From Euzebya rosea (lineage in GTDB: Bacteria; Actinomycetota; Nitriliruptoria; Euzebyales; Euzebyaceae), in assembly GCF_003073135.1 (NCBI RefSeq), contig NZ_PGDQ01000016.1:62001-126000 (forward strand): a stretch of DNA of 64,000 nt, read 5' to 3'. A program made the translations under genes and the position numbers. The notes under the pieces were generated by a model. That model ran no database searches. It was not told the origin of the DNA and saw only the letters and a list, made by a program, of their open reading frames with translations. Of this stretch, positions 1 to 64,000 are shown in pieces. Positions within the stretch are counted from its first letter, which is position 1, and the number at the start of each line of letters is the position of its first letter.

Positions 1-261
1 GCGTCGGCCATCACCGCCGTCCTCGCCGCCGAGGGACTCGGGTCGCTGGCGCTCGGCGCCATCGCCGAACGTGGCGGTCCCGAGGCCGGCTACGCAGCGG
101 CGGCCGCGGGGGTCGCCGTGGCGGCGATCGCCCTGCTGCGCACGGTCGACGACAACGCGCCGACCTACCCCTCCTCGTCGTCCTCGGTGTCGCCGCCGGC
201 GCCCACGGCCCCGCCCGCCCCTGAGGCGTCGCGGCGCAGGTCGCGGGACGTGCGCACGTAG
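1..261 (+). CDS. C-terminal end of a membrane protein, probably an MFS-type transporter (partial)
   Basis: Frame 1 is open from the window edge to a TAG at 259-261. The visible 86 residues contain a Gly/Ala-rich segment ([14 protein letters not shown]) followed by a hydrophobic helix ([15 protein letters not shown]) and a Ser/Pro/Arg-rich tail. A small Gly/Ala loop followed by a last helix and a short cytosolic tail is what the end of a 12-helix major facilitator protein looks like, but no diagnostic motif remains. The last 97 bases overlap the 3' end of the convergent gene on the minus strand. A multidrug or sugar MFS permease is the best guess; another polytopic protein is possible. Confidence 0.55.
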
Positions 262-989
262 GAGCCCAGCCGGTCCTCACCGGTCCGGCGCAGGCGGTTC
301 TTGCGGTACATCGCCCACAGGTCGGCGTCGACGTCGTCGATCGTGCCGACCGTCCCTGCGTCCCGGGAACCGTTCTGCTCCGGCGGGACCAGCTGCAGCT
401 GCGCGAGGGGCCGGTGGGTGCGGAACTCCACGTCCAGTCCCGGGGTCGTCAGCTCGATGATGGTCGGCAACAACGACACCCACCACCCGGTCTCGATGAT
501 GCCCTCGAAGACGGTGTGGTCGGTTCGCGGGGGCAGGTTGGCCGGCCCGCGCACGAGGGTCGACCACCCCGGGGCGGTGCGCACGAGGACACCGCTGTAC
601 ATCTCCACGCGGTTGGGGGCGTTGGGATCGGCGTTGAACAGCCCCGGTGTGTCCTCCTCCAGCCCCTGCTCCCGGAACTCGGCCGGATACCGCGTGCGGT
701 AGTGCTCGATCCACGACGGGACGATGCCCTCCTCGCCGGGGGTGACGCGGTGCCAGGTGCCCTCGGGATCACGCCAGCTGGTCTGCTGCCCGTCGAAGCG
801 CAGGGCGAAGTCCATCGGCGGGTACACGTACCACCCCAGCGACGTCGCCCCGACGACGGGCGGGCAGAACCGCAGCGCCTTGCTCGGCAGGTTGCGCACC
901 ATCGATCCGCCCGCCGGTGTGGGGCGTGGGGCCCCGGGCATCATCTGGTACAGCTCGATCAACGGACGCTCGGCGTCGCTCGTCCCCAT
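165..989 (-). CDS. DUF6065-like protein of unknown function
   Basis: This 274-residue soluble protein has no signal peptide or membrane segment. The sequence resembles the DUF6065 family as I remember it: an N-terminal [12 protein letters not shown] stretch, then [13 protein letters not shown] and a conserved aromatic block ([10 protein letters not shown]). The core is rich in Trp, Pro and aromatic residues and the C-terminal tail is acidic and Gly-rich. The ATG at 989 is preferred because the family similarity begins at once ([15 protein letters not shown]); an upstream in-frame start would add 15 Arg-rich residues. No function is known to me. It is divergent from mutA, with a short gap, and its end overlaps the transporter gene by 97 bases. 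Confidence 0.72.
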
Positions 990-1082
990 CCTGTGCCTCA
1001 ACCTCCATGCAGTCCGGCCGGCACCGTAGCCCACGACCGCCGAATCGTCGTGGTGGCAGGGTCGGTTCTACGCTGTCCGATC

Positions 1083-3209
1083 ATGAGCGATGCCATGCCG
1101 GACCGAGCCGCCTGGACCGAGAGGGCCACCAAGGAGTTCAAGGGGGTTGCCCCCGAGGACCGACCGTGGCGCACCCCCGAGGGCATCGACGTCAAGCCGC
1201 TGTACACCGCCGACGACGTCGCCGACCTTCCCGACCCCGGGTTCCCCGGGTTCCCGCCCTACACCCGTGGGCCGTACGCCACCATGTACGCCAACCGGCC
1301 GTGGACGATCCGCCAGTACGCCGGGTTCTCCACCCCCGAGGAGTCCAACGCCTTCTACCGCCGGGCGCTGGCTGCCGGCCAGAAGGGCCTCAGCGTCGCC
1401 TTCGACCTGGCGACCCATCGCGGGTACGACTCCGACCACCCCCGCGTCGTCGGTGACGTGGGCAAGGCGGGTGTGGCCATCGACTCCGTCGCCGACATGC
1501 AGATCCTGTTCGACGGGATCCCGCTGGACGAGATGAGCGTGTCGATGACCATGAACGGCGCCGTGCTGCCGATCATGGCCTGCTACATCGTGGCCGGCGA
1601 GGAGCAGGGGGTGGCGCACGAACAGCTCAGCGGGACCATCCAGAACGACATCCTCAAGGAGTTCATGGTCCGCAACACCTACATCTACCCGCCGGGCCCG
1701 TCGATGCGGATCATCTCCGACATCATCGGCTACGCCTCGCGGGAGATGCCGCGGTTCAACACCATCTCCATCTCCGGGTACCACATGCAGGAGGCCGGGG
1801 CGACGGCCGACCTGGAGCTGGCGTTCACCCTCGCCGACGGCGTGGAGTACGTCCGTGCGGCACGCGCGGCCGGGCTGGACGTCGACGCCTTCGCGCCCCG
1901 CCTGTCCTTCTTCTTCGCCATCGGCATGAACTTCTTCATGGAGGTCGCCAAGCTCCGGGCTGCCCGCCTGCTGTGGGGCGAGCTCATGGAGCAGTTCGAG
2001 CCGGCCAACCCCAAGAGCCGGATGCTGCGCACCCACTGCCAGACCTCAGGGGTGAGCCTGACCGAGCAGGACCCGTACAACAACGTGGTCCGCACCGCCG
2101 TCGAGGCCATGGCTGCCGTCCTCGGCGGCACACAGAGCCTGCACACCAACTCCTTCGACGAGGCGCTCGGCCTGCCGACGGACTTCTCCGCCCGGATCGC
2201 TCGCAACACCCAGCTGATCCTGTCGGAGGAGACCGGCATCCCCAACGTGATCGACCCGCTGGCCGGCAGCTACTACGTCGAGTCGTTGACCCATGCCCTC
2301 GCCGACCGCGCCCGGACGATCATCACGGAGGTCGAGGAGCTCGGCGGCATGACCAAGGCCGTGGAGTCGGGCATGCCCAAGCTGCGCATCGAGGAAGCCG
2401 CCGCCCGACGGCAGGCCCGTGTGGACCGCGGCGAGGACGTCGTGGTCGGCGTCAACAAGTACGTGCCCGACGACGTCGAGCAGGTCGACGTCCTCGACAT
2501 CGACAACACCGCGGTCCGCGAGGCCCAGGTCGCCCGCCTGGAGCGCCTCCGCGCCGACCGTGACGAGGACGCCTGCCGCGCCGCGCTCGAGGCGCTGACC
2601 GAGGGTGCCCGCGGTGACGGGAACCTGCTGGAGCTGTGCGTGGCGGCCGCGCGGGCCCGTGCCACCGTGGGGGAGATGAGCGACGCGATGGAGGTCGTCT
2701 TCGGACGCCACCAGGCCACGATCCGCTCCATCAGCGGCATCTACGGCGCGGCGTACGAGGGCGACGAGGACTTCGCGGCCGTCGTCGCCGACGTCGAGGC
2801 CTTCGCCGAGGGCCACGGGCGTCGACCGCGCATGCTGGTCGTCAAGATGGGACAGGACGGCCACGACCGCGGCGCCAAGGTCATCGCCACGGCGTTCGCC
2901 GACCTCGGCTTCGACGTCGACGTCGGCCCGCTGTTCCAGACCCCTGCCGAGGCCGCCCGCGACGCCATCGACAACGACGTGCACGTCATCGGGGTGTCCT
3001 CCCAGGCCGCCGGACACAAGACCCTCGTGCCGCAGCTGATCCACGAGCTCCGCGACGCCGACGCCGGGGACATCCTCGTCGTCTGCGGCGGCGTCATCCC
3101 GCCGCAGGACCACGCGATGCTGCGCGAGGCAGGTGTGGCCGCGATCTTCGGCCCCGGGACCAACATCCCGACGGCCGCACGTGAGGTCCTGTCCCTGCTC
3201 GATGCCTGA
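1083..3209 (+). CDS. mutA: Methylmalonyl-CoA mutase, catalytic (large) chain
   Basis: This is an adenosylcobalamin-dependent mutase that interconverts (R)-methylmalonyl-CoA and succinyl-CoA, linking propionate, odd-chain fatty acid and branched amino acid breakdown to the TCA cycle. The 708-residue chain has the usual order: an N-terminal CoA-binding TIM barrel ([40 protein letters not shown]) and a C-terminal B12 domain. The cobalt ligand His594 lies in the DGHDRG motif, followed by CGGVIPPQD. The ATG at 1083 is chosen because the open frame upstream has no family similarity. No small non-catalytic subunit gene precedes it, so it may work as a homodimer or with a partner elsewhere. Its stop overlaps the start of meaB, indicating translational coupling. 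Confidence 0.97.
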
Positions 3210-4191
3210 GCCGTCGTCGGTCGAGACGCTGGCAGCCCGCCTGGTCGACGGGGACCGGCGGGCGCTGGCGCGGGCCATCACCCTCGTCGAGTCGACGCGC
3301 CCCGACCATCGGGCCCGGGCGGCAGCCCTGCTGGATGCGGTGCTGCCGCACACCGGGACGGCGATCCGACTGGGCGTCTCCGGACCGCCGGGAGCCGGGA
3401 AGTCGACGTTCCTCCAGGCCTACGGCCTGCACCTGATCGTCGACCGCGGACAGCGGGTCGCCGTGCTGGCAGTCGACCCGTCCTCGACGCAGTCGGGCGG
3501 ATCGATCCTGGGCGACAAGACCCGGATGCCGCGCCTCGCCGCCAGGCCCGAGGCGTTCATCCGACCCTCACCCGCCGGCGATTCGCTCGGTGGCCTGGCC
3601 CGACGAACCCGAGAGGTGCTGCTGCTGTGCGAGGCCGCCGGGTTCGACCACGTGCTGGTCGAGACCGTGGGTGTCGGCCAGTCCGAGACGGCGGTCGCGG
3701 GCATCATCGACACGATGGCGCTGCTGCTGCCGCCCGGGGCGGGGGACGACCTGCAGGGCATCAAGCGAGGCGTGATGGAGCTCGCCGACGTCGTCGTGGT
3801 CACCAAGGCCGACGGCGACCTCGCACCGGCCGCACGCATGGCCGCCGCCGACGCCAGGCAGGGGCTTGCCCTGCTGCGTCGTCGTCATCCGGGTTGGGAC
3901 CCGGTGGTCGTGCTGACGTCGGCGCTGGAGGGGCACGGTGTGGACGAAGTCGCCGACGCGGTCGCTGCGCACCACCAGCACATGACCACCTCCGGCCAGC
4001 TGCAGGTGCTGCGGCGCCAGCAGGACCTCCAGTGGCTGCACGATCAGGTGACCGAGGGACTACTGGCGGCCTTCCGCGCCGACCCGACCTCGGCCGCGGC
4101 CCTGGAGCAGGCAGCCCACGCGGTTCGTTCCGGTGTCCGCAGCCCCACGCGGGCCGCCCAGGACGTCCTGAGGACCGCGCAGCACTCCTGA
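3202..4191 (+). CDS. meaB: MeaB-type G3E GTPase, methylmalonyl-CoA mutase chaperone
   Basis: MeaB gates adenosylcobalamin loading and protects methylmalonyl-CoA mutase from inactivation, using GTP hydrolysis. The 329-residue protein has the G3E signature: Walker [10 protein letters not shown] at residues 61-69, VDPSS after strand 2, ETVGVGQSE (switch region) and VVTKAD for guanine recognition. The C-terminal helices form the dimerisation arm in this family. Its ATG lies inside the last codons of mutA, so the two are one operon, the standard arrangement. Length and motifs are normal, and the pairing makes the MeaB assignment safer than the related ArgK name. Confidence 0.95.
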
Positions 4192-4220
4192 CCTTTTTCC
4201 TCCACGGACCTGGCGCGGGA

Positions 4221-4246
4221 CTCAGGTTCCCGTTTCGGGAGCCGAG
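4221..4246 (+). terminator. Strong hairpin between meaB and the histidine kinase gene
   Basis: CTC-a-GGTTCCCG pairs with CGGGAGCC-GAG around a TTT loop, with one bulged A and one G-T wobble. It sits 29 bases after the meaB stop and 12 bases before the kinase start. There is no T-run, so it may be a GC-type terminator or a processing site. The same bases also read as a weak copy of the CTCAAG-N15-GCCGA promoter motif found elsewhere here, so the role is ambiguous. Confidence 0.5.
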
Positions 4247-4258
4247 TGGATCCTCGTC

Positions 4259-6109
4259 ATGTCCCACGTGCTCCAGCGAGCGGTCGTCCGACGAGCAGCC
4301 ACCCTGGCGGTGGTGCTCGGCCTCGTGCTGACCGGGGTGGTGACTGCGGCGCTGGCGTCATCGATGGACCGCGACCACGATGATCAGGTCGATCGGGCCA
4401 CCGACGCGATGCTGGCCGCGCTCCACGCGGACCTCCATGCCCTGGAGTCCTCCCTGATCGCCATGCGGGACATCGCCACGATCCAGGCGCTGGCCCATCC
4501 AGCCGATCATGCGCTGGCGCATCCGGTCCTGCACGACTGGCCGATCCACACGCGCGAGATGACGACCTCGCTCGAGAACGGCTTCGACCAGGGCACCATC
4601 CCCCTCGCGCGTGCCGTGGCCCTCTTCCGTCGGGTGGAGCAGCGCGAGCTCGCCGCCTACGAGAACGCCATCAGCGACCGCGACGGCGTCGAGGTCACCG
4701 TGCACCCCTCTCCGACGGACCAGGCCTTCGTCGTCGAGCGCGTCGTCCCCCACGCACCCAACAGCAGCGCCCTCGGGTTCGACCTCGCCAGCGAACCAAA
4801 CCGTCTCGCGGGCATCGAGGGTGCGAGGGACTCCGGCCTGCCCACGATCAGCGCGGCGGTCGAGCTGGTCGTGCCCGACGACCCGGCTGCGGTCATCCTC
4901 TTCGTCCCGACCTACGACACCGGCGCCATCCCCTCGACGGTCGCCGCTCGCCGCGACGGCTTCGTGGGCGGCTTCCTGGCTGCGGTCGAGCCGGCCGCCC
5001 TCGTCGACCGGGGACCGGCAGCCGCCCTCGCCCTGGACGTCCAGGTCTGGGACCTCGGGCCGGGTGCCGGCGGGTCGATCGAGCCGACGCTCCTCGTCGG
5101 GGACCCGACGGCGACCACGACGGCCTCGGCCAGGCTGGACGTCGCGGGACGCACATGGGAGGTGCGAACGTCTCCGACGGCCGCCTTCGCCCGGACCAAC
5201 CGGTGGCCGGTGCTCGCACTCGGTGCAGCTGGCCTGCTGCTGACCATCGTCATCGCCGCCCTCGTCCACGTGCTCCGGACACGGGAGGCCACTGCCCAGG
5301 CCCAGGTCGAGGTTCGCACCGCCGACCTGCGCCGCAGCCAGGACGAGCTGGAAGCGGCCAACGCGGAGCTGCGACGGACCGACCAGTCGCGAACCGAGTT
5401 CCTGGTCACGGTCTCCCACGAGCTGCGAACGCCCCTGACCTCCATCCGAGGGTTCGCCTCGCTGCTGGAGCACCACAGCCACGAGCTCAGCGAGGAGGAC
5501 CGCAGGGACTTCGTCGGCCAGCTCGCCCGCGGGGCGGAGTCGATGTCGGACATGCTGCAGGAGGTCCTGGAGTTCGCCCGGCTCGAGCACGAACAACCGT
5601 CGCCCGTCACGATGGAGCTGGACCTCCAGCAGATGGTCGCCGACGTCGTCGAGCGCCTCCCGTTCGCGCACGTGGTCACCATCACGGTCGATGGGGCGGC
5701 CCGGTTCGCCACACCCAACGGTGATCCGGTGGCTGTCCGCCGAGCCCTGCACAACGTGCTGGACAACGCGTGGAGCTACTCCCCCGCCGACAGCCCGATC
5801 GACGTCACCGTCCGCCTGGTCGACGGCGCCGACTGGGTCGAGGTCGTCGTGGACGATCGGGGCCCGGGGGTCGCCCCGGAGGACCGCGAACGGGTGTTCC
5901 AGCGCTTCCACCGCGGACACGAGGCCCAGGTGAGCACGGTGGCGGGCACGGGCATCGGGTTGACGGTCGCCCGGGCCCAGCTGATGCGCATGGCCGGTCG
6001 CATACACCTCGAGGACGCCCCGAGCGGCGGGACGAGGGTTGTCATCGGTCTGCCCTGTGCTCAGGTCAGCGCCCGCCGGGCCGATGAGATGGCACCCACA
6101 TCACCATGA
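4259..6109 (+). CDS. CHASE-domain membrane sensor histidine kinase
   Basis: This 616-residue kinase has an N-terminal helix (residues 11-31), an extracytoplasmic CHASE-like domain containing the family-typical GFDLASEPNRL segment, and a second membrane helix near residues 318-338. A coiled coil (about 340-380) leads to HisKA, with phospho-acceptor His387 in SHELRTPL. The HATPase_c domain has the N box (LHNVLDNAWSYSP), DDRGPG and GTGIGLTVA. CHASE domains bind small extracellular ligands in other systems; the ligand here cannot be told. Its last codons overlap the ATG of the next gene (ATGA), a GGDEF protein with a C-terminal receiver domain, which is the obvious phosphotransfer partner. Confidence 0.92.
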   Translation: MSHVLQRAVVRRAATLAVVLGLVLTGVVTAALASSMDRDHDDQVDRATDAMLAALHADLHALESSLIAMRDIATIQALAHPADHALAHPVLHDWPIHTREMTTSLENGFDQGTIPLARAVALFRRVEQRELAAYENAISDRDGVEVTVHPSPTDQAFVVERVVPHAPNSSALGFDLASEPNRLAGIEGARDSGLPTISAAVELVVPDDPAAVILFVPTYDTGAIPSTVAARRDGFVGGFLAAVEPAALVDRGPAAALALDVQVWDLGPGAGGSIEPTLLVGDPTATTTASARLDVAGRTWEVRTSPTAAFARTNRWPVLALGAAGLLLTIVIAALVHVLRTREATAQAQVEVRTADLRRSQDELEAANAELRRTDQSRTEFLVTVSHELRTPLTSIRGFASLLEHHSHELSEEDRRDFVGQLARGAESMSDMLQEVLEFARLEHEQPSPVTMELDLQQMVADVVERLPFAHVVTITVDGAARFATPNGDPVAVRRALHNVLDNAWSYSPADSPIDVTVRLVDGADWVEVVVDDRGPGVAPEDRERVFQRFHRGHEAQVSTVAGTGIGLTVARAQLMRMAGRIHLEDAPSGGTRVVIGLPCAQVSARRADEMAPTSP

Positions 6110-8304
6110 CCGCACCCCCACGCCTCCATCCCGCAGCGACCTTCCTCCTGGTCGCCGCGGGTACCGGTGTGCTCCAGGGGCTGGCGATCGCGCCGGTGGG
6201 GGCCGGAACGCCCATGTGGACCCCCGTGGGTGCGGTGGCGTTCGCGGCAGTCCTCTGCCGGCGACCCACGTTCGTGAGCGCGGCACTCCTCGGGGTCGTG
6301 GCGACGGTCCCGATCCTCGACGCGCGTCGACTGTTCGCGGCCCTGGGTTCGCTGGCGTTCTGCGCTGGACTGGCAGCCGTGTGGAATCGCCGGGCGCGAT
6401 CCACCCGCCCCGAGTTCGACCTGACGTTCCTGGTGATGGCCTCCACCACGGTCGTCGCCACGGTTTCCGGTGCCATCACCGCCGCCCTGCCCCTCCCTGA
6501 CGCCATCTCCGGCGACTGGATGACCGACGCGGTGGGTGCCGGCATGTCGCTGGCCACCACGCTCCTGATCATCGCCCCCATGGCCCTGCCCGCACCGACC
6601 GGCCGTCATTCGTGGTGGCCGACGGTGACCGCCAGCGTGATCCTTGCCGCAGCCGCCGGGGCGGCGATGACGACGCTCCCTGCCGTTCGCATCCTGGGGC
6701 TCGTGGCCGCGCCCGTCCTTGCCTCCCGTACTCGCCCCTGGCAGAACAGCCTCGTCCTGGGCCTCGGGTTGACCGGCGCGACCGCCCTCGCCGCGATGCC
6801 GGGCAACGAGATCACTGCGACCACCGCCCAGACCAGGGTCGTCGCCGTCGCGCTCGCGGTCTGCCTCATCCAGGTCGTGGCGTACCGGCTGGAACGCGAA
6901 CGAGAGCGGGCAGCACGAACCGAGGCGACCCACCGGACCATCCTCGACTCCCTGGCCGAGGCCCTGCTCGTGCTCGACGGCGCCGGTCGGGTGCTGCGGA
7001 TCAACCCTGCAGCCGGTCGGCTGTTCGCCATCGACCCCGACGCCACGATGGGTACGGCCAACAGCTTCGAGGGCTACGCGTTCACCGATCGCGACGGCCG
7101 CCCCATCGCGGCCGAGGATCTCCCCGCTGCGCGTGCCCTCGGTGGCCACCAAGTCGACGGCCAGCTCCTGTGCATGGAACGCCCCGACGGCACCCTCCGA
7201 TGGATCAGCGCCTCGACGCGCCTGCTGCCCGGCTGCGAGGCCCCCGAGGATCCGGCCGTGGTCATGACCGTCACCGACGTCACCACGAGGCACGAGGCCG
7301 AGATGGCCTCGCGCGCCGAGACCACGCAGCTGCGACACCGCGCCCTGCACGACGGCCTGACCGGCCTGCCCAACCGCACCATGCTGATGGACAGGCTGGG
7401 CGAGGCACAGCGGACCGCGTTGCGGCGTGGGGCCGGCACCGGCCTGATCGTCGTCGACCTCGACGGCTTCAAGGGTGTCAACGACCACCTCGGCCACGCC
7501 GTTGGCGACGAGGTGCTCGTCCAGGTCGCGCTGCGCCTCCGCTCGACCCTGCGGTCCTCCGACACCGCCGCCCGGCTCGGCGGCGACGAGTTCGTGGTCC
7601 TCTGCGAGGACCTGCATCCTGGCATGGCCGACCTCGAGGTCAGGCACATCGCCCAGCGCCTGCAGGAGCTGCTGAACCAGGTCTACGTGACCACCAGCGG
7701 GCCGGCCGAGATCGGCGCCAGCGTCGGCTGGGCGATCGCGGGTCCGGGCGAGACCCTGGACCTCGACCTGGTCGTGAAGGCCGACGAGGCCATGCTGGCC
7801 GACAAGCGGGAGCGCAAGGGCGCACCCGAGGAGCAGCGGCCCGAGGAGCTGGCCCGAAGCGTCACCGTCCCCACCGCTGGTGAGGCGCTGACCGTCTACA
7901 TCGTGGACGACGACCCAGCGATGCGGTTGCTGGCCGGCCGGATCCTGGAGTCCAGCGGCACCGACCTGATCGTCATCGGCGAGGCCGCCGACGGCGAAAC
8001 GGCCATCAGGGAGATCGACGAGCTCGCCCCGGACCTGGTGCTGTGCGACGTCATGATGCCGGTCGTCTCGGGCCCCGACGTGGTCGTCGCCGTGCGACGC
8101 CACCTTCCCGATCAGCGGTTCATCTTCTGGTCCGCCACGTCCGCGCCGGAGCTCGAACGGTTCGAGGCCGAGCTGCAGGTCCCGTTCGTCCTGAAGGACC
8201 GCATCGAGGAGCTGCCCGCTGCGCTGCTGAGGGCAGCCGGTCGTGGACCGTCCGGCGCCCGGGGCGTCATCCCGCAGCCGGAGACGACCGTTCCCTCAAG
8301 GTGA
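6106..8304 (+). CDS. MASE1-like membrane sensor with PAS, GGDEF and C-terminal receiver domain
   Basis: This is a probable diguanylate cyclase of 732 residues. The first 260 residues form eight or so hydrophobic helices resembling MASE1, followed by a short coiled coil and a PAS domain (ILDSLAEALLVLDGAGRVL). The GGDEF domain has its motif intact at 492-496 (RLGGDEF). A CheY-like receiver domain ends the protein, with Asp648 in LCDVMMP and acidic residues in VDDDP. A receiver domain after GGDEF is the reverse of the common REC-GGDEF order. The translationally coupled CHASE kinase upstream is a likely phosphodonor, which would join a periplasmic signal to c-di-GMP synthesis. No EAL domain is present. 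Confidence 0.9.
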   Translation: MTAPPRLHPAATFLLVAAGTGVLQGLAIAPVGAGTPMWTPVGAVAFAAVLCRRPTFVSAALLGVVATVPILDARRLFAALGSLAFCAGLAAVWNRRARSTRPEFDLTFLVMASTTVVATVSGAITAALPLPDAISGDWMTDAVGAGMSLATTLLIIAPMALPAPTGRHSWWPTVTASVILAAAAGAAMTTLPAVRILGLVAAPVLASRTRPWQNSLVLGLGLTGATALAAMPGNEITATTAQTRVVAVALAVCLIQVVAYRLERERERAARTEATHRTILDSLAEALLVLDGAGRVLRINPAAGRLFAIDPDATMGTANSFEGYAFTDRDGRPIAAEDLPAARALGGHQVDGQLLCMERPDGTLRWISASTRLLPGCEAPEDPAVVMTVTDVTTRHEAEMASRAETTQLRHRALHDGLTGLPNRTMLMDRLGEAQRTALRRGAGTGLIVVDLDGFKGVNDHLGHAVGDEVLVQVALRLRSTLRSSDTAARLGGDEFVVLCEDLHPGMADLEVRHIAQRLQELLNQVYVTTSGPAEIGASVGWAIAGPGETLDLDLVVKADEAMLADKRERKGAPEEQRPEELARSVTVPTAGEALTVYIVDDDPAMRLLAGRILESSGTDLIVIGEAADGETAIREIDELAPDLVLCDVMMPVVSGPDVVVAVRRHLPDQRFIFWSATSAPELERFEAELQVPFVLKDRIEELPAALLRAAGRGPSGARGVIPQPETTVPSR

Positions 8305-8323
8305 CCGCCCGTTCGACCGAAGA
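8296..8323 (+). promoter_or_regulatory. Candidate FliA/WhiG-type promoter of the conservon
   Basis: TCAA (8296-8299, in CTCAAG) is followed after 16 bases by ACCGAAGA (8316-8323). The FliA/WhiG consensus is TAAA-N15/16-GCCGATAA. It overlaps the end of the upstream gene and would give a 5' leader of about 55 bases before cvnA. The -10 match is partial; the call rests on similarity to the better copies at 21608, 25671, 27218 and 38120. Confidence 0.4.
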
Positions 8324-8383
8324 AGTGGTGAAAGGGACGCCTTCCCACGTCCGACGTCGCCACTGAACGGAAGAACCACACAC

Positions 8384-10924
8384 ATGCGCAGCAGCATCCG
8401 CCTCCGGTTGATGACCCTGATGCTCGTGCCCGCTGTGGCCATGCTGGCCCTGTCCGGCATCCAGCTGCGGGCCAGCACCGAGGTGCTGGCCCAGACCCAG
8501 CAGTTCGCATCACTCGTGGACCTCGCCGACGCCCAGTACTCGCTGGTGCACGACCTCCAGATCGAACGGACGAGGACCCTGGAGGCGTTCCACCTCGGCG
8601 ACGACGGCGGCATGGACATGTCAGGTGAGGACCTGCTGGCCGCACGGACCACCACCGACACGAGCCTGGCCCGCATGCACGAGCTGGCCTCCCCCGCCCT
8701 GCTGGCGGAGCTGTCGGCCCCCGTGGCCGAGGCCGTCCAGCGTGCCCTCGACGCCGCCGACGACATCGTCGTGCGGCGCGGCGACATCGACGCGGGGAGC
8801 CTGCTCGACGCGCAGGTCCAGCAGGCCTACGACGTCCCGGTCAGCGCCCTGCTGGGGATCGATGACATCCTGATCCCCGAGGTGACCAACCCGGTCATCC
8901 ACACCCGGCTGCTCGCCAGCGCCGCGTACGCCCGACTGAAGGCGACGGCGCTCGACCGTGGCGACACCATCCTGCTGGCCGTGGCCGGCAGCATCGACTC
9001 GGGCACCGCCGGCCGGCAGGTCTCCGCGCTGGCCAACCAGCAGGCGCTGTGGCTGGACTCCCTCCACCGGCTCGCCACCGACGCCGAGGTCGCGCTGCTC
9101 GAGGAGACCGCCGACATCGATCCCTCCAGCGAGGTCTCCCGGGTCGCCGGCGGCCTGCAGGCCGGCAACCTCGGCACGATCGACGAGATCGCCGCCGACA
9201 ACCGGGATGCCGCCCGCACCCTCCGGACCGTCGAGCAGCAGATGGCTGCCACCAGCCTGTCCGCCGCAGACGAGCTCCAGACCGAGGCGACACGGACCAC
9301 GCTCGTCATCGGCGGCCTCGTCGTGCTCGCACTCCTCTTCGGTGTCTACCTGGTCTACGCCCTGAGCCGCAGCGTGGTGCGTCCGCTGAACCGCCTGACG
9401 ACCCTGGCGAGCCGCATCGCAACCGTCCTGCCCGACACCGTGGAGGCCGTGGGCCGCGGCGAGGACGTCGACACCACCGTCCTCGACGACGCCGTCAGCA
9501 CCGAGCTGCTGAACCGGCGTGACGAGCTGGGCGACCTCGCCCGCGCCCTGGGCGCGGCGACCGACCAGGCGACCACGGTGGCCCTGGAGCAGGCACGCAC
9601 CCGCCATGGTGTCGCCCAGACCATCTCCGACGTCGCCCGCCGGGAACAGTCCCTGGTGGAACGGCAGCTGTCGCTGCTGGAGACCATGGAGGAGCGCGAG
9701 GAGGACGCCGAGCAGCTCTCGCAGCTGTTCCGCCTGGACCACCTCGCCACCCGCATGCGCCGCAACGCCGAGAACCTGCTGCTGCTGTCCACCGGTCAGC
9801 TGCCCGGGTCCGGTGACGCCTCGCACCAGCCGCTGGTCGACGTGATCCGTACCGCCGCGGCCGAGACCGAGCAGTACGCCCGGGTCGACGTCCGGGTCGG
9901 CATTCCCGTCGACGTCAAGGGGTACGCCGCCACCCCGCTGTCGCACCTCCTCGCCGAGCTGGTCGAGAACGCCACGAACTTCTCCCCACCCAACACACGT
10001 GTGACGGTGACGACGGCCCGCGAGGCGAGCGGCGTCACCGTGACCGTCACCGACCGGGGCCTCGGCATGGACGCCCAGGACCTGGAGGAGGCCAAGGCGC
10101 GCCTGATGGCCCCGCCGCTGCTCGAAGCAGCCGAGTCCCGCCGCCTCGGCCTGTACGTCGTCGGCCTGCTGGCCCAGCGCCTCGGCGTCGCCATCGACAT
10201 CCGGCCCGGCGAGCCCGCCGGCCTGCACGTGCTGGTGTGGCTGCCCGACACGCTCTTCGTCACCCCGCCCCAGGCCAGGAGCGGACCGTCCGGGTTGGCG
10301 TCGGTCGTGGCCCAGTCGGTCGAACCGGCTGCGCCGGCCGGGCCCATCCAGCCCGCGGCGTTGCTGTCGTCCACCCCGCCCGTGGAGCGCTTCGTGGAAC
10401 CAACCCCGACCGGGGCACCCGCACGCTTCTCCGAGGACGCCGCTCCGGACGCCCTGTCGGTCATGCAGCGACTGCTCGACGCCAGCCCGGCGACGCCACC
10501 TCCGCTGCCGCCCGACGTCCAGCCCGTCGCCAGCACGCTGCCCACCCGGGCGCCCCTGCTCCCCCAGCGCCAGCCCTCCAGCGACGAACCGGCCAGCGGC
10601 TTGAGCCTGGCCCGTGCCAGCAACGGCAGGACCGTGGAGTTCGATCCGGCCGCCGTCTCGGACCTGATCAGCGGGTTCGACCAGGGGCCCCCGTCCGCGT
10701 CGTTCCCCGCCGGGACGGCCGAGCAGGCCCCGGTTGCCCCGCAGCAGCCCGCCGTCCAGACCCCACCGCCGGCGACTGCGACGCCCTCGACTGCATCACT
10801 GCCCTCGCCTGCGTCACTGCCCGTCGATGACGTCCCGGCGGCCGCACCCACTCCCCCCACCACCCCCTACGGAGGTACCTCGTCGTGGTCAACACCGTTC
10901 CCTCAGCGGGACAGCGCCAAGTGA
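8384..10924 (+). CDS. cvnA: Conservon histidine kinase (CvnA-like)
   Basis: This is the sensor component of an actinobacterial conservon. The 846-residue protein has an N-terminal membrane helix, an extracellular helical region resembling nitrate/nitrite-sensing (NIT) domains, a second helix near residues 305-330 and a HAMP-like linker. The atypical kinase core has HLATRMRRNAEN with possible phospho-acceptor His453, the N box ELVENATNFSPP and DRGLGM. A long Pro-rich, disordered C-terminal tail of more than 200 residues follows. The ATG at 8384 starts directly at the membrane helix. The next three genes are the usual B, C and D partners, and the 3' end overlaps cvnB by 40 bases. CvnA proteins signal through the membrane-associated GTPase module rather than a classical response regulator. 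Confidence 0.92.
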   Translation: MRSSIRLRLMTLMLVPAVAMLALSGIQLRASTEVLAQTQQFASLVDLADAQYSLVHDLQIERTRTLEAFHLGDDGGMDMSGEDLLAARTTTDTSLARMHELASPALLAELSAPVAEAVQRALDAADDIVVRRGDIDAGSLLDAQVQQAYDVPVSALLGIDDILIPEVTNPVIHTRLLASAAYARLKATALDRGDTILLAVAGSIDSGTAGRQVSALANQQALWLDSLHRLATDAEVALLEETADIDPSSEVSRVAGGLQAGNLGTIDEIAADNRDAARTLRTVEQQMAATSLSAADELQTEATRTTLVIGGLVVLALLFGVYLVYALSRSVVRPLNRLTTLASRIATVLPDTVEAVGRGEDVDTTVLDDAVSTELLNRRDELGDLARALGAATDQATTVALEQARTRHGVAQTISDVARREQSLVERQLSLLETMEEREEDAEQLSQLFRLDHLATRMRRNAENLLLLSTGQLPGSGDASHQPLVDVIRTAAAETEQYARVDVRVGIPVDVKGYAATPLSHLLAELVENATNFSPPNTRVTVTTAREASGVTVTVTDRGLGMDAQDLEEAKARLMAPPLLEAAESRRLGLYVVGLLAQRLGVAIDIRPGEPAGLHVLVWLPDTLFVTPPQARSGPSGLASVVAQSVEPAAPAGPIQPAALLSSTPPVERFVEPTPTGAPARFSEDAAPDALSVMQRLLDASPATPPPLPPDVQPVASTLPTRAPLLPQRQPSSDEPASGLSLARASNGRTVEFDPAAVSDLISGFDQGPPSASFPAGTAEQAPVAPQQPAVQTPPPATATPSTASLPSPASLPVDDVPAAAPTPPTTPYGGTSSWSTPFPQRDSAK

Positions 10925-11331
10925 ACGCCGGCACCGACCTCAACTGGCTCCTCAGCGGGTTCAGCAGCCGGACGCCCGGGGTGATCGAGTCGGTCGTCGT
11001 CAGCATCGACGGCCTGCTCATCGCCGCCTCCGAGGGCCTCGACCGCGCGACCGCCGACCGGGTGGCCGCCGTCGCGTCCTCGCTGGCCTCGATCACCCGT
11101 GGCGCGTCCCGGGTGTTCGATGCCGGCAACCTCAAGCAGGTCATGGTGGCCTACGACAACGGCTACATCGTCCTCACGTCGCTGCGTGACGGCGCGGTCC
11201 TGGCCGTCCTGGCAACCGCCGGCAGCGACATCGGGCTGATCGGCCACGAGATGCGCACGCTGGGCCAGCAGGTGGGCACCGCGCTCAGCCCCCAGCTGAT
11301 CGAGGACCTCCGCGCACAGCTACCACGGTGA
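10885..11331 (+). CDS. cvnB: Roadblock/LC7-domain protein (CvnB-like)
   Basis: This 148-residue Roadblock/LC7 protein (LNWLLSGFSSRTPGVIESVVVSIDG at the N-terminus, then conserved SLRDGAVLAVLA) belongs to a family of small regulators that bind Ras-like GTPases, as MglB does for MglA. The GTG start at 10885 has GGAGG at 10871-10875, nine bases upstream, which decides the start although it lies within the end of cvnA. Second gene of the conservon, 13 bases before cvnC. It probably acts at the inner face of the membrane on the CvnD GTPase. Confidence 0.93.
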   Translation: MVNTVPSAGQRQVNAGTDLNWLLSGFSSRTPGVIESVVVSIDGLLIAASEGLDRATADRVAAVASSLASITRGASRVFDAGNLKQVMVAYDNGYIVLTSLRDGAVLAVLATAGSDIGLIGHEMRTLGQQVGTALSPQLIEDLRAQLPR

Positions 11332-11344
11332 GGGTGATCCAGAC

Positions 11345-11692
11345 GTGAGCGAAGCACGCCGACTTCGACCCTACGCCCTCGTGGGCGGCAGGACTCGTGC
11401 CGAGGCGAACCTGTCCATGGAGTCCATGGTCGTCGCCAGCGGCGTCCAACCCGGCGAGGACGTCGGCCCCGAGCAGCTGGAGCTGCTGGAGCAGTGCCGA
11501 ACGCCGCAGTCCCTGGTCGACCTCAGCGCCGGCCTCGACGTGCCGCTCGGCGTCATCCGTGTCCTGCTCGGTGACCTGCTCGCGTCCGGACTGATCAGCC
11601 ACGCCGGCGCCGTCGAGGCACCGACCGCTGTCCCCGCCCACCGCGACATCACCCTCCTCGGTGAACTGCTCGACGGAATCGAGGCCCTGTAG
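11345..11692 (+). CDS. cvnC: DUF742 protein (CvnC-like)
   Basis: This 115-residue DUF742 protein starts with RLRPYALVGGRTRAE, the family hallmark. A short winged-helix-like region follows (PQSLVDLSAGLDVPLGVIRVLLGDL). DUF742 proteins are the third component of conservons; how they act is not settled. GTG start at 11345; two bases separate its stop from cvnD. Confidence 0.93.
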   Translation: MSEARRLRPYALVGGRTRAEANLSMESMVVASGVQPGEDVGPEQLELLEQCRTPQSLVDLSAGLDVPLGVIRVLLGDLLASGLISHAGAVEAPTAVPAHRDITLLGELLDGIEAL

Positions 11693-11694
11693 CC

Positions 11695-12336
11695 ATGACT
11701 GCCACGTATCCCTCTCAAAGCCCCTTCCCCAACGAGGCCCACTCGATGCACACCCCGCCACCACGCCCGGTGCGTCGAGGCCCCACGTCGGTCAAGATCG
11801 TGATCGCCGGTGGCTTCGGCGTTGGCAAGACCACCATGGTCACCGCCGTCACCGAGATCACGCCGTTCACCACCGAGGTGCCCATGACCGAGGCCAGCCT
11901 CGGCGTCGACGACACCTCCATCGTCGGTGAACGCAAGACCCACACGACCGTGGCCATGGACTTCGGCCGCATCTCCCTGGGCAACGACCTGTACCTGTAC
12001 CTGTTCGGCACCCCCGGCCAGGACCGCTTCAGCTTCATGTGGGACGACCTGACGCAGGGTGCCGTCGGCGCCATCGTGCTGGTCGACACCCGCCGCCTCG
12101 AGGAGTGCTTCCCGGCGATCAACTACTTCGAGCAGAAGGGCGTCCCGTTCGTCGTCGCGATCAACTGCTTCGACGGCCAGGTGCTGCACTCCCCCGAGGC
12201 CGTTCGTGACGCCCTCCAGGTCGGCGAGGACACCCCCGTCATGCTCACCGACGCCCGCGACAAGGCCCAGGTCAAGGTCGCGATGGCCTCCGTCGTCCGC
12301 CATGCCATGGCCCGCGCCAGGGCCACGCTGGGTTAG
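11695..12336 (+). CDS. cvnD: Conservon small GTPase (CvnD-like)
   Basis: This 213-residue Ras-like GTPase of the actinobacterial CvnD/MglA-like group has P-loop GGFGVGKTT at 39-47, TPGQDRF as the switch II DxxG equivalent (Gly-Gln preserved) and AINCFDG in the guanine-specificity position. The last is NxxD-like (NCFD). Met18 is an alternative start; Met1 is retained because it lies two bases after the cvnC stop. This is the last gene of the conservon; no cytochrome P450 or fifth gene follows. The output in known conservons includes development and secondary metabolism in Streptomyces; the target here is unknown. Confidence 0.93.
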   Translation: MTATYPSQSPFPNEAHSMHTPPPRPVRRGPTSVKIVIAGGFGVGKTTMVTAVTEITPFTTEVPMTEASLGVDDTSIVGERKTHTTVAMDFGRISLGNDLYLYLFGTPGQDRFSFMWDDLTQGAVGAIVLVDTRRLEECFPAINYFEQKGVPFVVAINCFDGQVLHSPEAVRDALQVGEDTPVMLTDARDKAQVKVAMASVVRHAMARARATLG

Positions 12337-12431
12337 CCGGTTCTCCAGCTCGTTGTTCGTTGGTCCTCGCTCGCGTTTCGCCGGCGCCCTGCGGCAGTCG
12401 GTGGTCACTTCGGTCGCCGTGGTCGAGGTGA

Positions 12432-12580
12432 CGTGTGCGATAGGCACCCCTGGAGGTGGTCGACCCCACCCGGGGTGAGGCCGCGTGTGGGATGCACGCC
12501 CCCTCGTGTCGTGGATGCCACACCTCGCCCAAGGGTGGGTGCGATCAGCCGCACCTCAAGCTGTCGTTCCCACACACCAG
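12432..12580. repeat. 149-bp intergenic repeat, copy 1
   Basis: Aligns without gaps to 12655-12803 (offset 223 bases) with about 16 differences by eye. The last third, including CACCCAAGGGTGGGTG and the GCACCTCAAGCTGTCG stretch, is nearly identical between copies. Each copy also contains an internal, more diverged duplication of the pattern GTGCGAT...GCACCTC...GATCCCAC. Confidence 0.75.
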
Positions 12581-12654
12581 TCGTGTGCGGAGCGCGCCGG
12601 CGTCCTCACGCACCCCCGCACGACGCCCGGTGGGGCCGCCGTGATCAGAAACGG

Positions 12655-12803
12655 CGTGCGCGATGGGCACCTCTGAGGATGGCCGATCCCACCCGGGGTG
12701 CGGCCGCGTGTGGGCTGCACGCCCCCTTGTGACGTCGAAGCCACACCTCACCCAAGGGTGGGTGCGATCAGCCGCACCTCAAGCTGTCGATCCCACACAC
12801 CAG
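12655..12803. repeat. 149-bp intergenic repeat, copy 2
   Basis: Second copy of the unit at 12432-12580, separated by 74 bases of unrelated sequence. CACCC-AA-GGGTG forms a small hairpin in both copies, and GTGTGGG (about 12708) faces CCCACAC (about 12792) as longer-range inverted arms, so a folded RNA is possible. Confidence 0.75.
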
Positions 12804-12962
12804 TGTGCCGGGGCCCACCGAGGTGCCAACGCACCGCCGCAGGGCGCCGACGACTCCGTGGTGGCTCCCGCAGTGCCCCGATGCGAAGCGAGGGGTCGAG
12901 GAAGCCGCCGCGGATCGTCGGTCACGAGCCCGAGGACCCGACGAGCGGAGCGAGGACCAAAC

Positions 12963-13703
12963 CTATCCGCTGAACTTGGCCTTCAGGTAGTCCTTGTTCA
13001 TCTGCGCGATGTAGTCCAGGGAGATGTCCTTGGGGCACGACACCGAGCACTCGCCGATGTTGGTGCAGGAACCGAAGAACGCCTCCATGGTCTCGACCAT
13101 GTTGAGGGTGCGCTCGGTCCGCTCGGGCTGGCCCTGGGGCAGCATGTTGAGCTGGCTCATCTTGGCCGACGTGAACAGCTGGGCCGCACCGTTGGGGCAG
13201 GCCGCCACGCAGGCACCGCAGCCGATGCAGGCGGCCGCGTCGAACGCGTCGTCAGCGACGTCCTTGGGGACGGGGGTCAGGTTGGCGTCGGACGCCGACC
13301 CGGTCGGGACGGTGATGTAGCCGCCCGCCTCGATGATCCGGTCGAAGGCCGAGCGGTTGACCGCCAGGTCCTTGATGACCGGAAAGCCGGAGGCTCGCCA
13401 CGGCTCGACGGTGATGGTGTCCCCGTCGCTGTACTGGCGCATGTGCAGCTGGCAGGTGGCCGTCGACCGCTGGGGCCCGTGGGCCTGGCCGTCGATCATC
13501 AGCCCGCACGACCCGCAGATGCCCTCGCGGCAGTCGTGGTCGAAGTGGACCGGCTCCTTGCCGTCGTTGACCAGCTGCTCGTTGAGCTGGTCCAGCATCT
13601 CCAGGAACGAGCTGTCCTCGCTGACCTCGTTGAGCTGGTAGGTCTCGAACGCACCGGCAGCATCGGGGGACGGCTGGCGCCAGACCTTCAGGGTGAGCTT
13701 CAT
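12963..13703 (-). CDS. sdhB: Succinate dehydrogenase iron-sulfur subunit
   Basis: Subunit B of succinate:quinone oxidoreductase carries electrons from the flavin subunit to quinone through three Fe-S clusters. The 246 residues contain the [2Fe-2S] motif CREGICGSC, and two Cys groups for the [4Fe-4S] and [3Fe-4S] centres (CIGCGACVAACP and CTNIGECSVSCP). The ATG at 13703 follows the sdhA stop by 11 bases. Last gene of sdhCAB. Its stop is immediately next to the 13-bp inverted repeat of the intergenic block. Confidence 0.96.
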   Translation of the reverse strand: MKLTLKVWRQPSPDAAGAFETYQLNEVSEDSSFLEMLDQLNEQLVNDGKEPVHFDHDCREGICGSCGLMIDGQAHGPQRSTATCQLHMRQYSDGDTITVEPWRASGFPVIKDLAVNRSAFDRIIEAGGYITVPTGSASDANLTPVPKDVADDAFDAAACIGCGACVAACPNGAAQLFTSAKMSQLNMLPQGQPERTERTLNMVETMEAFFGSCTNIGECSVSCPKDISLDYIAQMNKDYLKAKFSG

Positions 13704-13714
13704 CAGATGATCGC

Positions 13715-15637
<1,923 letters not shown>

Positions 15638-15681
15638 GTCGTTCCTCTCGGTTTCTTCTCGTCAGCCGTTCGTCCGCCGTG

Positions 15682-16488
15682 TCACTCGGCGGAGAACTCC
15701 TCGGCGATGGCCTGGCACTCCTCGCCGCAGTCGATCACGCCGAACATCGTCCCGAGCGGGTAGGTCAGGTTGATGCTGGTGACCACGACGGCCAGGCCGA
15801 CCGCCAGGTAGCGACGCCACGGGTTGAAGCGCTTGCTGGACCATCCCATCGTCTGGAACAGCGACCAGGTGCCGTGGAAGATGTGCATGCCGAGGGCCAG
15901 GACGGCCACCATGTAGAACAGCGCCACGGGGATGCGGGACAGGCTGGCGACCAGGTTGTTGGTGATCGCGCCGCGGACGTAGTCCGGGTTGGCCAGGCCC
16001 CAGGTGAGGTCGGCCAGGTGGAACAGGATGAAGGCCAGCACGATCGTGCCCGTGTAGACCATCGTGCGCGAGGCGTAGTCGGCAGCGATGTACTCGCGCG
16101 GCGCCTGGTAGGCGACGGGACGCTTCTTGCGGTTCATCAGGGTCAGCGAGTACGCCGCGTGCACGTGGCCCACGAGCGCGCCGAGCAGGCCGAGTCGTCC
16201 GATCCACAGCAGGAAGGTGCGTGGCACGAGCGGCTCGCCGATGTCACGGAGACCCTCGCCGTACTCGGTGAACTTGGCCGCCCCCTCGAAGACGTGCAGG
16301 TTGCCGACCGCGTGGATGACGATGAACCCCAGGCCGATGATCCCGGTGAGGGCCATGACGTACTTCTTGCCCATGGCCGTGCCGTAGAAGTCACGGACCC
16401 ACATCTTCGGGCGTTCACGGTGCGGAACCGGCGCCTTCTCGAGGGGCTTGATCGCGCCGTCATTGCTGCGCGGAGTCGTCGTGCTCAT
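15682..16488 (-). CDS. sdhC: Succinate dehydrogenase cytochrome b558 membrane subunit
   Basis: This 268-residue anchor has five predicted membrane helices with internal His residues (VIHAVGNLHVF, GHVHAAYSL, LFHLADLTWG, GMHIFHGTWSLFQTMGW). It matches the single-subunit type-B anchor holding two b haems and the menaquinone site; no separate sdhD is present or needed. The ATG at 16488 has GGAGCAGGA just upstream. First gene of sdhCAB, divergent from yceI. Two-haem anchors are typical of menaquinone-using Gram-positive bacteria, where succinate oxidation is coupled to the proton gradient. Confidence 0.94.
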   Translation of the reverse strand: MSTTTPRSNDGAIKPLEKAPVPHRERPKMWVRDFYGTAMGKKYVMALTGIIGLGFIVIHAVGNLHVFEGAAKFTEYGEGLRDIGEPLVPRTFLLWIGRLGLLGALVGHVHAAYSLTLMNRKKRPVAYQAPREYIAADYASRTMVYTGTIVLAFILFHLADLTWGLANPDYVRGAITNNLVASLSRIPVALFYMVAVLALGMHIFHGTWSLFQTMGWSSKRFNPWRRYLAVGLAVVVTSINLTYPLGTMFGVIDCGEECQAIAEEFSAE

Positions 16489-16628
16489 CGGTCCTGCTCC
16501 CAAGTGCGGAGATCGTCACCGACCATCGGAACCCTTGGCCGGGAGGGGTGTGTACAGCTAGCCGGCAGCGTATCAGCGGCGACCCCCGAAACGGGATTCC
16601 ACGGATTCCACCCGCAACAGGGGTTGCT

Positions 16629-16644
16629 AGTTCAACGTTCAACT
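16629..16644. promoter_or_regulatory. Near-palindrome in the sdhC-yceI divergent region
   Basis: AGTTCAACGTTCAACT is a 16-bp near-perfect palindrome (only the two C positions break it) and also a direct repeat of GTTCAAC. It lies 67 bases before yceI in the most AT-rich part of the 222-bp gap. It has the size of a MarR/TetR-type operator and could control one or both divergent units. Confidence 0.45.
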
Positions 16645-16710
16645 GTTACGTTTCCAACTACCACGAACGCGACGGGCCCCCGAGCCCTCGAACCCCACAG
16701 GAGATCAGCC

Positions 16711-17280
16711 ATGTCCACCACCACCTCCAGCCTCGACCGCACCGTCGACGGGCAGCCCTTCCCCGCCGCCGGCACCTACACCATCGACGGATCGCACAGC
16801 TCCATCGAAGCCGTCGCCCGCCACCTGATGGTCACGAAGGTCCGCGGCCAGTTCAGCGACTTCGAGGGCACCATCACCGTCGGCGAGACGCCCGAGGACT
16901 CCGCGGTCCAGGTGACCATCAAGGCCGCCTCGATCGTGACCAAGGACCCCAAGCGCGACGAGCACCTGCGCAGCCCCGACTTCCTCGACGTGGAGCAGTT
17001 CCCCGAGCTGACGTTCCGCAGCACGAAGGTCGACAAGGGGTGGACGGTGACCGGCGACCTGACCATCCGTGGCGTGACCCGCGAGGTGCAGCTCGACACC
17101 GACTACATGGGCACCTTCCAGAACCCCTGGGGCCAGACCGTCGCCGCGTTCTCGGCGAAGACGACGCTGAACCGCGAGGACTTCGGCATGACGTGGAACG
17201 CCCCGCTCGAGGCCGGCGGCGTGCTGGTCTCCAAGGACCTCAAGGTCGAGCTGGAGATCCAGGCCCCGCTGGAGGGTTGA
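16711..17280 (+). CDS. YceI-family lipocalin-like protein
   Basis: This 189-residue YceI-domain protein forms an eight-stranded barrel that binds a polyisoprenoid or similar amphiphile in characterised homologues. Typical segments are GTYTIDGSHSSIEAVARHLM near the start, LRSPDFLDVEQFPELTFRS, LTIRGVTREV and NREDFGMTWN. It has no signal peptide, so the product is probably cytosolic, as in many actinobacteria. AGGAG lies about eight bases before the ATG. It stands alone and is transcribed away from sdhCAB; the physiological role is unknown. Confidence 0.9.
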   Translation: MSTTTSSLDRTVDGQPFPAAGTYTIDGSHSSIEAVARHLMVTKVRGQFSDFEGTITVGETPEDSAVQVTIKAASIVTKDPKRDEHLRSPDFLDVEQFPELTFRSTKVDKGWTVTGDLTIRGVTREVQLDTDYMGTFQNPWGQTVAAFSAKTTLNREDFGMTWNAPLEAGGVLVSKDLKVELEIQAPLEG

Positions 17281-17303
17281 CCAGCTGTCTCGGCAGCGGC
17301 CGC

Positions 17304-17867
17304 TCAGCCGGCTTCCGAGACGAACATCTTCGCGCGGTAGTACGCGAGCTCGTTGATCGACTCCCTGATGTCGGCCAGCGCCCGGTGGCCCCCGTCCTTG
17401 GCGGGGGCCGCTTCCACGATGTCGGGGTGCCAGCGGCGAGCGAGCTCCTTGAGGGTGGACACGTCGACGTTGCGATAGTGCAGGTGCCCTTCGAGGGAGG
17501 GCATGTACTTCTTGAGGAAGGCGCGGTCGGCGTGCACGGAGTTGCCCGCCAGCGGGGCGCTGCCCGAGGCGGGCACGTAGTGCTTGACGAAGCGCAGGAC
17601 CTCCTGCTCGGCCTCCGCGACCGTCAGCTCGCTGGCCCGGATCTCGGCGGTGAGGCCGGACCGCTTGTGCATCTCCTTCACCCGTGGATGCATGCGGGCC
17701 AACGTGTCGTCGTCGGTATGGATGACGAGGTCGGGGCCCTCGTGGACCTCCTGCAGCTGCCCGTCGGTCACGATGGCAGCGATCTCGACGATGACCTCGC
17801 GGTCGGGGTCCAGGCCGGTCATCTCCAGGTCGACCCACACGAGGGGCCAGCTCAACGGTTCACTCAC
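17304..17867 (-). CDS. orn: Oligoribonuclease
   Basis: Orn is a DEDDh 3'-5' exonuclease that degrades the last di- to pentanucleotides of RNA and, in many bacteria, hydrolyses pGpG, the breakdown product of c-di-GMP by EAL enzymes. That matters here because the window encodes three EAL-domain proteins. The 187-residue protein shows all catalytic residues: Asp and Glu in WVDLEMTGLD, Asp in NSVHADRAFL, and His and Asp in HRALADI. The GTG at 17867 is preferred over the upstream ATG codons because AGGAAGG lies seven bases before it. Confidence 0.94.
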   Translation of the reverse strand: MSEPLSWPLVWVDLEMTGLDPDREVIVEIAAIVTDGQLQEVHEGPDLVIHTDDDTLARMHPRVKEMHKRSGLTAEIRASELTVAEAEQEVLRFVKHYVPASGSAPLAGNSVHADRAFLKKYMPSLEGHLHYRNVDVSTLKELARRWHPDIVEAAPAKDGGHRALADIRESINELAYYRAKMFVSEAG

Positions 17868-17913
17868 GTCCACACCTTCCTGTCGGCCCATGCGGTGACC
17901 GAACACCGGGGAG

Positions 17914-19686
17914 TCATCCCTCAGCCATCTCCGCGAGCTCCAGCCACCGCATCTCGGCCTCGTCGAGGCGGGTCATGACGGCGTTCAGCTCCTCCGACAG
18001 CGTCTGGGCACGCGCGTAGTCATCGGCGGCGTCGGCGAGCAGCTGGTGCAGCTCGTCGCGGCGCCTCTCCAGCCGGGGGATCTCCACGCCCAGCTGGCCG
18101 AACTCGCGCTTGTCGTTGTAGGTCAGCTTGGCCGGCCGGCTGCCGGTCTCCGCATCGCTCGAGCGGGCGTCGCGCTGGGCGGCGTCGTGGGCCGCTCGCT
18201 GGGCCTTGACCGCCGCGGCCTCGGCCTTCTGTGCCTCGCGGTAGGCCGTCCATCCGCCGGGCTGGTGTCGCAGGGTCCCGTCGGGTCTGATGGCGTAGAG
18301 GTCGTCGCACACCCGATCCAGGAAGTACCGGTCGTGGCTGGCGACCAACATCGCGCCGGGCCAGCTGTCGAGGTACTGCTCCAGCACCGTGAGGGTGTCG
18401 AGGTCCAGGTCGTTGGTCGGCTCGTCCAGGATCAGCAGGTTCGGCGCATCGGCCAGGACTCGCAGGAGCTCCAGGCGACGGCGTTCCCCGCCCGACAGCT
18501 CCTCGACGTAGGCTCGCTGGGCGGGCTTGGAGAACAGGAATCGCTCCAGCAGGTCACCGGCGCTGACGACCAGGCCGTCCACCGTGGACGCCTCCTCGGC
18601 GACCTCCTTGACCGCGTCGATCACGCGGGTGCGGGGCGGCATCGGCGTGGGGTCCTGGCCGTACCAGCCGATGTGCACCGTGTCCCCGATGCGCACCGAA
18701 CCCTCGTCGGGCTCCAGCCGGCCGGCCAGCATGGCCAGCAGCGTGGACTTGCCCGAGCCGTTGGGCCCGACGAACCCCCAGCGGGCGTCCGGTGGGACCT
18801 TCAGGTCGACGTCGCGCAGGACGGTGCGGCCCTCGAAGGACTTGCCGGCGTTGTGGGCGTTGGTGACCTTCGAGCCGAGCCGCCGGGACGGCAGGTCGAT
18901 GGACAGCTCACGCTCCTCGACCTTGACCGCGGCGGCGGCGACGAGGTCGGTGGCCTTGTCCACGCGGTGCTTGGCCTTGGAGGTCCGGGCCTTGGGGCCA
19001 CGTCGCAGCCACTCGAGCTCGACCCGGGCCAAGTTGGACCGTTTCCGCGCCTCGGCCTGCTCCTGCTCCTGCCGGGCCGCACGGGCCTCGAGGTAGTCCG
19101 CGTAGGACCCGTGGTGGGTGAAGACCTGCCCCTCGGCCACCTCGATGATCCGGGTGGCCAGCCGGCCCAGGAGGTAGCGGTCGTGGGTGACGAACAGCAG
19201 GCTGCCGGACCGGGCGGTCAGCAACCCCTCGAGCCACTCGATCACGTCGGGGTCGAGGTGGTTGGTGGGCTCGTCGAGGACGAGCAGGTCGGGGTCGTCG
19301 GCCAGCACCTCGGCCAGGGCGACGCGGCGGCGCTGTCCACCGCTCAGCGTGCCGACGGGCTGGGTGATGCCGCCGAGTCCGAGGCGGTCCAGGTAGGCCT
19401 CGGCCTCCCTGGTGCCGCCCGCGGCCTCGACCGGGGTGAGGTCGGGCGTCAGGACGGGCTGCTGGTCGAGGTAGCGGACCCGAAGCCCGCCGCGGTGCAC
19501 CACGCGCCCGGAGTCGGCCGGTTCCACCTTGGCGATGATCTTCAGCAACGTGGACTTGCCCGACCCGTTGATCCCGATGACGCCGCAGCGGTCCCCGTCG
19601 TCGATGCCGACGTTGATGCCGTCCAGCGGGCGCTTCTCGGCGTAGGCCTTGGTGACCGCCTCGAGGCTGACGATGTTGGTTGCCAT
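17914..19686 (-). CDS. ABC-F family ATPase (Uup-like)
   Basis: This cytosolic protein of 590 residues has two fused ABC ATPase domains and no membrane segment, the ABC-F layout of translation factors and ribosome-protection proteins. Domain 1 has GINGSGKST, LSGGQRRRVALAEVL and LDEPTNHLD; domain 2 has GPNGSGKST, LSGGERRRLELLRVL and LDEPTNDLD. Between them lies an Arg/Lys-rich linker (residues about 210-260), which contacts tRNA in this family. A coiled-coil C-terminal tail follows (about 540-590), as in Uup. The start ATG overlaps the trpS stop, a coupling that fits a translation-linked function. Confidence 0.92.
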   Translation of the reverse strand: MATNIVSLEAVTKAYAEKRPLDGINVGIDDGDRCGVIGINGSGKSTLLKIIAKVEPADSGRVVHRGGLRVRYLDQQPVLTPDLTPVEAAGGTREAEAYLDRLGLGGITQPVGTLSGGQRRRVALAEVLADDPDLLVLDEPTNHLDPDVIEWLEGLLTARSGSLLFVTHDRYLLGRLATRIIEVAEGQVFTHHGSYADYLEARAARQEQEQAEARKRSNLARVELEWLRRGPKARTSKAKHRVDKATDLVAAAAVKVEERELSIDLPSRRLGSKVTNAHNAGKSFEGRTVLRDVDLKVPPDARWGFVGPNGSGKSTLLAMLAGRLEPDEGSVRIGDTVHIGWYGQDPTPMPPRTRVIDAVKEVAEEASTVDGLVVSAGDLLERFLFSKPAQRAYVEELSGGERRRLELLRVLADAPNLLILDEPTNDLDLDTLTVLEQYLDSWPGAMLVASHDRYFLDRVCDDLYAIRPDGTLRHQPGGWTAYREAQKAEAAAVKAQRAAHDAAQRDARSSDAETGSRPAKLTYNDKREFGQLGVEIPRLERRRDELHQLLADAADDYARAQTLSEELNAVMTRLDEAEMRWLELAEMAEG

Positions 19687-20669
19687 CAGGCGCGAGGCAG
19701 GAAGCCGACCCGGTCCCGGACGGTGGCCATGGTGGTCTCGGCGATCGCGCGGGCGCGGTCGGCCCCGATGGCCAGCAGCCGGTCGATCTCGGCGGGGTCC
19801 CTGGACAGCTCGGCGTGGCGTTCACGGGCGGGCCGGAGGAACTCGTTGACACCCTCGGCAACGGCCTTCTTGAAGTCGCCGTACATCTTGCCCTCGAACT
19901 CGGCCTCGAGGTCGGGGATGTCGCGCCCCGTCACCGCCGACAGCAGGTCGAGGAGGTTGGTCACCCCGGGCTTGTCCTCGCCCGCACGTACCTCCGACCC
20001 CGAGTCGGTGACGGCACGCATGATCTTCTTGGCGGTCGCCTTCTCGGTCTCGTCCAGCATGATCGTGCCGGCGTCGGACTCCGCGGACTTCGACATCTTG
20101 TTCGTGGGCTGCTGGAGGTCCATCACTCGCGCGCCCGCCTTCGGCATGGTCGCCTTCGGCAGGGTGAAGGTCTCCCCGAAGCGCCCGTTGAAGCGCTGCG
20201 CGACGTCGCGGGTCAGCTCGATGTGCTGGCGCTGGTCCTCGCCCACCGGCACCTGGTCGGCCTGGTACAGCAGGATGTCGGCGGCCTGCAGGACGGGGTA
20301 GGTGAACAGCCCCGCGCTGACCGACTCCTTGCCGGCCGACTTCTCCTTGAACTGCACCATCCGGTTGAGCTCGCCCATCTGGGTGCTGCACGACAGGACC
20401 CAGGCCAGCTCGCTGTGCTCGCGGACGTGGGACTGCACGAAGAGCGTCGCCACCTCGGGATCCAGGCCCGCCGCGAGGATCCAGGCGGCCAGGTCGCGGC
20501 TCTTGGTCCGCAGGACCTCGGGGTCCTTGGGGATGGTGATGGCGTGGAGGTCGACGATGCAGAAGACGTGTCCGTCCTCCTGGTCGGCCGCCCAACGGCT
20601 GATTGCCCCGATCCAGTTGCCGAGATGGACATCGCCGGTGGGCTGGATTCCCGAGAACACGCGGGGCAC
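19686..20669 (-). CDS. trpS: Tryptophanyl-tRNA synthetase
   Basis: This class I aminoacyl-tRNA synthetase charges tRNA-Trp. The 327-residue protein has the HIGH-type motif (HLGNWIGA) after SGIQPTGDV and the KMSKS loop (NKMSKSA). The GTG start at 20669 is chosen because family similarity begins there (PRVFSGIQPTG) and AAGGAG lies eight bases upstream. It is the first gene of a two-gene unit with the ABC-F ATPase. It is of interest that the window contains several extremely Trp-rich repeat proteins; nothing in the sequence shows a functional link. Confidence 0.96.
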   Translation of the reverse strand: MPRVFSGIQPTGDVHLGNWIGAISRWAADQEDGHVFCIVDLHAITIPKDPEVLRTKSRDLAAWILAAGLDPEVATLFVQSHVREHSELAWVLSCSTQMGELNRMVQFKEKSAGKESVSAGLFTYPVLQAADILLYQADQVPVGEDQRQHIELTRDVAQRFNGRFGETFTLPKATMPKAGARVMDLQQPTNKMSKSAESDAGTIMLDETEKATAKKIMRAVTDSGSEVRAGEDKPGVTNLLDLLSAVTGRDIPDLEAEFEGKMYGDFKKAVAEGVNEFLRPARERHAELSRDPAEIDRLLAIGADRARAIAETTMATVRDRVGFLPRA

Positions 20670-20762
20670 GGTCTGGCTCCTTGCTGGTGGTGAAAGGGCT
20701 GGCAGCGTTCGTGCTGCGGCCGCCGATGGTAAGGGGTCGCCCGCGGGTAGGCTGCCGCAGCG

Positions 20763-21530
20763 GTGGAAGGAGACGTCGGCCCCTGGGGTGTCGTGGCCTC
20801 GCTGGTCCTCGTGGCCGTGGCGGCCGCGGCGTCGTGGCGCTTCCGGCTGGGCCTGGTCCGGCCCCTGCTGGAGTCCGCCGTCCTGGCCTGCGTGCAGCTG
20901 CTCGTCGTCGGTGCCGCGCTGCTCCTCGTCATCCGGCCCGAGCAGCCCCTGTGGTGGTCGTGGCTGTGGGTGGCCGCGATGATCGCCTACGCCGCGTGGA
21001 CCGTGCGCCAGCGGGTGCCGACCGCGCCCGCCGTGCTGTCGGCGGCGTTGGTGTCCTTCGGCGTGACCGCGCTGGTGGCCCTCGTGGTGCTGTTCGGCCT
21101 GCAGGTGTTCCCGGTCGAGGGGCGCACCGTGGTGCCCCTCGCCGGCATGGCGGTCGGCAACTCGATGACCGCCGCGGTCGTCGCCGCCCGCACCCTGGTG
21201 GACCGCTTCAGCGACCAGCGCGGCCAGGTCGAGGCGTCGCTGGCGCTGGGGATGACACCCCCGCAGGCGGTGCTGCCGCTGGTCCGCACCGTCCTCCGTG
21301 ACGCCCTGTCGCCCCAGGTCGAACGCACCCGCACCGTCGGGCTGGTGTTCCTGCCGGGCGCGATGGTCGGCCTGATCCTGGCCGGGGTGGACCCGCTGGA
21401 CGCCGTCCTCGTCCAGGTCGTCGTGATGTACCTCGTCCTCGGTGCCGTCGCGGCCAGCGCCACCACGATCACGCTCGTGCTCTCGCGTCGGCTCTTCACC
21501 CCTGACTGGCGACCCCGTGTGCTTTCCTGA
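20763..21530 (+). CDS. FetB/UPF0014-type membrane permease
   Basis: This 255-residue polytopic protein has about seven hydrophobic helices and the UPF0014 core: VPLAGMAVGNSMTAAVVAARTL, then ASLALGMTPPQA and LPGAMVGLILAGVDPL. In E. coli FetB is the permease of an ABC iron exporter with the ATPase FetA. No FetA-like ATPase is adjacent, so the partner would be elsewhere. GTG at 20763 is the first start in frame; a GTG ten codons later is possible. It is divergent from trpS. Confidence 0.85.
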   Translation: MEGDVGPWGVVASLVLVAVAAAASWRFRLGLVRPLLESAVLACVQLLVVGAALLLVIRPEQPLWWSWLWVAAMIAYAAWTVRQRVPTAPAVLSAALVSFGVTALVALVVLFGLQVFPVEGRTVVPLAGMAVGNSMTAAVVAARTLVDRFSDQRGQVEASLALGMTPPQAVLPLVRTVLRDALSPQVERTRTVGLVFLPGAMVGLILAGVDPLDAVLVQVVVMYLVLGAVAASATTITLVLSRRLFTPDWRPRVLS

Positions 21531-21595
21531 CCACGAGGGGTAGTCACTTCGGACCACGAGGAATGGCTCGATCTGGCGATGTCGGGGTCAGATGT

Positions 21596-21607
21596 GCGTA
21601 CGTACGC
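21596..21607. promoter_or_regulatory. 12-bp perfect palindrome abutting a promoter -35 element
   Basis: GCGTACGTACGC ends one base before the TCAA -35-like element at 21608. The position suits a repressor or activator site for the protease operon. Confidence 0.4.
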
Positions 21608-21635
21608 TCAAGGCGCCCCCTCCCCGACCCGATCG
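21608..21635 (+). promoter_or_regulatory. Candidate FliA/WhiG-type promoter of the first protease operon
   Basis: TCAA (21608-21611, within GCTCAAGG), a 16-base spacer, then CCCGATCG (21628-21635), compared with TAAA-N15/16-GCCGATAA. The start codon follows seven bases after the -10 element, so the transcript would be leaderless or nearly so; no Shine-Dalgarno is visible, in agreement. Confidence 0.6.
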
Positions 21636-21642
21636 GCATCCC

Positions 21643-23127
21643 ATGAGCCGTCTGCGCATCCTCGTCGTCTCCGTCGTCTCCGTCGCCATGCTGGCGACCT
21701 CCGTCGGACCCGCCGCCGCGATCGGCCTGGGCGTCAGCATCACGCTGCCGGGCATCGACCTGTCCGTCGGCGTCGACGGCCTGGACATCGAGCTGGGGCT
21801 GGACCTGTCCGCGGAGCAGCTGGCCTGGGGTGGCAGCGGCCCGACGGCGACCATGGCCCACGTGGCCGAGGCGATCGGCGCGGACGACCTGCACGCGGAC
21901 GGCATCACGGGGGCCGGGGTCGGCATCGCGATCATCGACACCGGCGTCGCCGACGTGGCGGGCCTGGAGGACACCCTCCGAGGCCCCGACCTGTCGCTGG
22001 ACGCCCCGGTCGAGGGGCACTACGGCGTCGACGACTACGGCCACGGCACCCACCTGGCCGGCCTGATCGCCTCGGACCGTCCGGACGCCCGCGGCATCGC
22101 CCCGGACGCCACGCTGGTCTCGCTCAAGGTCGGGGCCGGCAACGGTGCGGTCGACGTCTCCCAGACCCTCGCGGCCATCGACTGGGTCGTGCAGCACCGC
22201 GACGACCACGACATCCGGGTCCTGGTCCTGGCCTACGGCACCGACGGTACGCAGGACCCGCAGCTGGACCCGCTGTCCCACGCCGTCGAGGTCGCCTGGG
22301 ACCACGGCATCGCGGTCGTGGTCGCGGTCGGCAACCACGGCGAGTCCCGCGACCCGGTGGTCAACCCGGCGACCAACCCCAACGTCATCGCCGTCGGCGC
22401 CGTCGACACCCGGGCCACGAGCACGACGCTGGACGACCGCATCCCGGCGTTCTCCGCGCCCGGCACCCCCGAGCGCCGCCCGGATGTCTTCGCACCCGGT
22501 GTGGGCATCGAATCCCTTCGCGCGGCCGGCGGCTACCTCGACCAGACCTACCCCGCTGCACGACGTGACGGCCAGCTCTTCCGCGGCAACGGCAGCTCCC
22601 AGGCCGCGGCGATCGTCGGTGGGGCGGCGGCGCTGCTGCTGCAGGCCCGGCCCGACCTGTCCCCCGACGACGTCAAGGCCGTGCTGTCCAGGAGCGCCAC
22701 CCGGCTCGACAACCTCCTGACCGGTCAGGGCGTGATCGACCTCCCCAGCGCCCTGGCCACCCCCGCGGTGCTGACCGACCAGGACCACCCCGCCTCGACC
22801 GGTACCGGGTCCCTGGAGGCTGCCCGCGGCAGCACCCACCTCGGGGAGGCCGACGACCTGCTGGCAGGCGAGGTCGACGTGTTCGGCCAGCCGTTCGACA
22901 GCGCAGCATGGGCGCAGTCCGCCACCGCCGGCACGAGCTGGCAGGACGGGGTCTGGAACGGCACCCGCTGGGTCGGCAACGACTGGGTGGACGGCCGCCT
23001 GGCCGCGGTCCCGTGGGACGCGTCCACCTGGAACGGCTGGAGCTGGCACGGGTGGTCGTGGCACGGCTGGTCGTGGCACGGGTGGTCGTGGCACGGCTGG
23101 TCGTGGCACGCCCAGGGCTGGGAATGA
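21643..23127 (+). CDS. Secreted subtilisin-like S8 protease with C-terminal WSWHG repeats
   Basis: This secreted 494-residue protein has a signal peptide (RLRILVVSVVSVAMLA, ending near AAA at residue 28), an Asp/Leu-rich pro-region and a subtilase domain. The catalytic triad is Asp99 (AIIDTGV), His137 (GHGTHLAG) and Ser319 (GNGSSQAAA, where GTSMAAP is usual), with the oxyanion Asn in AVGNHGES. A conserved TGTGSLEAARGS block then leads to a Trp-rich tail ending in five WSWHG-type units. The ATG at 21643 puts the signal peptide at the start. It is translationally coupled (ATGA) to a membrane GGDEF-EAL protein. Its substrate is unknown; processing of its own or another Trp tail is one possibility. 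Confidence 0.92.
   Translation: MSRLRILVVSVVSVAMLATSVGPAAAIGLGVSITLPGIDLSVGVDGLDIELGLDLSAEQLAWGGSGPTATMAHVAEAIGADDLHADGITGAGVGIAIIDTGVADVAGLEDTLRGPDLSLDAPVEGHYGVDDYGHGTHLAGLIASDRPDARGIAPDATLVSLKVGAGNGAVDVSQTLAAIDWVVQHRDDHDIRVLVLAYGTDGTQDPQLDPLSHAVEVAWDHGIAVVVAVGNHGESRDPVVNPATNPNVIAVGAVDTRATSTTLDDRIPAFSAPGTPERRPDVFAPGVGIESLRAAGGYLDQTYPAARRDGQLFRGNGSSQAAAIVGGAAALLLQARPDLSPDDVKAVLSRSATRLDNLLTGQGVIDLPSALATPAVLTDQDHPASTGTGSLEAARGSTHLGEADDLLAGEVDVFGQPFDSAAWAQSATAGTSWQDGVWNGTRWVGNDWVDGRLAAVPWDASTWNGWSWHGWSWHGWSWHGWSWHGWSWHAQGWE
23038..23112 (+). repeat. In-frame 15-bp array, five W-S-W-H-G units
   Basis: Five tandem 15-bp units encode WSWHG (the last WSWHA). Differences among units are synonymous (GGC/GGG, AGC/TCG) until the final codon, showing that the peptide rather than the DNA is conserved. 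Confidence 0.95.
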
Positions 23128-25571
23128 CCGTGACGGCAGCTGCCGGCTCCACCACCCCCGGCGCCGCCCGCCGGATCTGGCTGGGCTCCGCCCTCCTCGC
23201 CGCCCCCCTGCTGGCCGTCACCGCGTCGTGGGGACCGTTCACCGCGTCCTCGACCCAGCTGTGGCAGGCGGCCGTGGTCACCGCCGTCGTCGCCATCTGC
23301 GAACGGTGGGTCTCCATCACCGTCCGCACCGGGACGCAGAGCCACTCCCTGACGCTCAGCGAGGCCCCGCTGCTGATCGGCCTGTTCCTGCTGCCGGTTC
23401 CCCTCCTCGTCGGTGCCCGCGTCGTCGGCATGGTCCTGGCCAACCAGGTCCTGCGACGACAGCAGGGCTACAAGACCGCCCTCAACGTCACGCAGACCTG
23501 GACCGAGACGCTGGTCGCGGCCGGCCTGTTCGGTGCGGTCGCCGGGCTCGGCCTCGCCGTCCACGTCGAGCTGCTGGTCGTGGCCGGCATCGTGGGCGTC
23601 GTCGTCAACACCATCGGCGTGGTGTTCATGACGGTCGCGGTGTCCAGCATCGCGGGCCACCTCGTGCTCGGGCCGGCCAGGCGGGCGGTCTGGACCGGCC
23701 TCGTCCCGTCGATCACGTCGGCGCTGGTGGGCGCCACCGCCGTGGCCCTGTGGGCCGTGTCCCCCGTGCTGGTGCTGGTGCCGGCCGTCCTGTCGGTCTT
23801 GCTCACGGTCGCCTACCGGTCCTGGCTGGAGCTCGTGGACGCGAACGACGCGCACGCCCGCCTGCTGGACTTCACCAAGGCGGTCGCCGCAGCGGGTGAC
23901 CTCGACGCCACGATCGAGGCCATCGTGCGCGAGGCGCACAGCCTGCTGTCGCCTCGCCGTGTGGCGGTCCGGTTGCCGACCTCGACCGGCGAAGCCAGCG
24001 CCTGGGTGGGCGTGGACCCCGACACCGCGGTCGAGCTCGACCAGCTCCTGCAGGACCACCACGACACCTCGGGTCCCGGCGCGACGACCGGGCCGCCGGC
24101 GGACGAGGAGACGCTCTTCGTCCCCCTCGACACCGGCTGGCTCGCCGTGTCCCTGGAGCGCGACAGCATCCGTCCCCACGACCGACGGACCGTCGGCATG
24201 CTCGCCGCGCACGCCGGCGTGGTCGTGCAGAACATCCGGTCGGCGGACTCGCTGCGGGACCAAGCCGACGAGGCACGGCATCGCGCCACCCACGACGTGC
24301 TCACGGGCCTCCCCAACCGCCAGTCGTTGCTGACCGCGATCGTCGAGGCGGAGCTCGTCGGTCGGGCGTTCGGTCTGCTGCTGCTGGACCTCAACGACTT
24401 CAGGAAGGTCAACGACGCCCTCGGGCACCACGCCGGCGACCAGGTCCTGGTCGAGCTGACCCGGCGGGTCACGCCCATCCTCGACGACGTGCGGATGTTC
24501 GCGCGGATCGGCGGCGACGAGTTCGCTGCCGTCGTGGAGGGTGATGTCAGCCGGTGCACGCTCGTCGCCGAACGGCTGCACCTGCTGATCGGCCGGACCA
24601 TGACCGTCGACGGCTACGACGTGGCCACCAGCGCCAGCATCGGGGTGGCCCTCGCGCCGGAGCACGGGTCGGACCCCTCGACGTTGCTCAAGCACGCCGA
24701 CCTCGCCATGTACGGGGCCAAGCGGCGGGGCTGCGGCACCCAGGTCTACGGAACGGAGGCCGGCGGCCGTGCGCTGCGCGACCTCGAGATCAGCAGCGGC
24801 TTCCGCATGGCGCTGGACCGAGGGGAGATCGGCGTGGTCTTCCAGCCGATCATCGACCTCGACTCCGGCCGGGTCGCTGCCGTCGAGGCGTTGACCCGCT
24901 GGACGCACCCGGCGCTCGGGGTCATCCGTCCCGACGAGTTCATCGCTGCCGCAGAGCAGAACGGCATGGTGACGGAGCTGACCCGCCACGTCCTGCACGC
25001 CTCGTTGCAGTGGCAGCGGTTGTGGGCCGCTGCGGGGGTCGACCTGCAGGTCGCGGTCAACATCAGCGCCCGGTCGCTCGTCGACGACCAGCTGGCGGCG
25101 ATGGTGGCCAACGCCCTTTCCCGCCACCGTGTCCCCGCGGACCGGCTGACCCTCGAGCTGACCGAGTCCAGCGTCGTCAGCGATCCGACGATCACGATCG
25201 CAACCCTCCGCGGGCTGCGGGCGCTGGGTGTCCGGCTGGCCGTCGACGACTTCGGCACCGGGTACTCCTCGCTGTCCTACCTGCGCGAGCTGCCCGTCGA
25301 CGAAATCAAGATCGACAAGTCCTTCGTGATCCCGCTGGCCGACGAGGTCGACACCCCGCCGCTGCTGTCGGGGATCATCAACCTGTGCCGCGAGATGGGC
25401 TTCGAGCTCGTGGGCGAGGGCATCGAGAACGCCGAGGTCCAGGGCAAGCTGACCAACCTGGGCTGCTCACGCGGGCAGGGCTTCCACATCGCCCGCCCGA
25501 TGGACGGCGCAGACCTCCTGGAGTGGCAGGCCAGCTGGCGCGCCCGGCAGACCATCGACCTCACCGTCTGA
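23124..25571 (+). CDS. Membrane GGDEF-EAL protein 1 (c-di-GMP turnover)
   Basis: This 815-residue protein has an N-terminal membrane domain of seven or eight helices (about 12-235) with a signature LSEAPLLIGLFLLPVPLLVGAR followed by NQVLRRQQGYKTA. A GAF-like region (about 240-370), GGDEF (motif intact at 463-467, RIGGDEF) and EAL (588-590, VEALTRW) follow. The EAL domain keeps [28 protein letters not shown] and GEGIEN, so phosphodiesterase activity is expected; cyclase activity is also possible. Its ATG overlaps the protease stop, making a protease/c-di-GMP operon closed by a clear terminator. The membrane domain is shared with the proteins at 27289-29793 and 35570-38059. Confidence 0.93.
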   Translation: MTVTAAAGSTTPGAARRIWLGSALLAAPLLAVTASWGPFTASSTQLWQAAVVTAVVAICERWVSITVRTGTQSHSLTLSEAPLLIGLFLLPVPLLVGARVVGMVLANQVLRRQQGYKTALNVTQTWTETLVAAGLFGAVAGLGLAVHVELLVVAGIVGVVVNTIGVVFMTVAVSSIAGHLVLGPARRAVWTGLVPSITSALVGATAVALWAVSPVLVLVPAVLSVLLTVAYRSWLELVDANDAHARLLDFTKAVAAAGDLDATIEAIVREAHSLLSPRRVAVRLPTSTGEASAWVGVDPDTAVELDQLLQDHHDTSGPGATTGPPADEETLFVPLDTGWLAVSLERDSIRPHDRRTVGMLAAHAGVVVQNIRSADSLRDQADEARHRATHDVLTGLPNRQSLLTAIVEAELVGRAFGLLLLDLNDFRKVNDALGHHAGDQVLVELTRRVTPILDDVRMFARIGGDEFAAVVEGDVSRCTLVAERLHLLIGRTMTVDGYDVATSASIGVALAPEHGSDPSTLLKHADLAMYGAKRRGCGTQVYGTEAGGRALRDLEISSGFRMALDRGEIGVVFQPIIDLDSGRVAAVEALTRWTHPALGVIRPDEFIAAAEQNGMVTELTRHVLHASLQWQRLWAAAGVDLQVAVNISARSLVDDQLAAMVANALSRHRVPADRLTLELTESSVVSDPTITIATLRGLRALGVRLAVDDFGTGYSSLSYLRELPVDEIKIDKSFVIPLADEVDTPPLLSGIINLCREMGFELVGEGIENAEVQGKLTNLGCSRGQGFHIARPMDGADLLEWQASWRARQTIDLTV

Positions 25572-25619
25572 GCCCGGCCCGCGTGCAGATGCGTAGGTGC
25601 CGCACGAGCCGAAATGACC

Positions 25620-25651
25620 AGGCGACACCATCCATCGGGATGGTTTCGCCT
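25620..25651 (+). terminator. Terminator of the first protease/GGDEF-EAL operon
   Basis: AGGCGA-c-ACCATC pairs with GATGGT-t-TCGCCT around a CATCGG loop: 12 pairs with one mismatch, 48 bases after the stop codon and just before the promoter of the second copy. Confidence 0.8.
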
Positions 25652-25670
25652 CCCGCCACGGCGCACGCGC

Positions 25671-25698
25671 TCAAGGGCCGCCGGCGGGCCCCCGACAC
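25671..25698 (+). promoter_or_regulatory. Candidate FliA/WhiG-type promoter of the second protease
   Basis: TCAA (25671-25674, within GCTCAAGG), a 16-base spacer and CCCGACAC (25691-25698). The ATG at 25707 is eight bases downstream, so a leaderless message starting there is plausible and might make Met3 of the annotated frame the true start. Confidence 0.6.
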
Positions 25699-25700
25699 CC

Positions 25701-27188
25701 ATGGCGATGCTCACCTTCAGTAACATCCGCCTCGCCCGCCTGCTCCTCGTCCTGCTCGTCACCAGCGTGCTCGGGACCCTCCCCACCTCGGCCCACGCCG
25801 AGGACCTGCCCGCGCTGCCCAGCGCGGAGGAGACCGTGGCGTGGGAAGCGGAGGGCACGACCGCGACCCTCGGTCACGTCGCCGAAGCCGTCAGGGCGGA
25901 CCGGATGCACGAACGGGGCCTGACCGGTGCGGGGATCGGCGTCGCGCTGATCGACACCGGCGTGGCGCCGGTCGTCGGCCTTGCCGACGTGGTGCACGGC
26001 CCCGACATCTCGCTGGACTCCCAGGCCGAGCAGGCCCAGCACTACGACGTGTACGGCCACGGCACCCACCTGGCGGGCATCATCACGTCCGACCGCGAGG
26101 ACGCACCCGGCCTCGCCCCCGGCGCCACGCTCGTCTCGGTGAAGGTCGGCGCATACAACGGCGCGGTCGACGTGTCGCAGGTCATCGCCGGCATCGACTG
26201 GGTGGTGCAGCACAGGGAGGAGCACAACATCCGCGTCCTCGTGCTGGCCTACGGCACGGACTCGACGCAGGACCCCGCGATCGACCCGTTGTCCCACGCC
26301 GTGGAGACCGCGTGGCACAACGGCATCACGGTCGTCACGGCAGCCGGCAACGACGGACAGCTCCGTGACTCCTTGGTGAACCCCGCGACCAACCCGTGGG
26401 TCATCGCCGTCGGTGCGGTGGACACCCAGGGCACGCGACGTGTCTCCGACGACACGATCGCCACCTTCTCCTCCCCCGGGACCGCCACCCGCCGTCCCGA
26501 CGTGCTGGCGCCGGGCGTCGGAATGGTCTCGGCCCGCGTCCCCGGCGGATACCTGGACACCGCGTTCCCGCAGGCCCAGCGACCGGGTGACCTGTTTCGC
26601 GGCAACGGCACCTCGCAGGCGGCCGCCGTCGTCGGCGCCGGCGTGGCGCTCCTGCTGGAGGACGACCCGACGTTGACCCCCGACGACATCAAGGCGCGGA
26701 TCATCGCCGGCAGCAAGCCCCTGCGCCAGGAGGGGTACGAGGAGACCTGGCAGATGATGAACCTCACCCAGATCCGTACGTCGGATGCCACGGGCGACCA
26801 GGCCCATCAGGTGAGCACGGGCGTCGGCTCCCTGGAGGCTGCCCGCGGGTCCTACCACCTGACGGGCGACACCCCACTGGTGGGCGAGCAGGACATCTTC
26901 GGGATGCCGTTCGACAGCGCGACGTGGGCTGCGGGGGCCACCGCGATGGCCTCGTGGGACGGCGGGACATGGAACGGCACCGAGTGGACCGGCTGGGGCT
27001 GGGACGGCTGGGGCTGGGACACCGTGGAGTGGACCGGCACGACGTGGGACGGCTGGGGCTGGGACGGCTGGGGCTGGGACGGCTGGGGCTGGGACGGCTG
27101 GGGCTGGGACGGCTGGGGCTGGGACGGCTGGGGTTGGGACGGCTGGGGCTGGGACGGTTGGGGCTGGGACGGCACCCAATGGGACTGA
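25701..27188 (+). CDS. Secreted subtilisin-like S8 protease with C-terminal WGWDG repeats
   Basis: This 495-residue paralogue of the protease at 21643-23127 keeps the same order: signal peptide (ARLLLVLLVTSVLGTLPTSAHA), short pro-region, subtilase domain and Trp-rich tail. The triad is Asp85 (ALIDTGV), His123 (GHGTHLAG) and Ser305 (GNGTSQAAA); the oxyanion Asn is in AAGNDGQ. The block GVGSLEAARGS precedes the tail as in the first copy. The tail has ten WGWD units, eight in one perfect array; Asp replaces the His of copy 1. Start at 25701 or 25707. It is followed after 100 bases by its own GGDEF-EAL partner, which has a separate promoter candidate. Confidence 0.92.
   Translation: MAMLTFSNIRLARLLLVLLVTSVLGTLPTSAHAEDLPALPSAEETVAWEAEGTTATLGHVAEAVRADRMHERGLTGAGIGVALIDTGVAPVVGLADVVHGPDISLDSQAEQAQHYDVYGHGTHLAGIITSDREDAPGLAPGATLVSVKVGAYNGAVDVSQVIAGIDWVVQHREEHNIRVLVLAYGTDSTQDPAIDPLSHAVETAWHNGITVVTAAGNDGQLRDSLVNPATNPWVIAVGAVDTQGTRRVSDDTIATFSSPGTATRRPDVLAPGVGMVSARVPGGYLDTAFPQAQRPGDLFRGNGTSQAAAVVGAGVALLLEDDPTLTPDDIKARIIAGSKPLRQEGYEETWQMMNLTQIRTSDATGDQAHQVSTGVGSLEAARGSYHLTGDTPLVGEQDIFGMPFDSATWAAGATAMASWDGGTWNGTEWTGWGWDGWGWDTVEWTGTTWDGWGWDGWGWDGWGWDGWGWDGWGWDGWGWDGWGWDGWGWDGTQWD
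27051..27170 (+). repeat. In-frame 15-bp array, eight W-G-W-D units
   Basis: Eight consecutive 15-bp units (GGC TGG GGC TGG GAC) encode GWGWD; only two units differ and both changes are synonymous (GGC to GGT). Two further units lie just upstream, separated by TVEWTGTTWD. Near-identity suggests recent expansion by slippage or unequal crossing-over. Confidence 0.95.
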
Positions 27189-27217
27189 GTCGCTGATCGT
27201 CCTCACCGACGGTTCGC

Positions 27218-27244
27218 TCAACTCACTCGGAGCTTCGCCGATCG
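27218..27244 (+). promoter_or_regulatory. Candidate FliA/WhiG-type promoter of GGDEF-EAL protein 2
   Basis: TCAA (27218-27221, within GCTCAAC), a 15-base spacer and GCCGATCG (27237-27244): the closest match in the window to TAAA-N15/16-GCCGATAA. The leader of about 40 bases can fold (CGATC-GAGAG against CTCTC-GATCG, 27240-27281) just before the ATG. Confidence 0.6.
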
Positions 27245-27288
27245 AGAGGGGGACGGGGGTCAACCCTTCTCTCGGATCGAAACGCACC

Positions 27289-29793
27289 ATGCCGCAGGTC
27301 ACCACATCCAACGGACCGCCCCTCGGGGCGGTTCGTCGCGTGTGGTTGCTCACCGCCCTCGTCGCCCTTGTCAGCGCGGCGGGCACGCTCCTGCTGCCGA
27401 CCCCCCAGGTCGCCACCAGCGACCTGGTACGGGCGACGATGCTGATGGCGCTGGTCGCCGTCACGGAACGGTGGTCGATACGGGCACGACTCGGCCAGGT
27501 CTCCCACCGGTTGACGCTGTCGGAGGTCCCGTTGGTCCTCGGCGCCTTCTTCGTGGCCCCGATGCTGCTGGTCGGCGCGCGCCTCCTCGGCGGCTTCATC
27601 GGCCTCCAGGTGCTCAGGCGGCAGGAGCCGTACAAGACGGCGTACAACGTGGCGTACCTGTGGATCGAGACGCTCGTGGTCCTCGTGGTCGTCGACCTGC
27701 TCGACCCCACGTCCCTCGTCGGCGGTCCGCGGGGATCGCTGGCCATCCTGGCGATCGCCCTGTCGGTGGCCACGACCGGGGCGGTCGCGAAGGTCGGCGC
27801 CATCTCCGCCATGCAGGGACGCCTCGCCCGTGGCCTGGCCCTCCCGGGACTTCGCGACGGCATCGGCCCGTCGTTGGCCACCGCCGCGGCAACCACCATC
27901 GGGGTCGTGCTGTTCCGGACCGAGCCGACGCTGCTGTGGGCCCCGGCCGTCGTCCTCGGGGTCCTGCTGCTGGCCTACCGCTCGCACGTCAGGCTCGTCG
28001 AGGCCCAGGACCTGCAGTCCAGCCTCATCGCCATCACGCAGGGCATCACCGGGGAGGCCACACCCGACGAGACCGCCATGCTCATGGCGACCGCAACCCG
28101 GCGCATCCTCGACGCACCGATCGCCGCCATCAGCCTGGCGGACCCCGAGACGGGCAGGCGCACCTGGTACGGCGCCGACGCCGACAGCTGGACGAAGCTG
28201 GAGGAGGCCCGCCTCGCCGCAACCCGCACGCAGGAAACGGCCGCCCGCCATGCGCCCGGCGGCACGATCGCCGCCCCGGTGGACGCCGCGACCGACTCCT
28301 GGCTGGTTGTCGGCTACAGCCGCACGTCGGCCACGGGCGAAGCGGACCGCCAGACCGTCGGCATGCTCGCCAACCACGCCGCCGTGGCGCTGGCCAACGC
28401 CCACCGCGGGGCAGCCCTGCGAGCGCAGGCCGAGCAAGCAACCTTCGAGGCCACCCACGATCCGCTGACGGGGCTGGCGAACCGGGCAGCCCTGCTCGTC
28501 GCCATCGACACCGCCCTTGCCGAGGACACCGCGTTCGCCGTCCTCCTCATCGACCTCGACAACTTCAAGGAGATCAACGACGCCCTCGGCCACGCCGCCG
28601 GGGACACCGCCCTGGAAGCCATCGGGCAGCGCATGACGTCCTTCGTCGACGAGGCCCGACTGGTCTGCCGTCTCGGCGGCGACGAGTTCGCGGTCGTCCT
28701 CGACGGCGGTGAGGTGAGCGCCCGAGACCTGGCCGGCCGCATCCGCGACGCGATCGGCGAGCCGGTGCAGCTGGGCTCCTACACCCTGCAGGTCGGCTGC
28801 AGCGTCGGCATCTCCACCTATCCGCACCTCGGCCGTGACGCCGACGAGCTGATGACCCATGCCGACCTCGCCATGTACGAGGCGAAGGCACGTGGCGGAG
28901 GGGTCGCGACGTTCGGTGCCGCAGCCGGTGGCCGCGCGATGCGTCAGCTCGCCATCAGCTCCGGCTTCAGGTCCGCCCTGGGCAACGGCGACATCAACCT
29001 GGTCTTCCAGCCGCTCGTCGACCTCCAGACCACCCGCGTGGTCAGCATGGAGGCGCTGTCCCGGTGGACCCACCCGACCCTCGGACCGGTCAACCCCGAG
29101 GAGTTCGTCCGCGTGGCCGAGCAGTCCGGCCTGATCACCGACCTGACCCATCGTGTGCTCGACTCCGCCCTGTCGTGGCACCGCCGGTGGCTCGACGAGG
29201 GCGAGGACCTGCCCGTCTCGGTGAACGTCAGCGCGACGTCACTGCTGGACACCGGCCTGCCCCGCCTCGTCGCCACCACGCTGGACGCCCACGGCGTGCG
29301 TGCCGACCGGCTGACCCTCGAGCTGACCGAGTCCAGCGTGATCGGGGACCCCCAGCGCACGCTGGAGGTCCTGGCCCGCCTGCAGCGGCTGGGCGTGCGC
29401 ACCGCGATCGACGACTTCGGGACCGGGTACTCCTCCCTGGCCTACCTGGCGCAGCTGCCCGTGGACGAGGTCAAGATCGACAAGTCCTTCGTCCTCCCCA
29501 TGCTGGACGGGACCGGATCGTTGCCGCTGGTCGCCGGGATCATCCGCCTGTGCACCGAGATGGGCTTCGACATCGTCGCGGAGGGCATCGAGACCGACGA
29601 GATCCAGACGACCCTTCGCGACATGGGCTGCACCCGAGGACAGGGGTTCGGCATCGCCCGACCGATGGACCCCGACTCGGTCGTCCAGTGGGTGCGGCGG
29701 CACCACGGCCCCCGCACCCTCCACGTCGTCACGGACCCCGCTCGGCGAGGTCCGGACGTCAGCGGCTCCTGGCGGCCTGCTGCAGGGCGTTGA
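27289..29793 (+). CDS. Membrane GGDEF-EAL protein 2 (c-di-GMP turnover)
   Basis: This 834-residue paralogue of the protein at 23124-25571 is collinear with it: the GGDEF motif falls at 463-467 and EAL at 588-590 in both. The N-terminal domain has the same signature ([20 protein letters not shown] and [12 protein letters not shown]). A GAF-like region, intact RLGGDEF, and [35 protein letters not shown] and AEGIET follow, so both catalytic domains look competent. Its last 35 bases overlap the convergent acs gene. Together with the protease it forms the second copy of the duplicated pair. Confidence 0.93.
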
Positions 29794-31714
29794 CGATGTC
29801 GGGGTTGGCGAGGGTGGTGGCGTCGCCGAGGTCGGTGCCCTCGGAGATCTGCTTGAGGAGGCGTCGCATGATCTTGCCGGATCGGGTCTTGGGCAGGTCC
29901 GGGGTGAAGTAGATCTCCGCAGGTCGCGCGATCTTGCCGATGACCTCGGCCACGTGCGCCTTCAGCTCGGCCTCGAGGTCCTCGGAGGGTTCGTGGGTGC
30001 CGCGGAGCGTGACGAACGCGCTGATGGCCTGGCCGGTCAGGTCGTCGGCCCGGCCGACGACGGCGGCCTCTGCCACGGACGGATGGTCGACCAGCGCGGA
30101 CTCGACCTCGGTCGTGGACAGCCGGTGGCCGGAGATGTTCATCACGTCGTCGACGCGGCCGAGCAGCCAGATGTTGCCGTCCTCGTCCTTCTTGGCGCCG
30201 TCGCCGGCGAAGTAGGTGTCGGGCCCGAACCGTGACCAGTAGGTGTCGCGGTAGCGCTGGTCGTCACCCCAGATGGTCCGAAGCATCGAGGGCCAAGGCT
30301 TGGCGATGACGAGGTAGCCGCCCTCGCCGTTGCCGACCTCCGTGCCGTCGATGTCGACGACCCGGGCGTCGATGCCGGGGAAGGCGGTCATGGCCGATCC
30401 GGGCCTGGCGTGGGTGATGCCGGGCAGCGGCGTGATCATGTGGCCACCCGTTTCGGTCTGCCACCAGGTGTCCACGATCGGCGCCTGCTCGCCGCCGATG
30501 TGGCGGTGGTACCACATCCATGCCTCGGGGTTGATCGGCTCGCCCACGGTGCCAAGCACCCGCAGGGAGCTCAGGTCGTGGCGCTCTGGATACTCCGTGC
30601 CCCACTTCATGAACGCCCGGATGGCGGTCGGTGCCGTGTAGAGGATCGACACGTCGTAGCGGTCGACGATCTCCCAGAACCGGTCCTTGTCGGGGAAGTC
30701 GGGCGTGCCCTCGTACATCACCGACGTCGCCCCGTTGGCCAGCGGTGCGTACACGATGTAGCTGTGCCCGGTGACCCAGCCGATGTCGGCGGCGCACCAG
30801 TAGACGTCGGTGTCGGGCTTGAGGTCGAACGTCAGCCGATGGGTGGCGGTGGTCTGGGTCAGGTAGCCGCCGGTGGTGTGCACGATCCCCTTCGGCTTCC
30901 CGGTCGTGCCGGAGGTGTAGAGGATGTACAGGACGTCCTCGGCGTCCATCGGTTCGGCCGGGCAGTCCGCCGACATGCCCTCCATCTCGTCGTGCCACCA
31001 CACGTCACGGCCATCGACCATGTCCACGTCGGTGCCGGTCCGGTTGACCACGATGACCGTCTCCACCCGGTCGGACTCGGCCCGCTCGATGCCGGCGTCC
31101 ACCGCCTCCTTCAGCCCGATGGTGTTGCCCCGCCGGTTGGCCCCGTCGGCGGTGATGACCAGCCGGGCATCGGCGTCGTCGATCCGGTCGGCCAGCGCCT
31201 GGGAGGAGAACCCGGCGAAGACGACCGAGTGGATCGCACCGATCCGGGCGCACGCGAGCATCGCCACGGGAAGCTCGGGGATCATCGGCAGGTAGATCGC
31301 CACCCGGTCGCCCTTGCCGACCCCCTTCGCCTTCAGCACGTTGGCGAACCGGCACACGTCCTCGTGCAGCTCCGCGTAGGTGATCGTGCGACGTTCGTCG
31401 ACCGGTTCGCCCTCCCAGTGGTAGGCGACCCGGTCACCCCGACCTGCCTCGATGTGCCGGTCCAGGCAGTTGTCGGCGATGTTGAGCGTGCCGCCCACGA
31501 ACCACTTGGCGTGCGGCGGGTCCCACTCCAGCACCCGCTCCCACGGCGTGGACCACCGCAGCTGCTCGGCCTGCGAGGCCCACCATCCCTCCGGATCCTT
31601 CGCGGCCTGCTCGTACACCCCGGCGTCGGAGACGTTGGCCTGCGCGACGAACGCCTCCGGTGGCGGGAAGGCACGGCCTTCGTGGTACAGGTTCTCGAGG
31701 CTGGACTCGCTCAT
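29759..31714 (-). CDS. acs: Acetyl-CoA synthetase
   Basis: AMP-forming acetate:CoA ligase, making acetyl-CoA from acetate, ATP and CoA. The 651-residue protein has the adenylate-forming motif [21 protein letters not shown] typical of the acetate-specific group, [13 protein letters not shown], and the regulatory, acetylatable Lys614 in [11 protein letters not shown]. Length and motifs are normal. It is monocistronic, convergent with GGDEF-EAL protein 2 and overlapping it by 35 bases. With MutA/MeaB and the TCA genes it indicates growth on short-chain acids. Confidence 0.96.
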
Positions 31715-31815
31715 CGCTCAATGCCCTTCTGTCGGCTCGGCGCAGTGGAAACGGCGTACCGGCAGGTCTAGCGCCAACAGGGTGTCCCTGTCGAGCCATC
31801 GGGGCCACCGAGCGG

Positions 31816-32097
31816 TCAGTCCCCACCATCCTCGGCCATCAGGCCCTCGAGGTCGTCGTGGGCCGAGGGCCGGTCGAACATGGAGACGTCGATGTCCTCG
31901 CGTGGGGTGCGGGCGAGGGCCTGCACCTCGTCGGGATCGATCCCCTCGTCGGCGAGGGCCCGCAGGTCCTCCTCGTCGAGGTCGATCTCGGCGGTGGCCG
32001 CGATGGCACGTCGACGGACCCCGTCGACCCGTCCCGGACCGCCGCTGCGCACCCGGCCGGTCGGTCGTGCCGGTGCGTTCCTGCGCTCTCTGGCCAT
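31816..32097 (-). CDS. Small acidic protein of unknown function
   Basis: I do not recognise this 93-residue protein. It has a basic, disordered N-terminus (RERRNAPARPTGRVR) and an acidic C-terminal half (AEIDLDEEDLRALADEGID), with no membrane segment or Cys. The ATG at 32097 is the natural start; the frame upstream runs antisense through the cyclase gene. It is transcribed divergently from the cyclase and lies 101 bases upstream of acs on the same strand, so it could be the first gene of a unit with acs. Confidence 0.65.
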   Translation of the reverse strand: MARERRNAPARPTGRVRSGGPGRVDGVRRRAIAATAEIDLDEEDLRALADEGIDPDEVQALARTPREDIDVSMFDRPSAHDDLEGLMAEDGGD

Positions 32098-32172
32098 GAT
32101 CGAACCCCTGGACTCGTCGGTGCGTCGGGACTGTACCGCTCGTGGCCGACCGCAGGGCACACTGGGACGGCA

Positions 32173-33243
32173 GTGACCTCCCATGCGGATCCTGACCGCG
32201 CCCGACAGATCCGACGGCTGTACCGCCTCGGGATGTCGGTGCAGTCGGCGACCGATGCCGTGGACGCCGACCGGGTCACGATGGCGCTGGTCGACCACCT
32301 GACCGGCGGGCCACGGACCTTCACCCGGGAGGAGGCAGCGGCGCGCGCGGGCCTGCCCGTGCACGTCGCCGCCACGATCGACCGGGTCGCCGGTCTCGGG
32401 GACGACACCAGGTACTCCGAGTCCGGCATCCACCACCTCGCGCTGATCGCCCGCCTGCTGCAGTTCCTGCCGGAGGAGCAGGTGATGGAGCAGGTCCGCG
32501 CCGACATCCCCATCCTCCGGGCGCTCGCCCTGCGGACCCTCGACACCGCGCGGACGGTCTTCATCGATGCAGCCCGTCGGGAACACCCCGACCCCGTCGA
32601 TGCCGGCGTCGCCCTGTCGGAGGTCGCCAAGCCGCTGCTGGACCTGTCGACGGAGCTCATCGGGGCGAGCTACCGACGGGTGATCCTCGAGCTGATGACC
32701 TCCGACATCGTCGTGGAGTCCCTGCGGTCGGAGGGGGAAACCGTGGACGTCGCCGTGGGCTTCGTGGACGTGGTCGGCTACACCTCGCTGTCGGCCCGGG
32801 TGGATCCCGGTGGCCTCGACGAGGTCCTGACCCGCTTCGAGTCCGACTGCCAAGCCGCCGTGGAGGCCCACCCCGCGGTGTCGCTGGTGAAGTTCATGGG
32901 CGACGCCGGCATGTTCGTGGCCCTCGACCCCGTTGAGATCGCGACCGCCCTCTTCGAGCTGGTGACGGCCCGGCAGGACGGTGACGAGGGGGAGTCCATA
33001 CCGACCAGCGCAGGCATGGCCCACGGCGCGGCGCTGCTGCGGGGTGGTGACTACTTCGGCCCGCCGGTCAACGAGGCGGCACGCCTGACCGACCTCGCCC
33101 GGCGCAACAGCGTGCTGGTCTCCGACCAGCTGAAGGACGAGCTGTCGGACCACTTCCACCTACGCCGGCTGGCGCCCGTCTCGCTCCACGGGATCGGACG
33201 CCGGCGGCCCTACGCCCTGCGGCGCGCTCAGGACGAGGACTGA
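32173..33243 (+). CDS. Class III adenylate/guanylate cyclase with N-terminal regulatory domain
   Basis: This 356-residue soluble cyclase has an N-terminal helical domain (1-180) resembling the autoinhibitory, pH-responsive regulatory domain of mycobacterial Rv1264-type cyclases. The C-terminal class III catalytic domain has metal-binding Asp199 (GFVDVVGYTSL) and Asp244 (KFMGDAGMFV), purine-contacting Lys240, and Asn300 and Arg304 (PVNEAARL) for transition-state stabilisation. All key residues are present, so it should be active and, with Lys before the second Asp, probably makes cAMP. GTG start at 32173. It adds a second cyclic-nucleotide system to a region rich in c-di-GMP enzymes. Its end overlaps folD by 16 bases, convergently. 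Confidence 0.9.
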   Translation: MTSHADPDRARQIRRLYRLGMSVQSATDAVDADRVTMALVDHLTGGPRTFTREEAAARAGLPVHVAATIDRVAGLGDDTRYSESGIHHLALIARLLQFLPEEQVMEQVRADIPILRALALRTLDTARTVFIDAARREHPDPVDAGVALSEVAKPLLDLSTELIGASYRRVILELMTSDIVVESLRSEGETVDVAVGFVDVVGYTSLSARVDPGGLDEVLTRFESDCQAAVEAHPAVSLVKFMGDAGMFVALDPVEIATALFELVTARQDGDEGESIPTSAGMAHGAALLRGGDYFGPPVNEAARLTDLARRNSVLVSDQLKDELSDHFHLRRLAPVSLHGIGRRRPYALRRAQDED

Positions 33244-34097
33244 CCGGACTGCGTCCGCGCGGCGCGCAGGGTGTTCTCCAGCAGCATGGCGCGGGTCATC
33301 GGGCCGACGCCGCCCGGGACGGGCGTGATCCAGCCGGCGACCTCGGCCACCGCCTCGTAGTCGACGTCCCCGACGAGCTTGCCGTCCTCGCCCCGGGTGA
33401 TGCCGACGTCGATGACGACGGCGCCCTCGCGAACCATGTCGGCGGTCAGCATGCGGGCAACCCCGACGGCCATGATGACGATGTCGGCCGCGCGGGTGTG
33501 GGCGGCCAGGTCCTTGGTGCGGGAGTGGCAGCACGTGACCGTCGCGTCGACGCCCTTGCGGCTGAGCAGCATGGCCAGCGGACGGCCGACCAGGGTCGAC
33601 CGGCCCACGATCACGACGTTGGCTCCCGACAGCGGGATGTCGTAGTGCTCGAGCAGGACCTGGCAGCCCAGCGGTGTCGCCGGGACGTACGTGGGCACCC
33701 CCCGCATGAGCTGTCCCTGGCTGTGCGGGTGCAGGCCGTCGACGTCCTTCTCCGGCGCGATGCGGTCCTGCGCGGCGACCTCGTCGAGGTGGTCGGGCAG
33801 GGGCATCTGCACGATGATCCCGTGGACCGCGGGGTCCTCGTTGAGCCGGTCGATCTCGGCGTGCAGCGCCTCCTGGCCGACGTCGGCGGGAAGTCGGGCA
33901 CCCAGCGAGCGCATGCCCACGGCGGCGCAGTCCTTCTCCTTCATCCCGACGTAGACGTGGCTGGCCGGATCGTCACCCACGAGGACGGCGGCAAGGCCAG
34001 GCTGCACCCCCGCAGCGGTCAGGTCCGCCACCTCGGTGGCGATGCGGTCGCGTTGGGCTGCGGCGACGGCCTTGCCGTCGATTATCTGGGCGCTCAT
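33228..34097 (-). CDS. folD: Bifunctional methylenetetrahydrofolate dehydrogenase/cyclohydrolase
   Basis: FolD interconverts 5,10-methylene-, methenyl- and 10-formyl-tetrahydrofolate with NADP, supplying formyl groups for PurN and PurH, both encoded further along the window. The 289-residue protein has the catalytic Lys region YVGMKEKD, the QMPLPDHL segment, the nucleotide-binding GRSTLVGRPLAMLL and the C-terminal PGGVGPMTRAMLLENT signature. The ATG at 34097 begins at MSAQIIDGK, the normal family start. Confidence 0.96.
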   Translation of the reverse strand: MSAQIIDGKAVAAAQRDRIATEVADLTAAGVQPGLAAVLVGDDPASHVYVGMKEKDCAAVGMRSLGARLPADVGQEALHAEIDRLNEDPAVHGIIVQMPLPDHLDEVAAQDRIAPEKDVDGLHPHSQGQLMRGVPTYVPATPLGCQVLLEHYDIPLSGANVVIVGRSTLVGRPLAMLLSRKGVDATVTCCHSRTKDLAAHTRAADIVIMAVGVARMLTADMVREGAVVIDVGITRGEDGKLVGDVDYEAVAEVAGWITPVPGGVGPMTRAMLLENTLRAARTQSGQSSS

Positions 34098-34130
34098 GTC
34101 GCCGCATGATGGCACGCCTGGTCCCGAGGA

Positions 34131-35498
34131 TCAGCGTCGACCGCCGCTGACCATCACCCGCGGCACGGCGCCGACGAGCCGCACGGGCAGCCAGAGGGCC
34201 CATGCGAGCGCCCAGCCGAACCGTCCCGTGGTTCGGGCGTGTGCGGCCGCGACCATGATCAACGGCAGGGCCACGAGCGCCACGACGAGCGGCACCCAGC
34301 GCGGCAGGGTGCCCGCGATGGCGACCGCCACGACGCCGCCCCCGAGCACCAGCAGCCCCGCGACGGTGTCGGCCAGCCAGCGACCGCGATCGTCGCCGGC
34401 GTCGTCGAGGCCGGCGAGCAGGTCCCCCCAGGCCCACGGCGGGGCGAACAGCCCGAGCGCGGCCCGCCCGGTCACCGCGTGCACGACCAGGTGGAGCACG
34501 GCCGCCAGGGCGGCGACACCAAGGGTCGCCGACGCCGCGCCGTCGCCACCCAGCGCCCACGCCGCCGCGGGCCCGACCAGCACGGTCGCCAGCGCCGCCA
34601 GGGGCCAGCCCAGCCGGTGGTCGTCGTCCTCGACCGCGAGGTCTGTCGGGTCACCGACGTTCGCCAACGGGAGGAGGAGGGTCGACTGGCGGGGGTCGTC
34701 GCGAACGCCGTCGGCTTCCGCGCCGAGCTGGATGCGGGAGCGCGGGTCGACCACCGCGGCGCAGGTTCCCGGTCGTCGCGCCGGATCCGCCGCCACGCCG
34801 GCCAGCAACCCGCCGGGGAGGTCGTGGCCCGCGGGGTCCTCGCGGACCGCAGCCAGCAGCTCGGTCAGCGCGTGGGCCCGCAGCCCCGTCAGGAGGGCGA
34901 TCCCGGTTGCCGCAAGGGAGTGGACGTCGGCCAGCGGCCCGAACCGCCCGGTGAGCACCTCGGGCGCCAGGTAGGCGGGCGTGCCCACCCTGGTCAGGTC
35001 GGTCGTGTCGAGCCCACGCATGGTCGAGGGGTCGACCAGGACGAGCCCGTCGTGGGTGGCGATCAGGTTGCCCGGCTTGACGTCGCGGTGGACCAGGGGG
35101 ACCCCGTCGGACCACGCGCCGGCATGCAGCAGGTCCAGCGCCTCCGCAACCCCCGCCAGCGCCTCCAGGGCGTCTGGGCGGGGGCCGACCGTCGCCAGGG
35201 AGTCACCGGTCACGAGGTCCATCTCCACGAACCCCCAGCCGGCGAGGTCACCGGCGGTGAACCGGCCGCCCCGCGTCACGCGGACCAGCGCTGGATGGTC
35301 GATGCGGACCAGCCAGCGGCCACGGCGACGCACGTCCTCGGATCCCGCCAGCACCTCGGGGCGGATCACCTTGAGCGCGCACGGGGTGCCGTCCGGCCGT
35401 TCGGCCTCCCAGACCTCGCCCTCACCCCCGCGGCCGAGCGGGGCGACGAGCCGGCGGCCGGCGACCACTGCTCCACCACGCATCGACGCGACGTCCAT
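34131..35498 (-). CDS. Membrane-anchored Ser/Thr protein kinase with atypical DFG
   Basis: This 455-residue protein has an N-terminal eukaryotic-type kinase domain (about 10-255) followed by a C-terminal membrane region of four or five helices (about 290-445). The kinase has a Gly loop (GRGGEGEVW), Lys43 (CALKVI), the catalytic loop VHRDVKPGN with Asp139, and APE (LAPEVLTG). The magnesium-binding DFG is replaced by DPS at 156-158: the Asp is kept but the Phe-Gly is lost. Activity is likely but not certain. The domain order, with a multi-helix C-terminus instead of a single helix and PASTA domains, separates it from PknB-type kinases. It lies upstream of folD on the same strand, 33 bases away. 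Confidence 0.87.
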   Translation of the reverse strand: MDVASMRGGAVVAGRRLVAPLGRGGEGEVWEAERPDGTPCALKVIRPEVLAGSEDVRRRGRWLVRIDHPALVRVTRGGRFTAGDLAGWGFVEMDLVTGDSLATVGPRPDALEALAGVAEALDLLHAGAWSDGVPLVHRDVKPGNLIATHDGLVLVDPSTMRGLDTTDLTRVGTPAYLAPEVLTGRFGPLADVHSLAATGIALLTGLRAHALTELLAAVREDPAGHDLPGGLLAGVAADPARRPGTCAAVVDPRSRIQLGAEADGVRDDPRQSTLLLPLANVGDPTDLAVEDDDHRLGWPLAALATVLVGPAAAWALGGDGAASATLGVAALAAVLHLVVHAVTGRAALGLFAPPWAWGDLLAGLDDAGDDRGRWLADTVAGLLVLGGGVVAVAIAGTLPRWVPLVVALVALPLIMVAAAHARTTGRFGWALAWALWLPVRLVGAVPRVMVSGGRR

Positions 35499-35569
35499 TC
35501 CACCGCCACCGTAACCGTCGCCCTCCGGGCCGGCCGGGAGGGACGGGCCTCCGACGTCCTCCGCGAGGG

Positions 35570-38059
35570 CTACCGGGCGTGCCGCAGCGGGAGGACGGTG
35601 GGGATGCTCGGGTCCTGGCGACGAAGCAGGACGCCGACCGCCTCGGCGCTCATGGGGCGGTGCAGGTGGAAGCCCTGGCCGCTGTCGCAGCCCATTGCGG
35701 TCAGCAGGTCCAGCGCCGTCTGGTCCTCGATCCCCTCCGCCACGACGTGCAGGCGAAGGCTCTTGGCCATGCGGAGGATCGCCTCGGTGATCGCGCGGTC
35801 GTCGGCGTCCCTGGCCAGGTGGGTCACGAAGCCCCGGTCGATCTTGACCTCGTCGACGGGCAGGCCCTTGAGCTGGGCGAGGGAGGAGTAGCCGGTCCCG
35901 AAGTCGTCGATGGACACCCGCATCCCCGCGGCATCGAAGAGGGCCAGGATGCCGCTGCTGCGCTCTAGGTCGCCCATCATCTGCGACTCCGTGATCTCCA
36001 GGGTCAGCCGGTGGCCGGGGACCTCGTACTCACGGCACCGGTCGATGATGTGGCGGGCCAGCGACTCCTCCTGCATCACCACCGTGGAGAGGTTGACGGC
36101 CACGGAGATGTCGCAGCCGGCCTGGTCCCACTCGGCGGCCTGCCGGATGGCGCTGTCGACCACCCAGAGGGTCAGGGGCCGGATCAGGCCGGTCCGCTCG
36201 GCGACGTCGATGAACTGGGCTGGGGAGACGTAGCCACGGGTGGGATGCGCCCAGCGGGCGAGCGCCTCGACACCCTCGATCCGCCCGGTCGCGAGGTTGA
36301 CCTTCGGCTGGTAGGCGATCGACAGGCCGTCGTCGTCGATGGCCCGACGGAGGTCGCTGGCGAGCTCCAGTCGCTCCGTGGCCGCGCTGTCGAGGTCGCT
36401 GGTGAACCATGCGATCTCCGCCGACCCGTCGGCACCGTGCTCGACCAGGGCGTTGGTGGCCCGTCGCAGCAGCTCACCGACGTCGGTGCCGTGACGCGGT
36501 GCCGAAGCCGCGGCGAAGGAGAACCGTGCCTCGAGCTGCAGGTGGGTCCTGGTGATGGGTCCACGCAGGGACTGGCGGAGGCTGTTGATCGCCTCCCGGG
36601 CGTCGAGCCGGTGCTCCATGCCCGGCATGACCGCGGCGAAGCGGTCGGGGCTGATCCGACCGACGGTGAAGCCGTGCTCCTCGCCGAAGCGCCGAAGGCG
36701 GTCGGCGGTGGACTGGGCGACCTCGACCGACACCGTGTGTCCGAACGCGGCGTCGATCATCTCGAGGTCCAGCAGCTCGGCGACCATGACGGTGCCGGCG
36801 TCCAGGCGGGACACGGCGTCGACGAGTCCATCGAAGTTGAAGAGCTGCGTGGCCGGGTCCCGGAGCGCGGACCGTTCCAGCTCCACGGATCGGGAGCGAA
36901 GCTGGTCGACCAGGCGTGAGGTGGCCACGGCGACGCCCGCGTGGCGCGCAAGCGCGCAGGCCAGCGCGACGTCGTCGGTGTCGAACTTGGGCATCGTGCC
37001 CCGGCGGCCCTGGAGGACCAGCGCCCCCTCGACGGACTCGTGGGCGAAGCTGGCCAGCAGCAGCTGCTCGCTGAGCGGTCCGATGATGCCGTGGTGGGGG
37101 TTGCGACCTCCCGGGTCGATGGTCAGGCCATCGACGGCGCCGGCGACGAGGCGCTTGGCCTCGCTCATCGGCAGCTCCTCCGACGACAGCAGGCCCGATC
37201 CGAGGGAGTCCAGCCGCACGGCCACGTCCCCGGTGATCAGCACGATGCCGGTCTGCTTGGCGCCGGTGACCTCCGCCGCTTCCTCGAGCACGTTGGCCAG
37301 CAGGTGCTGGACGCTGGTCTGTCCCTGGATGCCCTCCATGAAGGAGTAGAGGGAGGCAACCGACCGGTGTTTCTGCGACAGCGCGTGTCGCGAGCGGTTC
37401 GTGACGATCAGCAGGCCGAGCACGCCCGCGAACGCCACGGCCGTCACCGTCTCGGCGTCCACCAGCCGCGAGGCCACGGTCGCTGCGGCCGTGGAGATGG
37501 CGAGCGTTGCCACCACCGCCACCATGGCGGGACGCAACTGGTCGGCCCTCAATCGTCCCACGGACAGCCGAATGACGAGCAGCACTGCTGCGGTGGAAAC
37601 GACCTCCGCGGCACCCATCCCGAGGATTATCCCGACGATCGTCTGACCATCCAGCAGCTCAGCGCCGTTCGAGACCCACCCGTACACGGACGCCAACACC
37701 CACACCTCGACGGCATGGGCCACGATGTTGAACCGGACCTTCTCGCTCGACCCCGCCCACCGGTAACGCACCGTCAGGATTCCGGCAAGAACGCGGGCAA
37801 TCAACGTGGACAACGGCCCCACGAAGAGTACGCCCAGCACAACGACGAGTCCCGACAGCGTGCTGTGGAAGGACTGGCCGCGCACCTCCAGGCCCAACGG
37901 CCACCACTCGGCCACCAGGAAGCCGACGAACAGCAGTGCCGCCAGCGGGATCGCGTTGGTCCCTTGTCCCGCTTGGGGGGGCAGAACCAACCAGCCCACG
38001 CATGCGAGCAAGCCCAGAGCCGCCGTGAGGCGGTCAGCGGGCGAGGGGAAGCGCTGCAT
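35570..38059 (-). CDS. Membrane EAL protein 3 with degenerate GGDEF (probable c-di-GMP phosphodiesterase)
   Basis: This 829-residue third member of the family has an N-terminal membrane domain related to those of GGDEF-EAL 1 and 2 (STLSGLVVVLGVLFVGPLSTL aligns with their LSE-PL-LG segment, followed by VRFNIVAHAVE). A GAF domain (about 230-390) follows, then a GGDEF domain whose motif has decayed to SPDRF at 470-474, and an EAL domain with the motif at 598-600. The EAL domain keeps [28 protein letters not shown] and AEGIED. It is therefore expected to hydrolyse c-di-GMP only, possibly with GTP-sensing by the dead GGDEF. It is divergent from the GATWA-peptide locus, with 159 bases between. Confidence 0.92.
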   Translation of the reverse strand: MQRFPSPADRLTAALGLLACVGWLVLPPQAGQGTNAIPLAALLFVGFLVAEWWPLGLEVRGQSFHSTLSGLVVVLGVLFVGPLSTLIARVLAGILTVRYRWAGSSEKVRFNIVAHAVEVWVLASVYGWVSNGAELLDGQTIVGIILGMGAAEVVSTAAVLLVIRLSVGRLRADQLRPAMVAVVATLAISTAAATVASRLVDAETVTAVAFAGVLGLLIVTNRSRHALSQKHRSVASLYSFMEGIQGQTSVQHLLANVLEEAAEVTGAKQTGIVLITGDVAVRLDSLGSGLLSSEELPMSEAKRLVAGAVDGLTIDPGGRNPHHGIIGPLSEQLLLASFAHESVEGALVLQGRRGTMPKFDTDDVALACALARHAGVAVATSRLVDQLRSRSVELERSALRDPATQLFNFDGLVDAVSRLDAGTVMVAELLDLEMIDAAFGHTVSVEVAQSTADRLRRFGEEHGFTVGRISPDRFAAVMPGMEHRLDAREAINSLRQSLRGPITRTHLQLEARFSFAAASAPRHGTDVGELLRRATNALVEHGADGSAEIAWFTSDLDSAATERLELASDLRRAIDDDGLSIAYQPKVNLATGRIEGVEALARWAHPTRGYVSPAQFIDVAERTGLIRPLTLWVVDSAIRQAAEWDQAGCDISVAVNLSTVVMQEESLARHIIDRCREYEVPGHRLTLEITESQMMGDLERSSGILALFDAAGMRVSIDDFGTGYSSLAQLKGLPVDEVKIDRGFVTHLARDADDRAITEAILRMAKSLRLHVVAEGIEDQTALDLLTAMGCDSGQGFHLHRPMSAEAVGVLLRRQDPSIPTVLPLRHAR

Positions 38060-38068
38060 GTCGTGATT

Positions 38069-38080
38069 ACTCCGCGGAGT
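38069..38080. promoter_or_regulatory. 12-bp perfect palindrome just upstream of EAL protein 3
   Basis: ACTCCGCGGAGT lies ten bases from the EAL protein 3 start codon, with related half-sites (CTCCG, GCGGAGAA) nearby at 38084 and 38111. It would be in the 5' leader or promoter of that gene: a candidate operator or small hairpin. Confidence 0.45.
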
Positions 38081-38119
38081 TTTCTCCGTGCAAGAGGTTT
38101 ACGTGCGAGCGCGGAGAAC

Positions 38120-38147
38120 TTAACCTACAGGCAGGCGCACCCGACAC
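38120..38147 (+). promoter_or_regulatory. Candidate FliA/WhiG-type promoter of the GATWA-peptide locus
   Basis: TTAA (38120-38123, within CTTAAC), a 16-base spacer and CCCGACAC (38140-38147), the same -10 octamer and spacing as at 25671-25698. It predicts a leader of about 65 bases, rich in T and unusually AT-rich for this window. Confidence 0.55.
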
Positions 38148-38218
38148 GCTGCAATCGTGCCGAGTGTGCTCGTCCTGTTACTTGAATTCGTTTTGTCTGT
38201 TCTCTGGAAGGAACTGCA

Positions 38219-38329
38219 ATGACTCGCAAGACCGATGGTGCAACCTGGGCTGGCGCAACCTGGGCTGGAGCCACTTGGGCTGGAGCCACTTGGGCTGGAG
38301 CCACTTGGGCTGGGGCCACCTGGGCCTAG
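38219..38329 (+). CDS. 36-residue peptide made of six GATWA repeats
   Basis: The peptide is MTRKTD followed by six GATWA units and a TAG directly after the last. GGAAGGA (38206-38212) lies six bases before the ATG. The six 15-bp units differ at Gly, Ala, Thr and last Ala codons only in third positions (GGT/GGC/GGA/GGG, GCA/GCC, ACC/ACT, GCT/GCC), so every difference is synonymous, strong evidence that this frame is translated and under selection. I know no characterised homologue. Read as A-T-W-A-G it fits the A-x-L-x-x pattern of pentapeptide-repeat helices with Trp at the central position. It has no signal peptide. It is divergent from EAL protein 3 and shares period and Trp richness with the protease tails. 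Confidence 0.85.
   Translation: MTRKTDGATWAGATWAGATWAGATWAGATWAGATWA
38219..38329 (+). repeat. 15-bp array encoding GATWA
   Basis: Six tandem 15-bp units occupy 38237-38326. The array keeps several frames open on both strands, so short overlapping frames here should not be taken as genes. Confidence 0.9.
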
Positions 38330-38339
38330 CAACTTTCCT

Positions 38340-38363
38340 GTCGTGTCGGTCCATCGGCACGAC
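38340..38363 (+). terminator. Hairpin between the two small-peptide genes
   Basis: GTCGTG-t-CGG pairs with TCGg-CACGAC around TCCA: about ten pairs with two wobbles, 11 bases after the GATWA stop. There is no T-run. It could attenuate or set the ratio of the two products, or stabilise the upstream mRNA. Confidence 0.5.
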
Positions 38364-38416
38364 GGTTCACCGCCTTTAGAAAAAACTTCGCGATACCCGA
38401 GAAAGAAGGCAGACCC

Positions 38417-38539
38417 GTGTCCGTGATGATTGACGAACGCGTTGCTGGCGGCCGACCCACCCGGCCGGTCAAGTACGAGATCCGCCGCCCGGCCTTCGGC
38501 CGAGTGTTCAGCCTGGTGACCACGCTGCTCGCGAAGTAG
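38417..38539 (+). CDS. 40-residue basic peptide downstream of the GATWA gene
   Basis: GTG start at 38417 with AAGAAGG seven bases upstream, TAG at 38537-38539. The product is polar and basic in the middle (RVAGGRPTRPVKYEIRRPAFG) with a short hydrophobic, possibly amphipathic end (FSLVTTLLAK). No homologue is recognised. Its place 87 bases after the GATWA peptide, without a promoter-like sequence, suggests one transcript. It could be a membrane-binding partner, a processing or export determinant, or unrelated. Coding status rests on the ribosome binding site and context. Confidence 0.6.
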   Translation: MSVMIDERVAGGRPTRPVKYEIRRPAFGRVFSLVTTLLAK

Positions 38540-38634
38540 TCCTCGCCGCAGCGGACGTGACCGGGGTACCCGGTCGCGCCCGACCCGGCTTCGACGGCCG
38601 GCACATCCCTCGGATGTGCTGGCCGTTGGTGCGT

Positions 38635-39087
38635 TCAGGCGACGATGGGTCCCTGCGCGCGGACCAGGGTGCGGACCTGGGCGAGTGCCAGCAGGCCCGC
38701 CTGCACCGACGCCAGGCCCAGCCCGCCTCGACCTCGCCGGCTGCCCCGTGCCGCAGCCATGCCCAGCAGGACCGCACCGCTCGCCACGTTGACTACGACC
38801 GCGCGACGGAGCGGCGACTGCCAGTCCTCCGCGACCGCACCGACCGCCGAGGCCGCCGCCCACCCGGTCCAGGTGGCGCCGGCCAGGCGCACGAGGCCAG
38901 CCGACACTCCGGTCGACCGACCGATCGACCCCGCCGCCCCGACGGCCAGCAGGCCCTTCGATGCGGCCACGGCTGCGTCGAGGCTCAGCAGCCGACGTCC
39001 GTCGACCTCGGCCTGCGTCGGCACCGCCGGGTCGCTGGCCGAGCGGGCGTCGCTGGTCGCCTCCGGGCGGGGGTCGCCGTCGGTCAC
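38635..39087 (-). CDS. Hypothetical membrane protein downstream of purH
   Basis: This 150-residue protein has a charged N-terminus and about four short hydrophobic helices (for example ASKGLLAVGAAGSIG, ASGAVLLGMAAARG, LGLASVQAGLLALAQV). I do not recognise a family. GTG start at 39087, seven bases after the purH stop on the same strand, so it is probably the third gene of the purN-purH transcript. No Shine-Dalgarno is visible. Confidence 0.65.
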   Translation of the reverse strand: MTDGDPRPEATSDARSASDPAVPTQAEVDGRRLLSLDAAVAASKGLLAVGAAGSIGRSTGVSAGLVRLAGATWTGWAAASAVGAVAEDWQSPLRRAVVVNVASGAVLLGMAAARGSRRGRGGLGLASVQAGLLALAQVRTLVRAQGPIVA

Positions 39088-39094
39088 CGTCTGG

Positions 39095-40642
39095 TCAGTG
39101 CCGGAAGTGGCGACGGCCGGTGAAGACCATTGGCACGCCTGCGGCCTCGCACGCGGCGATCACCTCGGCGTCGCGCATGGACCCGCCGGGCTGGACGATG
39201 GCCCTGACCCCAGCCGCGATGGCGGCCTCCGGGCCGTCGGCGAAGGGGAAGAAGGCGTCGGAGGCAAGAACGGATCCGGTGTGGCGTCCCCCCGACTTCT
39301 CCACCGCGATCCGCACGGAGTCCACCCGGGACATCTGGCCGGCACCCACGCCGACGACGGCCCGGTCGGCGGTCAGGACGATGCCGTTGGACTTCACGTG
39401 CTTGCACACGGTCCAGGCGAACTGCAGCTCGGCGAGGGTTGCCTCGTCGGGCTTGGCCTGCGTGGGGACCGTCCAGCTGTCGGGGGTCTCGGGCGCAGAG
39501 TCCGGCTCCTGCACCAGCAGGCCGCCCGCGACGGACCGGATGATCCGGTCGCCCGCGGCACGGGTGGGACGGTCGATCGCGAGGATCCGGAGGTTGGCCT
39601 TGGTGCGCAGGATCTCCAGGGCGTCGTCGTCGAAGCCCGGCGCCACGACGACCTCGGTGAAGACCTCCACGATCTGGCGAGCGGTGGCCGCGTCGATGGT
39701 GCGGTTCGCCGCGACGATGCCACCGAAGACGCTGACGGAGTCCCCCTCGAACGCCCGCGGGTAGGCCTCGGCAAGGGAGTCCGCCACGGCCAGGCCCGCC
39801 GGGTTGGTGTGCTTGATGATGGCGATGCAGGGGTCGTCGAAGTCCATGGCCATCCCGAACGCGGCGTCGGTGTCCAGGATGTTGTTGTAGGACAGCTCCT
39901 TGCCGCCCAGCACACGAGAGCTGCCCAGACCCCACGGCTCGCCCCGTTCGACGTAGTACGCCGCCGCCTGGTGCGGGTTCTCGCCGTACCGCAGGGTCTG
40001 CTTGCGGGAGTAGACCGGGCCGAAGCGGTCGGGGAACGCCTCGCCGCTGGCGAACCACGCCGCGATGTCGGCGTCGTAGGACGCCGTGTGCGCGAACGCC
40101 TGGGCGGCGAGCCGGGTGCGGGTCGCCAACGACAGCCCACCCCCGTCGGTGATCTCCGACAGCACGTCGTCGTAGGCGTCCGGGGAGGTGACGACACCGA
40201 CGTGGCGGTGGTTCTTCGCTGCCGCCCGCACCATCGTCGGGCCGCCGATGTCGATCATCTCGATGGCGGCGGCACGGGTGACGTCCGGGTCGGCGATCGT
40301 GTCGCGGAACGGGTAGAGGTTCACCACGACCAGGTCGACCGCCGTGATGGCGTGGTCGGCCAGCGCCTGCAGGTGCGCGGCGTTGTCGCGGTCGGCCAGG
40401 ATCCCGGCGTGCACCGCTGGGTGGAGGGTCTTCACCCTGCCGTCCATCATCTCGGGGAAGCCGGTCACCTCCTGCACCTCGGTCACGGCCACGCCGGCCT
40501 CGCGGATGCGTGCGGCGGTCGACCCGGTCGAGACGATCTCGACGCCGGCAGCCGCCAACCCCGTGGCGAGCTCGGTCAGCCCTGCCTTGTCGTAGACGCT
40601 GACGAGCGCGCGGCGAACAGGGGTGGTGGTGTCCTCGGTCAT
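39095..40642 (-). CDS. purH: Bifunctional AICAR transformylase/IMP cyclohydrolase
   Basis: PurH catalyses the last two steps of IMP synthesis, using 10-formyl-tetrahydrofolate. The 515-residue protein has the N-terminal cyclohydrolase domain (VSVYDKAGL, STGSTA, GGPTMVRAAAKN) and the C-terminal transformylase with YGENPHQ and KHTNPAGLA, where the catalytic Lys-His pair lies. Its ATG overlaps the purN stop (ATGA). Size is normal. Confidence 0.96.
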   Translation of the reverse strand: MTEDTTTPVRRALVSVYDKAGLTELATGLAAAGVEIVSTGSTAARIREAGVAVTEVQEVTGFPEMMDGRVKTLHPAVHAGILADRDNAAHLQALADHAITAVDLVVVNLYPFRDTIADPDVTRAAAIEMIDIGGPTMVRAAAKNHRHVGVVTSPDAYDDVLSEITDGGGLSLATRTRLAAQAFAHTASYDADIAAWFASGEAFPDRFGPVYSRKQTLRYGENPHQAAAYYVERGEPWGLGSSRVLGGKELSYNNILDTDAAFGMAMDFDDPCIAIIKHTNPAGLAVADSLAEAYPRAFEGDSVSVFGGIVAANRTIDAATARQIVEVFTEVVVAPGFDDDALEILRTKANLRILAIDRPTRAAGDRIIRSVAGGLLVQEPDSAPETPDSWTVPTQAKPDEATLAELQFAWTVCKHVKSNGIVLTADRAVVGVGAGQMSRVDSVRIAVEKSGGRHTGSVLASDAFFPFADGPEAAIAAGVRAIVQPGGSMRDAEVIAACEAAGVPMVFTGRRHFRH

Positions 40643-41247
40643 TGGATCCTCGTGTGACGGCCGTCGATGGTGACCCGGCCGGCGCAGATCAGCGCCACGG
40701 CCTCGGGGAGCAATCGGTGCTCGACCGCCTGCATCCGCGCATGCAGGGTATCGGAGGTGTCGCCATCCTCCAGCGGCACGGCTTCCTGGGCGATGATCGG
40801 ACCGTGGTCGACCTTCTCGTCGACGTAGTGCACGGTGACCCCGCTGACCTTGACCCCCCAGGCGATGGCCTCCTCGGGCGCATGGGCACCGGGGAAGGCC
40901 GGCAGCAGCGACGGATGCACGTTGACGGTCGGCCATCGGTCGACGAACGCGCCGGTCAGGATCTTCATGAACCCGGCGAGCACCACGAGGTCTGGCTCGG
41001 CCTCGGCCACGGCGGCGATGAGTGCCTGCTCCCATGCCTGCCGGTCGGGGTGGTCCCCGAGGGGAACGGTCACGGTGGGGATGCCCGCCCGCGCCGCACG
41101 TTCCAGCCCACCGGCGCCGGGGCGATCGCTGACGACGAGCACGAGGTCGCCGCCGAGGTCGCCGGCGTCGATCAACGCCTGCAGGTTGCTGCCCGAGCCG
41201 CTGATCAGGACCACGATGCGCCGGCGCCCGGCCCCGTCCGCGCTCAT
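40639..41247 (-). CDS. purN: Phosphoribosylglycinamide formyltransferase
   Basis: PurN transfers a formyl group from 10-formyl-tetrahydrofolate to GAR in purine synthesis. The 202-residue protein has VLISGSGSNLQALI, AGFMKIL, and the catalytic Asn-His-Asp set (NVHPSLLPAFPG and a later VDHGPIIAQ). The ATG at 41247 has AAGGAG seven bases upstream. First gene of purN-purH. Confidence 0.96.
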   Translation of the reverse strand: MSADGAGRRRIVVLISGSGSNLQALIDAGDLGGDLVLVVSDRPGAGGLERAARAGIPTVTVPLGDHPDRQAWEQALIAAVAEAEPDLVVLAGFMKILTGAFVDRWPTVNVHPSLLPAFPGAHAPEEAIAWGVKVSGVTVHYVDEKVDHGPIIAQEAVPLEDGDTSDTLHARMQAVEHRLLPEAVALICAGRVTIDGRHTRIQ

Positions 41248-41401
41248 CCCTGGCTCCTTCGATTGCCGTTCAACAGGTGTTCCTCCGATAGACCAACCCC
41301 GAGCGGCGGCCGAGCGCATACCTTAACGGTGACGGGGTCGTCGACGATCTGACCCTGTGGCCCGACCCAACGGGACGGGCGCACCGTGATCGCTCCTGGA
41401 G

Positions 41402-42082
41402 ATGCCCTTGTCCCTCACCCCCGACGCAGTCAGCCGGAGGGCCGCCCACGCCGTCGAGGTGGCCAAGCCCCGCCTCCGCGGGGTGACGCACCTCGCGATG
41501 GCGCCCATCGCCGCGGTGATGGCCGTGGCGCTGGTGTGGAACGCGACGGGTGCCAACAGGATCACGACCGGCATCTTCGGAGCGCTGCTCGTGGGCCTGT
41601 ACGCCACGTCGGGCAGCTACCACGTCCCCAGATGGCGTGGACGGGTGCGCGTCTGGTGGGGGCGGGCGGACACCGCGATGATCGTGCTGTTCATCGCCGG
41701 GACCTTCACCCCGATCGCCTTCCACGCGCTGGACGGGTCATGGCGACTGTGGAGCCTCGTCGTGGCATGGGTCATCGCCGTCGCGGGGGCCGGCATCGCG
41801 ATCTCCCCGATCACGGCGCCACGGTGGATGCGGACGTCCGGCTACCTCGCCATCGGATGGCTGATGGTGGTCCCCATGTGGAAGATCGCCGCGGCGCTTC
41901 CCCTGGCCGGAACGGCGCTGATCATCCTCGGTGGGGTGCTGTACACCGTGGGCGGCGTGGTCTACGCGATGAAGAGGCCCGACCCCTTCCCCGAGTGGTT
42001 CGGTTTCCACGAGGTCTTCCACCTGCTCGTGATCGCCGCGTCGATCTGCCACTACCTGGTGATCATCCGCTACATCGTGTGA
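41402..42082 (+). CDS. Hemolysin III/PAQR-type membrane protein
   Basis: This 226-residue protein has seven predicted helices. The family's conserved polar residues are present: ATSGSYHVPRW (Ser-x-x-x-His), FIAGTFTPIA and HEVFHLLVIAASICHY at the end, thought to coordinate a metal ion. Despite the name, bacterial members are mostly of unknown function and are not shown to be toxins. ATG at 41402; no strong ribosome binding site. Divergent from purN, with a hairpin terminator downstream. Confidence 0.88.
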   Translation: MPLSLTPDAVSRRAAHAVEVAKPRLRGVTHLAMAPIAAVMAVALVWNATGANRITTGIFGALLVGLYATSGSYHVPRWRGRVRVWWGRADTAMIVLFIAGTFTPIAFHALDGSWRLWSLVVAWVIAVAGAGIAISPITAPRWMRTSGYLAIGWLMVVPMWKIAAALPLAGTALIILGGVLYTVGGVVYAMKRPDPFPEWFGFHEVFHLLVIAASICHYLVIIRYIV

Positions 42083-42191
42083 CCCACCCTCCCGTCCCAC
42101 GGGAAGTTCTCCGAAGACTGCGCAACTTCAGCCCGTCCTCGCGGTCCTACGGATACGAGTGACCACCGGCCAGGCCGGCACGGGCCCTCGT

Positions 42192-42227
42192 CCGGCCGGC
42201 CCGGCTCCCCTCATCCGGGCCGGTCGG
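42192..42227 (+). terminator. Hairpin terminator after the hemolysin III-like gene
   Basis: CCGGCCGGCCCGG pairs with CCGGGCCGGTCGG (13 pairs with one wobble) around a 10-base loop, 109 bases after the stop. No T-run, as common in high-GC actinobacteria. Confidence 0.6.
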
Positions 42228-42404
42228 TTCCTCCGTCCGCAGCGAGCGAGCCGGGCCAGGGCAGGACCCGTCGCGCAGCAGCGTCGGGGACCCACCCGAT
42301 CGACCGACCGACACGAGCGCGTGGGACCGTTATCCTCGGGAGCCAAGCGATCGGCGTTGCAGTGCGAGGCCCAGAAGGGCCACGCCGGACGTGCACAACG
42401 GTTC

Positions 42405-42457
42405 GCGAGGAGGCACGTGTTGCCGGGCATCCCACCCGACGTGTCCGCTGCCCTCGC
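42405..42457 (+). promoter_or_regulatory. Nested stem structure in the ahcY leader
   Basis: Three stacked helices are seen: GCGAGG/CCTCGC (42405/42452), GG-CACGT/ACGTG-t-CC (42412/42439) and CGGG/CCCG (42424/42435). It ends 63 bases before the ahcY start. The rest of the 438-bp gap holds the terminator at 42192 and a possible promoter near 42330 (GTTATCCT); no gene is seen. A SAH riboswitch would be expected functionally, but the conserved core is not recognisable by eye, so only a structured leader is claimed. Confidence 0.4.
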
Positions 42458-42520
42458 ACCCATCACCCCCTCGCCGCCACGAGTCCGTGGCGGTTGTCGA
42501 GACGATGGAGGAAACCCACA

Positions 42521-43969
42521 GTGAACGTTGACACGATCGGAAACCTGTCCTTCAAGGTGAAGGACCTCGGGCTGGCCGAGGCCGGCCGCCACCAGATCCG
42601 CCTCGCCGAGCACGAGATGCCCGGCCTGATGGCGCTCCGCGAGGAGTACCGCGACAGCCAGCCGCTGGCCGGCGCGCGCATCGGCGGGTCCCTGCACATG
42701 ACCACCCAGACCGCGGTCCTCATCGAGACCCTGGTGGACCTCGGCGCCGACGTGCGCTGGTGCTCCTGCAACATCTTCTCCACCGAGGACGGCGCCGCAG
42801 CGGCCATCGTCGTCGGGCGCGAGGGCACCCCCGAGAACCCCCAGGGCGTCCCGGTGTTCGCCTGGAAGGGCGAGACGCTGGAGGAGTACTGGTGGTGCAC
42901 CGAGCAGATGCTCGACTTCCCGGAGGGTCCGAACATTATCCTCGACGACGGCGGCGACGCGACCCTGCTGATCCACAAGGGCACCGAGTTCGAGGCCAAC
43001 GGCGTCGTGCCGCCGGCCGACGAGGACGCCTCGGAGGAGTACCGGGTCATCCTCGACCTGCTGAACCGCTCGCTCGCCGAGGACCCCACCCGGTTCACCG
43101 AGATGGGCAAGAACATCAAGGGCGTCACCGAGGAGACCACGACGGGCGTCATGCGCCTGTACGAGTTCGAGCGGGACGGCAGCCTGCTGTTCCCGGCCAT
43201 CAACGTCAACGACGCGGTGACCAAGTCCAAGTTCGACAACAAGTACGGCACCCGCCACTCGTTGGTCGACGGCATCAACCGCGCCACCGACACCCTCATC
43301 GGCGGCAAGACCGCCGTCGTCTGCGGCTACGGCGACGTCGGAAAGGGCTCCGCTGAGTCCCTCCGTGGCCAGGGAGCCCGGGTGATCATCACCGAGATCG
43401 ACCCCATCTGTGCGCTGCAGGCGGCGATGGACGGCTACCAGGTGACGACCCTCGAGGACGTCATCGAGACCGCCGACATCTTCATCACCGCGACCGGCAA
43501 CAAGGACATCATCTCCGCCGAGCAGATGCAGCGGATGAAGCCGCAGGCCATCGTCGGCAACGTCGGGCACTTCGACAACGAGATCGACATCGCCGGCCTG
43601 GCACGGATCCCCGGGGTCACCAAGACCGAGATCAAGCCCCAGGTCCACGAGTGGACCTTCCCCGACGGCTCCAACATCATCGTGCTGTCCGAGGGGCGCC
43701 TGCTGAACCTCGGCAACGCCACTGGCCACCCGTCGTTCGTGATGTCCAACAGCTTCACCAACCAGACGATCGCCCAGATCGAGCTGTGGACGAAGACCGA
43801 GGAGTACCCGGTCGGCGTCTACACGATCCCCAAGCACCTGGACGAGAAGGTCGCCCGCCTGCACCTCGACGCGCTGGGCGTGAAGCTCACCGAGCTGACC
43901 AAGTCCCAGGCCGAGTACATCGGCGTGGACGTCGAGGGCCCCTACAAGCCCGACCACTACCGCTACTGA
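42521..43969 (+). CDS. ahcY: S-adenosylhomocysteine hydrolase
   Basis: AhcY reversibly cleaves S-adenosylhomocysteine to adenosine and homocysteine, relieving inhibition of methyltransferases. The 482-residue NAD-dependent enzyme has [16 protein letters not shown], the Rossmann motif [24 protein letters not shown], and the C-terminal KPDHYRY that caps the NAD site of the neighbouring subunit. The GTG at 42521 has GGAGGA nine bases upstream. Long leader with structure; two hairpins follow the stop. Confidence 0.97.
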
Positions 43970-43974
43970 GCACC

Positions 43975-43995
43975 GCGGTTCGCTCGTCGAACCGC
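43975..43995 (+). terminator. First hairpin after ahcY
   Basis: GCGGTTCG and CGAACCGC form a perfect 8-bp stem with a CTCGT loop, five bases after the stop. Confidence 0.6.
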
Positions 43996-44020
43996 ACGCG
44001 CCAACGCGAAGGACCATACT

Positions 44021-44047
44021 GACGGCCGGCCCCCTGGGCCGGCCGTC
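44021..44047 (+). terminator. Second, strong hairpin after ahcY
   Basis: GACGGCCGGCCC and GGGCCGGCCGTC form a perfect 12-bp stem with a three-base loop. No T-run follows. Together with the hairpin at 43975 it makes a tandem terminator. Confidence 0.75.
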
Positions 44048-44201
44048 GCCGTCGGGGCAGACGAGCGCTGCGTCCCATGTTTTGCGCGGAGTGTCGTCGG
44101 GCACGGTCGGCGTCTGACAGGATGACCGATGGGGCGGGGCAGTCCAGCACGAAGAGGCCTTATGCTTGCAGCAGTTAGCGCGCCATCATACGGTGGCGCA
44201 A

Positions 44202-45296
44202 ATGAGTGACGCACCCGCCGTGGCGTCCGGAACCCCCACCGGATCACCGACCCCCCGCCCGTCCAGCGATGGACGCAACCTCCCCGGCATCGGCATCGCC
44301 GCGACCGCCGCCGGTGTGGCCATCGGCTCGGCCGCCGCCGGGGTGGCCCGTCTCCGACGTCGCCGCCCGAACACCGAGACCGTCCCGCAGGGCGTCGCCA
44401 CGACCGACGGCCTCCGCCTGCACACCACGGTGCACGGCGACCGGTCCGCGCCCGCCGCCGTGGTGTTCGTCCACGGCTGGACGATGTCGGGGGAGTTCTG
44501 GACGGGGCATGCCGAGGCCCTGGCCCGACGGGGCCTGCTGACGGTCACCTACGACCAGCGTGGCCACGGTCGCTCGGGCCGACCGGGACGTGACGGGTTC
44601 GACCTGCAGCACCTCGGCAACGACCTCGCCGCGGTGCTCGACGCGACCGTGCCCACCCGGACCCCGGTGGTGCTCGTCGGTCACTCGATGGGCGGGATGA
44701 CGGTCATGGCGTGGGCCGGCCGTGCACAGCCGACCCGCCACGACGTCCGCGCGACCGTCCTGGCCAACACCGCCGTCCACGAGCTGGTCACCGACGCCGT
44801 CGCCGCGCTGACCGGGACCACCAACCGGGTGGTCCACCAGCTGCTGCGCCAGGCCGCCAAGGTGCCGACCCCCGTGCCGACCACGCCGATCAACCGCCGG
44901 CTCGTCAGGACGCTGGCACTGAGCCCCGAGGCCCCGGCCTCTGCGGTCGAGCTGACCCACCGCCTCTTCCTCGCGTGCCCTCCGTCGGTCCGGGTCGGGT
45001 TCGCCCACCAGATCGACGTGCTCGACCTGCGTGAGGGGGCGTCCCGCCTCGACGTCCCCACGCTGGTGCTGACCTCGACCAACGACCGCCTGACACCCCC
45101 GTCCCACGCGCAGCGGCTGGTCGAGACCCTTCCCGACGCACGCCTCCAGGTCGTCCCCGGCAGCGGTCACCAGCTGCCGCTGGAGCGTCCGGCCGACACG
45201 ATCCACCTGATCCACGACCACGTCCGTCGGTACGCGCTGGTGCCCGGCCCGCGGGACCGCGACCGTGTGCCTCCGCGCGACCCCGTGGACGCGTGA
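44202..45296 (+). CDS. Alpha/beta-hydrolase with N-terminal hydrophobic segment
   Basis: This 364-residue protein has a Ser/Pro-rich N-terminus and a Gly/Ala-rich hydrophobic stretch (IGIAATAAGVAIGSAAAGVARL, residues about 35-55), perhaps a membrane anchor. The hydrolase fold follows, with oxyanion loop VHGWTMSG, nucleophile elbow GHSMGGM, and Asp and His in STNDRLTPP and GSGHQLPLE. The closest families are epoxide hydrolase- or peroxidase-like esterases; the substrate cannot be inferred. ATG at 44202. It is convergent with mdh across a long hairpin. Confidence 0.88.
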   Translation: MSDAPAVASGTPTGSPTPRPSSDGRNLPGIGIAATAAGVAIGSAAAGVARLRRRRPNTETVPQGVATTDGLRLHTTVHGDRSAPAAVVFVHGWTMSGEFWTGHAEALARRGLLTVTYDQRGHGRSGRPGRDGFDLQHLGNDLAAVLDATVPTRTPVVLVGHSMGGMTVMAWAGRAQPTRHDVRATVLANTAVHELVTDAVAALTGTTNRVVHQLLRQAAKVPTPVPTTPINRRLVRTLALSPEAPASAVELTHRLFLACPPSVRVGFAHQIDVLDLREGASRLDVPTLVLTSTNDRLTPPSHAQRLVETLPDARLQVVPGSGHQLPLERPADTIHLIHDHVRRYALVPGPRDRDRVPPRDPVDA

Positions 45297-45331
45297 CCCG
45301 GACAGGGCTGACGCGGATCACGACTGACACG

Positions 45332-45370
45332 ACGACGGCCGGCCGGTGCGATGCACCAGCCGGCCGTCGT
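45332..45370. terminator. Bidirectional hairpin between the hydrolase gene and mdh
   Basis: ACGACGGCCGGC and GCCGGCCGTCGT pair perfectly over 12 bp; the interior continues with GGTGC/GCACC around GAT after one mismatch. Its position between convergent genes and symmetry suit termination from both sides. Confidence 0.8.
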
Positions 45371-45423
45371 GGTTCGGCTGTCGACCGAGGCCGACCAACC
45401 GGGTCCTACTGGACGAGGCCCGC

Positions 45424-46413
45424 CTAGATCAGGCCGAGCTCCTTGACCGTGTCGCGCTCCTCGGCGAGCTCGGCGACCGACGCGTCGATGCGCCCGCGGC
45501 TGAAGTCGTCGATGTCGAGGCCCTGCACGATCGACCACTTCCCGTCCGCCGTGGTGCACGGGAAGGAGGACAGCAGGCCCTCGGGCACGCCGTAGCTGCC
45601 GTCGGACGGCACGGCCATCGACACCCAGTCACCCTCGGGGGTGCCCAGGGCCCAGTCGCGCATGTGGTCCAGCGCCGCGCTCGCCGCGGAGGCGGCGGAG
45701 GAGGCCCCGCGGGCGGCGATGATGGCGGCGCCCCGCTTCTGGACGGTGGGGATGAAGTCGTCCTCGAGCCATGCCTGGTCGTCGACCTGCGCAGCGGCGT
45801 TCTTGCCGTTGACCTCGCAGTGGAACAGGTCGGGGTACTGCGTGGCGGAGTGGTTGCCCCAGATCGTCATCTTCTTGATGTCGTTGACCGAGGCACCCGT
45901 CCTGGCCGCCAGCTGCGACATCGCCCGGTTGTGGTCCAGGCGGGTCATGGCGGTGAACTGCTCGTCGGGGATGTCCGGCGCGTTGTTCATCGCGATCAGG
46001 CAGTTGGTGTTGGCCGGGTTGCCGACGACGAGGACCTTGACGTCGGGGGAGGCGTGGTCGTTCAGCGCCTTGCCCTGGCCGGTGAAGATCGCACCGTTGG
46101 CCTCCAGCAGGTCGGAACGCTCCATGCCCGGGCCGCGGGGGCGGGAGCCGACCAGCAGGGCGTAGTCGACGCCCTCGAAGGCGACGTTGGGGTCATCGGA
46201 CTGGACGGTGCCGGCAAGCAGCGGGAACGCGCAGTCGTCGAGCTCCATGACGACACCCTTCAGGGCGTCCATGGCCGGGGGGATCTCCAGCATCTGCAGG
46301 ATGACCGGCTGGTCCGGACCGAGCATGCCGCCGCTGGCGATGCGGAACAGGAGCTGGTAGCCGATCTGGCCGGCGGCGCCGGTCACGGCGACGCGTACAG
46401 GACTGGTGGGCAC
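45424..46413 (-). CDS. mdh: Malate dehydrogenase
   Basis: NAD-dependent oxidation of malate to oxaloacetate in the TCA cycle. The 329-residue protein has the nucleotide-binding [12 protein letters not shown], substrate Arg in [22 protein letters not shown], and catalytic His in [11 protein letters not shown]. It matches the dimeric, LDH-like cytosolic/actinobacterial MDH type. GTG start at 46413 with a GAGGAAG sequence upstream. It follows the LuxR-type regulator gene on the same strand with a 107-bp gap. Confidence 0.96.
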
Positions 46414-46520
46414 GAGGCTTCACTTCCTCTGTTGGGGAGTCTTGGGTGGGCGCCGCACGACGGGCACCCCGAGCAGGCGCATCGTACCCGCCGCGTTTCC
46501 CCTCCCCCTCGCCGATCGGG

Positions 46521-47636
46521 TCAGTGCGCACCCGACGTCGCGATGACGTCGGCGTTCGGCAGGAACTGCTCGTCGATGAACAGCCTGGCCAGCTCGGCCC
46601 GCGAGCTGATGCCCATCTTGTCGTGGATCGACCGAACGTGGGTCCGCACGGTGTGGATGGAGATCTGCAGCGCCGAGCTGATCTGCTGCGCGCTGTCACC
46701 GCGCAGCAGGAGCGAGACGATCTCCTCCTCGCGTGCGGTCAGGTCGTGGGAGGCCACGACCAGCGGCCCGAGCTCGGAGGTGCGCGTCGGCTCGATCGTC
46801 AGGACCGTGTGGCCCATCCGGCCGTCGGGGGTGCGGGTGCAGGTGCCGCGCAACGTCACCCGCTGGCCGTCCCGCAGCACGATGCGGGCGGTCGCGTCCG
46901 GGGCGTCGAACCCACCGGCCAGGAACCGCGCACGCGCCCAGATGGCGTGGACGATGGCGTTGAGGAAGGCCGAGGAGTTCCCCGTGTCGACCGCTTCGGG
47001 GATGAGGTCGATCAGCTCGCGGGCCTGTGGGGTCATCGACATGACGTCGCCGTCCTCCCCGATGATGACGACCGCCGATGACGTCGACAGCTCGTCGCCG
47101 GCCATCTGGGGGCGGGCCAGCGCGGTCCGCAGCAGGTCCGCGATCGCTGGTCGGACGAGGTCCACGACCACGAGCTCGTCGTCGCTGAAGTCCGGCTCGC
47201 CCTCACCGCGGACCAGGTCCACCAATCCGTAGCAGCCGGACGTCGTCGAGATCGTCGAACGGAGCTGGGCGTCCAGCCCGAGGCCGCGCAGGATGTCGCG
47301 GTACCGCGCGCTGCGTTCGGGACGTCCCTCGGTGACCCGATGGAGCGTCCTCGGCGCCCCACCCTCCTCGTGCAGCCCCGCGATGCTCATGACGTCCGGC
47401 TCGAGGTACTCCTTGTCCCAGTACGGGCCACAGGACTCGGCCGGGAACATCTCGATGTACGCCGCACCCGCAGGCAGCAGCGAGCTCGGGTCGGTGCTGG
47501 TCATCGCGCAGGCGTCGAACGGCACGACGCTGCCGATGATCTCCGCGGACTGGTGGAGGATCGACACCAGCGGCATGTCGTCGTCAAGCTCCTGCAGCCT
47601 GCGCGACAGCCCCTCAGCTGCACGGATGGTGTTCAC
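46521..47636 (-). CDS. LuxR-family transcriptional regulator with N-terminal sensor region
   Basis: This 371-residue regulator has a large N-terminal half that may contain GAF- or PAS-like folds (FDACAMTSTDP, then a SSAVVIIGEDGDVMSM segment), with no known ligand motif. A C-terminal LuxR/NarL helix-turn-helix covers residues about 300-360 (LTAREEEIVSLLLRGDS, then ISIHTVRTHVRSIHDKMG). No receiver domain is present, so it is probably ligand-controlled. The GTG at 47636 is preferred to a frame opening further upstream, which would cross both operator-like palindromes. It is divergent from a cupin gene; self-regulation and control of the cupin through the shared palindromes is likely. Confidence 0.85.
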   Translation of the reverse strand: MNTIRAAEGLSRRLQELDDDMPLVSILHQSAEIIGSVVPFDACAMTSTDPSSLLPAGAAYIEMFPAESCGPYWDKEYLEPDVMSIAGLHEEGGAPRTLHRVTEGRPERSARYRDILRGLGLDAQLRSTISTTSGCYGLVDLVRGEGEPDFSDDELVVVDLVRPAIADLLRTALARPQMAGDELSTSSAVVIIGEDGDVMSMTPQARELIDLIPEAVDTGNSSAFLNAIVHAIWARARFLAGGFDAPDATARIVLRDGQRVTLRGTCTRTPDGRMGHTVLTIEPTRTSELGPLVVASHDLTAREEEIVSLLLRGDSAQQISSALQISIHTVRTHVRSIHDKMGISSRAELARLFIDEQFLPNADVIATSGAH

Positions 47637-47684
47637 ACCGCTGAGCGTAACGGCTCGACGCGCTCCGTGACAGGGCAGGGGCGG

Positions 47685-47700
47685 TACCCAAAGTTGGGTA
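47685..47700. promoter_or_regulatory. Operator-like palindrome, copy 1 (LuxR-type gene side)
   Basis: TACCCAA-AG-TTGGGTA: perfect 7-bp arms with a 2-bp centre, 49 bases from the regulator start. The size and dyad fit a LuxR/NarL-type binding site. Confidence 0.7.
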
Positions 47701-47734
47701 GTCGGCCGGGTCCGCCCCCGTTCCGCGGGCCCGC

Positions 47735-47750
47735 TACCCAAAGTTGGGGA
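47735..47750. promoter_or_regulatory. Operator-like palindrome, copy 2 (cupin side)
   Basis: TACCCAA-AG-TTGGGGA: the same site with one changed arm base, exactly 50 bp (about five helical turns) from copy 1 and 84 bases before the cupin start. The same-face spacing suggests cooperative binding between the divergent genes. Confidence 0.7.
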
Positions 47751-47833
47751 TCGCGGCGTGCGGTCGGCGCACGCATCGTCAGTCGGGACGCGAGGGGTCG
47801 GCCCTCGCCGCCGTTTCGACGAAGGGACCCATC

Positions 47834-48301
47834 GTGAGCATGCAGACCCCCACCCTCCACGGCCCGGGCGAGGGCGACTGGTACCAGTTCCTCGCTGGTC
47901 GCAACCGAGTGCTCGCCGGCCGGAAGGCGACCGACGGCGCGATGTCGATCATCGAGTTCGAGGCACCTGCTGGCTTCGGGCCCCCACCCCACATCCATCG
48001 GCTCGAGGACGAGATGTTCTACGTCCTGGAGGGATCGGCGTCGTTCTGGTGCGACAACGAGGAGGTGACCTACGAGGCCGGCGGGTTCTGCTGGTTGCCA
48101 AAGGGTTTGCCGCACCGCTTCGAGATGGGACCCGAGGGAGGCCGGATCCTGCAGATCACGACCCCCGCGCAGTTCGAGGACATGATCGCCGACTACGGCT
48201 TCCCGATCGCCGCCGACGAACACCCCGAGCCGGAGCCGCCCGACGTGGCCCGCCTGGTCGAGGTGTGCGAGCGCTACCAGATCGACCTCCTCCTCCCCTA
48301 G
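47834..48301 (+). CDS. Cupin-domain protein
   Basis: This 155-residue single cupin has metal-binding residues in motif 1 (PPPHIHRLEDEMFYVLEG: His, His, Glu) and motif 2 (GLPHRFEM). Many close relatives are quercetinase-like dioxygenases or small sensors, but the substrate cannot be told. GTG at 47834 has GAAGGGA six bases upstream; the ATG six bases later is an alternative. It is divergent from the LuxR-type regulator, which probably controls it. Confidence 0.88.
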   Translation: MSMQTPTLHGPGEGDWYQFLAGRNRVLAGRKATDGAMSIIEFEAPAGFGPPPHIHRLEDEMFYVLEGSASFWCDNEEVTYEAGGFCWLPKGLPHRFEMGPEGGRILQITTPAQFEDMIADYGFPIAADEHPEPEPPDVARLVEVCERYQIDLLLP

Positions 48302-48402
48302 TCACACCTGCCGCGGTCGACATCACCCTGCTGGGTGCGCCGCGGCATGCCAGCACGCACGATCCCGTCACGGACGTGCCCACCGAATGAGGGAAGCCAG
48401 CC

Positions 48403-51400
48403 ATGCGCCACCGTCCGTTCGCCGTCCTCGGCGTCGTCCTCCTGCTCGTCGTCGGGCTGCTCGGCACACCGGTGCTGGGACAACCCGGTGACGTCGTCGC
48501 CCTGCAACGCGTGGCGGCAGGCGACCGCATCGGGACGGCGGTGGCGGTGTCGCAGCGGTTCTTCCCCACCGCGGACCACGTGGTGCTCGCTCGCGCCGAC
48601 GGATTCGCCGATGCCCTGGCCGGCTCGCCCCTGGCCGGGCTCCGGGGCGCACCGGTGCTGCTGACCACCCCCAGCGCCCTGCCGACCGCGGTGGGTGAGG
48701 AGATCGCGAGGCTCGGAGCCACGGCGGCCACGATCCTCGGTGGCGAGGCTGCCGTCGGCGAGGCCGTGGCCGACCAGCTGCGGGCGGCCGGCCTGACGGT
48801 GGAGCGAGTCAGCGGTCCCGACCGGTTCGCCACCGCGGCGGCGGTGGCGACGGCCACCGGCGCCACGCCCGGCGGACGCGTCATCGTCGCCCTGGGCACC
48901 CACCCCGACGCCGACCGCGCATGGCCCGATGCCCTGTCGGCGGCCAACCTGGCGGTCGACGGCACGCCGGTCCTGCTGACCGCCCCGGACCTGCTGCCAG
49001 CGGCGACGCGGTCGGCCATCGCCGACCTCGCCCCGTCGGAGATCGTGATCGTGGGCGGTGAGCTCGCCGTCGGGCCGACGGTGGAAGCGGAGCTGACGGC
49101 GACCGGTGCCGGAGTCACGCGTGTCGCCGGCGACTCTCGCTACACGACCGCCCTGGCCGCCGCCGACGAGGCACTGGACACAACGGGGACCCGCGGGGCC
49201 ACCGACGTCCCCCGGACCGTCGTGTTCACCACCGCCGAGGCCTACCCGGACGCCCTGGCCTCCGGGGCCCTGCTGCCGTACCTGCCGGCGGTCCTGGTCC
49301 TGGTCCCGACCGAGACACTGGACGAGTCCGTCCGGCGGTGGCTCGTGGGTCGGGCGGGCCAGTTCGACGAGGCCTACGTGATCGGCGGCACGGCCGCGGT
49401 CAGCGAAACCACGTTCGACGCGATCCAGGCCGCGCTCGGCGCGGACCCCGACCCCGACCCGACCACGGACCCGGCGCCCACGCCCTCGCCCTCGCCCACC
49501 GACGGTGGCCAGCCGACCCTCCCCGTGTCGCCCGGCGGCCCGGTGCCCGTGCCGACCCCGACCGACTCCGGTTCCCCCACCCCCACCGAGACCCAGGCGC
49601 CCGACCCCGATCCCACCCCGACCGACACCGAGACGCCCGAACCCGACCCCACCCCGACCGACACCGAGACGCCCGAACCCGACCCCACCCCGACCGAGAC
49701 CGAGACCGAGACCCCGGATCCCGTCACCGGGCCCACGCGCTTCACCGATCTCCTCGACGCGCTTGCGCCGCTGTACGTCGGCGACGATGCCGTGCAGGTC
49801 GGACTCGATCCCTCCCTGCTGGACCCCGCCCGTACCGCGGGCCTGCGGGGTCGGGTACTGGATCGCGACGGCCAACCCCTCCCCGGCGCGCGTGTGGACC
49901 TGCTCGGCCATGCCGAGCTCGGCCACACCACGTCCCAGCCCGACGGGACGTGGACCATGGCCGTGGCCGGTGGGCAGGTGTTGACCGCGACCGTGACGCT
50001 CGAGGGACATGTCCCGGTGCAGCGCACGACGACCGTTCCGTGGGGCGACATCGCGACGCTTCCCGACGTCGTGCTGATGCCCTACGACGACCGCAGCACC
50101 ACGATCGCCCTGCCGGTCGACGGTCCGACAGGGCACGTGGGATCCACGCAGACCGACGAGGACGGGACCCGTGCCGCGGGCCTGCTGTTCCGCGACGGGA
50201 CGACTGCAACCATGACCCTCCCGGGCGGTAGCACCGAACCGCTGTCGTCCATGACCGTCCGTGCGACGGAGCTGACCGTCGGCAGCGTCGGCCCCCTCGC
50301 GATGCCGGGCGAGCTGCCGCCCGGCTCGCTCTACACCTACGCCGTCGAGCTGAGCGTCGACGAAGCCGTCGCTGCCGGCGCCGTCCGCGTGGACTTCTCC
50401 CAGCACGTCGCCCTGCACGTCGACAACTTCCTCGGCTTCCCGGTTGGTTCGGAGGTACCGGTCGGCGTGTACGACAGCGACACCGCGTCGTGGCTGCCGA
50501 CCCCCGAACCGGGGATCGTCCTCGCCGTCGTGGGCGACGACGGCGGAGTCGCCCGGCTCGACATCGACGGCGACGGTGACGCCGACGCCGACGACGACGC
50601 ACTCGCCTCGTCGCTGGGCATCGACGAGGACGAACGAGTCCACCTGGCAGGCCGAGCATCCGTGCTGCCGTCGTCGTTCTCACGGGTCCGCATCACCCAC
50701 TTCACCCCGTACGACCTCAACTATCCCCAGGACGAGGACGACGAGGACGACGAGGAGGAGGAACCCGAGGACGACGAGGACGAGGAGGACGAGGATCCCT
50801 GCGACGAGGCCGCGTCCTCGATGATCGTCTGCGCCAGCCGGTCCCTCGTCGAGTGGATCGACCTCCCGGGAACCTTCCCGTTCTTCCGCGACTCCCAGGA
50901 TGCCGTCGGTCACGTGCGCAGCCGATCGTTGACCATCCCGCTCACCGGACCCACCGTCTCCCCCGGAACCGACGCAGTCGAGGTCGTCGTCCAGGTCGCC
51001 GGCCAGCGACACGTCCACGTGGCCGAGGCCCCCGGACCCGAGCGGTCGTGGGAGTTCGTGTGGGACGGCCGCGACCTGTTCGGCCGCCAGGTCGTCGGCA
51101 GCGTGCCCGTCACGGTGACGCACTCGACCATGACGTCCTCGACCTACGCCACGGGGGCGTTCGGTGCACCGCCGACCACGGCCTCCACCAGCACCGGGGT
51201 GGACACCCGAGAGCCCACTTCGAGAACGCGCACGTGGACCTCGACCCTGGACGGCCTGCCGCGACCGCTCGACGACACCGTGGGTGGGTGGAGCCCCTGG
51301 ATGCACCATCGCTACGACCCGGTCGCACGACGCCTGCGTCACGGCGACGGGACCTCTCGCACGACCGACGCGGTCGACGCGTGGGCCCACCTGTGGCGCG

Positions 51401-54400
51401 TCACCGGCGGCGGGACCGATCCCTTCGGCTCGCCCGCCGTGACGACGGCACCGGAGGCCAGCCGCATCGCGATCGCCGCCGACGGCAGCATCATCGTGGC
51501 CGAGGCATCGCAGCACCGTGTCAGCAGGATCACCCCCGACGGCGTGTGGCAGGCGTTCGCCGGTACCGGCGACCCGGGCAACGACGGTGACGGCGGTCCA
51601 GCCCTGGCGGCCACGCTGGACTCACCTGCGGCGGTGGCGGTACTGCCCGATGGTGGGGTTGTCGTGGCCGACGCCGGCCAGCACCGGCTGCGGCTGGTCG
51701 AGCCCGACGGGACCATCCGGGCCTTCGCCGGCACGGGCGAGGCGGGGATGGCAGGTGACGGCGGGCCGGCCGTGGACGCCCTGCTGGACGGACCCGTTGC
51801 GCTGGCCGTTCGGCCCGACAGCACCGTGCTGGTCGCCGATGGCAACAACGGCCTGCTCCGCTCGATCGACGCCGAGGGCCGTATCACCACGCTGGCAGGC
51901 GGTGGCGCGATCACTGACTGTGCGGCTGGATGCCTCCGCGACGAGGTCGACCTGACCGACATCGCCGACGTGGCCGTCTCCCCGGACGGTGACCGCGTGG
52001 CCGTGGCCGCGACCGGGAGCAGGGTGCTGGAGCTCGGCGAGGACGGACGGCTGCACGACGTGGGCCTGCGCGGCACCACCGTCGTGTACGGGCCGCAACG
52101 TGGTCTGTGGGTGGGCTCGGGCAGCGGGTTCGCGCGCTGGGACCTCGGCCTGCAGTCCGCCACCGACTTCACCATCCCCGAGGAGCTGTTCGGCTCCGAC
52201 ATCGGCCCCGTCGGCGCCCGCGCGACCGACCACCTGGTGGCGGTCGCCGACATGGCTCGCACCCCCGACGGCCAGTTGCTCCTCGTCGACGCGACCCCTC
52301 CCGACTCGGGTGCGGCGCCGACGGAGGGCATCTTCGTGCTCGGGTCCGCGCTGCCCCCGCGCCACACCGTGCCGACATCCAGGCCCGGGCTCCATGCCGC
52401 AGGACCGCTCGCCGAGGACGCCACGTACGTCGTCCCGGCGGAGGAGGGGACCCTTGCCCTGGTCTTCGACGCCGATGGCAGGCACCTGCGCACCGTCGAC
52501 GCCGACCGGGGGGTGGTCGTGTGGGCCTTCGGCTACGACGCCGGAGGAGCCCTCGTCAGCGTCACGGGGCAGACCGGACAGACGACGACGATCGAGCGGG
52601 ACGCGGACGGCAGCCCGACCGCCATCGTCGGCCACTTCGGCCATCGCACCGACCTGACCGTCGACGCCGACGGCCTGCTCTCCTCCGTGACCGATCCGCT
52701 GGGCCGGACACGGACGTTCGACTACGACGACGGGTTGCTCGTCGCGCACACCGACTGGGCGGGGAACCCCGCCAGCTACGCCTACGACGACCTGGGCCTG
52801 CTGACGGAGGCGGTGGCGACCGACGGGGTGTCGTTCACCCTCGAGGAGGAGGTCATCACCGAGACGCAGGTCGACGGCCGACGGGTCACCCTCGACATCG
52901 GCGGGGTGGAACGCCGTACCTACGAATGGGTCGTCGAGCGCGACCTCGACCTCCGCACGACCACCGCCACGCTGCCGTCCGGGGCGGTCAACCGGACCTA
53001 CGACTACCGGCACGGCGAGGTCGTGGCCGAGATGGCCGACGGGACCAGCCAGCGCCACCACGCCAGCCCCGATCCGCGGTTCGGCTCCGCCGGCGCACAC
53101 GTCGGGCTCCTCGAACGCTACGGCGGCGACTCGTTGTTCGCGACCACCACCGTCGAGGCGGTCATGGGCAACCCGCTCGATCCGTTCTCCGTCGAGCACG
53201 TGACCCGGACGATGGGCATCTCGGGCGAGGGCGACTACGTGACCGGCCTGGACCGCGACGCCGGGACGACCACCCGAACAACCCCTGACGGCAGCACGGT
53301 CGTTGCGTCGTGGGACGCCGAGGGACTGGTCACCCACGTCGATCCGGGGGACGGCCTCGCGCAGATCACCATCGAGCGCGACGAGGACGGCCTGATCACC
53401 CGAACGGTCGAGGGTGACCGGGTCACCACCACGACCTACGGCGCAGACGGTCTCCGTGACAGCGAGACCGGCCCCGCTGGCCGAACCCGCACCTTCGACC
53501 ACGACGCCGCAGCCCGGCTCGTGTCCAGCAGCGATCACACCGGCGCGGCGGTCTCCTACCGCTGGGACGACCTCGATCGACTCCTCGGCTGGACCAGCCC
53601 CGAGGGCATCGAGCACGACCGGGTCCTCACCCCCATGGGCCAGCTGACCACGCTCGATGCCCCCCCGAACCCCTTGGCCGGACTGTCCCACGACGACGCC
53701 CGCCAGCTGACGTCCGTCGTGCACGGCGACGGCACGACCACCTCGGTCACCGTCACGGGCGGTCTCAGGACCAGCAGCGTCGGGCCCGATCGAACCGTCT
53801 CCTGGTCCTGGCTGGACGGCGAGGAGCCCGGCACGTCGGACCTGACCGGACGGCTGTCGTCCAGCACGTGGACCGCCGGCAGCCACTCCACCACCCTGGA
53901 GGTCGACCATCGGGACGACCGGCCGCTGGAGTTCACCTGGACCACCGACGGGGTCGACGACAGCGTCCTGTGGCTGTGGGACGACTACCGCCCGACCCAG
54001 CGCCAGGTGAACAACCGCGCGAACAGCCAGATCGCCTTCGACCACGACGACGAGGGCCGCCTCGTCGAGTCCGGTCCCTGGTCGATCACCCGCGGCAACG
54101 CGTGGGCTGCGCCATCGGCCATCAGCAACGGCTCCCTCGAGACCCAGATCGTGCTGGACGAACACGGGGTCATGGTGGCGCGGTCGATCAGCCACGACGG
54201 CAACCCGGTCGCGACGCTGGACCTCGTGCGAGGCCCCGCCGGTCACGTCACCGAACAGGTGGTGACGGCGGACGGCACCACGTTGCTGGACGCCGCCTAC
54301 GGCTACGACGACCGGGCATGGCTGGCCTCGGCCACCGTGGACGGGGCCACGACGACCTACGCCTACGACGACGATGGCAACCGGATCTCGACCACCACAG

Positions 54401-55470
54401 CCGCCGGCACGACGACGACCGTGATCGACGACGACGGGATCGCCACCACCCATGACGGCGCCCCGATCACGGTCGATGGCAACGGGCAGGTCACGGGGTT
54501 GCGGGGCATGGTCCTGGACCATGCCGTCAGCAGCGAGCTGCTCTCCGTGGAGCTTCCCGCCGGCGACACGGTCACCTACACCACCGACGGGCTCGGCCGG
54601 CGTGCATCACGCCGAGACGGCGACGGGCTGGTGCGTTACCTCTACGGCGACCCCAGCCGCCCGGGCCTGGTGACGGACGTGGTCGACCCGGACGAGACCC
54701 TCACCCAGCTGCTGTACGACGACGCCGGGCTGCTGTACGCGGTCCGCGTGGTGGAGAACGGGCTGTTCGCGCCCAGCGACTGGTACGCCGTCCTCACCGA
54801 CACGGTCGGGTCGCCGCTGGTCGCCGTCGACGAGGCTGGGGCCGTGGTTGCGACATGGACGTGGTCGCCCTGGGGCGAGCTCGTCGACCGCACCGGGACC
54901 CTCGAGCTGCCCATCGGCTTCGCCGGCGGCCTGGCCGACGACGACACCGGCCTCGTGCGGTTCGGGGTACGCGACTACGACCCGGTGACCGCCAGGTGGC
55001 TGGCCCCCGACCCGGCGTGGGTGCTGGGTGGTTCCTCCAACCTGTACCGGTACGTCGACAACAGCCCCGTCAGCATGCACGACCGCACCGGCTTGTTCGG
55101 TGGCTGCGGTGGCCTGTTCGCCGGCGCTGGCGCCGGTGGCTGCGTCAAGGCCAACAACGAGGCGGTGGAGGTCTGCGTCGAGGTCGGTGCAGGGCTCGGC
55201 TGGGGCGGCGGGCTCACCCTCGAGGGCCCGAGCGGCAACGGCAACACGCGGACCTCACAGGCGCGCGGCGAGTTGGGTCCCCTCACGATCGAGGTCCCGC
55301 TGGACAAGGGCGACGACCAGTTCCGACCCGACCTGGGCATCTGCGACCCTGACGACCCGTTCCAGACCGTCCCGGCCCTGGACTGGCTGAAGGACCTCCT
55401 CAAGGCCAACCCGAAGAGCGGCGCAGGAGGACGGGTCACCCACGAACGGTGCGTCACCTACTACTACTGA
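48403..55470 (+). CDS. Giant secreted CWB2-NHL-RHS/YD-repeat protein
   Basis: This 2355-residue surface protein has a signal peptide (PFAVLGVVLLLVVGLLG). Three cell-wall-binding 2 repeats (about 30-345; RVAAGDRIGTA, RVSGPDRFATA and RVAGDSRYTTA mark each) are followed by an Asp/Glu/Pro/Thr-rich linker with repeated TPTDTETPEPDP, and a carboxypeptidase-regulatory-like beta-domain (about 480-540). Next come a stretch of about 25 mostly acidic residues near 775, NHL propeller repeats (about 1010-1170; GTGDPGNDGDGGPA) and many YD repeats (about 1360-2050). The RHS core (GLVRFGVRDYDPVTARWLAPD, NLYRYVDNSP) precedes a 125-residue tail. The order recalls teneurins and RHS toxins. The tail (CVTYYY end, several Cys) matches no toxin I recognise, and no immunity gene follows. 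Confidence 0.93.
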   Translation: MRHRPFAVLGVVLLLVVGLLGTPVLGQPGDVVALQRVAAGDRIGTAVAVSQRFFPTADHVVLARADGFADALAGSPLAGLRGAPVLLTTPSALPTAVGEEIARLGATAATILGGEAAVGEAVADQLRAAGLTVERVSGPDRFATAAAVATATGATPGGRVIVALGTHPDADRAWPDALSAANLAVDGTPVLLTAPDLLPAATRSAIADLAPSEIVIVGGELAVGPTVEAELTATGAGVTRVAGDSRYTTALAAADEALDTTGTRGATDVPRTVVFTTAEAYPDALASGALLPYLPAVLVLVPTETLDESVRRWLVGRAGQFDEAYVIGGTAAVSETTFDAIQAALGADPDPDPTTDPAPTPSPSPTDGGQPTLPVSPGGPVPVPTPTDSGSPTPTETQAPDPDPTPTDTETPEPDPTPTDTETPEPDPTPTETETETPDPVTGPTRFTDLLDALAPLYVGDDAVQVGLDPSLLDPARTAGLRGRVLDRDGQPLPGARVDLLGHAELGHTTSQPDGTWTMAVAGGQVLTATVTLEGHVPVQRTTTVPWGDIATLPDVVLMPYDDRSTTIALPVDGPTGHVGSTQTDEDGTRAAGLLFRDGTTATMTLPGGSTEPLSSMTVRATELTVGSVGPLAMPGELPPGSLYTYAVELSVDEAVAAGAVRVDFSQHVALHVDNFLGFPVGSEVPVGVYDSDTASWLPTPEPGIVLAVVGDDGGVARLDIDGDGDADADDDALASSLGIDEDERVHLAGRASVLPSSFSRVRITHFTPYDLNYPQDEDDEDDEEEEPEDDEDEEDEDPCDEAASSMIVCASRSLVEWIDLPGTFPFFRDSQDAVGHVRSRSLTIPLTGPTVSPGTDAVEVVVQVAGQRHVHVAEAPGPERSWEFVWDGRDLFGRQVVGSVPVTVTHSTMTSSTYATGAFGAPPTTASTSTGVDTREPTSRTRTWTSTLDGLPRPLDDTVGGWSPWMHHRYDPVARRLRHGDGTSRTTDAVDAWAHLWRVTGGGTDPFGSPAVTTAPEASRIAIAADGSIIVAEASQHRVSRITPDGVWQAFAGTGDPGNDGDGGPALAATLDSPAAVAVLPDGGVVVADAGQHRLRLVEPDGTIRAFAGTGEAGMAGDGGPAVDALLDGPVALAVRPDSTVLVADGNNGLLRSIDAEGRITTLAGGGAITDCAAGCLRDEVDLTDIADVAVSPDGDRVAVAATGSRVLELGEDGRLHDVGLRGTTVVYGPQRGLWVGSGSGFARWDLGLQSATDFTIPEELFGSDIGPVGARATDHLVAVADMARTPDGQLLLVDATPPDSGAAPTEGIFVLGSALPPRHTVPTSRPGLHAAGPLAEDATYVVPAEEGTLALVFDADGRHLRTVDADRGVVVWAFGYDAGGALVSVTGQTGQTTTIERDADGSPTAIVGHFGHRTDLTVDADGLLSSVTDPLGRTRTFDYDDGLLVAHTDWAGNPASYAYDDLGLLTEAVATDGVSFTLEEEVITETQVDGRRVTLDIGGVERRTYEWVVERDLDLRTTTATLPSGAVNRTYDYRHGEVVAEMADGTSQRHHASPDPRFGSAGAHVGLLERYGGDSLFATTTVEAVMGNPLDPFSVEHVTRTMGISGEGDYVTGLDRDAGTTTRTTPDGSTVVASWDAEGLVTHVDPGDGLAQITIERDEDGLITRTVEGDRVTTTTYGADGLRDSETGPAGRTRTFDHDAAARLVSSSDHTGAAVSYRWDDLDRLLGWTSPEGIEHDRVLTPMGQLTTLDAPPNPLAGLSHDDARQLTSVVHGDGTTTSVTVTGGLRTSSVGPDRTVSWSWLDGEEPGTSDLTGRLSSSTWTAGSHSTTLEVDHRDDRPLEFTWTTDGVDDSVLWLWDDYRPTQRQVNNRANSQIAFDHDDEGRLVESGPWSITRGNAWAAPSAISNGSLETQIVLDEHGVMVARSISHDGNPVATLDLVRGPAGHVTEQVVTADGTTLLDAAYGYDDRAWLASATVDGATTTYAYDDDGNRISTTTAAGTTTTVIDDDGIATTHDGAPITVDGNGQVTGLRGMVLDHAVSSELLSVELPAGDTVTYTTDGLGRRASRRDGDGLVRYLYGDPSRPGLVTDVVDPDETLTQLLYDDAGLLYAVRVVENGLFAPSDWYAVLTDTVGSPLVAVDEAGAVVATWTWSPWGELVDRTGTLELPIGFAGGLADDDTGLVRFGVRDYDPVTARWLAPDPAWVLGGSSNLYRYVDNSPVSMHDRTGLFGGCGGLFAGAGAGGCVKANNEAVEVCVEVGAGLGWGGGLTLEGPSGNGNTRTSQARGELGPLTIEVPLDKGDDQFRPDLGICDPDDPFQTVPALDWLKDLLKANPKSGAGGRVTHERCVTYYY

Positions 55471-55494
55471 CACCCCTGATTGGGGGGCCCGGCA

Positions 55495-55524
55495 AGGGGG
55501 CCCGACCGAACGGTCCGGCCCCCT
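55495..55524. terminator. Bidirectional hairpin between the RHS and PpiC genes
   Basis: AGGGGGCC-c-GACC pairs with GGTC-c-GGCCCCCT around GAAC: 12 pairs and one C-C mismatch. Lies between convergent genes. Confidence 0.8.
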
Positions 55525-55536
55525 CGTCCAGCTGGA

Positions 55537-56859
55537 TCACTCGCCCTCGGTGGGCAGCTCCTCCAGCGGCAGGGCATCCTCGAGCGGCAGGTCCTGGACC
55601 TCGTTGACGGGCGGCTGGACACCGCCGCCGGTGATCCCGAGCCACGTGCCGTAGACCGGGGCGACCGTGACCTGGGCGGCCGCGTCGATCTCGGTGACGA
55701 TCTGCTCGGTGATGCCGCCGACCTGCTGCTGGCGCAGGAACTCCTCGATGTCGGGGCGGGCCTCCTCCAGCGGCGGGATGTCCGCGCCGTCGACGGTGAT
55801 GACGTGCCAGCCGAACTCGGTTTCGACGGGGCCGGTGATCTCGCCGGGCTCGGTCTCCAGGACGGCGTCCTCGAAGGGTTCGACGAACTGGCCGGGCTGG
55901 AACGGGCCGAGCTGGCCGCCGTTCTGCGCGCTGCCGTCGAGGGAGACCTCAGCGGCCACGTCAGCGAAGGCCTCGCCGCCGTCGATCCGGTCGATGGCGG
56001 CCTGCGCCTCCTCCTCGGTCTCGACCAGGATGTGGCTGACGACCTCGGTCGCGGCCTCCTGCTCGTAGAAAGCCTCGACCTCCTCGTCGGTGACCTCGGT
56101 GATCCGGGCGTCGACGAGCTTGTCGATCAGGACCGCCGGGCGCTGCAGCTCACGGACGGCCTCGACGGTCAGGCCCTCTGCGACGACCTGCTCCTCGAAG
56201 GCCGCGGCGTCCCCGCCGAACTGGACCTCCACGATCTCGTCGATGGAGGCCTGCAGGTCCTCCTCGGTGACCTCCACACCGGCGTCCTCGGCGGCGACGC
56301 CGAGCAGGTCGTCGACGACCAGGGTGGCCACGACCTGGGCGAGCTGGCCTCGCTGCTCTGCGCTGGCGGCCTCGGGGTCGACCAGGGCGTCGGCCAGGTC
56401 CGGGGCGATGCTGCGGACACGGGGTTCGACGTCCTCCAGCGTCCGGTCGACACCGGCGATGGAGTACACGACGCCCTCGGGCAGCGACTCCCCGGTGGTG
56501 ACCGCGGAGGACTCGGTCGCGACCTCGTCGTCCTCTGGGGTCACGCCCACGGCGTACCAGATCAGGCCGGCCACACCGGCGAGCACGCCGAGCAGGGCCA
56601 GGACGATCATGCCGGTGGAGGTCCCGCTGGAGTCGTCCGCGCCATGGCCGTGGGGGTGGTCGCCGTGAGCACCGTGCTGGTCGTCGTCGGCCCCGTGGGG
56701 GTGGTCGTCGGTCGGCTGCTCGAGCGGCGGTGACGCCTCCTCGGCCCGGGGGGTCACGTCCTCGGCACCGAGCGCGTGCGCAACGACGGCCGGCTCACCT
56801 GCCGGGGTGTCGTCTGCGGTCGGGGCGTCGGCATCGATGCCGTTGGCGTTCTCGTTCAC
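55537..56859 (-). CDS. Membrane-anchored PpiC/SurA-type peptidyl-prolyl isomerase
   Basis: This 440-residue protein has a cytosolic N-terminus of about 80 residues rich in Asp, His and Ala, including a His/Gly stretch (DHPHGADDDQHG, GDHPHGHG), and a single membrane helix (about 83-105). The extracytoplasmic part has SurA_N-like helices and a parvulin rotamase domain (about 265-365; VSHILVETEEEAQAAIDRI, NGGQLGPFQPGQFVEPFEDAV, TEFGWHVITVDG). It probably assists folding of exported proteins, such as the RHS protein encoded convergently. The His-rich tail could bind metal ions. GTG start at 56859. The whole protein is strongly acidic. Confidence 0.9.
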   Translation of the reverse strand: MNENANGIDADAPTADDTPAGEPAVVAHALGAEDVTPRAEEASPPLEQPTDDHPHGADDDQHGAHGDHPHGHGADDSSGTSTGMIVLALLGVLAGVAGLIWYAVGVTPEDDEVATESSAVTTGESLPEGVVYSIAGVDRTLEDVEPRVRSIAPDLADALVDPEAASAEQRGQLAQVVATLVVDDLLGVAAEDAGVEVTEEDLQASIDEIVEVQFGGDAAAFEEQVVAEGLTVEAVRELQRPAVLIDKLVDARITEVTDEEVEAFYEQEAATEVVSHILVETEEEAQAAIDRIDGGEAFADVAAEVSLDGSAQNGGQLGPFQPGQFVEPFEDAVLETEPGEITGPVETEFGWHVITVDGADIPPLEEARPDIEEFLRQQQVGGITEQIVTEIDAAAQVTVAPVYGTWLGITGGGVQPPVNEVQDLPLEDALPLEELPTEGE

Positions 56860-56934
56860 AACCGACCACGGTAACCCGGTCCCGTCGGCCCGCCGGAAAC
56901 GGGTGGTGACCGAACGACCACCGCGTGGCGGTAT

Positions 56935-58641
56935 CTATCCGATCTCCACGATGCGATCGGCCGCCCGCAGGACGCGTTCGCGATGGCTGACCACCAGCAG
57001 GGCGGGACGGTCCGGGCGGTCCAGCAGGCGCTGCCACACCTGCGTCTCCGTTGCCACATCCAGCGCGGAGGAGAGGTCGTCGACCACCAGCAGGTCTGGG
57101 CGACGCACGAAGGCGCGTGCCGCGGCCGTCCGCTGGATCTGCCCGCCCGACAGCCTGACGCCGCGCGGCCCGACCATCGTGTCCAACCCCGATCCCATCC
57201 TCGCGAGGTCCGGCTGCAGGCACGCGATGGCGAGTGCCTCCTCCAACCCCTCGTCGTCGACGCCCAGCAGGATCGTCTCGGCCAACGTCTCGGAGAACAG
57301 GCGCGGGACCTGGGGCAGGTACGCGGTCAGCGGCGGGACCAGCACGGTCGAGGGGTCCTCGATCAGCCGCCCGTTCCAGCGGATCTCGCCCTCGTCGCGG
57401 GCGACCAGCCCCAGCAGGGCGCGCAGGACGGTGGTCTTGCCGGCACCCACGGGGCCCGTCAGGACCGTCACCCGGCCGGCCTCGACGGTCAGGTCGACCG
57501 GGCCCACGGTGGTCCCGTCGTCGTGTCGCACGACCAGTCCGGTGACCTCCAGCCGGTCCAGGTGGTCCTCGGGCTGCCGCAGCGGACGGGCCGGCACCGT
57601 GGGGAAGGCACCCGGTCCGTGCCGCAGCGCCGTGTCGACCGGGTCGGCCAGCGTCCCGGCGTCGGCCCCCGGCGGCAACAGCCGCGTCATCCGGTCGACC
57701 GAGACGTCGGCCTGCCGGTGGTAGGCCCCGAGTCGGGCGACCCACCGGGGCACCGTCGCGAGGACGATCGCGGAGCTGGCGAACAACCCGACGTCGCCGA
57801 CGCTGGCGTCGCCGGCTGCCAACGCCGGGGCGAGGAGGAGGAGCGCCAGGCCGGTCGAGAGGTTGCCGGTCGCGCCCGACAGCGTCTGCAGGACCTGCGT
57901 GGCGACCTGATCGCGCAGCGCCGCGGTCGCACGGGTCCGGCCGAGCGTGTCGAAGCGGTGCTCGACGGCCTTCTCCGCCCCCGCCGCCTTGATCGCGGTG
58001 ATGGCCGCGAACGTGTCGCCGATGAACCCGGTGACCGCCGCCGTCGCCTCGCGCTCGACCACCCGCAGGTCCTTCAGCCGCCGCGCCATCATCCGGGTCA
58101 GCAGCAGCGCGCAGCCGACCGGCAGCAGCGCCACGAGCGTCACGAGCGGGTCGACGCGGACCATGACCACGAGGGCGCCCGCAGCGGCGACCGACACGCC
58201 GGTCATGTCCAGCCACACGTCGGCCACCAGCGCCACGTGCTTGGTGTCGTCGCGGAAGCGCGACACGGCCTCCCCCGGGGCACCGGGCAGTCGTCCCGCA
58301 GCCGGGCCCGGCGCGGCGACCAGCGAACGGAGCATGTTCAGGCGGAGGACGGTGTGCCAGAAGACCCAGACGCCGTGCCACTGCACGGCGCTGACCACCA
58401 GCACCATCCAGCGGCCCACCTCGACGCCGGCCAGCACCGCGAGCACCGTCCAGACGGTGGAGGCGGGCTGGCCGCCCTGCACCCGGTCGAGCACGACCTT
58501 CAGCAGCCAGCCCGACAGCACCGGGAGGGAGTGGAAGGTCGTCCACGTCAGAAGGGCGATGGCGTAGGCGACGGGTTCCTGCCGCACGAGCCGCCAGGCC
58601 ACCACCCGGGAGGGAACCGCGCTCGACGGGGTGCGGCTCAC
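56935..58641 (-). CDS. ABC exporter half-transporter, second subunit
   Basis: This 568-residue protein has an N-terminal six-helix transmembrane domain (residues about 20-320) and a C-terminal ATPase with Walker A GPVGAGKTT, signature LSGGQIQRTAAARAF and Walker B LLVVDDLSSALD. The residue after the Walker B Asp is Asp rather than the catalytic Glu (VVDDLSS), and the switch His is present (VSHRER). This asymmetry marks the degenerate-site partner of a heterodimeric exporter. The GTG start at 58641 overlaps the stop of the first subunit (GTGA). Substrate unknown; multidrug or peptide export are options. Confidence 0.9.
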   Translation of the reverse strand: MSRTPSSAVPSRVVAWRLVRQEPVAYAIALLTWTTFHSLPVLSGWLLKVVLDRVQGGQPASTVWTVLAVLAGVEVGRWMVLVVSAVQWHGVWVFWHTVLRLNMLRSLVAAPGPAAGRLPGAPGEAVSRFRDDTKHVALVADVWLDMTGVSVAAAGALVVMVRVDPLVTLVALLPVGCALLLTRMMARRLKDLRVVEREATAAVTGFIGDTFAAITAIKAAGAEKAVEHRFDTLGRTRATAALRDQVATQVLQTLSGATGNLSTGLALLLLAPALAAGDASVGDVGLFASSAIVLATVPRWVARLGAYHRQADVSVDRMTRLLPPGADAGTLADPVDTALRHGPGAFPTVPARPLRQPEDHLDRLEVTGLVVRHDDGTTVGPVDLTVEAGRVTVLTGPVGAGKTTVLRALLGLVARDEGEIRWNGRLIEDPSTVLVPPLTAYLPQVPRLFSETLAETILLGVDDEGLEEALAIACLQPDLARMGSGLDTMVGPRGVRLSGGQIQRTAAARAFVRRPDLLVVDDLSSALDVATETQVWQRLLDRPDRPALLVVSHRERVLRAADRIVEIG

Positions 58642-60398
58642 GGCTGCCCTCCGACGCCGGCGGACTCCTGCAGCAGGGCGGCGTACCGGCCGCGGTGGCG
58701 GCGGGCCAGGTCGGCGCGAGGGCCTGCCTCCAGGACCCGTCCCTCGTCGATGACCACGACGATGTCGGCACGGTCGAGCGTCGCCAACCGGTGGGCGATG
58801 ATGACGACGGTGCGACCGGCGAACACCCGGTCGGTGGCCCGGGTGACGAGGGCCTCGGTGGCCGGGTCCAGCCGGCTGGTGGCCTCGTCGAGGACGATCA
58901 CCCCCGGATCGGTCAGCAGGATCCGGGCGAACGCCAGCAGCTGGGCCTGGCCCGCCGACAACGCGCCGGCCCCCTCCAGGTGGGTGTCCAGGCCGTCGGG
59001 CTGGGCGGCCAGCCAGCCGCCGAGGCCGACCTCCTGCAGCGCCGCGATCAGCTGGTCGTCGGTGGCATCGACGGCTCCGAGGAGCGTCAGGTTGTCCCGA
59101 AGGCTGGCGCGGAGGATCTGCACCTCCTGGGTGACCACGCCGACACGGCGCCGCAGCTCCTCCCCCGTGGGTTCGCGCACGTCGACACCGCCGAGGCGGA
59201 TCGAGCCGCCCGTGACGTCCCAGAAGCGGACCAGCAGGCGACCGAGGGAGGTCTTGCCGCTGCCGGTGCGGCCGACCACGCCCACGACGGAACCGGCCGG
59301 CAGGTGCATGTCGATACCGGCCAGCACCACCCGGTCCGGCTCGTCGGGGTAGGCGAAGTGCACGTCGTCGAAGTCCACCGACAGCGGCCCCGGAGGGATG
59401 TGTGCGCCGGGACCGTCCTCGATGTCGGGGGCCGTCGCCAGCAGCCGTGCAGCACGGCGGGAGCCGGCCACGGCGCGCTGGAACTCGGTGATCTGCTCGG
59501 CGATGGCCTCCAGCGGCTGACGGACCATCTGGGAGAAGCGGAACAGCGCCAGCACCTCGCCGAGGGAGATCCGGCCCGCCAGCTGCAGCCAGATCGCCAG
59601 CGCCAGGGTGGCCACCGAACCGATCGTGAAGACGGCGGCGGCGATCGCGTAGGCCCCGTCGCCACGCATCGAGGCACGCCTGGCCACCCGCCACCAGCGG
59701 GCCGACGACTCGTGCAGGCGGTGCACCGCGTAGCCAGCGGCACCGTTGGCCCGTACGTCCTCCAGTCCGCCGAGGCGCTCCTCCAGGTCGCCGTACAGGC
59801 TGGCCTGGACCTCGCGTTCCTCGTCGTAGAAGGGCACGGCGGCACGCCGCATCCGACGCATCACCTCCACCGCCAGCAGCGACGCGGCCGCGATCAGCAG
59901 GCCGGCTCGCCACTCGATCACCAGCGCCACGGCCAGCGTGCCGCTGAGCAGCACGGCGTTGCCCAGCAGGTTGAGGACCGCAGAGGAGGAGAAGCGGACG
60001 ATGGCGTCGACGTCGCCGTCGATGCGCTCGATCAGCAATCCGGGGCTGTGGTCGCCGTGCCAGGTCAGGTCCAGGCGAAGGGCGTGGCGGGCCAGGTCCA
60101 GCCGAAGCCGGTTGCCGACGCGCCAGGCCAGCGCCACCGACCAGCGGGTCAGGGCCAGCTGCAGGCCGTCGGCCAGCAGGGTGACGGCGAGGAAGGCCGC
60201 GGCCCCTCGCAGCAGCACACCTGTTGGCCGATCGGCGAGGGCGGCGTCCACCACGCTGCCGAGCAACACGGGGCCGGCGACCGGCAGCAGCATCGCCACC
60301 ATCAGCACCGCGAGCAGGCCGACGAGCTGACGTCGTTCGGGCCGCAGGTGGGCCGTCAGCAACGACAGGTCGGCGGAACCCTCCCCAGATGTGCGCAC
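58638..60398 (-). CDS. ABC exporter half-transporter, first subunit
   Basis: This 586-residue half-transporter has six membrane helices (about 25-310) and an ATPase with Walker A GRTGSGKTS, Walker B VIVLDEATSRLD (catalytic Glu present) and switch His in IIAHRLAT. The signature is altered to LSAGQAQLLAFAR (Gly to Ala), as expected when one composite site of a heterodimer is weakened. Domain order and coupled start fit an LmrCD/BmrCD-type heterodimer with the next gene. GTG start at 60398; no regulator gene is adjacent. Confidence 0.91.
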   Translation of the reverse strand: MRTSGEGSADLSLLTAHLRPERRQLVGLLAVLMVAMLLPVAGPVLLGSVVDAALADRPTGVLLRGAAAFLAVTLLADGLQLALTRWSVALAWRVGNRLRLDLARHALRLDLTWHGDHSPGLLIERIDGDVDAIVRFSSSAVLNLLGNAVLLSGTLAVALVIEWRAGLLIAAASLLAVEVMRRMRRAAVPFYDEEREVQASLYGDLEERLGGLEDVRANGAAGYAVHRLHESSARWWRVARRASMRGDGAYAIAAAVFTIGSVATLALAIWLQLAGRISLGEVLALFRFSQMVRQPLEAIAEQITEFQRAVAGSRRAARLLATAPDIEDGPGAHIPPGPLSVDFDDVHFAYPDEPDRVVLAGIDMHLPAGSVVGVVGRTGSGKTSLGRLLVRFWDVTGGSIRLGGVDVREPTGEELRRRVGVVTQEVQILRASLRDNLTLLGAVDATDDQLIAALQEVGLGGWLAAQPDGLDTHLEGAGALSAGQAQLLAFARILLTDPGVIVLDEATSRLDPATEALVTRATDRVFAGRTVVIIAHRLATLDRADIVVVIDEGRVLEAGPRADLARRHRGRYAALLQESAGVGGQP

Positions 60399-60549
60399 AG
60401 CCGGACGACGCTAACACGAACGGGGGCGAACGTCACCCCCCGGACAGGATGGACAGGACCCCGCCGAACAGCCCCTCGATAGCCTGTGACGGATGTTGGG
60501 GAACGCGGATCGACGACGCCGGGGGCACTGGCGTCGACGCGCTGATCCC

Positions 60550-61467
60550 ATGCACGTCCGGACGTTCGCAGCCCTCGTGCTGGTCTCGGGCATCGTGCAG
60601 GTCGTCCGACCCGTCGACCCGGCGGTCGCCGACACGCGGCTGGCCGACCTGGCGGCGACCTCGATCATCGGGCTCGCCTACTGGCTGCTGGCGCCGCGGT
60701 TCACGCTCTGGGCGTTCCACCTGGTCATGTTCCTCGGGATCACGCTCGGGTTCGGGTCGATCCTCAGGAGCGCGTCGTCGGTCGATGCGGTCATCATCAG
60801 CACGTCGCTGCTGTGGACCGGAGTGCTCGTCGCCGCCATCTCGAGCACACGAACCAGCCGGACATACGCCGTGTACCTGGCAGCGGGCTCGAGCACGGCG
60901 CTGCTCGCGGCGGGCCCCGACGAGGCCTGGCGCCTGGTCGTCGTGCTCGGGTTGACGACCGTCGCGACGATGGAGCTCGTGAACCGCCTCAGCACCGGGC
61001 TGCGACGCGCTGCCGCGTCCGATCCGCTGACCGGGCTGCGCAACCGAGCCGGGCTCGAGGACGCCGGCGACCGCCTGATACGCCAGTCCCGTCGGTCCGG
61101 CCGTCCGCTGGCGCTGGCCGTGATCGACCTCGACGGGTTCAAGGCGATCAACGACGAGAAGGGCCACGCGGCCGGTGACCGGCTGCTCGTCGACTGCGCC
61201 CGGGCATGGCAGCAGGAGGTTCGCCAGGACGACGTGCTGGCACGGCTCGGCGGTGACGAGTTCGTGCTGCTGGCCCCCAACGCCGACCGTTCGGCGGCCG
61301 AGCTCGTGCTGCAGCGCATGGCGGACGCCTCACCGACGTCGTGGACGGCCGGCCTGGCGATGGCCGAGGAGGCCGACGACCTGGGCGACCTGCTCGAACG
61401 CGCCGACCTCCGCCTCGTCCAGGCGAAGTCGGTTCGCCCGGTCGACCCCGATCGCGTCCGGACCTGA
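60550..61467 (+). CDS. Membrane GGDEF protein (diguanylate cyclase)
   Basis: This 305-residue protein has an N-terminal membrane domain of about six helices (1-140) and a C-terminal GGDEF domain with an intact motif at 234-238 (RLGGDEF) and DPLTGLRNRAGL at its start. The domain ends early and is compact; no EAL, PAS or receiver domain is present. The membrane domain is unlike that of the three EAL proteins. ATG at 60550 begins at the first helix. No CTCAAG-type promoter is seen upstream. It is convergent with sucD. Confidence 0.87.
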   Translation: MHVRTFAALVLVSGIVQVVRPVDPAVADTRLADLAATSIIGLAYWLLAPRFTLWAFHLVMFLGITLGFGSILRSASSVDAVIISTSLLWTGVLVAAISSTRTSRTYAVYLAAGSSTALLAAGPDEAWRLVVVLGLTTVATMELVNRLSTGLRRAAASDPLTGLRNRAGLEDAGDRLIRQSRRSGRPLALAVIDLDGFKAINDEKGHAAGDRLLVDCARAWQQEVRQDDVLARLGGDEFVLLAPNADRSAAELVLQRMADASPTSWTAGLAMAEEADDLGDLLERADLRLVQAKSVRPVDPDRVRT

Positions 61468-61508
61468 CGTCCCGGGCTCGTCCGGGCGACGCGAGTCGGC
61501 CAACGACA

Positions 61509-61533
61509 ACGCCCCGACCGATGGCCGGGGCGT
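61509..61533. terminator. Hairpin between the GGDEF gene and sucD
   Basis: ACGCCCCG and CGGGGCGT form a perfect 8-bp stem with a 9-base loop between two convergent genes. Confidence 0.7.
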
Positions 61534-61559
61534 GGTCGACATGGTTCCGAACGACTGGC

Positions 61560-62477
61560 TCAGCCGTTCAGCCGCTCGATCATGAGCTGTGCGGTCTCGG
61601 AGGGGTTGATGCCCACCGAGATGCCCATCTCCTCGAGCGCGGCCTTCTTGTCCGCGGCCGTCTCGCCACCCTCGGAACCCTCCTTGACGATGGCGCCGGC
61701 GTGGCCCATCTGCTTGCCCGGAGGGGCCGAGAACCCGGCGACGTAGGCGACGCAGGGGGTGTCGGGAATGTTGTCGGCGATCCAGCGACCGACCTTCTGC
61801 TCCTCGGTCCCGCCGATCTCGCCGACGAACACGATGGCCTCGGTGTCGGGGTCCTCGGCGAACTTCGGGATGATGTCCATGAAGTTCGACCCGATGATCG
61901 GGTCACCACCGATGCCGACGCAGGTCGAGATGCCGATCCCGGCCAGGTTCAGCTCGTGCATGATCTGGTAGGTCAGCGTGCCGGAGCGGCTGACCAGCCC
62001 GACCTTGCCCGGCTTGGTGATCTGCGGCGGGATGATGCCGACGTTGGCCTTGCCGGGGCTGATGAGTCCCGGGCAGTTCGGGCCGATCAGGACCGGGCCG
62101 CTGGACATGTCGTAGGTGCCGTCGGCCTGGCGGGTGTAGAGGGTGTTGTAGACCTCGGTCATGTCGTGGACCGGGACACCCTCGGTGATGGCCACGATGG
62201 TCTCGATGCCGGCCTCGTAGGCCTCGAGAATCGCGGCCTTGGTGAAGGGTGCCGGCACCATGACCATGGAGGTGTTGGCGCCGACCTCGTCCTTGGCTTC
62301 CTTGACGGAGGCGAAGATCGGGACGTCCAGGCCCTCCCAGGTGGTCCCGCCCTTCTTGGGGTGGGTCCCGGCCACGATCTGCGTGCCGTAGTCCTTGTTC
62401 CGCTTGCCGTGGGCGGTGCCCTGGCTCCCGGTGCCCTGGATGACGACCTTGGTGGACTCGTCGATGATGATGGACAT
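61560..62477 (-). CDS. sucD: Succinyl-CoA synthetase alpha subunit
   Basis: The alpha subunit binds CoA and carries the phospho-His intermediate. The 305-residue protein has VVIQGTGSQGTAHG, GPNCPGLISP, GLVSRSGTLTYQIM, and active-site His259 in KQMGHAGAI. ATG at 62477 lies two bases after the sucC stop. It makes ATP or GTP from succinyl-CoA, downstream of methylmalonyl-CoA mutase and the TCA cycle. Confidence 0.96.
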   Translation of the reverse strand: MSIIIDESTKVVIQGTGSQGTAHGKRNKDYGTQIVAGTHPKKGGTTWEGLDVPIFASVKEAKDEVGANTSMVMVPAPFTKAAILEAYEAGIETIVAITEGVPVHDMTEVYNTLYTRQADGTYDMSSGPVLIGPNCPGLISPGKANVGIIPPQITKPGKVGLVSRSGTLTYQIMHELNLAGIGISTCVGIGGDPIIGSNFMDIIPKFAEDPDTEAIVFVGEIGGTEEQKVGRWIADNIPDTPCVAYVAGFSAPPGKQMGHAGAIVKEGSEGGETAADKKAALEEMGISVGINPSETAQLMIERLNG

Positions 62478-62479
62478 CT

Positions 62480-63643
62480 CTAGGCCTCCTTCACGAGCGC
62501 GACGGCCTTCTCGGCGGCCTCGATCATCTGGGACGCGGGGACGATCTTGGGGTTGTTGGCCTCTTCGAGGATCCGACGTCCCTCCTCCGCAGCGTTGCCG
62601 TCCAGGCGGACGACCAGCTTCTGCTCGACGTCGCCGAGCATCTCCATCGCGCCGAGCACACCGTTGGCGACGTCGTCGCAGCGGGTGATGCCGCCGAAGA
62701 TGTTGATGAGCATGACCTTGACGGCGGGGTCGCCCAGCACGAAGGCGATGCCATCGGCCATGGACTCCGCGCTGGCCCCGCCACCGGCGTCGAGGAAGTT
62801 GGCGGGCTTGCCGCCGGCCTGGTCGACGACGTCCAGGGTGCTCATGACGAGCCCGGCGCCGTTGCCCATGATCCCGATGTCACCGTCGAGCTTGACGTAC
62901 TGCAGGCCCTTGTCCTTGGCGCGGGCCTCCAGGTCGTCACCCTGCTGGTCGTCCGGCACCGGACCCTCGAGCGAGGCGAGATCCTCGTGGCGGAACAGCG
63001 CGTTGTCGTCGATGGAGACCTTGGAGTCCAGCGCGATGATGCGGCCGTCCTCGGTCTTGATCAGCGGGTTGATCTCGAACAGCGTGGCGTCGCTGGCGAC
63101 GAAGCCGTCGTACAGCTTCATCAGCAGGGCGACCTGCTGGTCCCGCGTGTCGGTGGGCATGGCGCCCTGGTCGAGGATCTGGTTGGCCAGCTCCTCCGAC
63201 ATCCCGTCAACGGGGTTGATGTCGACCTTCGCAACCTTGTCCGGCTGCGTGCGGTTGACCTCCTCGATCTCCACACCACCCTCGACCGAGCAGATGGCCT
63301 TGTAGCCCTTGCTCACCCGGTCGTGAAGGATCGAGAGGTAGTACTCCTCGCCGATGTCGCTGGCCTTCTCGACCAGGACCTTGTGCACGACGTGACCCTT
63401 GATGTCCAGGCCCAGGATCGCCTCTGCCGCAGCCCTCGCGGCCGCCGCGTCGGGGCAGTACTTCACCCCCCCGGCCTTGCCGCGACCACCCGTCAGCACC
63501 TGTGCCTTGACCATGACCGGCACACCGAACTCGGTTGCCAGCGCTTCGGCCTGCTCAGGGGTCGTGGCGATCTGTCCTTGCGGGGTCGTGGGAATGCCGT
63601 GGGCGCGGAAAAGGTCCTTGCCCTGGAACTCCATGAGGTCCAC
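62480..63643 (-). CDS. sucC: Succinyl-CoA synthetase beta subunit
   Basis: ATP-grasp beta subunit of 387 residues with VMVKAQVLTGGRGKAGG, NPLI, GNGAGLVMSTLD, and INIFGGITRCD. The GTG at 63643 is chosen because it gives the family-typical start (VDLMEFQGKDLF) and has GAGAGGAG five bases upstream; the ATG at 63634 would be nine bases further from it. First gene of sucCD, divergent from the gene at the window end. Confidence 0.96.
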   Translation of the reverse strand: MDLMEFQGKDLFRAHGIPTTPQGQIATTPEQAEALATEFGVPVMVKAQVLTGGRGKAGGVKYCPDAAAARAAAEAILGLDIKGHVVHKVLVEKASDIGEEYYLSILHDRVSKGYKAICSVEGGVEIEEVNRTQPDKVAKVDINPVDGMSEELANQILDQGAMPTDTRDQQVALLMKLYDGFVASDATLFEINPLIKTEDGRIIALDSKVSIDDNALFRHEDLASLEGPVPDDQQGDDLEARAKDKGLQYVKLDGDIGIMGNGAGLVMSTLDVVDQAGGKPANFLDAGGGASAESMADGIAFVLGDPAVKVMLINIFGGITRCDDVANGVLGAMEMLGDVEQKLVVRLDGNAAEEGRRILEEANNPKIVPASQMIEAAEKAVALVKEA

Positions 63644-63817
63644 GTCTACTCCTCTCGGGAGTCTTGTCAGTCGGAGGGGGCCGCGTCGAGGGGCCGGAGG
63701 GCAGCCCGGAGTCGGACGGCCCTCACCGGCCCGAACAGGCCGGCCGGCCGCGAGAATAGCCCACGAGGCTCGGCCGACCTGAACCGAGGCGGCCCGACCG
63801 GCACACTTCATGGAGTC

Positions 63818-64000
63818 ATGAGCGACCGTCCCACCGACCGGCCCACCCCCGAGGGGTCGGCCGCGAGCCCACCCGAGGACACCCCGGACTTCGGTCCCGG
63901 CGGCTACCTGCCACCACGGGCGGCCAAGCGCGCGCGCAAGATCGTCCTGCGGGAACGCATGGGCCTGCACTGGCCCGTCGCGGCGGTCGTGGCCGGCCTG
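63818..64000 (+). CDS. N-terminal part of an unknown, probably membrane protein (partial)
   Basis: 61 codons are visible from an ATG at 63818 to the window edge. The start is Pro/Asp/Thr-rich and disordered (MSDRPTDRPTPEGS), followed by a basic patch (AAKRARKIVLRERMG) and the beginning of a hydrophobic helix (LHWPVAAVVAGL). This is the pattern of a cytosolic tail before a first membrane helix. No family can be assigned from this fragment. A GGAG lies upstream (63812). Confidence 0.65.
   Translation, partial: MSDRPTDRPTPEGSAASPPEDTPDFGPGGYLPPRAAKRARKIVLRERMGLHWPVAAVVAGL

Follow-up and report, generated by a model that had tools for sequence, protein, structure and literature searches.

The functional coupling of a membrane GGDEF-EAL protein to an extracytoplasmic protease has a precedent in the LapD/LapG system, in which a degenerate GGDEF-EAL protein controls the cysteine protease LapG from the inside out. 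GGDEF-EAL proteins are typical of biofilm control. MASE domains, including MASE9, are N-terminal multi-pass domains located ahead of GGDEF-EAL or kinase domains, and we know of no input for most MASE-type membrane sensors. Pentapeptide repeats of the A(D/N)LXX type contain a central Leu or Phe residue and adopt the Rfr fold, a right-handed four-sided β-helix with about 20 residues per turn.

The window, a 64,000-nucleotide stretch of Euzebya rosea DNA, contains two 15-bp tandem arrays that lie in frame at the C-terminal ends of two neighboring S8 subtilases. Our analysis suggests that each protease and the following membrane-receptor gene constitute an undescribed signaling pair rather than merely an unstable DNA repeat. 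The pair resembles LapD/LapG in its membrane GGDEF-EAL protein and extracytoplasmic protease but differs in its serine protease with a repeat tail, its intact GGDEF and EAL motifs, and the occurrence of a kinase-output version. In a literature search of titles and abstract openings, no paper was found on a Trp-pentad tail, on an S8–receptor gene pair or on an operon link between MASE domains and subtilases. A different tryptophan-rich C-terminal domain (PF07483, Synechocystis) is mentioned in one report (PMC2605481).

Tailed proteases and receptor genes in the window

The first subtilase (S8#1; positions 21643–23127, forward strand, in an open frame from 21592) consists of a Sec-like signal peptide, a catalytic domain with conserved D, H and S residues, and a Trp-pentad tail. 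The second (S8#2; 25701–27188, forward strand, open frame from 25614) also combines a signal peptide with a Trp-pentad tail, and AF2 predicted its catalytic domain with pLDDT values mostly above 90. Both proteases belong to the Peptidase S8 family (Pfam Peptidase_S8, 1.3e-39 and 3.8e-37, respectively). The nearest named NCBIfam model, the T7SS mycosin (TIGR03921), shares the catalytic domain, triad and signal peptide with the window proteases. However, the latter differ in their Trp-pentad tail and receptor-gene partner and score well below the curated cut-off (130.9 and 127 bits versus 278.75), and an assignment to the mycosins or to type VII secretion was rejected on this score.

The S8#1 array is formed by five contiguous WSWHG units (23038–23112, forward strand; unit starts at 23038, 23053, 23068, 23083 and 23098). 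The Ser codon is AGC in unit 1 and TCG in the other four units, the Gly codons alternate between GGG and GGC, and the final codon is GCC (Ala). The S8#2 tail (26979–27185, forward strand) contains a complete WGWDG unit at 26994 and then one WGWDT unit, in addition to eight contiguous WGWDG units (27054–27173), of which units 6 and 7 each carry a synonymous change to GGT. The arrays thus have the composition reported in the earlier note, five WSWHG and eight WGWDG units with two synonymous changes.

Unit identity was compared with a codon-usage null, using 33 window frames chosen by a GC-position rule, 5000 simulations and mean pairwise unit identity as the statistic. The WSWHG units are as similar as expected (0.853 observed versus 0.829 expected, with a fraction of 0.27 of simulations as high; 0.856 versus 0.856 and a fraction of 0.50 for units 1–4), and their DNA identity is therefore accounted for by the single Trp codon and a strong codon bias. 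The WGWDG array exhibits a modest excess over codon usage (0.967 versus 0.910, fraction 0.0052).

Each protease gene is followed by a membrane-receptor gene encoding a multi-TM N-terminal domain (N-domain), a GGDEF domain and an EAL domain, with the motifs of both output domains intact in the translations. The ATG of receptor #1 (23124–25571, forward strand) overlaps the S8#1 stop codon (ATGA), and receptor #2 occupies positions 27289–29793 (forward strand). Their N-domain HMM values (7.6e-54 and 1.6e-59, respectively) come from a model trained partly on these two receptors. A third receptor-type GGDEF-EAL gene (35570–38059, reverse strand), whose relatives were identified by tblastn and HMM, lies outside the training set and matches the model at 2.2e-24. 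It is divergent from a gene for a 36-residue miniprotein, MTRKTDGA(TWAGA)n ending in TWA (38219–38329, forward strand), which carries Trp pentads without a protease. A small ORF (..MIDERVAGGRPTRP..; 38417–38539, forward strand) is located 3′ of the miniprotein and has a relative upstream of the other miniprotein of this genome.

In the window genome, four of the five W-pentad genes found adjoin one of six receptor genes, and those beside receptors include two repeat-only miniproteins without a protease. The paralogue on contig C4 has no partner. Two further arrays of this genome were rejected as candidates, one (C17) because the expected reading does not yield a Trp-array frame and the other (C21) because it lies opposite a better-scoring frame.

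Tail periodicity and gene pairing across Actinomycetota

The tail recurs throughout one S8 subfamily. Tryptophan at a period of five residues was observed in 54 of 59 complete tails from Actinomycetota, in a search whose seeds all came from tailed proteins but comprised only their catalytic domains. None of 40 control S8 proteins, which were the top entries of a ranked list rather than a random draw, has this pattern, and the peptide periodicity is therefore not a product of chance. In the 57 of 59 tails with at least three Trp pentads, the median number of pentads is 14 and the maximum 37, and unit sequence and number differ widely across the phylum. In the 37 aligned members, the catalytic D and H residues are conserved in 35 of 35 and the S residue in 36 of 36 sequences with a letter at that position. 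The conserved linker motifs G.GSLE..RG and GE.DIFG precede the array. Loci L227–L256, which duplicate L257–L316, were left out of the tail counts, the pairing analysis and the N-terminus alignment.

Receptor genes are tightly associated with these proteases. A receptor N-domain gene directly follows the S8 gene in 42 of 51 testable cases versus 0 of 40 controls, a count that is partly by construction because the N-domain model was trained on the same loci; the Pfam kinase calls are independent of that model. Neighbors were counted by domain coordinates, since the open frames of partners extend into the S8 gene and a count by frame edges misses some of them. When an N-domain within 600 nt or a GGDEF-EAL or kinase domain within 3.5 kb is considered, a downstream partner is present in 46 of 51 cases versus 2 of 40 controls (Fisher, about 1e-17). 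The median distance from the S8 stop to the partner start, taken as the candidate start nearest that stop, is 6 nt in 55 pairs, 14 of which have a 4-nt overlap. The five S8 genes without such a downstream gene are L263, L270 (apparently tail-less), L306, L307 and L308, and in L307 and L308 a GGDEF-EAL gene is located immediately upstream instead. The C10 protease of genome G002 also has no adjacent partner. A separate collection scan identified GGDEF-EAL within the fetched stretch for 13 of 24 S8 frames and a kinase next to the S8 gene in L104 and L143.

The partners differ in their outputs but share one multi-pass N-terminal domain. All ten scanned non-GGDEF neighbors are HisKA+HATPase kinases (Pfam). 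The GGDEF-EAL partners (35) and kinase partners (19) align at their N-termini over 235 columns (probability 100, E 1.4e-42), with pairwise identity of up to 53%. The nearest Pfam model is MASE9 (PF20972), which likewise precedes GGDEF-EAL or kinase domains. It scores above the 24.3-bit cut-off in one of ten kinase partners, with three more at E 0.002 or better, and in none of ten GGDEF-EAL N-termini, two of which match weakly (E 0.0044 and 0.19); receptor #1 of the window reaches only E 0.19, and receptor #2 has no match. Tail type does not differ clearly with output (Gly at W+2 in GGDEF- versus kinase-paired tails, p 0.086). Of the 396 Actinomycetota genomes sampled, 74 carry the receptor family. 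No convincing Trp array was found in 35 of 40 fetched receptor loci that lack a listed S8 gene, some of them cut by contig ends, which indicates that the receptor is not always in need of a local partner.

The tail resembles the Rfr proteins (Qnr; PF00805 and PF13576) in its five-residue tandem repeat. A profile of 14 tails first matched the pentapeptide-repeat structures of Qnr, QnrB1 and an RFR-domain protein (E 4e-4 to 0.14), and the tail Trp residues are mostly placed over Leu, Phe or Trp of Qnr. At E 0.1, PF13576 matches 3 and PF00805 matches 2 of the 14 tails. The L119 and L144 tails exceed the PF13576 cut-off and the other four tested, including the window tail, fall below it; the window tail matches none of the pentapeptide models tested. 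Unlike the Rfr proteins, the pentad is centered on Trp rather than Leu or Phe. In the AF2 model of one tail, a solenoid, a strand recurs roughly every 15 residues (core pLDDT 75–82), a spacing that would correspond to a three-sided turn, compared with the 20-residue turn of the Rfr fold. The window tail was predicted with low confidence (pLDDT 37–53). Foldseek with the predicted tail returned no match at E 0.001 or better. Among the structural matches listed is bactofilin, a three-sided β-helix, which the predicted tail resembles in shape: two alignments, of 95 and 92 residues, gave rmsd values of 2.7 and 2.0 Å and Z scores of 11.9 and 11.5, at an identity of 2–3%.

Conservation and unit number between species

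The window proteases were compared with one close orthologue each from a congeneric species (G001), two species in all. The WSWHG array (27 codons) contains no residue change and six codon differences, and the WGWDG region (63 codons) contains seven synonymous changes and one replacement. Residue and codon counts were used for the WSWHG array in place of NG86, which yields false replacements because TCG–AGC serine switches pass via other residues. These counts bear out the proposal of the earlier note that the peptide is under selection. Both tails align without gaps and with equal unit number, and the divergence at 4-fold codons is 32% and 43% in the protease bodies and 36% in both tails. The units are thus old and have diverged codon by codon. 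Codon bias as the whole answer was rejected, as it covers the unit identity of the WSWHG array but cannot account for what is conserved in the sister species and throughout the phylum.

The earlier note had further read the arrays as expanding and contracting, with copy number that varies between strains. For both window arrays this is unsupported, since the unit number is the same in G001; a difference between close relatives, as expected of a contingency locus, was found for neither array in the two species compared. The proposal holds for the repeat-only miniprotein, which contains six Trp residues in the window genome and five in G001. The G001 orthologue consists of SWAGA units, with ASWAG in all five units in five different DNA spellings, and the 25 nt upstream are identical, including a ribosome-binding-site-like GGAAGGA. 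A second miniprotein contains 12 Trp residues in G001 and could not be counted in the window genome because the assembly breaks inside its array. The concern that such arrays are collapsed in assembly is justified in kind, as contigs C4 and C7 each terminate inside a VNWAG array, but does not apply to the window arrays (75 and 120 bp), which are both internal to one contig. Overall, the earlier reading of the arrays is partly supported; the genome-wide repeat family and the pairing with receptor genes come in addition to it.

A candidate protease–receptor module and its alternatives

We favor, with a probability of roughly 0.55, a two-gene signaling module of the subtilase and the next gene, in which the tail is the candidate recognized element and the DNA repeat follows from the fold. 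The arrays encode the C-terminal Trp-pentad tails of one secreted S8 subfamily, and the second gene would encode a MASE9-like multi-pass receptor with an exchangeable cytoplasmic output, either GGDEF-EAL for c-di-GMP turnover, as in the window, or HisKA-HATPase. Outside the membrane, the tail may form a Trp-stacked, pentapeptide-repeat-like β-solenoid that the receptor recognizes. Proteolysis of the tail or of another surface protein would then alter the tail–receptor contact and set the c-di-GMP or kinase output. With a periodic fold, the DNA repeat would be its consequence and not a contingency locus. Support comes from the retained triad, the tail periodicity, the conserved adjacency (often with start/stop overlap), the common receptor domain with swapped output, the peptide conservation with synonymous drift, and the presence of repeat-only miniproteins next to receptors of this type. 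A broader proposal, which we regard as tentative, is a new sensory class across Actinomycetota in which MASE9-like receptors with c-di-GMP or kinase outputs have Trp-centered pentapeptide-repeat peptides as their cognate ligands, most of these being part of a secreted subtilase and some free-standing. The miniproteins fit a secreted ligand poorly, since no signal-like segment was found at their N-termini when both sequences were inspected and the window one was scanned.

The tail could instead anchor the protease at the cell surface, acting as a Trp ladder with affinity for cell-wall glycan, S-layer or matrix polysaccharide, with the signaling gene linked because c-di-GMP and kinases regulate the matrix rather than because it senses the tail. 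C-terminal aromatic repeats on a secreted enzyme, the β-solenoid model and GGDEF-EAL partners typical of biofilm control are all in keeping with an anchor. We consider it rather unlikely, as it leaves the tight pairing and the single receptor domain with two outputs unaccounted for, and signal-less miniproteins beside the same receptors cannot anchor a protease. An intramolecular folding or inhibitory segment with an incidental operon partner is improbable: subtilases commonly carry pro-regions, and the conserved linker ahead of the array would suit one, but repeat-only miniproteins occur without a protease, and these subtilases adjoin one receptor family far more often than the controls do.

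It is very improbable that frequent slippage of 15-bp units alters tail length and so makes the protease differ among strains. The excess similarity of the WGWDG units, the differing unit number of one miniprotein and the array that breaks the assembly speak for it. However, unit number is unchanged in gapless tails despite 32–43% 4-fold divergence, WSWHG identity fits the codon null, and the units drift synonymously instead of being replaced. Least credible is a functionless low-complexity by-product of GC-rich coding sequence. Although 15-bp Trp/Gly arrays are also seen where there is no plausible gene, synonymous differences far outnumber replacements in both arrays, and the tails are subfamily-wide but absent from control S8 proteins. 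In the favored module, the conserved partner, a secreted protease with a regular aromatic tail, is a concrete candidate input for the receptor family. The results also suggest that a 15-bp tandem repeat may persist, at a constant number of units, because of the protein structure that it encodes and not as a source of variation.

Several minor observations were made. Many matches to the 15-bp Trp/Gly pattern in the collection look non-coding, and adjacency to trpS is seen at the genus level only. PADLOC, which covers anti-phage defence, returned generic subtilase and IetS matches on the window proteases and a single M43B-candidate match on a kinase partner, whereas neither window receptor was matched.

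Tryptophan-pentad arrays in the protease tails

The C-terminal tails of two S8 subtilases, S8#1 (21643-23127, forward strand) and S8#2 (25701-27188, forward strand), are each made by an in-frame array of five-residue units, as the earlier note had described. The WSWHG array (23038-23112) contains five units, the last of which ends in an alanine codon. The WGWDG array (27054-27173) contains eight units, including two GGT variants, and is preceded on its 5′ side by one more WGWDG unit and one WGWDT unit. Against a null based on the codon usage of 33 window frames (18881 codons), unit identity is ordinary in the WSWHG array (0.27 for five units and 0.50 for the first four) and mildly high in the WGWDG array (0.0052). 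DNA identity alone is poor evidence of recent duplication because tryptophan has one codon and GGC and GAC are dominant in the genome.

Copy number was compared between species using one close orthologue per protease from G001, the congeneric genome with the closest orthologues. The window and G001 tails align without gaps over 86 and 99 columns and have equal unit numbers. Fourfold codon change amounts to 32% and 43% in the protease bodies and 36% in either tail. The WSWHG array differs from its G001 counterpart at six codons with no residue change, and the WGWDG region exhibits seven synonymous changes and one replacement. The arrays therefore predate the species split, and both evolve codon by codon with residue and unit number kept. 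This pattern, seen against one orthologue each, contradicts the ongoing expansion and contraction that the earlier note proposed for the two arrays and supports its suggestion of selection on the peptide.

Similar tails are observed across Actinomycetota. A pattern scan of a species genome collection matched at least 120 stretches, with at least 24 S8-linked arrays; their sources, among the matches listed, include Frankiales, Dactylosporangium, Acidothermus, Acidimicrobiia/Acidimicrobiales, Thermoleophilia, Blastococcus, Euzebyaceae and one Chloroflexi MAG. Many of the remaining matches look non-coding. A catalytic-domain search using alignment A1, whose 15 seeds all come from tailed proteins, found a subfamily member in 48 of 396 sampled Actinomycetota genomes (70 rows, E 1e-50 or better). 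The 60 regions analysed cover 64 of the 70 rows, leaving out six rows from the genus of the window genome, and contain 64 S8 frames, 59 of which have at least 60 residues C-terminal of the catalytic domain. Tryptophan repeated with a period of five (two or more W-4x-W-4x-W matches) is present in 54 of these 59 tails. The exceptions are L270, whose tail has one tryptophan, L294, which is truncated at the end of its contig, and three tails from L307 and L308 with interrupted WSRSSW-like pairs. The repeat unit is broader than W-x-G-x-x: 52% of pentads have glycine at +2, and arrays of the WSSSS, WSAAS and WARAR types also occur. Among the 57 tails that have three or more pentads (two tails were dropped), the median is 14 pentads per tail and the largest number is 37.

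The partner gene and its receptor domain

Partner genes were counted for 51 frames whose tail is complete and whose downstream sequence extends for 1.5 kb or more. In 42 of the 51, a multi-pass N-terminal domain (receptor domain) begins on the same strand no more than 600 nt away, a count that is not independent of the domain model, which was trained on these loci; the Pfam domains and the control have no such dependence. A receptor domain within 600 nt, or a GGDEF-EAL or histidine kinase within 3.5 kb, lies downstream in 46 frames, three of which have a second tailed protease before the partner. No downstream partner is found in L263, L270, L306, L307 and L308, of which L307 and L308 instead have GGDEF-EAL immediately upstream. 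Forty other S8 genes from 10 subfamily-carrying genomes, taken from the top of a ranked list and not at random, yielded no receptor domain, kinase or Trp-pentad tail and two GGDEF-EAL neighbours. In the pattern-scan loci, GGDEF-EAL lies within the stretch for 13 of 24 S8 frames among the matches listed, many stretches stopping near the S8 gene.

Across 55 pairs, the distance from the S8 stop to the partner start has a median of 6 nt, with 30 nt or less in 42 pairs and a 4-nt overlap in 14; these gaps are minima, the partner start nearest the S8 stop having been chosen. S8#1 and its partner (receptor #1, 23124-25571, forward strand) overlap at ATGA. In G001, the orthologues of S8#1 and S8#2 share one cluster with a third protease–receptor pair between them. 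In G001 (L078 and L079), protease–receptor pairs stand three in a row and, at another place, three proteases occur with two receptors, suggesting that the two genes of a pair are duplicated together.

The first ∼235 residues of 35 GGDEF-EAL and 19 kinase partners belong to a single family (HHalign probability 100, E 1.4e-42), with 53% identity in the best pair between the two types. Among the pattern-scan loci, L104 and L143 have a kinase partner, and all 10 scanned partners without GGDEF-EAL are HisKA+HATPase kinases. A 17-member alignment of the receptor domain shows no variation at Glu60, Lys116 or Asn120, and a crude hydropathy count gives mostly 6–8 hydrophobic segments. The nearest Pfam model, MASE9, scores above its cut-off in one of 10 kinase partners and more weakly in three others, and receptor #1 matches it at E 0.19. 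At E 1e-15, 74 of the 396 genomes contain the receptor domain, and the window genome has six copies.

Nature of the tail and a candidate mechanism

When a profile of 14 tails is compared with solved structures, the top-ranking matches are Qnr, QnrB1 and an RFR-domain protein (E 4e-4 to 0.14), and the repeated tail tryptophans align for the most part with Leu, Phe or Trp in the Qnr repeats. The Pfam Pentapeptide_3 cut-off is exceeded by two of six segments tested, and the window tail falls below it. An AF2 model of a 16-Trp tail forms a β-solenoid whose strands repeat at intervals of about 15 residues (core pLDDT 75–82), and the window tail in a full-protein AF2 model has low confidence (pLDDT 37–53). 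Foldseek gave no structure match at E 0.001. Bactofilin ranks top in VIA-align, with rmsd values of 2.7 and 2.0 Å over 95 and 92 residues (Z 11.9 and 11.5), a similarity that, for repeats, may reflect only a common arrangement. The tail is read as a relative of the pentapeptide repeats that is centred on Trp and may fold as a β-solenoid.

The protease subfamily retains an intact catalytic triad, and a crude rule detects a signal peptide in 16 of 22 members. The tail is under selection, and a membrane receptor with an exchangeable output is tightly linked to the protease. The receptor domain may read the tail or a free miniprotein, and proteolysis would modulate what it reads. The weak points of this mechanism are that the miniproteins have no signal peptides and that some members have no partners. 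Receptor loci without a nearby Trp array also count against a tail–receptor relationship: among 40 receptor loci chosen for having no listed S8 nearby, the stretch contains no convincing array in 35, and the other five have a tailed S8 below threshold (L375, L390 and L395) or a truncated or isolated array (L376 and L384). The main rival explanation is that the tail anchors the protease to the wall or matrix. Each component taken alone has known counterparts (S8 proteases, MASE-like sensors, GGDEF-EAL proteins or kinases, and pentapeptide-like repeats), and their combination was not found in open-access literature at the level of listings or in the consulted part of PMC2605481.

Miniproteins and neighbouring features

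Contig C4 of the window genome carries a third protease copy with WNGWG units, and two tiny genes are built on the same five-residue rhythm. One miniprotein, MTRKTDGA(TWAGA)n (38219-38329, forward strand), has 36 residues and six tryptophans; its G001 orthologue has five tryptophans, with SWAGA in all five units and a different DNA spelling in each. The 25 nt upstream are identical in the two genomes. The other miniprotein contains a VNWAG array of at least 10 units, within which the assembly is broken, the ends of contigs C4 and C7 (L075 and L076) both falling inside it. The earlier note's general concern about the assembly of such arrays is borne out at this break. The G001 counterpart has 12 tryptophans and is flanked by relatives of the genes at both contig ends, including a GGDEF-EAL gene. 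Four of the five Trp-pentad genes found in the window genome adjoin one of its six receptor-domain genes, two of the four being the miniproteins, which both adjoin a receptor-type GGDEF-EAL gene.

A second small conserved ORF with the motif IDERVxGGRPxR accompanies both miniproteins, 3′ of one and 5′ of the other (window 38417-38539, forward strand; motif at 6161 in L076, forward strand, and at 5452 in L081, reverse strand; also L222). The gene at 19686-20693 (reverse strand), near the Trp-rich protease locus, is presumably a tryptophanyl-tRNA synthetase gene (trpS-like), as recognised from sequence. It lies near the protease locus in all four genus genomes examined (window, L078, L082 and L084) and has no match at E 1e-10 among the 60 phylum regions. 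The tailed S8 members L101, L174, L190, L264 and L267 carry a short G-[LV]-[ST]-W-[DG]-like motif immediately N-terminal of the signal sequence. The window also contains a 36-bp tandem repeat (49575-49706; 3.7 copies, 91% matches) and a GAC/GAG-rich repeat stretch with several overlapping periods (50729-50807).

Follow-up and report, generated by a model that had tools for sequence, protein, structure and literature searches.

Linkage of Trp-repeat arrays, among them a leaderless micropeptide, to a predicted S-component-like membrane sensor domain in Euzebya rosea and related genomes

A gene for a Trp-repeat micropeptide, a second small gene for a basic partner peptide, and a divergent gene for a membrane sensor-EAL protein stand together in the window, i.e., the whole 64,000-nucleotide stretch of Euzebya rosea DNA that was analyzed (Table 1). 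Judged from gene neighborhoods across the class and the phylum, the linkage of Trp arrays to the sensor domain is strong. Together with the divergent EAL gene, the two small ORFs may form one signaling module, with the Trp array as the cognate partner or ligand of the sensor, and this reading is given an even chance; gene neighborhood demonstrates that the genes are linked in function, not that their products touch. The sequence-only reading of the locus had offered a peptide signal, a modified peptide precursor, or a small structural protein, and the peptide signal fits best.

Table 1. Coordinates of the features in the window
Feature	Position	Strand	Basis
Related system: secreted S8 protease, C-terminal Trp array (WHGWS units)	21646..23127	+	
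Related system: sensor domain-GGDEF-EAL, start overlaps protease stop	23124..25571	+	
Related system: secreted S8 protease, C-terminal Trp array (WDGWG units)	25704..27188	+	
Related system: sensor domain-GGDEF-EAL	27289..29793	+	
Membrane sensor (ECF S-component-like)-GAF-like-degenerate GGDEF-EAL, predicted c-di-GMP phosphodiesterase	35570..38059	-	Pfam
Predicted N-terminal S-component-like membrane sensor domain, residues 1-250	37310..38059	-	AlphaFold2, Foldseek
Divergent intergenic region, candidate shared promoter/operator	38060..38218	.	Near-identity to congener
Leaderless Trp-repeat micropeptide gene, MTRKTD(GATWA)6, 36 aa, ATG to TAG	38219..38329	+	ORF calling, TRF, congener ortholog
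RNA hairpin in the gap between micropeptide and partner genes, 11-bp stem	38338..38365	+	z -2.6, conserved in G001
Partner gene, 40 aa, MSVMIDERVAGGRPTRPVKYEIRRPAFGRVFSLVTTLLAK, basic (pI 11.4)	38417..38539	+	ORF calling; homologs at 6/6 loci

The features read earlier from the letters alone were recovered at the micropeptide ORF: an AAGGA ribosome binding site lies approximately 7 nt 5' of the ATG, six GATWA units differ at synonymous positions only, and the stop codon abuts the last unit. TRF described the array with period 15, 5.5 copies, 92% match, and a score of 124. The second small frame also has its own binding site as claimed (AAGAAGG before a GTG start). For the micropeptide, no Pfam family was found at E up to 1 and no match in NCBIfam; the partner had no match in Pfam, and its paralog, which was the sequence scanned against NCBIfam, had none there. 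By inspection, no signal peptide was seen on any micropeptide of the six loci described below. An open hydrophobic frame 5' of the peptide ATG in the congener G001 (VPSVLVLLFVFSFVCSLEGTA) was considered as a signal peptide and rejected, since an indel and a stop lie there in the window genome and nothing similar was seen at the other loci.

Both small frames had been taken for real genes, and both proved to be conserved in the congener with the frame intact. The window genome and G001 were compared over 96 aligned nt of the GATWA ORF for frameshifts and non-synonymous drift. The differences fell 4/1/10 on the three codon positions, no frameshift was found, and the codon changes were 9 synonymous and 5 non-synonymous, the latter all Thr to Ser. 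Every repeat unit of G001 carries the Thr to Ser change and the other codon changes are synonymous, which argues that the array evolves in concert and the frame is kept. Read in the remaining forward frames and in two of the three reverse frames, the changes were largely non-synonymous; the third reverse frame shares its wobble position with the GATWA frame, and its replacements were radical. The partner was identical to its G001 ortholog at 37 of 40 residues (4 synonymous and 3 non-synonymous codon changes). By these codon comparisons, protein-level selection is shown for both small ORFs.

Comparison of gene orders showed that the Trp-repeat ORF stays beside both the DE[RS][VI]xGGRP partner and the gene for the sensor-EAL protein in each of four species and in two paralogs. 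All six loci combine a Trp-repeat ORF with a small basic partner and, divergently encoded, a membrane EAL protein whose GGDEF is degenerate. The G001 ortholog (L031) reads MTRKTD(GASWA)5, its frame intact. A second copy in the window genome was located on contig C7, where a partner homolog (MAVIIDERVVGGRP...) is followed by MTTTTITPVSTS and GVNWA units; this array runs off the contig, and contig C4 starts inside an array of the same type, which closes with DQQG. The assembly breaks inside the GVNWA array (L008, L009); C7 carries at least 10 units and C4 at least 7, and the two sets may overlap. The complete version of this paralog, with GINWA units, is found at a second locus of G001. The repeat peptides of G002 (MEKLGTTPQASPDGWSWTVSSLDGWSWTVTSLDGWSWT) and G003 (MNKLGTSWGITDGTSWGIADGTSWGFTDGTSWGITAGTSWG) are diverged copies with repeat periods of 10 and 8 residues, respectively, and their partners follow the repeat gene and have the form MA.I[LV]DESIAGGRP.

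The partner N-terminus has the pattern M[AS]xx[ILV]DE[RS][VI]xGGRP at all six loci, and all partners are basic (pI 11.4-12.0). The expectation that the 40-residue frame always follows the array held for its presence (6/6 loci) and failed for its position at two, the C7 and G001 GINWA loci, where the partner comes first and the repeat gene second. The pairing of micropeptide and partner turned up in four species, all of a single genus, and a partner profile search of 66 class genomes returned the six loci only, plus weak background. A partner look-alike (L071) was rejected, lying inside a longer frame with no repeat gene. A partner-motif scan of 84,980 species genomes, a set that may omit very near relatives, gave four loci, all in Rhizobiales/Rhodobacterales, which were taken as chance.

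The divergent neighbor had been read as an EAL phosphodiesterase, and Pfam agreed (EAL, 4.9e-71; GGDEF, 3.9e-11). In alignment, this protein keeps the EAL and DDFG motifs and has lost the GGDEF motif; in all micropeptide-linked EAL proteins aligned, the GGDEF is degenerate and the EAL motif is retained. The N-terminal membrane domain of approximately 250 residues is common to the micropeptide-linked EALs and to the EALs after the two S8 proteases of the window. It models like an S-component, the match being at fold level only: the seven best matches in PDB to the AlphaFold2 model (pLDDT 83) were ECF S-components (RibU, FolT, and a pantothenate S-component) in Foldseek, with target TM up to 0.72, probability 0.97-1.00, and a best E of 6e-3. 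Pfam held no family for the membrane domain, PF07694 (5TMR) gave no sequence match, and a PDB sequence search with the sensor-domain profile returned nothing.

The sensor domain was present in 41 of the 66 class genomes and in 62 of 396 sampled phylum genomes. The neighborhoods of 111 sensor loci were inspected; these were the best-scoring matches, not a random sample, and the counts, made partly by eye, are approximate. A Trp-repeat gene adjoined the sensor gene in about 70 of the 102 testable sampled loci (class and phylum together), nine of the 111 being too near contig ends. At 52 of the 111 loci, the array was the C-terminus of a secreted S8 protease, usually encoded directly upstream and often overlapping. 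Micropeptides were found at six, and other, truncated, or frame-broken Trp arrays at about eight. Small secreted Trp-repeat proteins with no protease were found at four loci, L162 and L167 (both GISWT), L149 (GISWV), and L151 (EVRWN), where the arrays have a signal peptide and lie directly upstream of sensor-kinases. About 32 loci (approximately 30% of the testable ones) were without a recognizable Trp array.

EAL genes with and without the sensor domain were compared in the window genome and G001, in a search restricted to period-5 Trp arrays. A Trp array lay within 5 kb of 12 of the 13 sensor-bearing EAL genes vs none of the 70 others (Fisher p = 1.3e-13), and it is therefore the sensor domain, not EAL, that the Trp array accompanies. 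By genome, the arrays were near 4/5 sensor-bearing and 0/30 other EAL genes in the window genome (35 EAL genes) and near 8/8 and 0/40, respectively, in G001. The output of the sensor swaps between GGDEF-EAL and histidine kinase while the array stays, and the array also stays in three separate groups in which the protease is absent. In a sensor-domain tree, which was unrooted and weak in its deep branches, the micropeptide-linked members formed one group (SH-aLRT 100) and the GISW-linked secreted type another (99), both sitting among S8-linked relatives. Among open-licence papers, none was found that describes Trp arrays in company with S8 proteases or such sensors.

Positions 21646-29793 of the window hold two tandem units of S8 protease/Trp array and sensor-GGDEF-EAL, and G001 has three such units in a row in this region. 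Two further S8 proteases with Trp arrays, L172 (G000:C4:133.7k) and L173 (G002:C10), had no neighboring sensor domain at E 1e-3. A QAWSG/QSWSG Trp array in a 219-residue open frame (L010, G000:C21:71913-71996), with no sensor nearby, may be in the wrong frame.

The divergent intergenic region nearly matches that of the congener except for a short variable stretch before the ribosome binding site. Near-identity of upstream intergenic DNA in two species is expected of a shared control region, and the region is probably a shared promoter/operator. An inverted repeat within it (TTCTCCG...CGGAGAA, 38083-38130), kept in G001, is a possible operator. The region gave no sigma-70-type promoter match and no Rfam match. 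The hairpin noted after the GATWA frame was confirmed by folding (-18.3 kcal/mol, beating 197 of 200 shuffles). In G001, its stem is unchanged and the loop varies; at the same place in G002, the hairpin is stronger (L033 3915-3942, very stable, region z -5.8). The locus is more AT-rich than its surroundings, as stated earlier (63.2% GC at 38219-38539 vs 70.9% in the window, lower than 99% of same-size windows), mostly because of the non-coding flanks, which have 54% GC.

Other readings of the arrays were weighed. Trp arrays could serve at the surface or in the matrix as modules for binding to membrane, wall, or polysaccharide, with the sensor monitoring the envelope and the genes being neighbors through co-regulation, not through array-sensor binding. 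Trp favors membrane interfaces, and most arrays sit as tails at the C-terminus of secreted proteases, like many wall- or sugar-binding tails; however, the array tracks the sensor domain and not EAL genes generally, stays when the protease is lost, and in the micropeptides comes without an export signal, and this reading is considered unlikely. A modified-peptide (RiPP) or bacteriocin-like pair is rather improbable. In such a pair, the repeats would be core peptides or the partner a precursor cleaved after GG, as the small ORFs, the repeated units, and the conserved partner N-terminus ending in GG might suggest. Yet no maturation enzyme or peptidase-transporter was recognized in the ORF lists of the six loci, only 10 residues precede the GG, NCBIfam and Pfam gave nothing, and the pairing with the sensor would be left unexplained. 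The lowest probability is assigned to a conflict pair of two peptides, such as a toxin-antitoxin pair. Adjacent genes of tiny size, one with a basic product, would suit such a pair, but they are vertically stable beside the same EAL gene in four species, the same array type is found on proteases, and no known toxin similarity was seen.

TrpL-type leader peptides are encoded by short Trp-codon-rich ORFs followed by a hairpin. The micropeptide ORF resembles them, having six TGG codons among 36 and then the hairpin that is conserved in G001 and present in G002, and these codons could sense charged tRNA-Trp and, with the hairpin, control the downstream ORF as in trp attenuation. Such a role is improbable given the protein-level conservation outside the Trp codons (Gly and Ala codons included), the reversed gene order in the paralog, and the similar arrays that are part of long secreted proteins. 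Moreover, the hairpin lacks a T-run and is therefore not a standard terminator, no competing terminator/antiterminator was found after the Trp ORF, and in G003 no hairpin above background lies between the repeat gene and the partner. The pentapeptide-repeat helix of the sequence-only reading, which would make the product a small structural or target-mimicking protein, found no support and is very improbable. Pentapeptide-repeat proteins share the five-residue period with small residues around a bulky central one, and the paralog unit V-N-W-A-G resembles their consensus with Trp at the central position. Here, by contrast, the center is Trp, Pfam gave no pentapeptide match at E up to 1, the periods in congeners are 8 and 10, and a helix of six units would have only 1.5 turns. 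When the longest complete array was modeled with AlphaFold2, no solenoid, strands, or beta-helix appeared (pLDDT 61, pTM 0.16), which is weak evidence as a single sequence was modeled.

In the signaling-module reading, the Trp array would be the cognate partner of the S-component-like domain, as a ligand on its ligand-binding face or as a tethered regulator, and would thereby set c-di-GMP breakdown by the EAL domain. In most members, the array is borne by a secreted S8 protease; the micropeptide may be a reduced version without the protease, acting on a phosphodiesterase dedicated to it. The basic partner could, speculatively, be an accessory that delivers, exports, or antagonizes the Trp peptide. 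The micropeptides are without a signal peptide while the S8-borne and small secreted arrays are exported, so they may not meet the sensor in the same way; candidate routes for the leaderless peptide are contact at the cytosolic face, passage through a leaderless exporter, or release when cells lyse.

AgrD-AgrC is a peptide-receptor pair with a small peptide gene beside that of a multi-pass membrane receptor with signaling output. The gene arrangement at the micropeptide loci is alike, but these loci are without a leader or a processing protease, and the receptor fold and output differ. The sensor-EAL protein also resembles MASE1-GGDEF-EAL proteins such as YfgF in having a multi-helix membrane sensor, an inactive GGDEF, and an active-type EAL, but it has no MASE1 Pfam match at E up to 1, and no peptide partner is described in the excerpted text on YfgF (PMC3718329). 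S-component-fold receptors (5TMR kinases, PF07694) are established, with GGDEF, EAL, PAS, GAF, and kinase outputs according to the excerpt of PMC11109136. The present proteins are like them in the S-component topology of the model and in the GAF, PAS, GGDEF, EAL, and histidine kinase outputs, and unlike them in the missing PF07694 sequence match and in the Trp-repeat partner, which that excerpt does not mention (PMC11109136).

The peptide, partner, and sensor-domain families are unnamed in the libraries searched; as a kind, the system would be membrane-receptor signaling by an encoded peptide or protein. We tentatively propose, at less than even chance, a signaling class that the searched literature does not describe, in which Trp-repeat ligands would be read by S-component-fold membrane receptors controlling c-di-GMP or histidine kinases. 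The ligand would be protease-borne, small and secreted, or a leaderless micropeptide with an accessory peptide. For most c-di-GMP phosphodiesterases, no input is known, and the neighborhood here points to a specific encoded input for the receptor domain. If this is true, a 36-residue peptide missing from the searched family libraries would be one side of a receptor pairing that is spread over many lineages in the phylum. The candidate natural minimal ligands, of 36-80 residues, are open to synthesis and testing.

Elsewhere in the window, a very large ORF (48403-55470, 2355 aa) contains 36-bp and acidic tandem repeats at 49575-49706 and 50729-50807.
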